A stretch of DNA of 64,000 bases from assembly GCA_037951105.1 (NCBI GenBank), contig JBAMJV010001373.1:41001-105000 (forward strand), written 5' to 3'. A model generated the notes under the pieces. It saw nothing but the letters and a program-made list of their open reading frames with translations, had not been told where the DNA came from and did not search any database. Of this stretch, positions 1 to 64,000 are shown in pieces. The translations under genes and the position numbers were made by a program. Each line of letters begins with the position of its first letter. The stretch's first letter is position 1. This DNA is from Echinarachnius parma. Its lineage: Eukaryota; Echinodermata; Echinoidea; Clypeasteroida; Echinarachniidae.

Positions 1-2079
1 GCTGATTTACGGAGGGTCCAGGATTCTGCTCCATATGTGGCAATAGGGAGGATCAGGGCTCTGTAAATCCTGACTTTGAGTGTCCTTGAAATATCTTGGT
101 TGGACCAGATGGCACTTTTCAGCCTTCCAAATGACCAGGCTGCCAGTCTTGTTCGCCTCTTCACGTCATATTCTATAGAAGGTACCATGCTGCCGAGAAA
201 GACAAATGTATCCACTTTCTCGATGTTGGTGTTGTTTAGTGTAATAACTTGTTGGTCCTCTGTCCTGATTCTGAATTTCGTGGCATTGATTTTCATCCCC
301 CAACTTCTACATGTCTTTTCCAGTTCCCTTGAAGAGATTTGGAGGGTTTCAAATACAAGTTCCATGAGGGTGGTGTCATCTGCATAACGGATGTTGTTAG
401 TACGTATGTCACCCATCTGTATCCCACTGTCTAGTTTTTGGATGTCCTTCATCACAAATTCCAGGAATGGGTTAAAGAGGCATGGAGAGAGGAGGCAGCC
501 TTATCGAACTCCAGTTATGACATCCAACCATTTGGTTATCTTACTGTTCACCATAACAGAGCATTTGCTCTGCTTGTACATGCTCTCTATAAGGTAGACT
601 GGGGACTTGTCCACACCAATGGAACGTAAACATTTCCAGAGAGCTTCTCTCCAAATAGTATATCGAATGCTGCTTTAAAATCAACAAAGTTCAAGTGGAT
701 TGGTATCTTTTTTCTCTGGCCTTTTTGATGATCTGTCTGACGACAAACACAGCATCTGTGGTGCCTCTACAACTTACGAATCCGCATTGTTCCTCAGTCA
801 GATGGTTCTCAATGGTTCCCTGTATTCTCCTGAGGACAATCCTACAGAAAACTCTCTCAGTTATGGAGAGTAGCGTTATAGCCCTGTAGTTGGATGGGTC
901 CAGCTTGTCTCCTTTCTTAAACACTGGAGTGATGAGACCCTTGCTCCAGTCTTCCGGGGTTTTACCTTCCAACCATGCTGCATTTATTATTTTGAGCAGG
1001 AGTTGTCTCATCGGCTGTCTCAGGGTTTCGGCCGTTATTTTGTCCCAACCACAGGCCTTGTTGTTCTTCAACAGTTTTATTGCTGCCTCTACTTCTTCAA
1101 TTGCGAAAGGTTCACTTGGGTTATCTGTAGGTTGAGGGTCAGGTAGGGTCTGAAGAGTATTTTAGACCCTTGGAAATTGCGTGTTGAGGTGGCCGCTAAA
1201 ATGTTCTTCCCAGCATTTCAACACTTCTGCAGGAGCCGTTTTAAAGATGCCGTCCTTGTTCTTTACGGCAGGTTGCATCTCGTCTCTTTCTCCAGATAGT
1301 TTCTTAACCTTCTTGAAGAGCTCATGGCTGTTGTTCTTTGCGTGAGCAATTTCCATTTCTTCCACCTCTGCGTCAAGAATTGTCTTCTTCCAATTCTTCA
1401 CTTCATACTTGACCGTTTTATTGAGTTTTTTGTAGCTCTTCTTGTTGTGGGCAGAGGGATTGTTCATCACCAGGATTCTGGCTTTCCTCCTTTGTTCACA
1501 CGTCTTACAGTCATCTTCTGGGACACCTTCAACTTTTTTTGACCTTTTGAAGCCTACAACTTCTTCTGTGATGTTATTGGTAGTATAGATCTGCTTCCAC
1601 AGCTCATCTGCATCCGTGTCCTGAAGCTGAAGTAGTGGTTCAAAGGCACCTCCAATCCTGGCTTTAAATGCTTCTGCTATGTTAGAGTCATTAAGTCTGC
1701 CAACATCGTAGCTTTTGGGAAGGCTCTTCATTCGCTTAGACTTTGCAGGTGATAGCTTCACATTTGCCAGTACTAGATTGTGGTCTGACCCATCGTCCGC
1801 TGAGCAGTATGATCTTCAGTTCTGGAACGTCTTGATGTTCTCTAATTTGGTAATGATGAAGTCTATCTGATTTCTGTCATGTCCACATGGGGACGTCCAT
1901 GTTGCCCTCCTACATTCTTTGTGTTGGAAGTATGTGTTACACACTGCCATTCCGTGTAACATATATAATTCTAGAATCTTCTCCCCTCTGCTATTGAGCT
2001 GTCCTAGTCCATACTTGCCCAAAGGTGGTGCCCATACTCCGTGGTCCGCTCCTACTTTTGCGGTGAGGTCACCCATCAC
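1..2079 (-). pseudogene. Degraded APE-type non-LTR retrotransposon (LINE), truncated by window edge
   Basis: Reading the reverse strand from 2079 down gives the end of an endonuclease domain (1816-2079, with GDLTAKVG, HGMAVCNTYF and QIDFI), a linker rich in basic residues (1162-1761, RRKARILV and CWEEHFSGHLN) and a reverse transcriptase (691-1071, with KNNKACGWDKITAE, PVFKKGDKLDPSNYRAITLL and EEQCGFVSCRGTTDA). The catalytic YADD box lies at 375-386. The reading frame is broken between the blocks, and the usual Gln of the GVRQGC motif is a TAA stop at 501-503, so this copy is dead. The block order is that of LINEs whose ORF2 has an apurinic-like endonuclease; I do not assign a clade. The 3' part runs off the left edge. 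Confidence 0.85.
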
Positions 2080-2235
2080 AATTTTTTAGAGAACAGTAAT
2101 TGTCATTGTATAGAAATTTAAATGCCTGTATTTAGTTATAGTTACTGAGGTCACTTATTAAACTTAAGTAATTGTGATTCCATACTATAACTAGGAATCT
2201 ATGGTATCGTATATAACCCCTTGCATCAGCAGAGA

Positions 2236-3045
2236 ACCCTTTTGTTGTCACCGATGGTGATAATGCACTCTGTATACCTGCACGAGAAACATCCAGCATT
2301 ACTCCCTGCAACCATGAAGAAGCAGATTCCAGGATCATGGGACATGTTTCTCATGCCGTCAGGCAGTGTTTTCACAAGATTCTTGCTCGGACAGTAGACA
2401 CTGATGTAGTTGTGCAAGCAGTAGCAACTGTACAGCAGCTAGGAAGAATATACCTCTGGATTACATTCATAAATAGAAAGAACTTTCACTACATCCCAGC
2501 TCATGAGATTTGGGCCCACAAAATCGTTGGTTCTTCCGGTGTTCCACGCTTTCACGGGATGCGACACCGTTTCCCAGTTTGCCCAAGTTGGAAAGAAGAC
2601 TGCATGGAAAGTGTGGGAGACACATGATGAACTCACTGGATCCTTCTATGAGCTGCACAGTGCACCAGAACAATTCTCTGAAGAGACCGAGGCTTCCCTA
2701 GAGTACTTCACCATCCTTCTCTATGACAATACAGCAATATGTACCTCCATCAACGAAGTCAGATGTCAGCACTTCCTTCCACCAAGGCTGCCTTACAGAA
2801 ACATATCAGAAGGGCAGCATTGCAAGGACATACTACTATGCCATATCGCCAGATGCCCTCCCCTTCTGAGTGGGGATGGACTTGCCCAGAATAGTGGAGG
2901 CCCCTGTGGACAAACTTACTGGAACCAAGTGCATCCTGCCCAGAGCTACTGAAGTGTCTATGTAGGAGCAGGTGTAGAGATTGCAAATGTGTACGAGCAC
3001 ACTTAAAATGCACTGTGTATTACACATGCACAGGAGATTGTGACA
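2236..3045 (+). pseudogene. Decayed fragment of a multicopy HEEAD/DTDVVV gene family
   Basis: The forward strand encodes, with frame shifts, blocks recalled from a very common unnamed gene family of marine invertebrates: CNHEEADSRI (about 2310-2340), RTVDTDVVVQAVAT (about 2388-2430), NFHYIPAHEI (about 2480-2510), then in a second frame LPVFHAFTGCDTVS (about 2537-2580) and EYFTILLYDNTA (about 2700-2740), and finally a Cys-rich end with RCRDCKCVRAHLKC near 2975-3010. The frame changes near 2505-2530 and again after 2760, and a stop falls at about 2897, so it cannot make protein. The paired acidic motifs resemble PIN/FEN-type nucleases, but that function is a guess. It sits directly between a dead LINE and a SINE, as expected for repeat-derived sequence. 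Confidence 0.6.
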
Positions 3046-3061
3046 ATGCCTGAAACTAGGG

Positions 3062-3389
3062 GATGTGGTGTGGCAACATTGGTAGAGCGCGCGCTTTCCA
3101 ATTGTGAGATCCCGGGTTCGAACCCAGTCCACCGCGTTTGTCCTTCGGCAAGACAATTTATCCACTATTGCTGCTCTCGACCCAGGTGTATAAATGGGTA
3201 CCCGGAAGGATGGGAACCTGTTTCCTTAGCACTGTGCGCGCCTAATAGGCGACTTGCTGGAATACTCCCCAGGGAGTGGAAAATGTGCACTTAATGTGCA
3301 GGATTGATTGCAGTGTGTATCCGTTGATCGGGGTAATAATATTGTAAGCGCTGTGATATAGTTTACTATGAATAGCGTAGCTAAATGCC

Positions 3390-3421
<32 letters not shown>
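3062..3421 (+). mobile_element. tRNA-derived SINE with ATT-repeat tail
   Basis: The head resembles a tRNA gene: an A-box-like stretch (TGGCAACATTGGTAGAGCG from about 3071) and a B box GGTTCGAACCC at 3115-3125, closing with TCCACC. A unique body of about 230 bp follows, then an (ATT)n tail at about 3390-3421. A second, diverged copy lies at 62815-63150 on the other strand, which supports a family rather than a lone tRNA pseudogene. An RNA polymerase III internal promoter is implied. Confidence 0.8.
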
Positions 3422-3422
<1 letters not shown>

Positions 3423-3660
3423 GGTGAATGACTTAAGACTGTTCATGGTGAGAATTTTATATTGTTGAGACAATCCATCTGACCAAAAATAGCTGGTTGC
3501 TTCCATGGATGTATTGCCTTGTAACATTGTTTCAAGTTGATGTATTATAAAATACCATAAACTTTACTGATTCCAGGAAATAGGCCTTATATTGATAAGA
3601 AAATTGTTTGAGTTAAATGGATCCCATATGCAGGGATTGTTTTCTATGTGTACACAGCTT

Positions 3661-4030
3661 GTTGCTATGGTAAATATGTTACTAAGCAACTCAATTTGTT
3701 ATTATTTGTCAATTACCATTTATGACAATCTGTACAGTTTAAAATATACCCAAATATTTCTCTTCTGTAAACTTGTAGGCAGTGTAAGGTGGAACAGTCG
3801 TTTACAAATAGACAATTAAGATATAACTAGACAGTTGCTATGGTTTATCCGTTGCCTAGCAACAAACAAATGCTTTTTTTAAATATTGACACTTATAGTG
3901 ACCTTATAACATGTCTTTAGATAGTTTTGATGATAAAACACATAGCATCATCCTTTTGGAATGGATTAGATATGCTTAAATGATTCGTTGCTAGGGTCAA
4001 TACGTTTCTTAGCAACCGTTGCTAAGAAAC
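3661..4030. promoter_or_regulatory. Cluster of RFX X-box-like palindromes
   Basis: Three spots carry GTTGC...GCAAC inverted motifs: 3661-3690 (GTTGCTATGG then CTAAGCAAC), 3834-3863 (GTTGCTATGG then GTTGCCTAGCAAC) and 3987-4030 (GTTGCTAGGG, CTTAGCAACC, GTTGCTAAGAAAC). GTTGCCTAGCAAC at 3851-3863 fits the X-box half-site layout of RFX factors. The regular spacing of about 165 bp may mean a tandem repeat rather than a working enhancer. No gene is adjacent. Confidence 0.25.
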
Positions 4031-4369
4031 AGGCCGGATGCATTGGCTCCACCTTTTAAAATATTCAGTATAGGCTCAAGTATAACTGTACCAAGTTTCA
4101 TACTTGTATCATTTTCCGAGCGATTTTCGCCTTTTTTTGCACCGATCGCCTAGACTATAAGAAATAAACTGAAATATGAATTTTCTTATGAGAATGCAAA
4201 CATTAAAATGGCCTACTTCAATTTCTGATACAGTAGCATTTCTCTTTGTCAAATTCTGCTCCTTTTCCAAATTTTCATTTTGAAGAAAGATTGCGCTGTA
4301 TTGCTTGTAGTGTGTAAAAAAAACACTATGTACTCCAGAGTCCATTGTAGTTTGATATGTACACCTTAA

Positions 4370-4791
4370 AGGGGACCACCAGGCAAAGAATAACACATAA
4401 TTATATGTTTTGCTACCGTTTTGTGATATCAAATAGATACCCAACATTTTGCAAAGGGTTGTGTAATTCATAAACAAAGCAATTAATTTCCACCACTTAC
4501 GGAACCACTACTATTTCCTGGTTCGTACGGGCCAAACATTTGCGAGTGCGTCAATGCGATTCACGCGTACGTTTGTAGACAATAGAATTCGATAGAATAG
4601 GATTCGATTGCTCTGTACACATTAGTCTTCGCAATTTAGACCGCATGAACGCATGCTTTAGAATGGTGAGGCGTTTTCCAATTATATATTTTTTTTCTGG
4701 AAACATATTTTTGTGAACTTGTTGATGGAATGGAATACTAAAGATGTTACCTTTCTTTAATAAGAATATTATTTTTGGGTGGTGGTACCCT
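4370..4791. mobile_element. MITE with TTAA target-site duplication (family A)
   Basis: Both ends are AGGG/CCCT inside a TTAA duplication (4366-4369 and 4792-4795), with inverted ends AGGGGACCACC and GGTGGTACCCT. The 422 bp interior has no credible coding sequence. TTAA duplications are known for the Kolobok and piggyBac superfamilies; the AGGG ends are shared with the elements at 45749, 46678 and 59584. Confidence 0.7.
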
Positions 4792-4795
4792 TTAA

Positions 4796-5729
4796 TAAGC
4801 AAATCCATCCATGAGATGAAAAATATTAATTTATTTCACTGTCTTATTGTTTAAATGCCTGTTTTTGTTTGTTTTGAAGTGATATAATATGTTTGTGGGA
4901 AATTTATATCAAGAATTTGAATATCGATGATTATTTATGTTCCTTGGTTATCTAACAAAAATTTGGAGGAGGAAAAGGTCACAAGAAAAAGAAAGAATAA
5001 AATACTTTCAAAATGACAAATGTTTCTTTGCTCTTTGTGTTGATTCTTCTCCCACGTTTCGTTTTTAATTATTAATATTATAACTTGTTGTTAAATCTAT
5101 AGGAAAATACACATTATATGTTCACGTAGGTCTATAGATAACAGATGCTACGCATAAGAGCCAAGAGACGAAAATACTATTTTGCATGGAGAATGGCTGA
5201 AATTAGCAGTAATCCTTCATTTGAACAGAGACCAAACTGGACTAAAAATACACACCACCCTGGAGAAATCTTGTGTCTAATCTTCTTTGGATGGATCAGG
5301 CTTTTGGGATTTACGGTGGTGGATATTGGTGTCCATCATCTAGAGGCATCTACAGTGTACTGGTTGGAATATCCTGTAACCTGGATTGGTGTCTCCAAAA
5401 AAAAAAGGGGGGATGCGTTTTGTACACAGGTGCGTACTATACACAGAGATTTACGGTAGTGTAGAAATCCCAATACACTGTAGTTGAACTTCTAAAAATA
5501 GCCAGTTAGCTCAAGATGGGTGTCAGACTGCCATTACTTGACACATACAAGTGCAGCTAAATATGACAGCAATCAAGGACACCGAAGTCCATAATCCCGT
5601 TACAAAACATTTTCTGGATTCCAGGGATGACCAGTAAAGTCCTTGCTCAGTCCATAGACATACATACCAGTAGCATACTCGAGGGGGACATACTGATCTC
5701 CAAATAAAAAAATAAAAAGAATACAGTGT
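4796..5729. other. Gene-free AT-rich stretch
   Basis: I see no exon, RNA gene or element here. The reading frame at 5145-5459 has no recognisable domain and is interrupted by simple sequence, so I do not call it a gene. Confidence 0.5.
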
Positions 5730-5750
5730 CCCCCCCCCCCCCCCCCCCCC
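5730..5750. repeat. Poly(C) run of 21
   Basis: A run of 21 C residues directly precedes the duplicated segment at 5751. On the other strand it is a G run able to form a quadruplex. Confidence 0.95.
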
Positions 5751-6078
5751 AATCAGTCAGACCACAATATCATCGCTATTCCACTGTACAGTACAATGTT
5801 CAATAGTTCATTCAACACTTTAAAAATATTTGTTTATGAATGTAGATTTGATGGTAACTTATAATGATCAAATAAAATGTGGGTCCCACATTTTACTTCA
5901 TTTAACTAATTATACAGACTGTGCTCCCAGTCAGTCAGACCATGCTATCATCACTATGCAGTACAATGTTCAATAGTTCATTCAACATTTAAAAAATGTT
6001 TTTAATGAATGTGTTGATTTCAAGGTAACTAAAATGATCAAATCAAATGTGGGTCCCACATTTTACTTGATTAAACTA
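5751..6078. repeat. Direct tandem duplication of about 160 bp
   Basis: Two diverged copies (about 5751-5910 and 5930-6078) share CAGTCAGTCAGACCA, CAATGTTCAATAGTTCATTC and the palindromic AATGTGGGTCCCACATTTTA in the same order. No coding potential is seen. Confidence 0.75.
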
Positions 6079-6389
6079 AGTCTTTTTTGTCTTTAAAACC
6101 AATGTGAGGTTTTTCAGTTCACTTCATTTTTCATTTTCTCAAAGATAATAGTTCTTGAAGCTCCCTCTCAACTAAAACTGTACTATCCCTTTAATGTCAA
6201 TACAAACCACAAGACCTTCAATAGTTATTAATGATTAATGCTATTGAAAATAGAAACATAATGACAATAATGTTTCAATTCATACATAGTGCCTAATATG
6301 ATTGATAAAAGCGCTTTACATTATTACCACGTTCATTGGACACACACTCGCAATCAATTTGCTCATTTGACATTTATGTTTCACATCTA

Positions 6390-7245
6390 GGTGATTATGA
6401 AACTATAACCCTGTAATGTCTGAGAGTCGGGAGGGGGGAATGTTGGTGAATTTTCAAATACTTTTATCATTGGAAGCAGTGGTGTACGTGGTCGACACTT
6501 TCTGCACGAAAGAGATTATCTGTCATAATGTTTTCACATCTAATATAAAATAATACAAGAGTAAGACCTTGACATTATGGCATTGTGCTGGGAAAAAAAA
6601 CTGAAAAAGCAAATGAAAAAAAAAAAAAAAAATTATAGATGTGAGAATGCACATTCATGGAATACCTGTGTTCCCAATGGGAACGTGTATTCATTGTTTC
6701 ATTCTAGATGCCTCTCTGACTCTCCCTCAGTAGTAACAATGCCGTATACCAGTGGCGTAGCGTGGTCGGGCTGATTCGGGGGGGGGGGGGGGGGGGGGGG
6801 GTTGGCACACCATTATGTATTTATTTGATTTTTGAAAAACATTTCCCCTCATGTTTTCTATTGTTTTTCCAAAATAATTGGGGGGGGGGGGACACACAGG
6901 CCCCTCGTGCCCCCGTAGCTACGCCACTGCTGTACACACTCTTCAAATGAATCAACATGGAAACTCTACCCAATTTACTCCCCAGCCAGAAACTTTAATT
7001 GGATTTTGTTCTCGGTTGTGTTCACAGAGTGGGTTGTAATGTCTCCCAGTTGCCACTCAAGTTAATTCATTAGTTTCATTTACTGCCGACATTTATCACG
7101 GAATGTTCCACAACAAGGTGATTATGGAACTACATGTATAACCCTACAATGTCAGACTCAAATGCTAGTTGTTAAATAGTCTGGTAGGGGGGGGGGGGGG
7201 GGTGATGTTCAAAATTCAAATACTTTAATCATTGGAAGTGTACAA
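6390..7245. repeat. Dispersed direct repeat pair around a G-run element
   Basis: The segments near 6390-6480 and 7118-7245 share GTGATTATG, ACTATAACCCT or its variant, a G run, and CAAATACTTTWATCATTGGAAG. They flank the inverted-repeat element at 6750-6929. The stretch has no gene. Confidence 0.5.
6750..6929. mobile_element. Short inverted-repeat element with G runs (GTGGCGTAGC family)
   Basis: The ends are inverted copies: CAGTGGCGTAGC at the left and GCTACGCCACTG at the right. A run of more than 20 G lies just inside the left end and a second G run lies near the right end. At least nine related copies occur in this window. There is no transposase; it is non-autonomous if it is a transposon. 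Confidence 0.65.
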
Positions 7246-8154
7246 ACAAAAAATACCAATAATTCTCAGAACCCATGATTTGATAACCTTACTATCAAAA
7301 CATTTTTTTTAAAGAACTCTTGGGGGAAAATGACATCAGAACCAAGCAAAAACATTTTGGATTTAATAATTCCTTTAATAAATATTCTCCAATATCCATT
7401 CTTGACAGTTCCAAACGTATTTTCAAATTTATTGAGTCTCTTAGTTAATTGGCAGAAATGACAGTTCACTCAAACTTATATTTGATATGATATATCTATA
7501 ACTGGAAGATTAGCATAAAATATTGTGGAAATGCCAATCACAATCAAAATTACATGAATCATAATAACCTTCCCCTCCATTACATGACAGCATGACACCG
7601 TAGCGTAGCCAAAAAATGATTTTTAAACCAAATTTAGAATTTTGTATTCTTGGTAAATGGGCCCTTTTCTATAAGCTTTTGCTTCCACATGGTCCCAAAC
7701 CATTTTCAGGGATGTAAGTGGAGCTGAAAAAAAAATCCAGAAAGTCAAGGGGGCGGTAGCCCCCTGGCGGGGTTGCAGGGGCAGCGCCCTTGCCCCATAG
7801 CAGCGCCCCTGCAGGAAAATTTTGCAAATTTGCCTTTGAACTTTGCAGTTTTTAGTAACATGATGGATAGGTTTTGATTGTAATTTGTAATTACGGACAC
7901 GTTTGTCGATCAAAAAAAAAACAATAAATAAAAAAACAAACAAAACAAAACAAAACAAAACAAAACAAAACAAAAAAAACACGGAATTTTATAAAAAATC
8001 CGGATTTCCGTCAAAATCCCTGCATCCCTGCATTTTGCATAACTAATTACGGAATGGACAATTTCTATTTACAAATTACATGTTTAATTTGTTTAATGGT
8101 CTAAATACACTGCTAAGTTGAAAAAAAAAAAGGTTATTTTTTTGTTCCCATTAC

Positions 8155-9736
8155 AAACTAGATGGATCTTCGACTGCGCGCAGTCGAAAATGATGCCTCC
8201 GCCATTACGCAATTTATTTATATCAAGCCCAAATCAACATGTACACAGAATTAATTCTGTCAACTCAATTTTGATGGTACTCTGTCTTTTAGATCTTGAC
8301 GTATCACAATTATGAGCTATAAGTGACCTTGACCTTTGCCCTCATGACCCCAAAATCTAATGACTACAATTGTTCCCTATTATACATTCAGGTATCAAGT
8401 TGGATTGAAATCTGATATTCAGTTCTTGAGATTTCCAATCTCAAGCTACTTTTACATATAATGAGCCCTGTGACCTTTGACCTTTGACCTCATGACCCCC
8501 ACAATCTAAGCAGTTCATTGGCTCTCCAAGGAACATACATGTACCAAGTTTGGTCAGAATCTGTCAATCCCTTCTTGAGATAACGCGATCACGAGCTATT
8601 TTTGCATATATAATGAGCTCTGTGACCTTTGACCTTTGACCTCATGACCCCAAAATCTAATCAGATCATTGGCCCCCCAAGATACATACATGACCCAAGT
8701 TTGGTGAAAATCCGTCAATCGGTTCTTGAGATAACACGATCACGAGCTGTTTTTGCATATATAATGAGCTCTGTGACCTTTGACCTCATGACCCCAAAAT
8801 CTAATCAGATCATTGGCCCCCAAGATACATACATGACCCAAGTTTGGTCAGAATCAGTCAATCCGTTCTTGAGATAACGCGATCACGAGCTATTTTTGCA
8901 TATATAATGAGCTCTGTGACCTTTGACCTTTGATCTCATGACCCCAAAATCTAATCAGATCATTGGCCCCCCAAGATACATACATGACCCAAGTTTGGTG
9001 AAAATCCGTCAATCGGTTCTTGAGATAACACGATCACGAGCTGTTTTTGCATATATAATGAGCTCTGTGACCTTTGACCTTTGACCTCATGACCCCAAAA
9101 TCTAATCAGATCATTGGCCCCCAAGATACATACATGACCCAAGTTTGGTCAGAATCAGTCACTCCGTTCTTGAGATAACGCGATCACGAGCTATTTTTGC
9201 ATATATAATGAGCTCTGTGACCTTTGACCTTTGACCTCATGACCCCAAAATCTAATCAGATCATTGGCCCCCGAAGATACATACATGACCCAAGTTTGGT
9301 GAAAATCCGTCAATCGGTTCTTGAGATAACGCGATCACGAGCTATTTTTGCATATATAATGAGCTCTGTGACCTTTGACCTTTGACCTCATGACCCCAAA
9401 ATCTAATCAGATCATTGGCCCCCCAAGATACATACATGACCCAAGTTTGGTCAGAATCAGTCAATCCGTTCTTGAGATAACGCGATCACAAGCTATTTTT
9501 GCATATATAATGAGCTCTGTGACCTTTGACCTTTGACCTCATGACCCCAAAATCTAATCAGATCATTGGCCCCCCAAGATACATACATGACCCAAGTTTG
9601 GTGAAAATCCGTCAATCGGTTCTTGAGATAACGGATCACGAGAACGGGACGTACGTACGTACGGACGGACGGACGTACGGACGGACGGACAACCCGAAAA
9701 CATAATGCCTCCGGCTACTTCGTTGCGGAGGCATAA
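8155..9736. mobile_element. Pearl-like (Helitron-associated type) element with tandem core repeats
   Basis: The left end carries the perfect palindrome TCGACTGCGCGCAGTCGA followed by ATGCCTCCGC. The core is about eight tandem units of 144-151 bp containing TGACCTTTGACCTCATGACC and a GATCACGAGCT segment. An ACGT/ACGG microsatellite follows (9648-9690), and the right end is a hairpin, ATGCCTCCG...CGGAGGCAT. This order (left end, tandem core, ACGG microsatellite, right end) is the published layout of pearl elements of bivalves and related Helitron-derived elements. A second copy lies at 16718-17825 inside hinderin. Confidence 0.75.
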
Positions 9737-10998
9737 AAACCATTACAGGTGCAAGATATGATAGTATTGAATGTAGCAAGAATTTCCTTCTTCATACTGT
9801 ACAAATATAAAGAACCAGAAAGGTACACATAAAGGCTTCAATTTTTATTACACATCCTTGTTTGTTTTGCCTGCTTTGCATTATTTTCTCCCTACAAATT
9901 ACAGTTTGTTTACGTGATTACGTCTATTTTGGTACTTGGTACGTGCTGGATTCCTCCATGTTTCATTCTACAGAGGATTCTCCCCTTCCTATAGATAAAA
10001 ACGGCCTTGAGATTACCTCTAAAATGTCAGAGTGTATTAAAGTGTACTGTACGCCAGGTGAAATCATTAGAACATCTGCTGGGTACATTGAAGGGAAATT
10101 TAGGGAAAATAGCTTTATATAGCTTCCTGTATATGTGTCTACCTTCTGTTGTTCTGTAGTTGTTGTTTTTTCACCTGAAACTACTTTATTGGAGACCTTA
10201 TGCAATATTATGTGCCAAGTAACCTCAGTTTCCCTGAACTGTTAATGCATATAGGTATGCGAGGTGTGATTCTGACATATCCAACATACCTGTGAATCTC
10301 ATTTGCTTATAAGGGGGATACATGTACAGTATACAAATGTTAATGCTATGTATACAATATAATCAGGGATCTGGGAGACCTCATAATTCCATGATATAAT
10401 TAAATACTAACCTATATTTATGTGTCTATTTTCTTTGAAAGTGGAAAGTCGAGATTATATACAATATATATTGATAAAAGATTCAAGTTATTCTGATTTC
10501 TTGAACTGACATAAACGCATGAACTCAGATTCAGTAACAGTCAAACCCGTTTTGGCAGCCACCTGTCTATAGCATTCAATCTGCCTACAGTGGCCACCAC
10601 TAAGGAGAAAAACAATGTTATAGAGCCTATAGCGTTCAGTCGTTCACCTGTCTACAGTGGTTGGTTTTGTTTCTTGTAGAGGGTCACTCATTATACACAG
10701 AATCCTCTCTACTTAAAAAATAATGGATCTTCCATCTTAACATGTAATATAAACATTTACATTGTCAGAAAAAACACACAAAACAAAACACAAATTGCAG
10801 TAAATATACAACATGTACTTCAAAATGGCAAGCAACAATGCAATAAACACACTATTTACTGAAGTAGTGATTGGGGGGGGGGGGGGGGCTAATTTCCACC
10901 AAACCGATGGTTTAGAACGAGAAGGGTGCTAAGTCACTATTTGTACTTTGGTGATATTCATGTTTAATGTTTGACAGCCATGTAGAAACCAATGAAGC
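9737..10998. other. Gene-free stretch downstream of hinderin
   Basis: I see no exon. A G run occurs at about 10874-10888, and a diverged CAGTCAAACC...GGTTGG segment at 10536-10690 may be a remnant DNA transposon. Confidence 0.4.
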
Positions 10999-11004
10999 TT
11001 TATT
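10999..11004 (-). terminator. Candidate hinderin polyadenylation signal (AATAAA)
   Basis: On the reverse strand the first canonical AATAAA that I find lies about 200 nt beyond the hinderin stop codon. This suits a short 3' UTR. Confidence 0.45.
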
Positions 11005-11204
11005 TTATGTTTGTGGAATGTTTCCAAAACAAGATGTAAAATTTGCATCTGAAAATCCTGCATCATGTTGAGGTTTTGACCTACAAGATGGTTTGCCTAA
11101 CTCAATTTAGCCCCAAAATAGACTTAACGCTCTTCTCACTCTCACCAAGAACAATGTACAAATTATCATCTCACCTTGGATTAATGGCAATCTGAGGGAT
11201 CGCA

Positions 11205-11335
11205 TCACTTGAGGAAGAAAACGTCCTCCAACACTTGACTCTCTTCCTCCTCCCCTAATTCCACATCTTGGTCAAGAAGCAGTCCGATCTCCCTGATCAC
11301 CTGACTGGAACGCTGCATCAGGCGGGCATCGGATG
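11205..11335 (-). CDS. KIAA1328: Hinderin exon 9 (terminal, conserved C-terminus)
   Basis: The acceptor TATATTCAG precedes it. It encodes 43 residues beginning ASDARLMQRSSQVIREIG and ending VLEDVFFLK before TGA at 11205-11207. The ending closely matches the human C-terminus (ILEDIFF), which is strong evidence for the gene call. Confidence 0.88.
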
Positions 11336-14300
11336 CTGAATATAATAGAAAAGAAGAAATAAAGAGCGAAAGTGAAGAAAAGATGGGAACAATATTGCAT
11401 CCTGGTCAAGAAGAAGTTAAATCTCTCAAATAACTCAACTAGAATGCTGCGCACATCAGGTGGTTGTCGGAAGCTGAGGTTAATCTTTAAAAAAAGAGAA
11501 AAAAAAGCTCAGTATTCTCCTTACAAAGCAGACTAATCTTGCCAATCATCTGAATGGAACTATACACTATGTAACATAAGCTAAAATGAACAATCATTGA
11601 GAAAATATAAAATCAATATCAATAAACTTCCTTCAATTTTACTTTACAACTCTTGTAGAGTTTCAGAAATAATATATTAAACATTTAATTTTTCAGAATC
11701 AAAACATGCAATATTTTTGTCTCAACTAGAATTTACTTCACTTCAATGAGGGCATGAAGAATACTTTGCATTAACTTAAATTACTGTACTTAAACAAACT
11801 GTGAAATAATATCTACTAACCCGTTTGTTGCCTTCCATGGCCTTGTCCCTGGGTCCTGTATCCGCCAAGGGGAACGCCAGTCCTGAGGGATCCTCTATCA
11901 GCACGGTTTGGTGACTGCCCCATCCTGTCCTGGGATACCTTCTGCCCCCTAGGTCTGGACCTCTCCTCTGGACCAACTCTTGATGTAAAAGGTTCTCCAT
12001 CTTCTTGGTGGTAGTCTGGGTAGATGTTATTATGCAGGGAAGGAATTTTCTCATGGGCGGCACCTTGGTGGGGTATTCTGCTCTGGGGTATATGGGGTAC
12101 ATATCCACCCATTTGGGGGTGGGGTACACCATGGGTACTGCTTGTATGGGGTAATCTTCTCTGGGGTATGCTTTCTGTTGTTCTGGGGTATGATACACTG
12201 CCACTTATTCCTTGAGGTAGCATATCATCTGCAACACCTGGATGAGTCCTGCCTCTTTGATCATGAGGTATGTGACCCCTTACCCCAGCGTGAGGTATTC
12301 CGATATTGCGGGGTACCCTGTTGGCTGTCCGTTGGTGGGGCAATCCATCTCCCACTTCTCTGTGAAGCATGGAAGCTGCTCTTTGATCCTGGGGTACATG
12401 ACCTGTTACCCCAGTGTGAGGTATGCTACCAGGTACCCCACCGACATAACCTTGAGGTACACTTCTATTTCTTGGTACCCCAGTGACCCTGGAATTGGGG
12501 GCGGCAGTCATTGCCTGCTGGCCTTGATGTGCTCCTGGCATTCTATAGTCTCTATCGCCAGCTGAAGAGTCCACTGCTTCTCGAGTCTCTGCGTCCAGGA
12601 TAGCAGTGATGTTGCCAATTTGCTGTGTAGGATCGTGCCCTCGGAATGGTTGCTCAGTGGCACCTAGGAAAGGAAACGAAGTAATAAACTTGCCTTTAAT
12701 GAATGATAGTATACAAGATATCCTTTTTTTCTATTTCATTTGAAAAGAAAAGAAAGTAACTGTATCCATTCATAGTGGCAAGAGGTTATTGCTATATTAT
12801 CTAGAAACAGTAATCTATGTTCATGTATGTATAAGAAATGTAACTGCAAAACTGGAAAAATTATGTTAATCTTCTCAATTCTCATACATTTTACAATTAA
12901 ATTTTATTAACACTTGTATACCAAAAACATAAGTACCAAAATCTATGTACATGTATATGAAATTTAACTGAAAACAGGAAAAGTTTATCTTTTAAATGCT
13001 CACTCTTTTGTCAATTTTCCCATAAATACTTGTACCAAAACAAATATTCACACAGAACAAATAATGACATTGATGTGGCAAAATTATCTTTAAAAGTCCC
13101 ACCCGACTCACCTCGTCTCCTATCCACTCTTGGATGCAAGGAGGCATATCCTTGAATGTCGTCACGACCATTAGCAGCTTCCATCTCTTCTCTCGTCTCA
13201 TACCAAGCTTGAACTGCATCCCCATCCTCCTCCTCCTCAACATAATCTTCATCCTCATCATCATCAATATCAAAGTACTCCTCGTCTCGCTGTCCATACC
13301 TCTGATCCCAATAGACATGGTCCTGCATTGTGGAGTACTGCTGGTCTGTTCTTTGTCCATATTGTTCAATACCTTCTGGGGGGAACTTGGTGGATGCGTG
13401 CTCCTCCATGTCCATAATACCATTTGCGGCTGGATGTTGTTCCCATGACGACATTGGAGCATGGTTCTGTCCCACAGGCCTTGCACCTCTTTGTCCATCT
13501 GTTGGAATTCTATAATGAATATCTTGACTGACAGGATCCTCTCCTCTCCCGTAAATTGGTCCACCTACTCCACCTTGCCTTTGGCTCTCAGTCTTGCTCT
13601 GTTGCAAGTATTTTCTCCTCACATTCTCATATCCTGTGTCGTTTCCTGAGCTTAGAATACTGTCCATCAACTGCTGCTGCGACTGGTGACTCAGTTGCAA
13701 CTTCTGCATCTGTATCTCCAGCTGCTTCTCGTGCAACAGCTTCTCTTGCTGAAGCAACTTGTGTTGCAGCCAATCCTGCTCTTGTTGCAACCGGTCCCTC
13801 ACCGATCCAAGTGTCTGTTGCCTCTGCTGAGGTGCCAGGCTTCGATAATCTTCCCATTCCTCATTGTTTTCATCTTCCTTCTCAATACCCTGAGGTCCAT
13901 AGCTCCTGTAACGAGGATCATCCACACCTGAGGACTCCTTGAGATGTGACTCGACAGTACTTGGAAGGTTCCCATTCATCTCTGGTAGTGATGCCCACCC
14001 ATCACTCTGGGGTACCCTCTCACTGGATCTCTGGACACGAGCGTGCTGGTCAGGGTCGTCAGAACTCTTGGTGAAGTCTGTAACCTCTTGGAGAGGTAGG
14101 AATGTATCAGGACTGAGTCTATTTCTAGATCCAGGCTCTGGGATAGTTTGCTGTAAACTACCCAGTCCGTTATGGGGTTGACGCCGTTTGTTCTTTGAAC
14201 TGGCAACTGCTGGCGATAGTTCATACATCCTTTGTTGTTTCCTTGATAAAGCATTTGATAATCCGCTCTGAACAGCTTCTGTTTCTTGCCGAGTAGAATC

Positions 14301-17300
14301 GGTAATGACCCTTGACTGGTGTTGCTGCCGGTAAGTGCTGCTTAAAACCGGATTAAACTGGTCTGCTCCATCCTTGAACTGGGAGTTTCTCTCCTGATGT
14401 TTATGGAATAAGGCATCTCTCGATGGCTGGAATACATTGTTAGATATGGGAGATGTTTTTGTCGCACATTGATTTGATTCGGCAGGACTTTGATCAGGTA
14501 TGGGTTGGAGCTGGAAGAATTTCTGCTGCGAATCTTGCGAGGGAGGATATGACACTGGAATCATTTTGCTGCTTTCTTTGATAGGGGACCAGCCAGAGTG
14601 AGATGCATTTTCCTGTAAAATAATTAATAACAATTTATTAAATTAATGAATCAGATAAGACAAAAATACATTTAAGTAATTAATCAATATATATTGAAAG
14701 TTTATTTTATCAAAAGCAAATTTTCTCACATTCGTTTTAAAAATTCAATTATGCAGACATAAGAGAAGTAAATGTCAAAAGTTAATGTCAAAAGTTATAA
14801 TGAAAATTTGATTCGCCAATGATGAATTGTTCAAAGCAGATCAATGACAAAATGCTGCCATGTAAAATCAGCCCTGTTGACTGACGTGGCTTTTATTATG
14901 GTAACGGGTGTGTAGAAGTGTCTGATGTGGCTATTCCATGGATTACAAGGCCAGCAGATTATGGGATTATTTATGGCGCCGTAAAATTACCATTTCTTAA
15001 TTTGCTTTACGTGGCGCTTACAGCAACACTTTACAGGAATGCGTGACTGCAATATTTACCTTGTGAGGGATGTGAGAACTCCTCTCATGAAGAGAATTGG
15101 ACAACTTCTCCTGGTTCTCAGAGACCTTGGTCTGGTAGGAAGACAGGAGCTTCTGGCAATCCAGGTACTGCAGTTGGATATGTGATGGTACCGTTAAGGA
15201 TTATTATAGACTTGGATGAGATGAACATGCAAAATATAACCTTATTTCAAACCACACAACAGCAAATGGCTTTTAAGATGATGCTATTACCAACTACAAA
15301 CAATACTTTAAGGGATTTAGTATCCTGAAGGGTTGATAAAATGTGTATTTCTAAACTTTCCGGAAAATATTAGTATACCAACCATAAATAAAATGATATT
15401 CTACTGCAAGCCAACTACTCGCAAAAATGTAGCTATTTATACAGACAAATCAAAGGATATTTTCTCTCTCTTTCAAGATGGCAGCTAGTTGGGTGTGCAA
15501 CCCCTTAGTTTTCATCTTGTTCTCTTTCCTCTCCACCTGGAGCTGCTGCAGAGCAACCTCCTTCTCCTCTCCAATCCTGAAAAAAAACCAAACAAACAAA
15601 CAATCCAAAATATTATGCAGACAGAAAGGATTTGGTACCAAGAGTTTGTTAGATGTTCCTGCTCTTCCCTCTCCACTTGGAGCTGCTGCAGAGCAACCTC
15701 CTTCTCCTCTCCAATCCTGAAAATAACAACAAAACATGCAATTTTGTCACTCATCTGATATTATGCAGACAGAAAGAGTTTGTTACATTTTTATTCTCTT
15801 TCCTCTCCACTTGGAGCTGCTGCAGAGCAACCTCCTTCTCCTCTCCAATCCTGAAAAACAAACAAAACAAACAAACATACAATCATTTCACTCATCTGAT
15901 ACAATGCAGACAGAAAGAGTTTTCATTCTCTTTGCTCTCCACCTGAAGCTGCTGCAGAGCAACCTCCTTCTCCTCTCCAATCCTGGAAACAACCACAAAA
16001 CAAACATATAATCATTTCACTCATCTGATACAATGCAGACAGAAAGAGTTTGGTACATGTATAGAGTATTAGAGTTTGTTAAATTTTCATTCTCTTTCCT
16101 CTCTTCTTGGAGCTGCTGCAGAGCAACCTCCTTCTCCTCTCCAATCCTTAAAAAAAACACAAAAAAACAAAAAAACATAATCATTGAAATCATCTGATAC
16201 AATGCAGACAGAAAGAGTTTGGTACAAAGAGTTTGTTCAATTTTCATTCTCTTTCCTCTCCACCTGAAGCTGCTGCAGAGCAACCTCCTTCTCCTCTCCA
16301 ATCCTGAAAAACAAACAAACAAACAAACATATAATCATTTCACTAATATTATGCAGACAGAAAGAGTATTTCATTGCATCCGTATAGCCAGAGCTTGACA
16401 CTAGAACTTGCCTGATTGCCCTGGGAAAGTAAAAGTTGATACTGGGACAGTAAAAATTCATACATGGTAATAATTGCTCAACTACTGGAGAAAATGCAAT
16501 TTCTAAATGTAAATCTCATCTAGAGGTATGTATGCAAACTGTACATTTTCTGCTGGGACAAGTGAAATTGGAAAGTTTATGATTTTACTTGCCCAAGCAG
16601 TGGAGAAAAAAGTTTGGATGCTTGATTTAGCATTGTCATTTATTATTTCTGTGTTTAATTAGCTTTTGTTCATAAGCCTCATATTTTGGTTTCTAATGTA
16701 TTGCTATTAAAAAAAATACAAACTAGATGGATCTTCGACTGCGCGCAGTCGAAAATTATGCCTCCGCTATGACGCGATTTTTAATATCAAGCCCAAAATA
16801 ACGTGCACTGAATTTTTTTTTTTCCATATATATATTTTGAGTTCTGTGACCTTGACCTTGACCATAAACTTTGATGGTTACATTGGCTCCCAAGAAAAAT
16901 TCAGGTACCAAGTTAGATTGAAATCTGACATTCAGTTCTTGAGATTTTGCCATTACAAGCAATGTTTGCATACATATTGAGTCATGTGACCTTGACCTTT
17001 GACCTCATGACCCCCAAATCTAATCCAATCATTGCCACCCCGATGTGTATGTAACTCATTCCAAGTTTGAAATTGATCCGTCAAACGGTTCTTGAGATAT
17101 TGCGAGAAGGATGCTTTTTTGCGCATATATTGAGTCCTGCGAACTTGACCTTTCACCTCATGAACCCCAAAATCTAATCGGATCATTGTCACCCCAATAT
17201 GTACACTCATACCAAGTTTGAAATTGATCCATCAACCGGTTCTAGAGATATCGCGAGAACAAGGCGTTTTTGCACATATATCGAGTCCTGTGACCTTGAC

Positions 17301-20300
17301 CTTTGACCTCATGAACCCCAAAATCTAATCAGATCATTGTCTCCCCAATATACACTCATACCAAGTTTGAATTTGATCTGTCAACCGGTTCTAGAGATAT
17401 CGCGAGAACGAGGCATTTTTGAACATACATTGAGTCCTGTGACCTTGACCTTTGCCCTCATGAACCCCAAAATCTAATCAGATCATTGTCTCCCCAATAT
17501 TTACACTCATGCCAAGTTTGAATTTGATCTGTCAACCGGTTCTAGAGATATCCCGAGAACGAGGTATTTTTTAACATATATTGAGTCCTGTGACCTTGAC
17601 CTTTGACCTCATGAACCCCAAAATCTAATCAGATCATTGTCCCCCCAATATGTACACTCAAACCAAGTTTGAAATTGATCCATCAACCGGTTCTTGAGAT
17701 ATCGCGAGAACGAAAACGGGACGTACGTACGGACGGACGTACGTACGGACGGACGTACGTACGGACGGACGGACGGACAACCCGAAAACATAATGCCTCC
17801 GGCCACTTCGTTGGCGGAGGCATAATAACAAATACACAACAAACAACAAATGGTCAGTAAAATCAATTTTGAGTGCTTTCAAACTGTAAACAGTGTGACA
17901 AACACGAGACAGAACTTTTATAACTCACTTTGCAAGTTCTTTGATGAGGTTAGCAACGCGTTTCTTGTCCTCTACCCTTAGGTCTTTCAGAGAGGGCGCT
18001 TCCTTTGAAGGACTTCTTCTTTCATCCTGCAAATTGCAAAACATGAGGTTATATCAAGTGATGAACTCAATCATTTACTTTCCTATTCAGCATTCATAAA
18101 GTAATTGGCAAACAAATTAAAAATATTACTAAAGTGGAGGCACTAGGGTGTTTAACTTTGACAGTTAAAAGGGCTGTTGCAAACATTCTATACAAAATTA
18201 CAGAAAATAGCAAATGACATATTTATGTTTTTTAACAACATGAGTATGACTAGTAATTTTCTATTTATTTGTATTCATTGATACGGTATCTTCCAAACTC
18301 AAGGGAAGAGCACCCTAATCAGCCACTGGCCATTGTTCGTGGAGGTCCTACAACCAAACAGACAGCCCCAATATGCTAGTTAAATAAATTGAAAGAATTA
18401 GACAGAACAATACTAGAGTAGTCCAGTTGGCGATTTAAAAAGTTTAGTGACATTCCCTGCACATTACCTTGAACAAGTCGTTGGGTGACAGTGAGAAAGG
18501 CAGTAAGTCAAATTGTTTGCCTAACTGAATTCTGCATTATTGGGTCAGAGACTCAGAGCCCCATCTTGGTAATGCCAAATTTTCAAATAGTTTCTTAACA
18601 TTTTTGAAATATCTATCAACAATTAAAAAGAGCTACATTTGGTTCCTACAGGGATCCCAAACTTAAAACACAATTATCTCTGAGACTTTTCTTCTCTTTC
18701 TCAACCGACAAAGTGATAGCAGAACAACATACACCTGTTTTTAGACGTTTCCTTTCCCTTCTTTGGTTGGCTTCTCACTGGCTTGAGTCTTTACTTGCTC
18801 CTTCCTGTGACCCATCCTCTGCTAACTCGGCCAATGTTCTTTATTCTCAGTGCAACACCTTGTACAAAACAAGTGATAGCAGAACAACATACTTGTTTTG
18901 AGACGTTTCCTTTCCCCTCTTTGGTTGGCTTCTCACTCGATTGAGTCTTTTCTTTCCCCTTCCTGTGAGCCACCCTCTGCTTGTTCAGTCAATGTTCTTT
19001 ATTCCCAGCGCAATCCCTTGAATAAGTGATAGTAGAACAGAACAACATACCTGTTTTGAGACGTTTCCTTTGCCTTCTTTGGTTGGCTTCTCACTGGCTT
19101 GAATCTTTGCTTGCCCCTTCCTGTGTCCCATCCTCTGCTTGCTCTGTACGACGACCTGTTGTCTGGACATTGTGTATGTCTTCTTGGCACCCGTAGCTGT
19201 GTCTGTTACTCCTGGCAAGGGAAAATGCAAGCGTGACATATTTGTATGTGAAGTTGTGATAAAACTACAGTAATAATGCCATTCGTTGGTTGACAAGTAT
19301 TGTCCTGCACAATACCGCAGCAACATAGAAATCTCATAAACTTAATTTTTTAGTAAGAATTAAAGCATAGTATGCAATTTATTGATATTTCTTTTAATTT
19401 ATTCATCATCTTATACCTTGTATCTTATTTGTCATATACTGTAAACATAATAACTTTCATAGAATTTGACTTGATTTAGGATGCATGCATACATTGCATA
19501 GTTGTTGCTTACATACCTGGAACATGCGCACTCCTTCGAGACATGGGGTTCAAGTCTGCATCACTTTCTAAATAGAGAAAAAATATATAGAGATGAGTCT
19601 TAAAAACCTAGATCATTGTAGGAATTCAAATATAAAGAGAAAATTTAATGGAATAGCACATTATTGTGTACTGGAGGTGTTGCATAAAAAGTTTAGATTA
19701 ATTGCAAAGTTGCGATCGATTGCAAATCTGAAAATGTGCCTAAATACGCAAATCTGATTGGCTCAGATGCGCATATTTTCAGACTTGCAATTAATCGAAA
19801 CTTTGCAATTGATCGCAGCTCTTTATCATTTATGCAACACCTCCAGGTACCACAGAAACAGCTTCATGCATTGATCATCATTTGATGGAATACATTTGAT
19901 CATCAAAATGACTAATAGGTTTAAATCACATCTAAAATGAAAATGGTCTTAGTCTTACTAAAGGGAATATTAACATTTATTATTATTTTAAACTTCCACA
20001 TTGTCATTAGACGTCTGTCAAAAGAATTTCACCCCTTTACATGGTAATGAATGCAAAATAAATTTTAGAGTGCAAATTCATGCAGGCGAGCTTTAAAAGT
20101 AGCCCCATAAATAAAATGTTATTAAAAGCTTTTTTTTCCCTGCCCTGCATAAAATTTAAAATGAACATCAGCGTTCATGTGCAGTGACATTGCTAAAAAA
20201 AAAAAAATCAATTTGTTGTAAAATGTCTTCACAAATAGGTTGCATGCACCCCTACAAGACAAGGGGTTAACAGCATGCTGCATTAACCCCTTACTCCATT

Positions 20301-21842
20301 GCCTTGAAAAAAGCCTGATAGTCAGCTGCCTTCATTGTCCAAGTAAACACTGGGGAAATCCCCTGTCTGCCTAGCCTTAAACTAGATGTTTTTCACACTA
20401 TTGATCAATTTGATGCTGTGTATGTCTGTATAAATTGCATAATTGCTTTGGCCTTTGTTCAACAAACAATTATAGCATGCCTTCATTGAATCATTGTGTT
20501 AATCTGTTCAAAGCTGGTTGTAAAGAATTCCTTAGAGTCACAAATTGACCTATATTCATTGTTATATACTTTGGAATGCGATACAAAAGCCACATGTATT
20601 GACTATTGTCTTGTCCAGACACCTATTGAAATGCTGCACCCCTGCAAATAGTACAAGTCAGAGTACTTTGCAGAACCCATTGTCAGTTAGGTCATTCAGA
20701 CACTAATCTCTGAAATAATCCCTTCAGCCTTTTGATAATACTGGCTGGCAGACAAGCCTAAACATGTAAACAACTGTTCTAAAACCTGTGTTTGAGGGCT
20801 GCACAGTCAGAAAGCTCAGGCTCAGATTGGAGCTTCAAGTCATAGATCAAATATTTTAAAAACTGGAATTTAAAGTGCTTCTGACATTGGAAAGCTCATG
20901 TAAGTTTTAAATTATATTCAATTCTAACCCCCTGTTATGTTAAGTTTGATTAATTGGTGAGATTTTAGCTAGAAATGATTTTATGATTTTTGCCAGTCTC
21001 ACAAATTTGTTTACTGCAGCCTGCCTATGAGAGTGACCCTAGGGTGGGTTGCATGTACGGCATTCTCTTCCAAAGCTGTAGTTAGTTAAAGCGTACGTGC
21101 GACTCGAAATTGCATAGACCTAGACAATTAATGAATTATAACATTTAGCATCGCCATCGGTTCTTTACTTTAATTTACTTAGTTTTAGTCAGCATTGAAC
21201 TTTAATTAAGTTGTGGGCACACTTTGATTCCTTTGCTTTGGCCATTTGATTAATTTGGTCATTTATGTAAAATGTTGTTGGTAGAGAATGCATGCTGGGC
21301 GTTTGAAGATAATAATATCTCAGAATGTGATATCATAATCATTTATTATTTAATTGCAAATCTGTTTATTAAATTATCACATCAGATTATCAGAATCTTC
21401 ACTATTTCTTTCAAGTTTCATGTGTGAAATGTTGATGATTTTTTACTCTTAAACGTTAACACTGCACTCAGCATTGGCCGACAGTAAAAGACTGCAATTA
21501 AATGTAAAACAAACAGGCCATGAAAACGATAGATTTGTCGATCTACACTCAGCAATGCAAATTTGCAATGGCAATGCTATACTACTTACTAAACTCATTT
21601 ATACTGTGGCCCGACATACTGCATTCCATGCTGGAATCTCAATAGTCATCACACAAAAATCTTGAAAAAGATCGTTATTCATCGCATGCACATCCTCACG
21701 TTTACATCCTCATATCACCACTATCAATTTAGACAAATGTCTAGGGAAATATAAATTGTTTTTCTTCGAATTAATCCAAATATTTACCGTCTTTAGTCCA
21801 AAACACAGCGCCGGTGTCGGTGACGTTGGAACTCCAGTCCAT
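11205..21842 (-). CDS. KIAA1328: Hinderin (KIAA1328) orthologue, nine exons, 1025 residues
   Basis: Exons on the reverse strand: 21842-21788, 19567-19517, 19211-19051, 18026-17929, 15576-15461, 15181-15060, 14612-13112, 12663-11821 and 11335-11205. All junction phases agree and total 3078 nt. The identification rests on blocks that match my memory of human hinderin in order: KKRVANLIKELAK-IGEEKEV (residues about 109-128), KEREN-IQLQYLDCQKLLSSYQ and SENQEKLSNSL (about 156-190), a Gln/Leu-rich coiled coil (about 471-520, DRLQQEQDWLQHKLLQQEKL) and the C-terminus VLEDVFF. Human hinderin was reported to bind the cohesin subunit SMC3; its role here is unknown. The protein is almost twice the human length, mostly from exons 7 and 8. 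One intron is of U12 AT-AC type. Exons 3, 5 and 9 have extra copies beside them. The start is the first Met of exon 1, with no upstream exon sought beyond it. Confidence 0.87.
11398..11476 (-). pseudogene. Decayed copy of hinderin exon 9 (copy 2)
   Basis: The reverse strand from about 11476 aligns with exon 9 (CAGCTTCCGACAACCACCTG against CAGCATCCGATGCCCGCCTG, then CTTCTTGACCAGGATG against CTTCTTGACCAAGATG). In the exon 9 frame it meets a TAG after 12 codons, so it is a relic. Confidence 0.6.
11521..11560 (-). pseudogene. Short decayed copy of hinderin exon 9 (copy 3)
   Basis: The reverse strand reads TTCCATTCAGATGATTGG followed by AAGATTAGTCTGCTTTG, aligned with exon 9 TTCCAGTCAGGTGATCAGG and GAGATCGGACTGCTTC. 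Only about 40 bp are recognisable. Confidence 0.4.
11821..12663 (-). CDS. KIAA1328: Hinderin exon 8 (Pro/His-rich degenerate repeats)
   Basis: The acceptor TTTCCTAG and donor ACGG|GTTAGT bound 843 nt, phase 1 at both ends. It starts GATEQPFRGHDPTQQIGN. Its middle is a run of imperfect units of about 10-14 residues built on (I/V)PH or VPQ motifs (VPHTGVTGHVPQDQR, IPHAGVRGHIPHDQR, VPHPQMGGYVPH). It is low-complexity and probably disordered. I recall no counterpart in human hinderin. Confidence 0.8.
13112..14612 (-). CDS. KIAA1328: Hinderin exon 7 (large exon, coiled coil and acidic tract)
   Basis: The acceptor TTTTACAG precedes GAAAATGCATC and the donor is CGAG|GTGAGT; 1501 nt, entering in phase 0 and leaving in phase 1. 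The first half is Gln/Ser-rich. Protein residues about 471-520 form a Gln/Leu coiled coil (DRLQQEQDWLQHKLLQQEKL) comparable with the human ERLQHLLAQQE region. A strongly acidic tract (DIDDDEDEDYVEEEEDGD) follows near the end. Confidence 0.85.
15060..15181 (-). CDS. KIAA1328: Hinderin exon 6 (after the U12 intron)
   Basis: 122 nt. The 3' splice site ends in AC (ACCATCAC|ATATCC) and the donor is AAG|GTAAAT. It encodes IQLQYLDCQKLLSSYQ and SENQEKLSNSLHE, closely matching the human LQYRECQELLSLYQ and SEQQEKLTMSL. The match holds only if the exon begins after the AC, not after the nearby CTGCAG. Confidence 0.88.
15182..15460 (-). other. U12-type AT-AC intron of hinderin
   Basis: The 5' end reads ATATCCTTT (15460 downward), the canonical U12 AT-AC donor. 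The 3' part has the branch motif ATCCTTAAC (core at 15193-15200, differing from TTCCTTAAC only at the first base), with the branch A 12 nt before the terminal AC at 15183-15182. Splicing here joins GAGA-GAAA to ATATCC and restores KEREN-IQLQY in frame. No GT donor is available before the in-frame TGA just inside the intron. The intron is 279 nt. Confidence 0.9.
15461..15576 (-). CDS. KIAA1328: Hinderin exon 5 (the complete copy)
   Basis: 116 nt, from acceptor TTTTTTTTCAG to the U12 donor. It encodes IGEEKEVALQQLQVERKEN, then MKTKGLHTQLAAILKEREN, which has the same spacing as the human EEKEV...IIKEREA block. It is the only one of six tandem copies with the 3' half and the U12 donor. Confidence 0.88.
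15640..16303 (-). repeat. Five extra partial copies of hinderin exon 5 in tandem
   Basis: Copies begin (reverse strand) at 15716, 15850, 15982, 16146 and 16303, 132-164 bp apart. Each keeps a 3' splice site ending in AG, then GATTGGAGAGGAGAAGGAGG and about 65 nt encoding IGEEKEVALQQLQ or a near copy. After that each switches to a shared non-coding tail with TCTTTCTGTCTGCAT and ATCAGATGAG. None has the U12 donor, and the copy at 16303 has a TGA soon after the conserved part. They are pseudo-exons or candidate alternative exons. Confidence 0.85.
16718..17825. mobile_element. Second pearl-like element, inside a hinderin intron
   Basis: It has the same ends as the element at 8155 (TCGACTGCGCGCAGTCGA with ATGCCTCCGC; ACGG microsatellite; ATGCCTCCG...CGGAGGCAT hairpin). 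About six core units of roughly 150 bp carry TGACCTTGACCTTTGACCTC and CAACCGGTTCTAGAGATATC. It is in the same orientation as the first copy but diverged from it. Confidence 0.75.
17929..18026 (-). CDS. KIAA1328: Hinderin exon 4 (conserved core)
   Basis: 98 nt between acceptor CAATTTGCAG and donor AA|GTGAGT; enters in phase 0 and leaves in phase 2. It encodes DERRSPSKEAPSLKDLRVED then KKRVANLIKELA, the most conserved hinderin segment (human RRRIANLIKELARV). Confidence 0.9.
18735..18818 (-). pseudogene. Broken copy of the hinderin exon 3 tail (stop codon)
   Basis: 84 nt between AGCAG and CAG|GTGTAT, parallel to the end of exon 3 (RMGHRK...EKPTKEGKGNV). A TAA at 18741-18743 replaces the TCA of exon 3, so inclusion would end the protein. 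Confidence 0.65.
18893..18976 (-). CDS. Candidate in-frame cassette exon 3b of hinderin
   Basis: 84 nt (28 codons), phase 0 at both ends, encoding RVAHRKGKEKTQSSEKPTKE then GKGNVSKQ, a near copy of the exon 3 end. The donor CAA|GTATGT is intact. The acceptor ...ACAAGCAG has a poor pyrimidine tract, so use is uncertain. The frame survives, unlike in the next copy downstream. Confidence 0.45.
19051..19211 (-). CDS. KIAA1328: Hinderin exon 3
   Basis: 161 nt from acceptor CTTGCCAG to donor CAG|GTATGT; enters in phase 1 and leaves in phase 0. It encodes GVTDTATGAKKTYTMSRQQV then a basic stretch ending EGKGNVSKQ. Its last 84 nt were copied twice downstream. Confidence 0.8.
19517..19567 (-). CDS. 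KIAA1328: Hinderin exon 2
   Basis: 51 nt between TCTATTTAG and CAG|GTATGT, phase 1 at both ends. It encodes ESDADLNPMSRRSAHVP. The call rests on its splice sites and phase; there is no recognised domain. Confidence 0.7.
19671..19846. mobile_element. MITE with GTA target-site duplication
   Basis: Inverted ends CTGGAGGTGTTGCATAAA and TTTATGCAACACCTCCAG are flanked by GTA on each side. The arms also contain GCAAAGTTGCGATCGATTGC and its reverse-complement relative. Three-base duplications are typical of PIF/Harbinger-type elements. A diverged relative lies near 25020-25185. It sits in hinderin intron 1. Confidence 0.7.
21788..21842 (-). CDS. KIAA1328: Hinderin exon 1 (start codon)
   Basis: The ATG at 21842-21840 opens MDWSSNVTDTGAVFWTKD, then the donor G|GTAAAT. 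Phase 1 matches exon 2. No other coding exon is needed upstream, but N-terminal identity with hinderin cannot be shown by eye. Confidence 0.65.
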
Positions 21843-21950
21843 TTTGAAGATCCCGCCCACGCAAAATTATGTTTAGTTGCTGTTGTCGTTGTTGATTCTA
21901 TGTTGGGTGTGCAGGAGCCATATGCATGCCAATGCAATACATACAGTGTA

Positions 21951-22095
21951 ACCTCATTATAACGAGCACCTTGGGTCCATTGAATTTACCTCGTTATATC
22001 AGATATCGCGTTGTATATCAATAAAATGCATAGAACCTAGACCTGTGAAATTACCTCGCTATATCGGGTACCTCGTTATAAAGAGCTCTATATAT
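21951..22095. mobile_element. Probable pogo/Tigger-like MITE remnant
   Basis: CAGTGTAACCTCATTATAACGAGCACC at the left and the inverted GGGTACCTCGTTATAAAGAGC at the right, with repeated CTCGTTATA motifs between, resemble termini of pogo-type elements. The end is diverged and the duplication is not clear. Confidence 0.4.
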
Positions 22096-23229
22096 ATCTA
22101 CTGTATCTCTATTTTCTATTCATCAGTTTTGCTTTTTATTTACCGGAGGAGGTGGCCTTACTTTTATTGTTGACTTGTGTAATATTGTTATTTTAAGACA
22201 GTATGTTATGTATTCTACTTGTGCAATATTAAAGGAACTACAGCGTCTAAATGGCCTAATTTTCACAATTCGGCTCTCTATATGTAATTTTTCCCGAAGA
22301 AAAAGAATTTGGCAGTCATTTCTCATGAAATCAATCAATTTTGGGATAATTAGTAAATATCTAATTGTCCTGGGAACGCCCCTTTTAAATCGCCAAAATG
22401 TGACGTCATCTAAAGAACGGACTAATGAACTAAATTCTGTAGATAACTCGTCGTGACGTATTAGCCAATGAATTGTCAATCACATGTCGATCACGCTGCC
22501 GATTCCGGACCCTAAATGTGGGTGGGGCGTAAACTGGCTGCTAAGCGAGATTTGGCATCAGAAAACTAGTCTTAAATCACTACTGTGTTTATTTTTATGG
22601 ATTTTTTTTTCGGCAGACCTATGATTCAAGTCATCAACTATAGAATAAGTGTCAAAGTACGTTGTATTCTTTAGGTCCTTTAATGTTCCTTATTTTCTCA
22701 CGACAGTTACTTGTGAGGGCTCGCATGTCTCCGGGCAACACTTACTTTTGTGAGCCCTGGCCCACTTGTAGTTGTAGGCTACATGTCCCCTTTTCTCCCT
22801 TTCATTCACTTTCTTCTTTCATTAATGATTTTGTATTGTTTGTATTTTGCATTTTGTAACTCATGTATACTCTGTAAGTTCTGTTTTAAATTTTGGCCTA
22901 ATAAATACTACTACTCATAATAATAATAATCAAATTTCTTTTCAATTTAATTTCACAATTAATACAATTTCCAATTCTAAGGTGGCTGGGTTTTTAAAAT
23001 TAATATTTGGGCTGGCGCTTGGGCCGGATAGGGGCACTTTTATTGGGAGGGCGACCATGGGGGAGGGAAAGGGACCCGGCCAGGTGTCTGATTGATTCAG
23101 GATTCTATTTCCAACTTCCAAGTTATTGAAGAATCAAACAAAATGTTGAAGATAATTTTGAAACCATGTCACGTGTGAGTGCATGCAGTTTACTTTCTAG
23201 TAATTGGGCGATTATTTTGAAAATGTGTG

Positions 23230-23461
23230 CAGTGGCATATCAAGGGGGGCCCCTACGCCAGAGACCCTCCCCTTATCCCCTTAGGCCGGGCCTTAGGCTC
23301 AAGATTAAACATTTTGTTCGCCAGTAGTTTTTAATTTGGGGCTTTGAATAGCTCAAATCACAAAGCTTTTGGGTGCTCCACATCCTGGACCCAACCCAAA
23401 GCGGATCACACGTATGTGTTTGGAGCCCCCCCCCCTTTCAGAATTCCTGGCTACGCCACTG
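23230..23461. mobile_element. GTGGCGTAGC-family element with C run
   Basis: Left end CAGTGGCATATC, right end GGCTACGCCACTG, and a C run at about 23427-23437 just inside the right end. Confidence 0.5.
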
Positions 23462-25019
23462 AATTGTATGCGTGTGCGTTTTATTGGAGTGGGGGGGGGG
23501 GGGGAACCCCAATACATGTACGTGTTGGGAAGGGTAAATGTCTATATATCGATCGATTTACCAAGTTAGTGATGAGCTACTATGACTTGTAAGAAAAATC
23601 TTTACATGCATATCCACGCACGATACATCACAAATGCCCATGCTTTTCAAACATACACACACAAGCAAGCATGCACGCACGCACACACTTACATACAAGT
23701 CAACCAGATACACACACAAATGCAATCGTTCTCGTACATACAACTAGACACACACACAAATGCACGTACATGTTTCTCACACACTCACATGTATACAACC
23801 AGACACACACAAACGCATTTACATTCTATCTCGCACACACATGATATATTCAAATCAAAGTTTGTTCGGATGTATGTGGTCACAAGACCTTGTACATGTA
23901 CTTTGATTCTATTTTACTTACCCTCCCATTAAAATTATTTGCTTGTAAATACATGTATTTTACTGCACCGATATACTTCTAAGAAAATATTTTAACTGCA
24001 TGTGCATTGAGAAGATTGAACTAATGTGCATGCTTTCTACTTATTCCATAAACATGAAAACTTATCATAAATCATTGGTCAATACAAACATTGTACCTTT
24101 TCATCGTGTTTATTTGATATTAAATGTGAACATGAAGACAAGCTAGAAATTAAACATAATAATCTGCACAAAAAAAGAAACATTTCGAAATATGACTTTT
24201 TATAATTTAAGAAACAATTTATCTAATTGACTTGATTCATTAAATTAGTACTTAGTATTTTGTTGTGCAAATCATTCAAATATCTGAAATAGAAAACAAA
24301 TACTGTCCCATACTCGTTGCGTAATTAACCCGTTCAAGACGATTTGATTTTGGTATAACATGCATTCTCCATAGATCACAGTCCCAGTATGTTAGGGACC
24401 TGTCCTGAAGAGGTTAAGAAGCAAATGCTGGATATATTTCAGAAGGAAGAACATTACAGGTTTGTTTATATGGGGGACAGGGCCCCAGTTATCTAGTTCC
24501 AATGGACTTCCTCGTTATCCGAGTTAAGTTTTGTTTAGAATGGGTGGATGAAATGATGAATGTATCTGTAGAAAGCTTACTATTCAGTTTAATTTCAGTA
24601 GGCGAGAATGGACTTACCTGTAGAAATCTATCTGATTTGTGATTACATGTATTATTAGAAAGAAATGAAAGATGTAGTATCAATTAAATTGGCAAACAAT
24701 TTAGGGTACTTACACAAAATAAATTATGGTCAAGATATAATAAATGATTGTGTACTTACCCTGAATGATAATACTTTTAAATATTAAACTCATTTAATCT
24801 AAAAAGATGGAATACATGGACTCTGGCGATTTACTTAACAAAACTTAAAACTGGCTACCAATGTATGAACACGCGTGCAAGCATGATTATCCATAACATG
24901 TAGAAGTCCTTGCTATTCAATGCAAATTCTGATTAAATACAAGTTCCCAGTACACAGCTTAATGAATCAAGCAACCAAGTGAAAACATGAAAATTCTCGC
25001 GTGCCCACTTTTTAAAGAA

Positions 25020-25185
25020 ACTTGACCTATTAAACTTCAAACAGTATAGAGATTTGCGATTGACCGCAAGTCAGAAAACATGCACACTTGAGCAAATCAG
25101 ATTTGCGCAGTTCGGCACATTTTTGGACTTGTGTGATTAATCGCCAACTGTTAATCGCAACTCTTTATGCAACACCCCCCTGGTA
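25020..25185. mobile_element. Diverged relative of the 19671 MITE
   Basis: It shares CTCTTTATGCAACACC at the right end and GATTTGCGATTGACCGCAAG in the left arm with the element at 19671, but its left terminus is lost. Confidence 0.5.
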
Positions 25186-26356
25186 TGTAAATCACATGTA
25201 GTAGAGTTAACTTGCAAACAGTATGGAGAGTTGCAGACTACTTGTGCAAATTCTGAAAAATTGATAAAAGTTTCATATTTCCCTCCTAAACCAGCTATCA
25301 TTTCCAATTTTGCGACAATTTTCTAATCATAATGTAAGCATCTCAAATTCATATAGGGTAATTTCGTACAGGATTATTGAAGTGTTTAACAGATTTCTAG
25401 CCAAACAATAAGGATAACATTACACTTAACACGAGTGAAATCAACCAGGTTGGACAATTCAACAGCTATTTACAGAGCATTTTTAAAACTTACACTTACA
25501 GTATGTGACACAAAAATATTGAAAATTAAGTCCTGATACATTTTAACAAATAGTAAACATACATCTCTCCTCCAATTTCAATAAGCTTTTCAAAAATAGT
25601 GGCAATTACATTTTTTCCCCTGTAAGAATACTACCACATATTAGATTTATATTCCTTAAAAAAAAAAAAAAAAAACATTTCCCCCCACCCCGACCCACAA
25701 TATGACATTCAAAAACTTTTCGCTATCTCTTGTAGATTTTTTAAGAGCAAGGAATTATTAGTGAGCGGACTTGTAACTCCTTGATTAAACCATACACGGT
25801 TACGAATTATACAAGGTAGTCCCCCAAAATGTATCCTACGATGCGATCACTTGATAAAAGACAGGATCTCTGCATCTCCCAGGGATACTACCAAGCTTCA
25901 AGTCTAGAGCCTAAAAACTTGATTTGTGTGGAAAATAACTAAAACGAGCCTGAAATTTTAAGTGATCAGGGTCCACATTAACATCTACATCTCGTATGAA
26001 TACAAGATACAGAAATAACGACTACTCAATTACTTCAAATAATCATTGATGGAATAAAAACATGACACCTATCAACTTGATTTTAAGAGAAGCCTCCTTA
26101 GTCCATCAAAAATTTGTAGTCATGAATTTCCAACGACAGTAAAATGTTCTAGGAGTTAACAAAAAGATGTATACAGACTTATTTTATCAAGTAGTATAAA
26201 AAAGTGGCATATGCCTATCAGCCAGCTTTCCAACTTATTTCAAGGGAAAAAGAAATAAATAGCTGCTCAAGCGTAACAAACATTTTCCAAAAATAAAAGA
26301 AGCACGAACAAGATGAGACAACTGACAACACTGGAATCTTCGAGCCTGTTGACATC

Positions 26357-26363
26357 TTAGCGA
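26357..26363 (-). CDS. SRSF7: SRSF7-like exon 4 (stop)
   Basis: The acceptor TCTCCACAG is followed by T CGC TAA, completing Ser-Arg-stop from the phase 2 end of exon 3. It is tiny; the choice rests on phase and the good acceptor. Confidence 0.55.
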
Positions 26364-29300
26364 CTGTGGAGATAGAAATGAGAAATTAAATGGAAAGGTT
26401 ATTACATAGATGTCCTACTCATACAGAACCATGCCCACAAATTAAGTATTAAATCTGCAGAGTTTCGCCTAATACTGCATTATCCATACATGGATAAATG
26501 TTTCAAAAACATAATTGAAAATCCTTGACATATTGATAACAACTTACAAGTAAACTATGCAAGGAAACAAATGAGTTGACATTTTTGATACAGAACTAAA
26601 TATTAAGTAATAAATAAAATTCACAAAGAAAAACACATCTTTCCCCGTTTAGTTACTAGTATCATGCTTTTTCCAAAATAGTAATTACAAAAAGAAAATA
26701 TTTCAACAGTACCGAAAGCAAACGCATTCTAAAAGCCTGTTTGGTAGCATCTTGTCTTCTATACCAGACCTTTTCAAGAGCACTATAACCCCTTTCACTT
26801 TCATATCAACATCTATTCACTCCAGTTTCAAATTTTGGTAAAAACATTAATCTCATTTGGGGCTTTGATTTCTCTCTGTATGGTGGACGAGTTCTGAAAT
26901 AAGTAAAATATACCTTACTCCTATTTTGTTACAACTTCTTAAGTACTATTCAAGTGATCCATAAATTCAGAAGGCTTTTCTTTGAGACTTTAATTATATA
27001 CCAATATCATTGTAAGATTTTCTCAGTGTGTCATGTGTGATAGTTTCATGGAAAAGGAACACTGTTGTGGATATGGAGTGAACAAAATTGAAATTTATGT
27101 CAGATTGTATCACCAACTGATTGATTTTCACTACAATACAAAAGCATTACGGAAATAAAATTAAAACCCATTTCATTCTTCTTGTAAATATGGAAGCTCC
27201 CAAGTGATTTTGGTTGAATATGACAAAATTAATGGATCACTTTAAATGGCAAATTGGCAACTCTCCCCTATTGATTACATACCTCCTGCTTCTGCTTCTG
27301 CTGTGACTGCGTCCGCGGCGTGGTGGGGGAGTGCGAGAGCGGGACCTGTTGGGATGAAGAACAACATAGTACTTTAGCATACAAGGCAACAACAACACAC
27401 ATGTACTTACCTTGTTTCGTCCCAGTCTAGGGAATCCCTTGTCTAATTCATTAGGGAAAAATGCATGTTCATGTCATTATCATAATTTTCTCTTCTTTAA
27501 AATTTTCCACTGTTCGTCACAGCTCAGTTTAACTATCAATATGGTCTTCATAGATTTTTGAGCATTTTGTTCAGTAATATGACTTACAATATGAATCTAA
27601 AATGTAAAATCACAATCTTCTTTAAAAATGTAAGTTTTCATTGAATTATGGGTTTTAGTTGGTTTTCATCAATGTGGTTTATATTCTTTCAGTTTCAATG
27701 CAGTAAAGGATCTTTGTGAAAGTAATATAAAGTGGTGATGTTCACCAATATACTAATCTCAATTCAAGTCAAAATTATGTTTTAGAATATGTTGACTGAT
27801 ATATAAATAGATTCTTGAGTCCATCTGACCAAAGCTAAATAGAGGAAAATGGTGATTAGAACAAGACTTATACAGCCTTCTTTACATGCTGATTTTCTCA
27901 AAACTTTGTACTTATAAAGAATTTAAACAGCAAAATAAGACCTTGCACTTACTACATATGTACATGTACCTCTTTTCTCCATCAAATGCTAGAAAGGTGA
28001 AGAAATGACTAGCGGGGGGAAAAGATCACCAGTGAAGGACTTACGCAGGACACAGAAGGACGCGCTTTGTACTATGGTAGCCAGACGCATACGTGATCTT
28101 TTAAAACATGTGTGCAGACCTGACGAAAACTAGTATAACCCTGAAGCCGTAGCCAAATTTGAAGCCGAACTATGTCGCCGTCGCATATGTGTGTGCACTG
28201 CATTTCGACGTGCCGGTGCTAAGACTTGGCAGACGTGACTGACGTTACTACGCCGATTCTTTTCTTTTGGGAGAAATTTTGTGGCGAGAAATAATTTTTC
28301 GACCACTGGATTTTGAGCGTAGAAATTTCTCTAGGCCTCTGACGTGCAGATTTTGAAGCAGGGGGAGGCAGTGTGATACCTCCCCACTCGCCGACCTGAT
28401 ATCCTATCGTGAAAAGATCACATTCCGTCAACTGCCCCCTGGAGGGAGGGCCGTGCGCAGGTGTGCGACATAGACGCCCACTGGAGTGGAGGGTTTACAA
28501 GGCGTTACGTGTTACATGATTGAGAAGCCCTGTGACATTGAGAACCCTGAAAGAAGGCAAGGAGGAAGTGGGATGGTCAATATTGTCTGACCTAGGGTCA
28601 ATTTTAAATAGTGTAACAATCTACAAGTCTGTTAATAAATGTATCAATGTCCTTCATATAATCACCCTTTCTCATACAATATTTAAATCAACATACAATT
28701 TTACATGACACAAGAAAAAAAAGGAAACATTTATATAATTAAATGGGAAAATATAAACTGATCTTTATATTAAATAAAACATGAAACATAGAATATTCCC
28801 ATTCAAACAAAATTAAATTTTCTGTTTGTGTGATAACAAACGAACAAAAGTGAATTGTCATTTGGAGGCAAAGAGTCATCATAGTCCATGGAGATATTCC
28901 AAAAATTATAACAAGATTTATAATTCATATTCTAGAACCCAAATTCCCAAAATGAAGTCACAAAAATAATAAAGGTAAAATAACCATTTCAAATAACTGT
29001 TTATCAGTCAATATTGCCAGCAGAAAGCTGGCAAAATAAATTGGGTAATTACTCAAATCTTATGGTACAATTTTTTCCCCCATTAAATCAAAGCCTGAGA
29101 TGACATGTCTGAAAGACTGCCCACACACGAGGAGCACTCACCTGGAGTAGCTTCGTCGACCTCTACCACCACCACCACCGCCGCCGCCCCCTGAGCCGCG
29201 TTTACGACACTCCCGGGCAAAGTGGCCTGGTTCTCCGCACTCGTAGCATTTGCCGTCACCTCGTGGAGGACCCCTGCCGCCACCAAATCTTCCTCCTCCT

Positions 29301-30019
29301 CCTCCTCCTCCGCCGCCTCCACCTCCTCTTCCTCCAAAGCTACGTCGTCTGGACTCACCGGAGGACAGCTCTACTCGGGCACGCTGTCCACAGATGGTGC
29401 TGTGGGAAGACAAAAGCATTGATTATCAATAAAGAACTCTCATTATCAGAAAACACAAAGGTCCTAAAAAGGAATCTCCATATAGTGGGACAGTACATGT
29501 ACTTGTTAACTTGTTGGCACATTTCTGACTCCACAGATTTTACAAATTTTAATTTGGAATCTTAAACTTCATCATTGAAAAGGGTGGAAAATTTAATACT
29601 TAATAGTGGAAATGATATGTAAGCATTTTAGCAGCGCATTTTTATTGACACAATATTTAGCTAAAATATGTCATCTGAGGCAACTGCATGATGCATACAT
29701 GTACAATATATAAGTTGAAACAAGTTGCAATTATAGCATTGAAGAGGCCTTACCTTGAATCAAGATCTTTCACAGCATCAGAGGCATCCCTGGGGTCTTC
29801 AAACTCTACGAAGGCAAAGCCTGGTGGGTTCCTTGCGATCCATACACTCCTCAGGTGTCCATAGCTACCAAACGTCCTCTCCAGTTCAGTTTTGCTGGCT
29901 TCATTTCCCAGGTTTCCAACGTAGACCTTGGCACCGCCGCCGCCGCCACGGTCGCCGCTTCCACGGTCGCCACCACCTCCCGAGGACCTACTTTGACTGT
30001 ACCGAGACATGTCGCCCAT
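26357..30019 (-). CDS. SRSF7: SRSF7-like serine/arginine-rich splicing factor, 197 residues
   Basis: Coding exons: 30019-29754, 29399-29142, 27345-27283 and 26363-26357 (594 nt, all junctions in phase 2). Residues 31-101 form an RRM with RNP2 VYVGNL (32-37) and RNP1 GFAFVEF (67-73); the [11 protein letters not shown] string is typical of SRSF3/SRSF7. A Gly tract (12 G in a row) leads to a CCHC zinc knuckle C140-x2-C-x4-H-x4-C153, which marks the SRSF7/9G8 branch rather than SRSF3. A second Gly tract and a short RS tail (about 175-197) end the protein. It should bind pre-mRNA in the nucleus and promote exon definition and mRNA export, as known for the family. At 197 residues it is shorter than vertebrate SRSF7, mostly through a brief RS domain. 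An alternative last exon near 26893 cannot be excluded. Confidence 0.87.
27283..27345 (-). CDS. SRSF7: SRSF7-like exon 3 (RS domain)
   Basis: 63 nt between ATCCCAACAG and GAG|GTATGT. It encodes [20 protein letters not shown], the RS domain that SR-protein kinases phosphorylate in this family. Confidence 0.85.
28045..28438 (-). other. Candidate poison exon in the SRSF7-like gene
   Basis: This GC- and CpG-rich island lies in the intron between the zinc-knuckle and RS exons. An acceptor CTCCCTCCAG and a strong donor TGC|GTAAGT bound 394 nt. Joined to exon 2 the frame stays open for about 70 codons, then meets TAG near 28219. SRSF7 in vertebrates has a stop-containing exon in the matching intron. 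It could instead be an alternative promoter. Confidence 0.35.
29142..29399 (-). CDS. SRSF7: SRSF7-like exon 2 (RRM end, Gly tracts, zinc knuckle)
   Basis: 258 nt from acceptor CTTCCCACAG to donor CCAG|GTGAGT. It encodes [20 protein letters not shown], Gly tracts, and the knuckle [14 protein letters not shown]. Confidence 0.88.
29754..30019 (-). CDS. SRSF7: SRSF7-like exon 1 (start, RRM)
   Basis: The ATG at 30019-30017 is preceded by GTTAG and a splice acceptor (CTCTCTGAAAG) at about 30035, so the 5' UTR is split. A second in-frame ATG is three codons on. It encodes a Gly-rich lead and most of the RRM; donor CAAG|GTAAGG. Confidence 0.88.
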
Positions 30020-31594
30020 CTAACAGTTTATCCTTTCAGAGAGAGAAAACAGAAGGATTTTCATTAAAGGTCCGCTAGAACATGTAATTTGTAAAATGTT
30101 GTTCAATTAACTTGAAGAAAATGTGAGAAATATTAAACTGTGCAGTGATAAAGAATGTGACTTAATTTAAACACAACTTTGGCATATTATTTCGCATCTT
30201 TCGCTTGACATAGATTTTAACGATACATCTGTGTGAAAGTGCATTTATTGGCAAATTTCTAATCTCAGTAAAAAATTCCCTAGCTAAAGATTATTAAGTC
30301 GTTGCGCCTAAGTCAATGAGGTTTTTTAATTCTCTGAAATTTGACTCCCCAGAGGCCATACATGATACATGCTACTTCTCTTGAATAATGGATTCAATTA
30401 ACCCATGTGCTATTGCAAGCCTCCACACTCACTTTTTTTTCTCATCTTGCCCGTTCAGGCAAGTAAAATCTAGGGTTAACTTTTCTAATTTTACTTGTCC
30501 AACCAGAAAATTTACCTGCCCACTTACTACATGTAGATGAGAATTATGCATAAGAAATAAAACAATTATTCCCTCGTAGTTTACCAATCATTTAGTTGCA
30601 CGATCGGGCATGAATTTTACTTGCCCAACATTAATTTTCAATTGCCCCAGGCATTATGGAATTGAAAGTGTCAATCCCTGGGTATTGCGCAGTTTTACAT
30701 TTGAAATTGAAATTTACCAGTGGTTTCCCTTCCTCAGGCTCAGACTCGGACTTGCTCATGACTCATGTCACATGCAATACATTTGTTTACACTGGCAGAA
30801 TGCTGCTAAATTAAACAAGCCTGCAGGGAAAAAATTAATACTTATTTTTTCGGGGGCTACTTTTCAAGCTTGCTTGCATGAAAATAACACTATTTGTATT
30901 GCATTGAACTCTATGCAAATTTTGGGGGGCGAATTCGTCCCGAGCCCTGTGTATTTTTTTCACTGAAATCAGGTAAATTCATGCCTCATCATGCTCATGG
31001 GGAGAATTTATTTAAAGCAAACTAAAATGTAAGAAAGACATTCACATACTCATAGCTTATTTGAAAGGTTTGATTTTTTATTCCAAATCCAATTTGACTT
31101 TGTCTTTAGTCTTTGTCTACTAAAAATACAAAATATTTACAATTACAAAAACAACTACAAAACTGATAATCGAGACAGGGGTGCTAGCATTAATAATACA
31201 AACAAAAACATTTGGGCGCTAATGCGTAAATGGCGTGGTAAATGTCAACATTCGAATCCATTCATTTTTGTTTTGACTTGGCTTTGCGTCTGCACACACT
31301 ACAATACATTACACTCACGCATGCAGCCATGGCCATGGCCATGCAGCATTCAACCTCACGTCACAGTCACCACAGCACATGCATGCACACCGCACACACA
31401 CACACGATCACACACTGTAAACGCAAAAATGTGCAGAGATTTTTCTGGGCTTGGTCCCCGCTTGCCCCAATACAAATTGATTTTTCATAACCAATATATG
31501 GGTTAGCTTTACAATTTAAATGACATATTGAAGAGGAACTTCCAAGCTTTATGTAGAATGATGAAAATTGTTAGCATTAAACGGTTAAACTCAC

Positions 31595-31660
31595 CTTTTT
31601 AAGACGAAATATGATTCTTCTTTTCGGCACTCGAACCTTGTCCTCTTGATATGATGCGAT
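31595..31660 (-). other. Candidate 5' UTR exon of the SRSF7-like gene
   Basis: The reverse strand has a strong donor AAAAAG|GTGAGT (exon edge 31595) upstream of the coding exons, with no ATG-led frame and a CpG-rich flank. It would splice to the acceptor near 30035. The outer edge is not determined. Confidence 0.45.
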
Positions 31661-31868
31661 CAAAGCGAAACGTAACGTACGCGGAATTTTCTGTGCGCGG
31701 ATTACATTTCATATACACGTATAAATGCGCGCGTACGTACAGTTTCAAAGCAGTGCATTATTGTGTGCAATATATAACGCACACGCGGAGATCTTTTCTT
31801 TGTATTTTCTTTGTTATTTTAGCTTTTGCTCAAATATATGAGTACACAAATCGGCGCATTGATTCAGA

Positions 31869-31904
31869 GGTTAGGGTTAGGGTTAGGGTTAGGGTTAGGG
31901 TTAG
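31869..31904. repeat. Short interstitial TTAGGG array
   Basis: About six units of the GGTTAG/TTAGGG telomere repeat stand inside the chromosome arm, upstream of the SR-protein gene. Confidence 0.9.
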
Positions 31905-32943
31905 GCCATGCAGATCGAGTCGACCACCTACATCTATGCCATGCATGGGAAACAAAAGAGACAACTGTAGACAGGTACATTTAACCATACTCAATTTGAT
32001 TATTATCGAAAATAATACTAATGATGAAGATTATTATCACACCAATGGCATGCAAAACTCAATTACAAATGTTTTACATCATACAATTTAATTATTATTT
32101 ATGATAACTATATATTATTATACCTTATTTCATAATAATTATAAAACAAAATTAATGTTTCAACTTTGTTGACATGTGCAATTTACGTGATGAATGGTTG
32201 ATAAAATGTGTATAATTGTAATCCGTCCACGTTATAGCAATGTGTGTAACTGACTTTGATATACAGTAATGAATTACTTTCCAGTGGATGGTTAAACATC
32301 CGAATACTTCATTCGTAAATATATTTTTAACTATAAGAGATATTCGAAAACCAAAAACTGTTCCATGCTTAAATACGAATACAACAAGGTATGAGAGTTG
32401 TTAGTATTTTGTATTTATTTATTTTATTTGTATTGTTATTTTTTGGTGGGGGGGGGGGGGGGGATTTGGACAATGTTACTAGAAAATAGTTATAAGTTTG
32501 CATTACACGTACCTCACAAATAAGTTTATACCACATGACCACATGTACACTATATAGCCTAGGTATTATACAAAATATGCTTGAAGCAATATATAATTTA
32601 GTTTGGAGACCAAAAGGCCATGCATGAGCCCATCCTGCCAAAATTGGATATTTAGAAGGCTGATCTTATTCTTGAAATTGAGAAAGTTCCTTAAAATATT
32701 CGTGTGGTCGAAAGTGCCCGACTAAGTTCCTGTTTTTTGAGCGTTTCGGACGCCGCGGGTCCGGGTTCGGACGCCGTCCCCTCCCTCCGAGGATCATCGG
32801 CCCTCCCTCCCCAGTATTCCGACCACATAATTATATTTTACTGGGAATTATCAAAAACAATTAAGATACGAATTCGATCTAAACTTCTAAAGTACCGTAT
32901 ACTCAAAACGTTTGGCAGGCCATAACGTCATGCTCTTCATCGG

Positions 32944-33717
32944 CTATACAGGGTGGCCCAGAACGGAAGGGGGTAGGCCTACTTGCCATTATAAAGAAAC
33001 ATACAGACTAGGTTCACTGGATAGATAATCTTTTAAAAGGAAATTTGCTATCAACAACATTAATTTTGGTCGAGTAGTTTTTGTTTTAGGGCGTCTTAAG
33101 TGACACCATGTCAGGGTCAACTTTTTGTCAATTTCTAGAAATTCGGTGCCTGAAAAATAACAATTCATGCCCGTCATAGCATCAAGGAGTGATCAATGCG
33201 AATACTTGCGAAATATTGTCCATGTGCATTCATGCCCCTTCGGATAGGCGACATCGGTTTTACAGCTGAATGCACATGGACAAAAGAATTCGTATTGATT
33301 GCTACTTGGTCCATATGGCGGGCATGAATGGCACCGATTTTCTAGAAATTGACAAAAATTTGACCCTGACATGGTGTCACTTAAAGCCCGGCGCAGACAG
33401 AGCCGACTCGACCCGACCCGACTGGTTTCAATCAGGCTAGAGTTGGGCCCGGTCGGTCGGAGCAGATTTATCTTGTTGAATCGGCCCCAACTGGCATCCG
33501 ACTGTCTCTCGACTGGCAAAATGTGTGTCGCGAGGCACTGAAAACTGAGCCGATCGGAATGACAACCAGTCGAGTCGGCTCTGTCTGCGCCGGGCATAAG
33601 ATTTACTGTTCTTGGTATCAAATTTCCTTTCAAAAGATTATCTATCAAGTGAACCTATGTACGCTTCTTTATAATGGCAAGTTTCCCGTTCCGTTATTTC
33701 TGGGCCACCCTGTATAG
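32944..33717. mobile_element. Foldback MITE (CAGGGTGGCCCA ends), carrying a nested MITE
   Basis: Long inverted arms end in CTATACAGGGTGGCCCAGAA and TTTCTGGGCCACCCTGTATAG, consistent with a TA duplication and mariner-like termini. The arms share GTGACACCATGTCAGGGTCAA. The right arm is interrupted at 33386-33595 by another element. A second family member lies at 58864-59372. Confidence 0.8.
33386..33595. mobile_element. Nested inverted-repeat element inside the foldback MITE
   Basis: Ends GCCCGGCGCAGACAGAGCCG and CGGCTCTGTCTGCGCCGGGC are exact inverted repeats; the arms continue through GACTCGACC and the GGTCGAGTC-like partner. It interrupts the right arm of the outer element, so it arrived later. 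Confidence 0.8.
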
Positions 33718-34679
33718 AAGCATGATACAATTAAGATTTAGTTACTCAGCTTGCAAGCACTGTTCCGTCTACTTCAAAGCATTAGCTTTTTAGTTACAAT
33801 GACAGACCATTATAATTGCCTGCATGCATGGCGGTCCGTAACGGATGCACTAACATTTTATTTAAATGAACCAGCATTTACGAAGGCCATGCACATTTGT
33901 GTCTCCTTTTTTTTTTAAATTCAAATTCTGAGGCTCCTTTTTTCAGTGGTGTGCTATTGGTTATTAAACATATTATTAGAAAGATCATCCCCTGAAGTAT
34001 GGACCATACCATATCTCAGATTGGATGGATCTTCAAAGAGCTTCCAGTCTCTACAAACAAAATAAACAAGTAATATTTATTTTACCTTTCGTTACCCGAC
34101 CTAGCTCTTTGAAATTGAACAAGGTCAACTTGAACTCTACAATCAGAAAGGAAATCAATGAAAAAATTGATCAGACGGAAACATATAGAAAGTATAATTA
34201 TATATTAAATTCCCCAGTGTGAACTACTGGACGGGAAGACCTGCATTTCATTGACCAGGGGATATTGAACCACTAGTCTGACATAATTTAAATTATCTTA
34301 ATTATTTTATCATGATTTTGCGGTTATGACTATAATTATTTGATAATTTGATAATATGACATCTTGTTCCTTCATTTGTGTGGTAAGAACTGGGACTTAT
34401 TATGAATTACCCAAATTTCCGTCAGAAAGTAATGATTCGCGGGTGATTTATTTATAGTTCAGATCGAGTTCCACTATTCAAGTTCGTGGTCAGTATAAGT
34501 ATGTACGGTCAAGCGTCACGGTGCAAAGCCGTGCGTATGGTGTTATAGTTCAAATTGCTTGTATATAGGAATGATCCATGTCAGTGGTCAGGTGGTGTGG
34601 CTTAATTTATCAGCTTCCCCTCTCATCATACTTTTAAATACAAATAATGAATACAGCAGATATACATTTGTAAAGGGAG

Positions 34680-34967
34680 TGGTGTAGCTATAGGGGCCGG
34701 GGCGGGGGGCATGTGCCCTTCATGTGGTTTGTCAAGGGCAATGGCCCCCTTTTTTTGGGGTATCAGGCAACGATAGGTCTTGTTGATACCCCTCCCCCCC
34801 CCCGTTTACACAACTAGACCAGTGGTCTCGGCCTCGGCGACGGACACCCCCCCCCCCCCCCCCCCCCCGCGACTCTCAATCAGTGGTCTCGGTCTCGGCA
34901 TCGGTCTAGGATCCGTTTTTGTAAAATATATCGCACCCCTTGAAAAATCCTGGCTACGGGCCTGAAT
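34680..34967. mobile_element. GTGGCGTAGC-family element, C-rich copy
   Basis: Left GTGGTGTAGCTATAGGGGCC, right CCTGGCTACGGGCC, with C runs at about 34793-34803 and 34848-34868. The internal GTGGTCTCGGCCTCGGCG repeats partly. Confidence 0.45.
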
Positions 34968-35156
34968 ATGACTAGAGAGGTTACCTATTACGTCGTATAT
35001 AGTGCCGATAATTAAACTAATGACGTCCAATTGAAACATGTTATGGATAAGACTCATTATGCTGATGGAGGCGGGGCAGTTAAAACAAATTTGCAACACA
35101 TTTGTAGTGCAAACAAGGTGGAACACTGAATCAAGGTATAGTATGAACGTTTATAT

Positions 35157-35371
35157 GAGTGGCGTAGCGCCGGGGGCATGGGGGCACAAAATCCCAAATA
35201 ATGTAATACATGATAACAAATCATGAGGGAAAACCCGTTACAAATAAAAGAATATACATTTAGTCTAAATTTTAGAGTGCATATTGACATGTCCCCCCAT
35301 GCAGCCCCAGCCCCCCGGTTCCGCGGCCCCTGCATGCCCACTCCCCGTCATTCCGGCCACGCTACGCCACT
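35157..35371. mobile_element. GTGGCGTAGC-family element
   Basis: Left end GAGTGGCGTAGCGCC and right end GGCCACGCTACGCCACTT are inverted. The interior holds a fragment of the second family (GGTTCCGCGGCCCCTG), so it may be composite. Confidence 0.6.
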
Positions 35372-36244
35372 TTAATCATAGATAATAAGCATCTCGTTTC
35401 ATGACTTCATTATCTTGTCATGGGTAATAAAAACTAGTAGACACTGAAACATTTCATCTGACGCCAAGCCAGACATTACATGCATGATCATCGGATGAGA
35501 AGCTACAACTTAATACAAGACTACAGCATTTTTTTTTTGTTACGTCACCGTTGACGATGACTCAGCCCCAATCATTCCGGCCCCTGTGCACGACTCGTCA
35601 GCGCGACCTTGAACCAATTACTTGATATTACTTGATCAAGGGTCGAACAGCGGGACGAGACGGAATGGGGGCGAATATAATCAGGAGAAGGTTGAGCCGA
35701 TGACAGTTCCATGTTGATGGCCGTGATGATGATACTGAGACAACCTTTGAAACATTAGGATGGACGAATGCACTGTCGCTCATGGGAGTCCCTTGACGCA
35801 CACATTTGCATTGACATTGAGTATGGTCCGCCTGTGGAAGCTATCATGTTCATTGCTTGATTCAAACTATAACAAAAATCATGTTTAAATGTCACATTCC
35901 TATTCGCAGTGACAGCCAATGTCAGACATATATAATGTGTGCAGGTAAAGCATGAAAAGTGAAGATGACGGAAAGAAATAGCTTCATTATTATTTAATGT
36001 ATAGTGAGTATAACAAAGAAACAAATCACGCTGAGAAAGAGAAGACGTGTATACATACAATGACTAATGAAGCGAAATTGTTTCATTAGTTTCACTCTAT
36101 ATATTGTAAAGTAGAGAATGATTACAAATGAATTTCAATTCCTACTTGTTGTTTTATTCCAAATTAAATAAGACACTGATCGCGATAATATCATTAATTT
36201 GTTAATTTGTTTGCACAATTACATAATATGAAATAGAAGCTTAT

Positions 36245-36433
36245 GAGAGTGGTGTATCTATACGCGGGTATTACTGTCGCACACGTGATCCCAATAATTT
36301 GAAGACAAAACAGTAACAACATTGTATATAGGGGAATTCTTAAAAAGCCTACATAATTATATAGAGTGTGTCCCAAATAACTCGCGCGACCCCCCCCCCC
36401 CCCCCTATCAGTCCGACCACACTACGCCACTGA
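36245..36433. mobile_element. GTGGCGTAGC-family element with C run
   Basis: Left end AGAGTGGTGTATCTAT, right end CAGTCCGACCACACTACGCCACTG, and a C run at about 36390-36406 just inside the right end. Confidence 0.5.
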
Positions 36434-39400
36434 AGCTTATTTATTATGTTCTGCCAAACCCACGTGCATGTATTACTGAATAAACAACAACATTAATTGA
36501 CTATGGGCTCCTTTATCTACAAGGGGAACCAAGGTTGTAAATATAATAAATTATATACATTGGCATGCCGCGTCAAAACATTTATTTGGCTAAATTGAGT
36601 TCGTTTGCCAGATTTGCCAGATTAGTCCCAATCTCAGAGGTGACAAATCGAATTTAGAACAGCCATAATTATATGGAGCAAGATTCAAGGGGCCTTCTGA
36701 CTGGATAAACAAAGTCTATACATTCCGCTATATCAAGTTAACTTGCAATACTAATTATTGCGTACATCCACAACTGTATAACGTGAAGAGGTGGGATGGG
36801 GCTAATAATATGCATGGGCTCTATATAATTATCATAATGGGGGGGGGGGGGGGGGGGGGTATCCCATGGACTGTATAGCTGCATTGGCTGTCAACTCAAT
36901 GCTTCACGTGATATAGCTTGAAAGTTTATCAAATGTTAATTTCCTTCCACTCTAAACGGGGAGAGGGGGGGGGGGTGGGGGGGCAGGGGCGTCAGATACA
37001 ACTTTATGAAAGTATATTAACATACGATCTGACCAACAAGGAAAAGACCAGCTGCAGTTAGTTGCCAGGGCTGTTGACAATTGAAAATACATCGTCCCAT
37101 CCGGATGAGATGGTACAAACATTAGCATTGAACTCTGGTTTAGGGGTCTGCGTGCGTTCTGTGTTCTGAGAAATGTGACGGAAATGACCATCAAGAAGAC
37201 AGCAAGATCCATGGCCAATCTACTAAAACAATAATTTAATAACACGCATGAGTGGCATTATACCCAGCCTATAGGTCAGAGTTAAGAGTACGACAATTCC
37301 CCTCGTGTGGAAGCCCCCCCCCCCCCCCCCCACCCCCTCCCTGGAAACAAATTAATGTAAAGTTAACTGGATACGCCATTAACACAATGTAATAACAGGT
37401 GTATATATGACATTAAGAATGGAATCAAAGAAATGATCAGAAATATTGATAATTATGCTGAAAAGAAAATTTGATAAAACTGGAAAGAACAAAATAAAGA
37501 ACATGTTCCTGGGTACATTATTCTGTCAACAAAATTTGCAGAGAACATAATAATGATAGAAATCATGCCTAATCGTATACCGCCCGACTTGACGGTTGAC
37601 GAGAGTTTCATTTATCTCAAATCTATATACCCTGACTTAAACGGATGCAATCACGGAAGTTTGCTTCGTTATCTATAGCTCATAATCCTTCAAATATCCA
37701 GTATAGTTTTGGCACATATTCAGTCAGACGAGATTTTCCTCTGATGAGCCGCTATAGAAAAGCAAATAATTATGTTGTAAACAACGTCCGAGAGAAAAAA
37801 AAAGTACATTCCCTGGATGGATGGACTGGCCAAACATGTGGCCGGATAAGGATATAGATCCTAGCTGCTGACTTGACCTTGTAGACAAGACACAGTCCGG
37901 TTGCCAAGAGCTGCTCGAATAACAAAAATAAGGATGTTATATGATATCTGTGCCAACAAATTTCCTCGTTTATACTACATCTTGATAGGTTATTTTATTT
38001 AATGTATTTCTTATCATACTCAAATAATAGTTGAGACTATAGAAAAATAAAATCGGACATAATAATATATAGGAAAATGCAATTAATAAATAATAAGAAC
38101 AAATATAGAGCCATAAAGATTTAACAACAACAACATTTATGTAAAAAGGCATAATATGATGGGCATAACTATAACTATGCGTTAATCCGTACATAATGAT
38201 ACAGTTTGAAAATATTTGATTTCTCATAATAATTATAGAAAAATGAATAGCAAAATATTGCATTTTATTTTGACGAGAGGAGAGGGGAGGGGTGGCTACT
38301 GCATTACTCGTTTGATCTGATGGCATCTCCATTCCCCAAGAAGTCCAGGGCCATTCAACAGCTGGCGAACAACAGTCATGCAGTGCCTTTTCTTTTCTTT
38401 TATTGTTCAACTGTCACGAGAAGCATTAATATCTTGAAATGACTGATGACTGTCAGAAGGGAAATAATTAATTAACAAATTGATTTAAAATTAAGCTGTA
38501 ATGTTCTGTTTGTAAGAAAGTGTGTTTCAGTGTTTGTGTGCCAGTAGAGTATATTATGAGTGTATACTATATATAGGTTTGTGACATTTCATGCATGTGT
38601 GAACTTTATGGACCACTAACTTCACGTGACGTCATAATATGGCAAGTGTCACATGGTGACGTTCCTCTCTTATATAATTGGTTGGCGGTCACAAGACCGG
38701 GAGTATTAGTTTGTACACCTTTATATTTTGTACAACTATTATATTTATTTGCTCGCTGACATATAGTTCGTCCTTATAAATATCTTGCGCCATCTTGCGT
38801 AACGTTTTGCTTCTGAGAGGATGTAGACCTGTCATCTTATCATCATGATTGTGTTTATTGTTTACCTCAAACGGGCGTGGCATTAGTTGCAAACAAAAAA
38901 TTATACATTGTTATGTACTGCTAATATCTCGAGGGAGATTTTATCTATAAAACCTAACTCACGTTTTGTTGGTGTGGCTTTACCCTTTCCTGCAAGGCTG
39001 CAACCACACAATGACGTAAAATATCCACTTAAATTTCAGAGTAAAACCGGCAAGTTGAAGTAGGCCACTGGTCATGTAATACGATCGCTGAGTTACAAAA
39101 TTTCAAAAAGATCAACCGCACAGTAAGAGAGAAATCAGTCTGGGTCTTGAGATCAAGACGGCAAGCAGTCAGGGCGGTGGTGAGAGGGGGCGGAGTTAGG
39201 AACTGGCTCCCACTGAGAATATATATGCCGGCGAGATGAAGGTCTTGAAATTGAATTGAACAAATTGGCGACCAATGCATGTTTTGTCTGACAAATGACG
39301 TCTTGAGGAGTTGGGATCGTTTGATATGTTTTTCCTTCAGATTATCTTCATTCATTTTTATAGGAGTAAGCTGTATGTTACTCTGTTGTCTTAATGCAGT

Positions 39401-40126
39401 GTCTTGAATTTCCACGTCATTTTCTCTCATAATTATAATTATATTAATTATTATCATGATGCTGAGTTAGGTATACAGAATGCAAGCCCACGTTCGTTAA
39501 TTATTTGGAAACTGCTCATCATATCACAGCTGTCGGACAGACATGACAGAGCCATTTGGATGTCTGCTCGCTCACTTTTCCACATGAGAGAACCGAATTC
39601 AAGGAAATTCATTTTCGTCAAATACAACCGGCCTCTACTATGCCATGCTAAACCCACGATTCGCCGGCAAAATAGCAGATTGCTCAGTTCAATGATACGT
39701 CTTCAGCATTACGGACTAGATATGATGACCTTTTCAAATCTGAATTACTTTTATATTATCATGTCTATTGTGGAATATTGTTCGGTTGACCTCCAGCTTT
39801 TGGATGTTTAATAGAATAACTACCATCTCTATATACTGGAACATTATGTTTAATTGGATCTACCCGTGTGGCATCATTGCTGACATTTCACCTCTCATTT
39901 AATCAAGCAAGATTGGCTAAAATCGGGAGGAATTTTATACAGAAGTGAAGAAATTCGACGTCCATATCCTCTTCATAACCAAGACGAAACAAGGATGGTT
40001 ATATAGATACTAAGATGTGTACACAAGGGTGTACATTTTTTTCGGAATCATTAAATGCGTCAATAAACAACGTCGATTAGTATCACGACTGCCACCACGC
40101 CGCTGTTAGGTTCCTATATCGGATAC

Positions 40127-40330
40127 ATGCTGCTTCCCTCCGCGTCTGGATGCACACCTTCGTCATATTCGGTCTCAACATCGCTTCAGATCCCACCCTT
40201 CATCTCGCCCTCGAATCTCGAGGTCCGCACAGTCAACGCCGTCACATCATTTACAGCCATCGACTTCGCTGACATCGTCGGTCGGCCTTCGTCGTCATCA
40301 TTGACCTCATCGACCGCGTCAAGATGCTGA
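40127..40330 (+). CDS. Upstream ORF overlapping the sialyltransferase start codon
   Basis: This 67-codon ATG-led frame lies in a locally GC-rich stretch and stops at TGA 40328-40330, four bases past the start codon of the main frame (40324). If the transcript begins upstream of 40127 it would reduce or tune translation of the main frame. The peptide has no known domain. Whether it is transcribed cannot be seen. Confidence 0.3.
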   Translation: MLLPSASGCTPSSYSVSTSLQIPPFISPSNLEVRTVNAVTSFTAIDFADIVGRPSSSSLTSSTASRC

Positions 40331-40487
40331 TCCGGACTGGTCGTCGCATCGTGCTCCTCATCTCCCTGACCATGACCGTGTTCGTGCTGCTGATCATGCA
40401 GACCCCGGACAACCAGCTGCAGCTCGCCCGGCTCCACCAGGCATACCGAGACTTCACCGGGACCTCGGGCATCCTGCCCGCCCCTAG
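40324..40487 (+). CDS. ST8Sia exon 1 (signal anchor)
   Basis: ATG in AAGATGC context, basic residues, the membrane anchor, and a stem ending FTGTSGILPAP; donor CTAG|GTCAGT. It is GC-rich against AT-rich flanks. Confidence 0.85.
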
Positions 40488-43297
40488 GTCAGTATCATGT
40501 TTCGCCACTGTTGCTTTTATTATGTAATATAGGCCTAATTGTATTTATATAATTTCAACTGATAATGATCAGAAAATTGAACAGGTAAATAACGAAAACA
40601 AACAAATATTGTATCAAGGGATATAAAGGTGTATCCGCTGGCATTACCGGCAAACTGCACAAGATTCGTTATCATGCATGGTTTTGGATATTTTTCACGG
40701 TTCCAACCCTGAAAAAACAGGAAATATTAATATCCACGGTGATAAGTTTTCATGCAGCACCGTTATTAAGCCTAACTGAATACAATCGATATTGATACAA
40801 ATAATGTGCATAATTCATGTTGTATACTTCTAATATAACTGGGGGGTTTTCTTCCAAAATTCCAAAACGTTTGATCTTTTAATTTTGCCCTCAGCTTTGT
40901 TTACGAAATGCATCATTCATAGCAAGTTATAATACATTATACAGTAAGTTTTTTTAATGATTATTATTGTCTTAGTTTCATAGTTGTAAACATTTTGTTT
41001 GAACACAATTTGAACAAAATTTGCACAAAATGGACGCGGGTTCCACTCTATATGCTGGTGGCAACTTTGTGGTTATGTTTATATGTCGGGGGGATCAGAG
41101 AACTCCAGTGGGTGTATATAGTTAAAAACCACCAGTTTCCTCTAATTTCTTCTGATCCGTTTTACGGTTGTCTTGGGACATTCTCTTGACCATGAGTTCA
41201 GTAATGGACGTGTGCCCCACCGTATTGAAATGATTCACAGTCATACCGTTTCCTCTCATTTTGAAATTTAATTACAGTATGCCACATAATTATGTTGAGC
41301 ATCTCGTATTAATGTGGGTACATTATCGACTTTCAGTTATTCCCAGTTCTGTTCCTGTTAGTTTGTATTAGTTTTATGAGTGACACCATCACTTCTGGTG
41401 ATTCACACTTACATTCAATTAATATTATGCTTATCATCTTAATCACGACTTAGCCCATCATATCCTTGTTTTTCTCCACCGAAATTCAGGGGGGGGGGGG
41501 GGGGGGGGTCGGCACTTATTTACCGCTTCCATTCAAATTTTCTTTCTTTTCAGTTGTTTAAATACATGCATGATATATATCTGTAAGTAGAAAAAAAGTT
41601 ATACAAAGTCATATTGTTTAACAGCAACAACAACAATAAAAACAACAACATATCAGTAACAACACCAACGTAACAAATTATGAATCTATATTGCAATGCT
41701 ATATAGTGAATATTGAATATTACAAAGATGAAAATCTGCACAAACATGACTGTTCGTGGATGCCGCTGAGATTAATGATGTGATACGTGACAGATTTTTT
41801 TAATCGACTTGTTTTTGAATATCTTCAAAGTCCCCGCGGGATGCTCGATTAAGATCATGGATATCAAGTAGCAAGTAGGACGTAATATACATGTACATAA
41901 TAATTGCCATCCCCGTTTGTATGCATATTTTACAGTAGCGAAATGTGGTCGGACTGATTGGGGGAGGCACGCGATTTTTTGCATTGTTTTATTTTGTATT
42001 TAATTTTTTTTGTTTTTTGTTTGTAACATGTAAATGTATTTCTTTATTTTGTAAAGGATTATACCTCTTATGTTTTGTACTGGTTGTATTACATTATTAT
42101 TATTATTATTATTTATTTTATTTATTTATTATTATTATTTTTTTTTGGGGGGGGAGGGGGGACGTGCCTCCCCCCCCCCCCCCCCCCCCCATCCTCCCCC
42201 CCATGAGTCCCCCGCCGCTATGCCACTGTATATTTCACGACACGAGCCATGCTGGTAAGATAATTCCATATTTCGATACATAGTTCTACACCTGTTGTGA
42301 AATGTATATGTCAATGCTGACTAAGCTAAACGCGAAACATGTTTTTGTTATGTTCTATGTATAAAGATCATTGCATTGACTGCCATTCGAATAAAAGTTG
42401 TTTGCGTGACAACAGATTTAAAACGGACAAACAGCTAGGGCTAAAATGGAAATTATTACATTTTCACGAATAGCACATCATGAAAATACATCAAAACCCT
42501 GATATTGTTAGAATAAACGTGTCTTTAATCCTCTCATTTAATTACAGCAACTTACTGTTTTGCTTTTTTAGTTTAATTATCTTATTTCTACCTTTCAAAT
42601 TCAATGCTTGAAGGCAAATGGCAGCATCAACTAATACCCATGCATTGAAATGGGGAAAATAAACACCGGGAAACAAACAAGAAACAACTATACTAGACCG
42701 TCAAACAAATAAGAAAATAAAACTACTAACGTTTACGCCAAGGTAAGGCTAATTCAAGAGATCAAGGATTTATAATTGTCAATCGTGGTTATCTATATAG
42801 GTCCCTGGATGGGTGGCTCATCATTGTGGAGAAAAATGGCGTAGCCATAATTCGATAAACAGGGGACAATAATATGCCAAGGGGATCAGCTTGATTTTGC
42901 CATAATTTTAATAATTATTATCCATGTATTTCGATTTAAAAAAAAGATTTTTAAAATTCCTAACGGCATGGGAGAGAAGGTGGTGCGGAGTGTCTATGCT
43001 GACGATTGATATATATTCCATTAAAAGTAGGCATATTCGATTCATGCATGAACATCGGACCATAAAGTATACCTGATGAATAGCTGGGAGGCTGGACAAT
43101 ATTTATGATTAATGATTGTGACTTATTTATAGACAATTTCTTCAATCTTTCGCTGTGCATGTTTCAAATGGATGGACAGTCTTCAGATTTGAATCTTTCT
43201 CCGGTTTCCATGATATTGAATTGTCATCATCAACATCGTCGTCACTATATACCACCATCAATGTGATGATGATGATGTTGATGATGATGATGATGGC

Positions 43298-43373
<76 letters not shown>

Positions 43374-46300
43374 ATGATGGTGATGATTGTGATGGCGATG
43401 ACAGATAATGTTGGTGATGATTGTGATGACGGTATAGACTTATAGATGAAGATGACTATGACGGAGCAAAATTATGATGATGAAATGAAACCATACTAAA
43501 CTGGCTTTTTAATGTATAGACGGTCATAATAATGATTATTGTGTGACTATAATTATTAGCTACAATTATTTTTAGTTATATATAGGCCTATTAGTGTATG
43601 TCTATAGCTTTATATCCATTATTGGTGTCATCTTTGGTATAGGCCTATACGTTTTAGTCCACTAGCTATTGAAGGGCAAGGTTATTATTATCCTTATCCC
43701 CTTTTTCTTCTTATATACCCTTCTTCATGACGTCACGCCCATGTCAGCCAGCTGGATATAAGTTAGTCCCCTGGGTCGATGTGACAATTCAATTACTGTC
43801 TTGGTCTCAAATCATCTGTTTCTATCTTCTCTTGAACTCGGACGGGTCAGCTGGAGAATGACCCTTTGCTTTGAACAAGCTAAATGCACAAACCAAATGT
43901 GGATAATCGGTCTTTGGCAATGACTTGACTCCAACACCATACTGTATAGTATTCTGGGATTCCACAAGGCGAGTCTATAATTATGGTGAACGACCCTAAC
44001 AGACAAGCAAACAAACAAACAAACAAACAAACAAGCAAACAAACAAACACATAAAGAGACAAAAACAAATAAACAAACAAACAAACAAATAATCAAACAA
44101 ACAATCAAACAAACAAACAAACACATACAAAGACAAAAACAAACAAACAAACAAACACATACAAAGACAAAAACAAATAAACAAACAAACAAACAAACAA
44201 AACATACAAAGACAAAAACAAATAAACAAACAAACAAACACATACAAAGAAAAAAACAAATAAACACAAAAACAAACAAATAATCAAACAAACAATCAAA
44301 CAATCAAACAAACAAACATCAGTGCCTCCTTGCCCTTATACCAACGATAAAAAGTAAAAGACGTTCATTATTGTTAAGAATATGTTCATTTGTGTTTGTT
44401 TATTAGTGTTTGTTTTTTGTTTGTTTACAATGTGAATAATATATTGTAGAAAGGACAGTCTCAGCTTGCATATACATCCTCCTAAATTAGCTTACAATAT
44501 ATAGGTTTTTATCAGTACTCGCTTTTCTCCACCAGCATTCATTCCAACATTTGTTTTTTGCGAACTATTCTCAGACTCTTTCCCCTTTTTATTAGTTTTT
44601 ATCAGTACTTATATTTGACGAAAGAATGCCATTTCCTATTTGATCCATATTATCTCTGTCAACAGTTCTTTTAAAACTACAACATGGTACCACGCCGGAA
44701 GCTTCACCTAGTAAAGGTTTATTGCTGTATTTCAAGGAGGGGCCGGTAAACCGTTGTCCCTCTTCCAATTTCGTATATTGTGATCATACTACTAATAATA
44801 AAACAAACCCTGTAAAAAGTATTACATAAATCTCGTAAATAATTTATACAAACATTTTGTAGGAGGGATGTAGGCTATTATGTGCCGCAGCCCCCGAGTA
44901 TACCCACCCCATCTGTACATCACAATCATGTATGTGCCTCCGTTTATGTTTTTGAATACAATTTCAACCAGTGGCGTAGCCTGATCGGACTGATGGGGGG
45001 GGGGGGGGGGGGGGTGGGGCACACCTTATGTATTTCTTTGTTTTTTTCTCAAAAATGTTCCCCTTATGTTTTTCATTGTTTTTTTCCCTCCAAATTATTG
45101 TTGGCACATGCCCCCGTGCGCGCCCCCCCCCCCCCCTGTATTTATATTACGCCACAATTTCAACCTGGAAACATTAATTAATGACATGTCAAGAATCGAG
45201 ACTGTCGTCAGGCGTGACATTAATACTTTTAAATAAGCCCGGTGATTTGGTTATGACGGTTGCCATGGTACGTTGCCAAGGAACGCTCATTATATGTTCT
45301 TATCGCACCCGTTTCCCACTATAATTATGATAATTGATTTCAATTTAATTTTAATTCTGGATAATTTCATGTAACTACTTTCGTTTAAAAAAAAAGGTTC
45401 TTCGCACACAACACATTCTATATCATGCACGTGATTATAACACATTTTCACACAAACATATTGGCCCGTATTCACAAAGGAGGTTTGTACAAACCCCGGT
45501 TCAAACCGCGGTTTACATCTATGGAATGCCAATTGTAAACTGATGGAGAGAGAATGTAAATTCCTTACTTGTTAACAATGTTGATGGTACACATTCTCTC
45601 TCCATCAGTTTACAATTGGCATTCCATAGATGTAAACCGCGGTTTGAACCGGGGTTTGTACAAACCTCCTTTGTGAATACGGGCCATTATGTTTACAAAA
45701 TAAAAGGAGTGCTTGTACATTATCAATACCCTATTAGTCTTTATTTAAAGGGGTATTCCGGGCCTAATAAAACCATTCGTTATTTGAATAAGCAGAATAA
45801 GAGGCATAATTGGTGAAAATTTGATCAAAATCGGACAAGAAACACGGGAGTTATACCTATTTGAACATCGTGTAGTAATGAGCGATCGTTTCAAAATTGC
45901 CGCCATATGCAACATCATTGACGAGCAACTCGCCATGGCTTTAATAGTACATGAAAATACACTTATTTCTCATTTTCGTTGCTAAAAATTAATTTTTCTC
46001 TGCTTGTTTTCACGAATTCATAGAAGAATATCGATGGGCCAACCTCTTTGGAATTTGTAAGCTCATAATTTTGCTTTGTTATTAAGAAAATATAATTTTT
46101 TTTAAATTTCCATGTAGAAGTCAAAATGGCTGCAGCTCGCAAGTGACGTCACGATCGATAGCAATTGCGAACGATACTAAAATTCGGAGCAAAGTTCATC
46201 CTGTCATAACTTTTGTATTGCTCTACCGTTTTGCCTCAGATTTTCGATCATGATTCTTCATATTCACTTCATTTTATAGCAACCATCATATTTCTGGGGT

Positions 46301-49300
46301 GGAATTCCCCTTTAAATCGTTTACAATCTAGTGTTGTACACTTGTGTGCATGTACTGTACTTTTCAGCATTTTAAAAAATGTATAAGAGCCATTTCCCGG
46401 ATTAGATTTATCAGGGCAAGGCGTACGTAGCACCTGTTTTTTTTTTTTTTGGGGGGGGGGGGGCATTGGGGCCGGGGAAGTGCCCCCTTAATTGCAATAT
46501 ACAAATTATAGAGGTACACCGTCCCTCACAAAAAAAATCAATATAGTATGCTCCGATAATATTTATATATATATACAAAATAGAATCAGTCTGATTACAC
46601 TATACGCCACTGTATCAGGGAGTGACGGAGTGCATTTATCTCTTCATCAGTACGTTCCAAACATGGAAATGTATTAAATGGATAGTTGAGTTCTGCATGT
46701 TAAAGAGAGTATACAGTTTTGGTAAAACTTGAATTTTAGTACCCAAAACCTGCACCATTACATAACAAACTGATAGTTATAACTACCCCATGCTCGAAAG
46801 GAATACAAAATTACTAAAGACCAAGTAAAAAGCCCAGTGTTATTATTAAAAACGAGCCGTTAAAACTCAAGAGGGCGCTCTCTAAACCCTCATTGGTTTA
46901 ACCATTTTAAATAAGATATTGTGCATGTGATGTTTTGTTGAAATAGTGATTAGATATAGAGATAATCAACAACTATTTAAAAACCTCTTTTGTAACATTT
47001 TTGAAAATGAGGAAGCATTTAATTTGTAACTCCTTGAGTGCCAAGCTCACACTTTTGCGAGTTACAATACACACAAATGCCATAGAGCATTAAACCCCTG
47101 GCACATTCAAAATTCTCGAATAATTGTGGGGCCCCACAAATATTACAAATGGTTATGTTTATGGATATTTCAGCCATAAAACCGATTTTGATCAAATCAA
47201 GTTTATTCTGTCATTAAAATTGTATGCTCTTCCGAATTTGACAGGCTCAGTTTTTCAGTATCTCACAAAACTCAACTATCCCTTTAAACTTTACAATTTT
47301 GGAAAACACGCACGTGCAGTAAGCCCAATGTTTTTATCGACGAAATTTGAGAGAGCCATTCGGAAATCCTCCTTTGTAGAGCCCGAGCGCCCCCTCCCCC
47401 ACCCTCCCCGGTACTGTACACCCCTGATACACCTCGACGCGCAAACATTCAAATTGAATTATATCGCCAATGAATCGCCCCCAACCCCCCCCCCCCCCCC
47501 AAAAAAAAAAAAAACAAAAAAAAACAAAACAACAACAGAAAAAACAAACAAACTCAAAAACACAATTAAAAAACGACAAAAAAAACCACAAAAAACATCA
47601 AACAAACAACGAACAAACAGTTGAAAACCCAAACATTCAAACTTTTGTCATGACTCGCAATTCATATCGGCTCCTGCTATTCATGGTATGCCATGCAAAC
47701 ATAAATTTTAATGTTGTCAGTGCCACACTGCCAAGTCAGTATGCCTATATATTTACAGGGGCCGCGGAACCGGGGGGGGGGGGGGGGGCTATTTTTTGGC
47801 TTAAAACAAAGAAATAAATAAGCATAAAATAATGAAATATATAACAGTTCAAATGTGGTCAGCCCCTCTACTTTCAAAACCTTTCCGCGGCCCCTGATTT
47901 ATGAAAAAATGGATTAATATTGAGTGAAGCGTCACCATCTGCATAAAATCATAAACAAATAAATACGGTCTAGTTTAAAGACTACCTATCATTGATTTTT
48001 TTTAAGTGACAGGCTTGGGTGAATGGATCGGATACACACGCACAAAGACGTATCGCATAGCGCGCATGTTTACACACTACACACACACACACACACTACA
48101 CACACATGTTATACGATTCCTTTTGTATCAGTGGTGTATTTCGCGCGTGTAGTCACGTGATATAGCTAAATTTACGCGCGGATTTCAGAAGATCGTAGCC
48201 GCGCGAAAATGAACTCGTAGGCAAAGTGCGCCATCTTTAACGTGTCGGCCTTGTGGCCCAATGGATAAGGCATCTGACTACGAATCAGGGGATTCCAGGT
48301 TCGAGTCCTGGCAAGGTCGAATTTTTTTCGTTTTGATTTCATCATTTTTATAGGGTTTCATTAGTAAATAGACTTGATATCGTTTTGAAGATCTATATTT
48401 CGATTGTCCTGGTTTTACGTTTTATATTGTATAGCTTGTCGAAATAAATTACTATTAAAAATACAAACATAATAACATGAGTTTTTCTAACATATTTTGT
48501 TTGTAGGATTAATCCTTTTAAAAAACAAACCAGGAATTAACAAACATGCAAACTACGTTCCATCCCATGTGCATTGCGGTTGTCTATTCCCGAAAATAAT
48601 GGATTTTTTATGTCACAAAGGAAAATATTTAATTTCATTATTTTTATTCCAGCGGGAAGGGGTTGCAATGCTGCAACGAGGTAGTATTACGTAGTGTTAG
48701 TGTTACTGTTACATCCTTATTTTCATTTTAGTGTCATAGTTCTAATAAATATCCACTCTTATTTTTGCAATATTTAAAATAATAAGAAAAAACGGTTGAC
48801 AGTACTAATATTATAATGACAATGGCTGGCGTAGTGTGGTTGGAGTTGGACTGAATGGGATAGGGGGGGGGGGGGGGGTGCACCGCGGCAAAACAAAAAA
48901 TGGAAGACAATATACAGGGGCCGCGGAAAGGTTTTGAAAGTGGGGGGGGGGGGGGGGGGCTGACCACATTTGAATTGTTATTATAGTTGTTATGTTATGC
49001 TTATGACATACCGTGACGTCATGACCTTATGTTTATTCATGAACGCCTGGCCCTCACGCTACGTTTGGCTCAAAAGTAACTACCCCTGCGGACACTCGTC
49101 CTATTTTATAGCGCCTACTTCGTACGCCTTTGTTGACAGTGTCACCGATCGGTGTGTATGCTCCATTGATCACGGCACGCGCCATTATTCTAATTTTAGC
49201 GCGCGGTTTTTTCAAAAGCGGATCTTTGCATTGAACGTACGTAGGCGAACTCGGTGCATCGTACACAAAATATATTGGTCTGGTCGCCAAAGTTCGCACT

Positions 49301-52300
49301 ATGAACGCGTCGGCCTTGTGGCCCAATGGATAAGGCATCTGACTACGAATCAGGGGATTCCAGGTTCGAGTCCTGGCAAGGTCGCATTTTTTATTTTTAT
49401 CAGTCGACTAAAATGTACATGTAATTTAAAATCTATAACAACATACATTTTATTTGAAATTAGTAATATTCTACAGTATTTACCTTTTCTCACGTCAAGA
49501 TATGGATGTAGCCTATTTGTATAATAATAGACATTGATTGTTATGGTTATGGGTGTAACTACTTGTATTTCAACACATTTTTGTTGTTAAAAGTGGTCAA
49601 ATTTTGGGGTGAAAGTAAAACTCAGTCGGAGCGGATTTTAATTAGTAATTTTAAACTTGTTATTCCTTTCAAGCATGGTGGCGTTATAACTATTAGTTTG
49701 TAATGTAATGGTGCAGGTTTTGGTTACTAAAATTATGTTTGACCAAAACTGTACTCTCTTTACCAAAACTCAAATATCCCTTTAACATGACAATGTTCAC
49801 ACAATACTTAGAGGACATATAAAAAGAACTACATAATTTTTACCAACCATTCATCACTTTCTGCACAAACGTCATGCCAATAAAGTTACTAGATGCATAG
49901 GGACTAAGTGCCTCTAAGTGAAAGGTGGCGCTATTTTGGATGGAATGACAGATACTGAAGAGTGTAAGTAGAATTTTGTCTTGTGAATCCTTACATCACC
50001 ATACTCGATCGTTGTGTATAATAAACGGCCATGGTGTATAAACGGGTGAGGGGGGGGGGGGGGGGGGGGCACTCCCAATATTTTTTAGAGAAAAAAAAAC
50101 AGGGAAAATGGTATGGCCAAAGGTATGACAATGCAAACTCGTTTTATTTGACTCACTTGCCCCCTTAGTTGAACTGCGCTTCTTATTTTGTGCTCAGGAA
50201 GATGCATTATAGAGTAAAAACTGTTTGTTTCCATTTTGCTTGGGGAAAAGGGGGAGGATAAATATTTGGGCAAAAGACCTCAGGCCCCTCCCCCCCCCCC
50301 CCCCTCCTCTTCCTGGAAAAAATGTGCCCGTATGCATTTTGGAAGATGCTGGGTTTAATCGTAATACTTTGTAATTTTAAACGGACAGTAACATTGCCCA
50401 AATCCTCAAAATTTACTTGGAACTCGACTACCCAGCTAGCCACCTGACGTCGGGCCGATGTCGGAAGTTGGTTGCCGGATGTCGGCATATCGCCGTTGGC
50501 TCGAGGTTAAAATGTCCGCCAGCCCAACATCGTCACGACGTCATTTTTGTGATATATTGGCATAACGTCATTTCCCGACAATGGCCCAACATCATGTCAT
50601 GAGATGATGTTGGGCCATTGTCGAAAAAAGACGTTATGCCAATATATCACAAAAATGACGTCGTGACGATGTTGGGCTGGCGGACATTTTAACCTCGAGC
50701 CAACGGCGATATGCCGACATCCGGCAACCAACTTCCGACATCGGCCCGACGTCAGGTGGCTAGCTGGGTAGTGGTTCTCTGGGACAGGTTTCGGGTTTGT
50801 CAAATTTCCATTTTTGTTCAAAAGCTATTTACGATTGAAGTGTTCGGATGTTAAACTATCTACGGGATCGTATAGAAGCCGTGTACGAAGTAAGTGCAAT
50901 GACTTTGTGCATATATCACTTTGCATTTTCACTCATTTCTCGGCCAAACAATATCAAATTAACATGAAATTTTCAAACATTACTTTCTGGACATATCAGA
51001 TCACTCCAATACACATTTCATTAACCACGCATCATTTTTTGCACTTGTCAACAAAGTTACTAATTTTTTTAGTGTCGACACTAACAAATTAATTCCACTT
51101 GCCCTATTGTAGCCTCCTCGACTTCGCTTCGTTTTCGCAATGGGGCAACCTTAAAGGTAGTTCAGATTCGTCAAATGAGATGCGCGGCGCCATCTTGCAT
51201 ACGCGTTGCTCACGGTGCGTAATGCACGTTAGCTCAGTGTCATGCGGTGCGCGCAAACTAACCCAGTTCAAAATGGCGACCCGCTATGTAGCATCCCCAC
51301 GCTTGATGCCCTTTAATTCATGATCTTTTTGTTGTTGTTGTTGTTGTTGTTGTTGTTTGTCCATGATGATGCAGGGCTTTGTGGAAGGTGAGACCAATGA
51401 CTGGACAGTTAGGGACTGTAATTCCTATAATCGTTGTGTGCGACAGAGCGAACTTAATTCCACTCCCTCGTCCTCCTCGACCCCGCTTCCTTGTTGTCAT
51501 CCTCATAATGATCTTTTTGTTTGTTTCCTTTGTCCAGGAGGATGCAGGGTTTCGCGGAAGGCGAGGTCGATGATTACAGCGAGGAAGATTACTACTCGAT
51601 CATCCAGTACGATGACAAGGCCAAGGCGGACGTCGAGGAGATCCTCCGTCATCAGTGGACATCGAACAAGACCGCTCTCCTGGAGACAAGGTATGGTGCT
51701 CAGTGTCGTAGCGTGGACGGACTGATTGGGAAGGGGGCACACATATTATTGGGGGACTAGCTTATGTTTACTTTACTTTTACCTTATGTTTTTTGGGCCA
51801 AATTATTGGGGGGGGGGGGGGGCACGTCCCATCCCCCGTGCCCCTCCCCCAGTGTTACGCCGCTGATGGTGTTTTATATTGTTACCTATAATCAAAACCC
51901 AATTTTTAAACTAATTCCATGATCGAAGTATGGCTGAATTGCGGTGTTAAATTATGTTTTCATTGTGGTATTAGTAATCTGGGTAGAAAGCTTTCTTTTT
52001 TCATTACCCGCCATGCAGAGCTGAGATGCGGAAGTTCTTCAACCCGTACAAGATGATCACCATGACCTCAGACGACGACACGAGAGGGCAGCTGAAGCGG
52101 TTCTACAGCGCCAAGGCCCGCGCCATGACCATGGTCCCAGCCAACCTTCGGCGTCTCCTGCCCACTCGACAACTATTCCGCAATCAGCACTTCAAGACAT
52201 GCTCGGTGGTCGGCAACAGCGGGATCCTTCTGGACAGCGGCTGCGGCATCAGCATCGACACAGCCGACTTCGCCATCCGGTGCAACTTTGCCACCATCAA

Positions 52301-53566
52301 GGGTTACGAGAAGGACGTCGGGACCAAGACTGACGTCATCACCTTCAACCCCAGCATCCTCGATCGGTTCTACGGAAGACTGCGCAAAGACCACGACAAA
52401 AATCGCTTTGAGGAGCGGCTGGTCGGCTACGGCAAATACGTGCTTTGGATCCCAATCTTCTCCGCGCATTACGTCACCAAGACGGTTCACGAAATCTTAG
52501 ACTTTTTCAATAGGAATATTAAAAGGTTGACAAATGTTCAGCTCGCCTTTCCCGGGAATATCCTGCTGGATATATCAGAGTGAGTGATATTTAAAAGGAA
52601 AGGAAATATTTTCTTTGTAGATTTAAAGTTTAAATCAATGTTTTCTTTAAATGTTAAATTGAGAATGAAATATTTATTTTACACCCAGCAAATATGGTAG
52701 ATGTTGATATCGCCATGCCCTTCATTATTTGTTTTGTATTTTTCTTCGTTATTATCTTTCTGATTATTTCGCCGGCAACTTGACCTGCTTTTCCTTCCGT
52801 TTCAATCTCTTTCGTCGCCTCCTTCTCCCCTCTTCGTCCTCATCATTTTCTTCCTCCTGCACTTCCTCCTTTTTCGTCCTAATAGTTACTGGATAGCGAA
52901 AGCTTCACACCACTATCACCATCATCATCATCATTATCATCATCATCATCATCATCATCAATATCATCAATATCACTATCATCATCATCATCATCATCCT
53001 CAATATCACTATCATCATCACCATCATCATCATCTTCATCATCATCATCATCATCATCATCATCTTCATAATCATCATCATCATCATCAATATCACTATC
53101 ATCATCATCATCAATATCACTATCATCATCATCATCATCATTATCATCATCTTCATGATGATCATCTTCATCATCATCATCATCATAATCATCATCATCT
53201 TCATTGTATACATCATTACCACCACCACCACCACCACCACCATCTTAATCCTTTATGTATTTTATTTTCCGCAGTTTCTGGATGACGAAGGGCATCGAGG
53301 AGGAGCGGATAAGTACTGGACTACTCATGTTCAACATCGCCGCCACGCTATGCGACGAGATCCACATGTACGGCTTTTATCCGTTCCCAGAATTCCAGCA
53401 GAAACCCATACCTTATCACTACGACGACCGCGAGAACAGGACTCGAGATAACTACGACTTTGCCTATAGGAGGTTCCACGAATTACCGGACGAGTTCGCC
53501 TTGCTCAAAAAATTCCACAAGGCTGGAATCGTGAAACTGCATTTAGGAAAGTGTCCCGCGAGATGA
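40324..53566 (+). CDS. ST8Sia-family alpha-2,8-sialyltransferase, four exons, 389 residues
   Basis: Exons 40324-40487, 51538-51690, 52019-52579 and 53275-53566 join in phase 2 at every junction (1170 nt). The protein is type II: a short basic N-terminus, then a membrane anchor at about residues 9-25 (IVLLISLTMTVFVLLIM). Sialyl motif L begins near residue 165 (CSVVGNSGILLDSGCG, then RCN, DVGTKTD and FNPS). Motif S is at about 305-330 (STGLLMFNIAATLCDEIHMY), motif III is PYHYDD (339-344, His341), and motif VS is H361-x4-E366. Cys386 near the end can pair with a motif L Cys, as in this family. An NKT glycosylation sequon lies in exon 2. It should transfer CMP-sialic acid to sialylated glycans in the Golgi. 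It looks closest to the ST8Sia2/4/3 group, but the exact orthologue and acceptor are not decided. Confidence 0.93.
41935..42229. mobile_element. GTGGCGTAGC-family element with G and C runs
   Basis: Left end ACAGTAGCGAAATGTGGTCGGACTG, right end GCCGCTATGCCACTGTA. A C run of about 22 lies near 42169-42190, after an AT-rich middle. Confidence 0.55.
43264..43380. repeat. GAT/GCT trinucleotide repeat
   Basis: (GAT)n with an embedded block of about 11 GCT units (43331-43363). It lies in intron 1 of the sialyltransferase. Confidence 0.95.
44005..44318. repeat. AAAC-based minisatellite
   Basis: Runs of AAAC with a higher-order unit containing CACATACAAAGACAAAAACAAAT, about 50-60 bp long and repeated four to five times. 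The reverse-strand frames rich in Cys/Leu/Phe are artefacts of this repeat. Confidence 0.95.
44970..45155. mobile_element. GTGGCGTAGC-family element with G runs
   Basis: Left end CCAGTGGCGTAGCCTGATCGG then ACTGATGG and a run of about 20 G; right end TATTACGCCAC. A C run lies near 45123-45136. Confidence 0.6.
45462..45686. mobile_element. Long-arm inverted-repeat MITE
   Basis: TGGCCCGTATTCACAAAGGA and its exact inverse bound 225 bp. The arms, about 95 nt each, are nearly perfect (through AACCGCGGTTTACATCTATG and AGAGAGAATGT) around a short loop. Confidence 0.85.
45749..46311. mobile_element. MITE with TTAA duplication (family B)
   Basis: TTAA at 45745-45748 and 46312-46315 flank AGGGGTATTCCGGGCC at the left and GGGGTGGAATTCCCCT at the right. 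563 bp, non-coding. Confidence 0.75.
46678..47283. mobile_element. MITE with TTAA duplication (family C, copy 1)
   Basis: TTAA at 46674-46677 and 47284-47287; ends ATGGATAGTTGAGTTCTG and AAAACTCAACTATCCCT. The interior matches the copy at 59584 along most of its length (GAGCCGTTAAAAC, TTGTGCATGTGATGTTTTG, ATTTATGGATATTTCAGCC). Confidence 0.85.
47753..47898. mobile_element. G-run inverted-repeat element, GGGGCCGCGGA family
   Basis: Left TTTACAGGGGCCGCGGAACC then a G run; right CTTTCCGCGGCCCCTGATTT. A partial copy begins at about 48914. Confidence 0.65.
48247..48319 (+). tRNA. tRNA-Arg (anticodon ACG), copy 1
   Basis: 73 nt with a complete cloverleaf: acceptor stem GGCCTTG with CAAGGTC (one G-T pair) and discriminator G; anticodon stem TCTGA/TCAGG with loop CTACGAA, so anticodon ACG (read as ICG); T arm CCAGG-TTCGAGT-CCTGG. 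No intron and no encoded CCA. A T run follows as the polymerase III stop. It lies within intron 1 of the sialyltransferase on the same strand. Confidence 0.96.
48826..48962. mobile_element. Composite of two truncated G-run elements
   Basis: TGGCTGGCGTAGTGTGGTTGG followed by a G run (about 48861-48878), then CAGGGGCCGCGGAAAGG with a second G run (about 48942-48960). Right ends of both families are missing. Confidence 0.5.
49312..49384 (+). tRNA. tRNA-Arg (anticodon ACG), copy 2
   Basis: Identical over all 73 nt to the gene at 48247, 1065 bp downstream. The flanks differ apart from a shared (T/C)GTCG just upstream, and a T run follows. The pair looks like a recent or sequence-corrected duplication. 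Confidence 0.96.
49605..49781. mobile_element. Partial family C TTAA MITE (one end)
   Basis: CCAAAACTCAAATATCCCT followed by TTAA at the right end and CAGGTTTTGGTTACTAAAAT inside match the family C elements, but the other terminus is absent. Confidence 0.65.
50428..50771. repeat. Near-perfect 344 bp palindrome (foldback element)
   Basis: Two arms of about 172 nt, 50428-50599 and 50600-50771, are almost exact inverted copies. Ends are CTACCCAGCTAGCCACCTGA and its inverse, and the centre is near ATGTCATGAGATG. The same false peptide appears on both strands because of the symmetry. Non-coding; a hairpin if single-stranded or transcribed. Confidence 0.93.
51091..51400 (+). pseudogene. Broken upstream copy of sialyltransferase exon 2, split by a MITE
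   Basis: Segments 51091-51140 and 51321-51400 resemble 51455-51500 and 51509-51582, the 5' flank and start of exon 2. TGTCCATGATGATGCAGGGC matches TGTCCAGGAGGATGCAGGGT, with the AG of the splice site changed to AT. Between them sits a short element (51155-51312) flanked by TTAA, with AGG/CCT ends. The copy is inactive. Confidence 0.6.
51538..51690 (+). CDS. ST8Sia exon 2 (stem region)
   Basis: 153 nt from acceptor CCTTTGTCCAG to donor CAAG|GTATGG. It encodes RMQGFAEGEVDDYSEEDYYS then a stretch with QWTSNKTALL, a layout (W...NKTA) seen in ST8Sia stems. Confidence 0.88.
51701..51868. mobile_element. GTGGCGTAGC-family element with G run
   Basis: It begins 11 bases past the exon 2 donor: CAGTGTCGTAGCGTGGACGG then ACTGATTGGG; right end CAGTGTTACGCCGCTG. 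G run at about 51808-51822. Confidence 0.55.
52019..52579 (+). CDS. ST8Sia exon 3 (sialyl motif L)
   Basis: 561 nt from acceptor CGCCATGCAG to donor CAGA|GTGAGT. It encodes the region from AEMRKFFNPYKMIT through motif L to FPGNILLDIS. Markedly GC-rich. Confidence 0.93.
52912..53242. repeat. ATC/CAT microsatellite ending close to exon 4
   Basis: Long (ATC)n with interruptions, then (CCA)n, ending about 30 nt before the exon 4 acceptor. It therefore borders the branch-point region of that intron. Confidence 0.95.
53275..53566 (+). CDS. ST8Sia exon 4 (motifs S, III and VS, stop)
   Basis: Acceptor TTTTCCGCAG, then FWMTKGIEEER, motif S, PYHYDD, and motif VS within FHELPDEFALLKKFH; ends LGKCPAR-TGA at 53564-53566. 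Confidence 0.93.
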
Positions 53567-53602
53567 TCTAGAGATAAACATGCAATTGTCTATTATACAT
53601 GT

Positions 53603-54324
53603 ATAGGAGATTATTTCGAACCTGACGAATTCGCCATGCTCAAGAAGTTCCACAAAGCTGGGATCTTGAAAGTGCATTTAGGAAAGTGCCCGGCGAGATG
53701 ATCTAAAGATAACTATAACTTTGCATATAGGACATTCCTTCGAACCTGGCGAACTACCGGATGAATTCGCCTTGCCCAAGAAGTTTGACAAAGCTGGGAT
53801 CGTGAAACTGAAAGTGAACTGAAAGTACCCCGCGAGATGATCTCGAGATAACTAACTATTTTCCTATAGGAAGTTCCACGAACTACCGGACGAGTTTGCC
53901 TTGCTAAAGAAGTTCCACAAGAATGGCATCGTTAAACTGTATTTAGGAAAGTGTCCCGCGAGATGATCTCATAATAACAATGACTTAACCTATAAGGGAT
54001 TTCACAAACTACCGGACGAGTTCGCCTTGCGCAAGAAGTTCCACAAGGGTGGCATCGTAAAACTTAATTTAGGAAAGTGTCTCGCGAGATGATCTCATAA
54101 TAACAATGACTTAACCTATAAGGGATTTCACGAAGTACCGGACGGGTTCGCCTTGCGCAAGAAGTTCCACAAGGGTGGCATCGTAAAACTTCATTTAGGA
54201 AAGTGCCCGCGAGATATTCTCGAGATAACTATGACTTTGCCTATATAGGAGATTCCACGCAATTTACCGGACGAGTTCGCCTTACTAAGGAAGGAAAGTG
54301 CCCCGCGAGATGATGATTATTATA
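53603..54324 (+). repeat. Six tandem decayed copies of the ST8Sia exon 4 3' end
   Basis: Units of about 125-138 bp start near 53603, 53726, 53864, 53990, 54116 and 54242. Each repeats the end of the coding exon (CTATAGG, then CCGGACGAGTTCGCCTTG, AAGAAGTTCCACAAG, GGAAAGTGTCCCGCGAGATG) and part of the following sequence. Units 3-5 (53864-54241) still read through motif VS-like LPDEFAL and KKFHK; others have deletions. They lie after the stop codon, in the 3' UTR or beyond it. Confidence 0.9.
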
Positions 54325-54331
54325 AAGTAAT

Positions 54332-54337
54332 AATAAT
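54332..54337 (+). terminator. Candidate ST8Sia polyadenylation signal (AATAAA)
   Basis: This canonical AATAAA lies right after the tandem array. If used, all six decayed copies would be inside the 3' UTR. Confidence 0.35.
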
Positions 54338-55602
54338 AAATTATACAATCATATAGTATCATGACGAACAAGAGCTTTAATAATAACCGTTCCACCATGG
54401 TCTCATAACAAAATATCAACACTCAATTATTACCATACCTGACTGATTGTAAACGTATCATGAAGTAAGTACGATGGCATTCATTTGCAATCAATTTATT
54501 GAAATAATTAGCTTGTGACTGATGATGATAATCTGTTCTGTTGTGTTTGAAAAATTATACGAGTCATTCAAGAATAATTGGATATAGAATAAAAATGAAA
54601 ATTTCCTTCCGCGGCTGTTTCATGTGTTTGTCTGTGGTGACGAGCAAGAAAAAAATAATGTCAATGTCTTTTCCAAACAAAAGATATAATGCTTATTTCA
54701 TATTCGACACAGTGAAGCAAATGTGATGTCATATTGCAGTTACTTATATTTTTTTTCCCCGTGTACTGTTTTATTATTTTATCTTGGTTTAAACATCATT
54801 CACCCGTATTATTAGAACCTTGATAAATGTAATTTTCCTTTAATTATGGGCATAAAATGATGTGGCTTGTGCATTTACCAGTACTATAATCGAAATTTGT
54901 TTATGGAAATCTGTGACCATAACCTTCAGATAAAGTTTGAAAAGTTCTCATTAGTTAAAAGTATAGAATAGTCATCGACGGAGAACAACTTGCGGAAAAT
55001 GTTTAGCTCTTTTGTAAGTTAATCCCCTTAATTGTGATATTTAAAAACTTAAACATGCTCAACGTCTTTAAGCATGATTATGTGAAAATACTACGTTGGC
55101 CTACAGTCAATTCCGACATTGAAATTGAAATTGAAAATCGAAATTGACAGCTGGATGAATAAACCTGAAATTCAACATAATAACAACACATTAATTAATT
55201 ATCATGGCATTGTTTTATTAAAATATATTTTAATTATGAGTATTGTTCGTAAATACATGTATATAACAATTAGTAATGAGTGAACATGAAACATAAATTA
55301 CCATCAAGAGAGTAAAGATGTATCAAATAAAATGTTGCCTTGTGAATAATTAGTCATCTGATGTTTATTATTTGCGCTTTTCTGTGCAATGAAAGGAAAC
55401 TAATTTGAATGGCTGTATGAATGTTCCCTTACAACATGTTTCAAGAAAGTTTAATATTGCAAATTCCACAATAAAACATATACAAAGGAATCCAATATGT
55501 GTAATTCAAGTTGTTGGTTATGGAGAAATAGATTTTACAATGCTTCTAATACTTTCGTGCGAACATACATTTAAAAAATGTAATTTTTTCGAATAGTCTG
55601 CT
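54338..55602. other. Gene-free AT-rich stretch
   Basis: No exon or clear element is recognised. The reverse strand has AATAAA near 55365-55370, about 235 nt past the TM2 gene stop, a candidate polyadenylation signal for that gene. Confidence 0.4.
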
Positions 55603-56267
55603 TTAATAACTTTTCGGAGGGATCTGCTCTGCTGACGACCCTCCAGTCTCTGCGGCCGAGGCAGAGGCACCTGGATTGTTCGGAGCTAACTCCCCAGCGA
55701 AAAGGACCGTCTCTCCCACCCCCGCTTCTGACCGGTAAGCCGGCGGTGGCTCCGGCATGTTAATGTGGACTCCCTGATGTGCTGCTATGTTGGGAGGGTA
55801 ACCATTAGGCGCCCCTTGGTTAACCTGGTTGACGACGGTCGTCATCCCTATCATGTTCTGTTGCGGACCAACTCCATGCCGGAGAGCGTTCTGCAGCCGC
55901 GCTCTCATCTCGTGCTGCTTATTTGCTTCCTCCACGATGAGCGGCATCTGGAAGAGGTCGGACACCCAGCCGACAAGGAAGAGACCCATGGTGCAGGCAT
56001 AGATGAGTCCTTTGCGCGTGTTACCCATGTAGAAGTGATGTAGTCCGAACATCCCCAGAGGGAACGCAAGGAGGTACGCATCTGACGTCACGTAAGGGTC
56101 CTTCCCGATGCGGGTGCCTTTCTTCATTAGCATGACGTCCGTGTTGGCCTTGTCCACCATGTAGGAGAGCCTGAATAGATCGATGAACCAGCCGAACATG
56201 AAGAACCCAAAGGAACAGGCGTGGAATGTCCCGTAGCGCTTGCGCCCCAGGTAGAAATGGTACAGTC
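55603..56267 (-). CDS. Triple-TM2 gene A, exon 2
   Basis: Acceptor CCCTTTTCAG; encodes most of TM2 unit 2, unit 3 and the PPPAY tail, ending PPKSY-TAA. Confidence 0.9.
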
Positions 56268-57158
56268 CTGAAAAGGGTAAGATCAGAGAAAGCAACTTTT
56301 CAGACACTGTCTTTATCAGACTCAATCAATTATAAATAAGAATGTACCTTTATTTATGTATGCATTGACCCAAAATATATCCTCCCGGGACCCCAGAGAC
56401 ATATGATATATTATTATCTGATATATGGGAATAATTTCCCATTCAATTCCCCCGCCACGTGTGATGACCCACCTGCGGAAACGACTGTCGATTATGATGT
56501 GTTTGTGTTATATTGAAAACAATCGAATGTCTAAGAAGATCCACATTAAAACTTAATCAATAAATAAAACCACACTATTCAGAGGACCAATATTACACTT
56601 CATGCCCTTGGACATTATAAGATACAGTTCAACACGGCCAAATAATCTTTTTTCACCACTTCGCCTCCCTGGGGAGCAACCATACCTAGCCCCCAAATGT
56701 AGATTAATCTAAAGCAACGTACCGAACATTCCGAATGGTGGAAGCCATAGGAGCAGCGCATCCAGGAAGCTCTTCTCGGTGAGGTAACCGGGATACTTCT
56801 TGCTGTTGATCCAGTGGCCTTTGGCTCTAGCCTCCGAGGCATCCTCGTTACACCTCCTGACCAATCTTCCAATCCTGCAGCAGTCGACAAGCCAGCCGAT
56901 GCCGAACAACCCGGCGGTGCAGGCGTAGACGATCCCGAAGAACTTCCGTCGCAGGTAGAAATGGTGGAGCCCGAAGATGCCTATGATGGGCCAGCACAGG
57001 GCAGCAGCCAGAGAGAACTTCTTGTCCCCTGCGGCGTGGCTCGGCGTCAGGAAGACTTCATCTGTGTACTGCGGCATGGTGTTGCGGTTTTTCTCCTCCT
57101 GTTCCTCGAAGGCCCTTCGCGCTGCCACCATATCAGTTCCACCACCTACATGCGTCAT
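55603..57158 (-). CDS. Triple-TM2-domain membrane protein with PPxY tail (gene A), 366 residues
   Basis: Exons 57158-56723 and 56267-55603 join in phase 1 inside the second TM2 domain. Three TM2 units (each two close hydrophobic helices with an H-H/Q-F-Y start) lie at about residues 52-98 (FGLHHFYLRRKFFG...GWLVDCCRI), 145-182 (GLYHFYLGRKRYG...GWFIDLFRL) and 218-256 (FGLHHFYMGNTRKG...GWVSDLFQM). The C-terminal tail is soluble, rich in Pro/Ala/Ser, and contains EPPPAY (318-323), a PPxY motif of the kind WW-domain proteins bind. Human TM2D proteins have one TM2 domain, so this is a different architecture; no function is assigned. A paralogue with the same layout lies at 62108-63999 on the same strand. 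The start is the first Met in the open frame. Confidence 0.9.
56723..57158 (-). CDS. Triple-TM2 gene A, exon 1
   Basis: Starts MTHVGGGTDMVAARRAFEEQ; encodes a soluble N-terminus and TM2 unit 1, ending LPPFGMFG at donor TTCG|GTACGT. Confidence 0.88.
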
Positions 57159-57612
57159 GATGGTTGCTGTTATGGTCTACAAAACGCAGCTAATACTGAT
57201 GGGTGTTTTAAAATATTCAGTCTAATATTTATATCGAGTTGGTTTCGAAAATAATGACCATTGCCCTAAGCGATTGTAATGATCCGTTTAACAGAAAAAT
57301 AGTAAGAGCTTGTGGACCTCAATGTTTCCTCTCTGTCCACTTTATTCCAGTGCTATTTTTGGGTGAGTATCGTTGTGCCTTTAATCACTGCCCATCGTCA
57401 AAAGTCCGATGTCGATCACTCAGTAGCATTCTTTTTGTTCTGCAGTCGGTTGCATTGTTTTATAGGAGACGAATCACTTATGTGTTGGGGTCCGTGTATG
57501 TAGTAACTCACGTCAACCGGTCACCATAATAATTTCACAGAAGTACATTATAATCAAGAAAAACACAACACACCTCGTCTTACCACCCAATTTGACTTCA
57601 GAATCTACTGCT

Positions 57613-57621
57613 CTTTATATA
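57613..57621 (-). promoter_or_regulatory. Candidate TATA box for triple-TM2 gene A
   Basis: The reverse strand reads CTATATAAAGAGC about 460 nt upstream of the start codon. This would put transcription start near 57585 and imply a long or spliced 5' UTR. It is unproven. Confidence 0.35.
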
Positions 57622-58863
57622 GGTCACCGCATCATGGCTAACTCGTCATGCCCGTGCAAATAACAGAGAAAATGTGCGACGACGCCCGGTATAATCAGAG
57701 CGTTCGACGCCTTGTAGACCAATGTCCGCACTCGTAATATAAATCATTAACTAGTTCATGCGATAGACGATAACCATAAGCAGCAATGTCATTACAAGGA
57801 CTACTTACCTGTTACGGTTACCATAGTATTATGCCCTATATTGAATGCCGTCATAAAATAATTACGTAATTATTATATTTATTTCGTTCCTCCATGGCCC
57901 CACCCCAAAAATGTAGCCTGAATTATATTAATCGTCGACAACCGGAGCGATACGGTTAACAAATATATTTTTAGTCAGTGGCGCTGAAGTCCATTTTAGT
58001 CGTGTTGGTCAGATAAAAGTGGCGTCGATCAGGGGGGGGGGGATGGGGGGATATATCCCCACCAATATTTCAGGTGAGGGGGGGGGGGGGGTGGCCTGTA
58101 TTATCATCCCCCCCAATATTTGGGGTTCAAAAATATATATTAACATTAAAATTAAGAAGCATTAATAATTGCCCCCTCTCATGAATGGAAATTGTTACTA
58201 TAGTCTTCTTTAAACCACTTTTTGATAATGTTTAACTGCCCAAATCCAAAATCTTCCGGGGCTGCGCCCCTGGAACCCCCATTAATGTTATTTGACCCAG
58301 TCCCAGCCCTGTACTCATTAAATAGTTTTATTCAGGACTTCTCTTTTGGCAAACTTTCAGGCGATCCTGGCCCACTGTGCGTCTGCGCTTCGCTCACTAG
58401 AATTGAGCTAACTATTCAATAGTTAATTGTATTTCTGGATATTACAAATCCCCAAGCTTCCGGGGGCTTCGCCCCCTGGACCCCCAATAAGCTTTCCAAT
58501 GTGGGTATCCCTTGACTTATTCTATTCATGGTTCCATCAGAATGCTTGCAAATATGTATCTATCAGGCTAAAGTTCATATTGGACAAAGCCCCGCTCATA
58601 ACATGATGCTTGCAATGTGCACTTAATAATCTTCCAATTTCTAAACAGCTGAATTCAAAAGCTTTGGGGCCCCCTAACCCCCCCCCCCCCCTCAGCCATA
58701 AAAACCCGGGCACGCTGCTGGGTTGTCGCTTCGCTCCCTCGCCAAAGATGGTCAAAATGACGAATCATCCCCCCCCCCCCCAATGGCGAGAAGAAATCGA
58801 CGCCCTTGGATAAAACCAAAAACCTTGCCCTCTAATTTGTGTTATTCGACTGATAAAAAACCC
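57622..58863. other. Gene-free stretch with G-rich repeats
   Basis: It holds G runs (58031-58041, 58078-58091) next to CAGTGGCGCTG, and two copies of a short hairpin repeat, TTCCGGGGCTGCGCCCCTGG (58255) and TTCCGGGGGCTTCGCCCCCT (58458). No exon is seen. Confidence 0.45.
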
Positions 58864-59372
58864 TATACAGGGCGGCCCCCAACAAAACGGAACGGGGCAC
58901 TTCCCAAAATATAGTATTAACAAAATGATTATGTCCATCGGATAGGGTTTCCAATGAAAAACGATACCAAGAACAGTCATTTTGGTCGTGTAGTTTTTGT
59001 TTTAATTTAGGGCACTCTGAGTGACACCATGCACAGCTTCCCATTTTTGTCAATTTTTAACAAGTCAGTGCCTGATAAATCGCACTTCCTGCCCGTCATA
59101 GCATCGATCAACCACGCCCATTCTCTCGGCACACAGCTGAATGCACACTAACAATAGCTCGCGTATTGCTCGTTGTTCGATGCTATGATGGGCAAAAATG
59201 GGAACCTGACATGGTGTCACTCAGAGCGCCCTAAAACAAAAACAACACGACCAATGCTACTGTTCTAGGTATTGTTTTTCATTGGAAAACATACCATATC
59301 CGATGGACATAATCATTTTGTTACTATATTTTGGGAAGTGCCCCGTTCCGTCATTTTGGGCCACACTGTATA
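58864..59372. mobile_element. Foldback MITE, second member of the CAGGGTGGCCCA family
   Basis: Ends TATACAGGGCGGCCC and GGGCCACACTGTATA. Both arms carry CAAAATGATTATGTCCATCG or its inverse and GTGTAGTTTTTGTTTTA-like segments. It is intact, without the nested element found at 33386. Confidence 0.8.
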
Positions 59373-59583
59373 GTAACCATACGTATACTAAGGGTTGAAA
59401 ATTGCTGAAATAAAAAAAACCTCCGGGGCATTGCCTCCTGGATCCTAGACGGGGGCTTTCTCATGGATCTGCAATCTATAGGGGGCTGCATCCCCCTCCC
59501 CCAATTTTTGAAAACGGCAACATGTAATTAGGACAAAAACAAGTAATTTTTAGGAAAAGAATGTCATAATTGGGCAAAATTAA

Positions 59584-60137
59584 AGGGATAGTTGGGTTCT
59601 GGTAAGGAGAGTACAGTTTTGGTGAAACTGAATTTTAGTAACCAAAACCTGCATCATTACATTACAAACTAATAGTTATAACTAGAAAGGAACACAACAT
59701 TACAAATGACGTATTAAAGATCATGTTATCATTAAAAAAGAGCCGTTAAAACGTAAGAGGGCGCTCTATAAACACTCATCGGTTTCAACCATTTTGAATA
59801 AAATATTGTGCATGTGATGTTTTGTTGAAATAGTGATTAGATAGAGAAATAACCAACAACTATTTAAATACCTATTTTGTCACTTTTTGAAAAGAGGAAG
59901 CATTTTTTTGAATTTTTAACGGCTGGTTCAAAATTATCTAATAAACCTGGGGCCCCAGCTTTATTACAAATTGTTATATTTATGGATATTTCAGCCGTCT
60001 CTGAACCGATTTTGATCAAACAAAGATGATTTTATTATTTAAATATTATGCTCTTTCAAATTTTACACTCAGTTTTTCATTACCACACAAAAAAAAAAGT
60101 AGTCTAGCGCCCTCTCTACCAAAACTCAACTATCCCT
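59584..60137. mobile_element. MITE with TTAA duplication (family C, copy 2)
   Basis: TTAA at 59580-59583 and 60138-60141; ends AGGGATAGTTGGGTTCTG and AAAACTCAACTATCCCT. About 554 bp, collinear with the copy at 46678. Confidence 0.85.
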
Positions 60138-60193
60138 TTAATGTCACGTTCGGGGAAAGCAAATTAATGTTCTGGTTAGTTATTGAATGATTG

Positions 60194-61988
<1,795 letters not shown>

Positions 61989-62107
61989 TTTATTCACAGC
62001 CTCAATATTATTCAGAAAGCAGTCTGTTGGGCTCATATCCCGCCCATTTCTTGTCACATTTCCTTGTTACCATCGTTACGATATCAAGGGTTTTCTACTG
62101 GGGTCGG

Positions 62108-62727
62108 TTAGCTGGAAGGATATTGTATGGACTGCTGTTGGTAACTCTCGCCAGCCGATGCATGTGGCATGTACGCCGGAGGAGGTTCGGATATAGGGCC
62201 CTGATACTGATGCTGCGGATGCTGGTATTGGTTGCCATGGTAAGCTGGAGCGGTGGCTGCAGCACTCGACGGAATGACAACGACGTTGGTACCATCCACG
62301 GTTAAGGTTGTCGGTATCTGTTGAGCTGGTTGATTGTCCAGGACGCTGAAGAGGCGTTCCTTGAACTCACGGTTTCTGTTCGCCTCGGAGACGAGGAGAG
62401 GCATCTGGAACATGTCAGCCAGCCAGCCCAGACCGAACACACCGAGGGTGCAGAGGTAGAAGATGCCTCGCCGGGTGTTGCCCAGGTAGAAGTGATGCAC
62501 TCCGAAGAGGCCCAGGGGGAAGGCCAGGAGGTAGGCGTCCAGGAGGTTGTACGGAGACTTCTCCTCGACGGTCTCGCCTCGCCGCATCTTCTCGATCTCT
62601 TGGTTGGCCTTGTGCACCAGGTACGGCATCCGGAAGAAGTCCACCAACCAACCGATGAGGTTCAGACCCAAGGTACAGGCACAGAACATACCGTAGCGCG
62701 TTCTGCCTACGTAGAATTGATGGAAAC
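62108..62727 (-). CDS. Triple-TM2 gene B, exon 2
   Basis: Acceptor GTCTTCCACACAG before TTTCCATCAATTC (phase 1 entry); encodes TM2 units 2 and 3 and the PPPAY tail. Confidence 0.9.
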
Positions 62728-63999
62728 CTGTGTGGAAGACAAACATACGGTTAGTCGTGCTAGCAGTAAATATGAAGTATGTTGCAACTATAACAAATAA
62801 TAATCATAATAATGATACTGTATTTTGTATAGAGCGCAAATTACAATGGACCTCTAAGGGTTATTATAATTACCCCGGTCTGCGGATGCACACTGCATCA
62901 TTCATGCACTCAAAGTGCACATTTTCCACTCCCTTAAGAGTATTACAGTCAGTCGCCTGTAAGGCGCACACAAAGCAAACGAATCGTGTTCCCATCCTTC
63001 CCGGTCCCCTTTTATACACCTGGGTAGAGAGCAGCAAATGTGGATTGTCTTGATGAAGGACAAACGCAACGGACAATACACTGAATAGGATTCGAAATCG
63101 GGATCCCACTCTTTGGAGAGCGTGTGCCCCACCAGTCTTGCCACACCACGTAATTATATAACGATGTCTGTGCCGTCATGCACCCTATACCCCTTTAAAA
63201 TTACAGCATACTTATGATATGTATTATATACGTATGATATATTGGTATTACCATGCCACCAACAATAACTTTAATATTGATTTTACTTTAATACATCCAT
63301 CAATAACTCTACATTAGACGTTATAGCCATTATAGTAAATATATTCAACAAAAATATAGACTTACCATACCAGCCGACTGGAGGGAACCACATGAGGTAA
63401 GCATCGACCAGGGATCGCTTGTTGAGTTTGCCGTACTTCACTCCGGTGAGCCAGTAGCCTCTCTCCTTCACCTCGGCATCCTCCTCGTTACGACTGCTCA
63501 CCAAGGAGCAGATCCGAAACCAGTCGATGATCCAGCCGATGCCGAGCATCCCGAGCGTGTTGATGTAGAGGATTCCCATCACCGGCCTGTTGAGGTAGAA
63601 GTGGTGCGCACCGAAGATCCCGAGAACGGACACGCATAGCACAATGGCGAGCGACAACGACTTCGGTCGTTGCGGGCTCGATGATGACGGGATGTAAGGA
63701 ACCACCGTCACCTGGTTGGTATCGTAAGGTAGAACCCTCGGTCGCTGCTGAGGGGGGAGCGGCGGAGGAGGTGGCGCGCCGACTCCGCGGGGTGCACCTG
63801 ACGATGGTACTGGGAGTCCATCGGTTGCCTGCTGCTGCTGATATTGCGGAGGAGCTTGCGGCAACATTGGTGGTTGTTGCCGAGGGTATGATGATGACGA
63901 CGACGACTGCATTGTCGATGACCCAGCCGCTCCAGCCTCCGCATCGTTGCTGCACAAACCCTGTTTATCCTCTGCCTTTGTCATGTTGGAAACGTTCAT
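62108..63999 (-). CDS. Triple-TM2-domain membrane protein with PPxY tail (gene B), at least 417 residues
   Basis: Exons 63999-63366 and 62727-62108 join in phase 1 at the same place as in gene A. A long Ser/Pro/Gln-rich N-terminus (about 1-112, with a PPPPPLPP stretch) precedes TM2 units at about 117-164 (FGAHHFYLNRPVMG...GWIIDWFRI), 211-248 (GFHQFYVGRTRYG...GWLVDFFRM) and 284-322 (FGVHHFYLGNTRRG...GWLADMFQM). The tail has EPPPAY (392-397) and ends QYPSS. The first Met lies one base from the window edge, so the true start may be beyond it. The spacing and intron shared with gene A show descent from one gene by duplication. Confidence 0.88.
62815..63150 (-). mobile_element. tRNA-derived SINE, second copy, in the TM2 gene B intron
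   Basis: The reverse strand from 63150 reads GTGGTGTGGCAAGACTGGTG, then a decayed B box (GATTTCGAATCC), then the same body as the SINE at 3062 (CCAGGTGTATAAA, GGGAAGGATGGGAACACG, GGAGTGGAAAATGTGCACTT) and ends in ATT/AAT repeats. Confidence 0.8.
63366..63999 (-). CDS. Triple-TM2 gene B, exon 1 (5' end possibly incomplete)
   Basis: Ends FPPVGWYG at donor TATG|GTAAGT. Encodes the disordered N-terminus and TM2 unit 1. An upstream extension cannot be judged. Confidence 0.85.
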
Positions 64000-64000
64000 A

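Follow-up and report, generated by a model that had tools for sequence, protein, structure and literature searches.

A probable U12-type AT-AC intron in the coiled-coil block of an animal hinderin (KIAA1328) gene

The pre-mRNA of an animal hinderin (KIAA1328) gene, read from the minus strand of the 64-kb stretch of DNA analysed here (the window), almost certainly contains an intron of the AT-AC subtype that is removed by the minor (U12-dependent) spliceosome. The motifs, their spacing, the phase and the continuity of the protein are seen directly in the sequence, and on these grounds the minor spliceosome very likely recognises the intron in vivo. The intron was located at 15182..15460, exactly where a preliminary description of this DNA had placed it, and on the minus strand (15460 to 15182) it reads ATATCCTTTGATTTG ... 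AATAATCCTTAACGGTACCATCAC. The features of the intron and of the gene model around it were as follows.

15182..15460, minus strand: probable U12-type AT-AC intron, 279 nt, phase 1, splitting an Asn codon (A|AT); from sequence, profile and frame
15452..15460, minus strand: 5' splice site ATATCCTTT; from motif
15193..15201, minus strand: branch site ATCCTTAAC, with candidate branch adenosines at 15195 and 15194; from motif
15182..15183, minus strand: terminal AC acceptor
21842-21788, minus strand: exon 1, tentative, from frames and splice sites
19567-19517, minus strand: exon 2, tentative, from frames and splice sites
19211-19051, minus strand: exon 3, tentative, from frames and splice sites
18524-18468, minus strand: exon 4, tentative, from frames and splice sites
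17929..18026, minus strand: exon 5, where the Pfam KIAA1328 match begins
15461..15576, minus strand: exon 6, 116 nt, with a U2-type acceptor TTTTTTTTCAG before it and the putative U12-type donor after it
15060..15181, minus strand: exon 7, starting IQLQYLDCQKLLSSYQ and followed by a GT donor (GTAAAT)
13112..14612, minus strand: exon 8, large, 1501 nt
12663-11821, minus strand: exon 9

The gene model is partial at its 3' side, covering exons 1 to 9 up to 11821. Seven of the eight introns in this model are GT-AG with matching phases, so that hinderin has one AT-AC intron among GT-AG introns, as in the known U12-type AT-AC cases described in PMC2831892. In human KIAA1328, the coiled-coil exons are followed by one large exon, and a similar order was found here, one exon number later. 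The compactness of the gene may point to an invertebrate.

Hall and Padgett's original AT-AC consensus, given in PMC2831892, has ATATCCTT as the donor and TCCTTAAC as the branch site, and the hinderin intron showed no mismatch to either: ATATCCTTT at 15460-15452 contains the donor, and an exact TCCTTAAC was found at 15200-15193 (both minus strand). The intron ends 13 and 12 nt after the two candidate branch adenosines, within the optimal branch-to-3' splice site distance of 11-13 nt reported in PMC3584512, and the stretch from the branch motif to the end of the intron, GGTACCATCAC, ends in AC and is without a distinct polypyrimidine tract. The donor, the branch motif 12 nt from the end and the terminal AC were thus all present as first described. 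Minor introns are reported to avoid phase 0 (PMC10639083), and phase 1 of the hinderin intron suits the minor type. In the splicing that these signals predict, ATATCCTTT and ATCCTTAAC would be recognised by U11/U12, the AC that ends the intron 12-13 nt beyond the branch adenosine would be used, and exons 6 and 7 would be joined inside the coiled-coil block. Retention of the intron, which carries an in-frame TGA stop at 15452-15450 (minus strand), would be expected to give a truncated product, as would skipping of exon 6 (116 nt, a frameshift).

The hexamer ATATCC is present as a direct repeat on the minus strand, once where the intron begins (15455-15460) and once where exon 7 begins (15176-15181), and consequently seven registers of the junction yield an identical mRNA. 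Their termini are AT-AC, TA-CA, AT-AT, TC-TA, CC-AT, CT-TC and TT-CC, among which AT-AC is the sole standard pair, and no other register starts with ATATCCTT. Through the same flanking repeat, exon 7 opens with the bases that also begin the U12 donor. The idea that the repeat marks an insertion was considered and then set aside.

To judge the junction from the protein side, the translated products were scored against the Pfam profile PF15369 (KIAA1328, hinderin; gathering cut-off 27). Exons 5-7 joined at 15461/15181 scored 90.6 bits with columns 1-92 matched continuously, while the part up to KEREN alone gave 44.4 bits (columns 1-57) and the part from IQLQ alone gave 32.2 bits (columns 59-92). 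Since the two matches end at column 57 and resume at column 59, the two sides abut around the split Asn codon, and the junction restores the reading ...KEREN-IQLQYLDC... in the coiled-coil block, as had been proposed. Reading through into the intron added only two residues before a stop and scored 45.4 bits. The nine-exon model of 1001 residues reached 88.3 bits (columns 1-255), no more than exons 5-7 alone; the family signal therefore lies in the block cut by the intron, which bears out the earlier statement that the best-conserved hinderin block is interrupted. The homology to hinderin itself was upheld as a match to the Pfam family, at 88.3-90.6 bits. A second AC, ending at 15188, is situated just 5 nt past the branch motif, and splicing to it gave 87.0 bits, against 90.6, with two extra residues. 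The choice between the two ACs is hardly settled by the protein, and the nearer one is disfavoured mainly by its branch distance of 6-7 nt.

Taken alone, the motifs are expected to turn up by chance in a stretch of 64 kb. The window has two occurrences of RTATCCTTT against 1.65 expected from shuffles and one of TCCTTAAC against 2.21 expected, and 11 of 120 Markov-simulated windows contained an AT donor, a branch and an AC within 500 nt. The chance of both motifs at one fixed junction is of the order of 1e-8 by arithmetic from the shuffle rates, an estimate that takes 7 registers and as many as 15 branch positions into account. What makes the motifs significant is their place, at the point where the match to a single Pfam profile has to be joined, between columns 57 and 59. 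Another donor-branch pairing in the window, at 33173-37855, spans 4.7 kb and falls outside every modelled gene.

The possibility of an ordinary intron, GT-AG or GC-AG, being removed instead, with a shorter coiled coil as the product and the AT-AC motifs as a coincidence, was weighed against the available donors. Exon 6 does contain GT dinucleotides (15557, 15536 and 15501) ahead of the in-frame stop, and the earlier claim that there is no GT donor before this stop was literally wrong; it is correct for the interval between the conserved KEREN and the TGA at 15452-15450, in which the sequence contains no GT. Five donors and nine acceptors make up 45 GT/GC-AG combinations that are in frame and free of stops, but every one of them costs at least 12 codons, and the four of the 45 that were scored (the least damaging one for four of the five donors) gave 47.1, 53.0, 54.1 and 55.3 bits against 90.6 for the AT-AC junction. 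In one weak alternative, the donor CAG|GTGGAG at 15536, which fits the U2-type consensus at 6 of 9 positions, is joined in frame to CTGCAG at 15168; this removes 30 codons of the profile-matching block (53.0 bits), and the 20 nt before the 15168 acceptor, CATCACATATCCAACTGCAG, include 11 pyrimidines with no run longer than 3. We regard an ordinary intron at this place as very improbable.

Removal of the AT-AC intron by the major spliceosome appears still more improbable. AT-AC introns of U2 type do exist in sodium channel genes, but these cases have G at +5 (PMC2831892), whereas the hinderin donor has CC at +5 and +6 and its perfect TCCTTAAC branch stands at minor-type spacing. A decayed gene or an assembly error, with no functional splice at all, was given an equally slight chance. 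The gene does contain two tandem arrays of exon fragments that are able to confuse assembly, but the AT-AC intron is outside both of them, the array copies differ from one another outside a common 36-mer, and the frame stays open across the nine modelled exons with matching phases. The U12-type AT-AC reading of the preliminary description draws its support from the donor, the branch, the spacing, CC at +5/+6, the lack of a pyrimidine tract, phase 1 and the profile.

When compared with known U12-type AT-AC introns, among which are cases common to human and fly, the hinderin intron has the same donor ATATCCTT, branch TCCTTAAC, terminal AC and short branch distance, in terms of the consensus in PMC2831892, and no difference in the core signals was seen. 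With 204 AT-AC orthologue clusters cited for U12DB (PMC2831892), the hinderin intron, to go by its signals, is ordinary in kind for animals, one well-formed case among very many. In a search of the full text of articles, KIAA1328 occurred in no paper alongside U12 or alongside 'minor splic', and neither KIAA1328 nor hinderin occurs in the main text of PMC6717393. AW554918, which we take to be the name of the mouse orthologue, was absent from papers on minor introns among the matches listed. A search of viral contigs for relatives of the spliced block gave eight pattern matches, none encoding a relative. A gene finder restricted to GT-AG would likely break the hinderin model at this intron.

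More unusual than the AT-AC intron itself is an array of copies next to it. The intron before exon 6 carries five truncated copies of that exon, each comprising its acceptor and roughly 60 nt from its 5' end, located as follows.

15681..16327, minus strand: array of the five partial copies
15681-15716, 15815-15850, 15947-15982, 16111-16146 and 16268-16303, minus strand: identical 36-mer in the copies

Exon 6 and the five copies share the 36-mer GATTGGAGAGGAGAAGGAGGTTGCTCTGCAGCAGCT without a difference, and a search of the 64-kb window allowing up to 3 mismatches found no other copy. Four of the five copies have an acceptor-like CAG end and one has AAG; all five lack the second half of exon 6 together with the U12 donor. 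Among the five copies, one of the first 38 columns was variable, compared with 8 in the following 24 and 17 in the 47 ungapped columns after those. The longest invariant run, 37 columns, was equalled in none of 20000 column permutations, a figure to be read with the caveats that the remainder has simple repeats, that 60 gapped columns were excluded and that columns are not independent. Conversion between the array copies may be the source of this identity. When the most upstream copy was read onward, a stop was met right after RKENEN, and exon 5 with this product scored 37.8 bits against PF15369.

The row of truncated copies is a natural competition experiment on whether a minor-intron donor helps the choice of a major-type acceptor. 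U11-59K is reported to bind the U2AF complex across an exon (PMC8034651), and U11 binding to activate an upstream U2-type acceptor in USSE genes (PMC8329584). The evidence for a minor-intron donor aiding major-type acceptor choice is described as still somewhat limited in the same review (PMC8329584). By analogy, U11 bound at the donor might help to pick the true exon 6 acceptor over the five near-identical upstream copies. We further considered a speculative and rather unlikely extension, in which the U12 donor would double as the selector of the true exon 6 acceptor among six through U11-to-U2AF bridging, the five copies would be kept as decoy or poison acceptors, and hinderin output would track minor-spliceosome activity. 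The USSE of SNRNP48 and RNPC3 likewise has a U12-type 5' site downstream of a U2-type acceptor that it could favour by exon definition (PMC8329584); however, tandem 5' sites are present there and do not serve as donors, while hinderin has only one such site, expected to work as a donor, and its effect on the acceptor is putative. The mutually exclusive exons of MAPK8/9 and TMEM87a/b, adjacent to minor introns, are alike in that competition among exons is linked to cross-spliceosome exon definition (PMC8329584), whereas the competing copies in hinderin are truncated fragments without a U12 donor and their splicing is putative.

The unchanged purine-rich stretch of the copies could also act as an exonic enhancer. 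Purine-rich enhancers in AT-AC splicing are reportedly the subject of a 1998 paper, going by its title as cited in PMC3584512.

Further repeats were observed within the gene. In a second array, at 18711-19144 (minus strand), the 3' part of exon 3 and its donor are repeated in 2.7 copies of ~158 nt, with the donor reading CAA|GTATG in one copy and CAG|GTGTATG in the other. The intron between exons 5 and 6 holds, at 16965-17778, a tandem repeat of ~150 nt in 4.9 copies that is rich in GTGACCTTGACCTTTGACC and is followed by a GGAC/GTAC microsatellite.

Elsewhere in the 64-kb window, Rfam at gathering scores detected no snRNA genes but two tRNA matches only, at 48247-48319 and 49312-49384 (plus strand), which have equal scores and are 1065 nt apart. 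Upstream of hinderin on the same strand, an RRM and a CCHC zinc knuckle were found in reading frames at 29141-30019 (minus strand), perhaps from an SRSF7-like splicing factor. Four reading frames with TM2 domains, all on one strand at 55603-63999 (minus strand), suggest a tandem family or a multi-domain gene. A fragment of a family 29 sialyltransferase was found at 52026-52583 (plus strand) with 105.3 bits.
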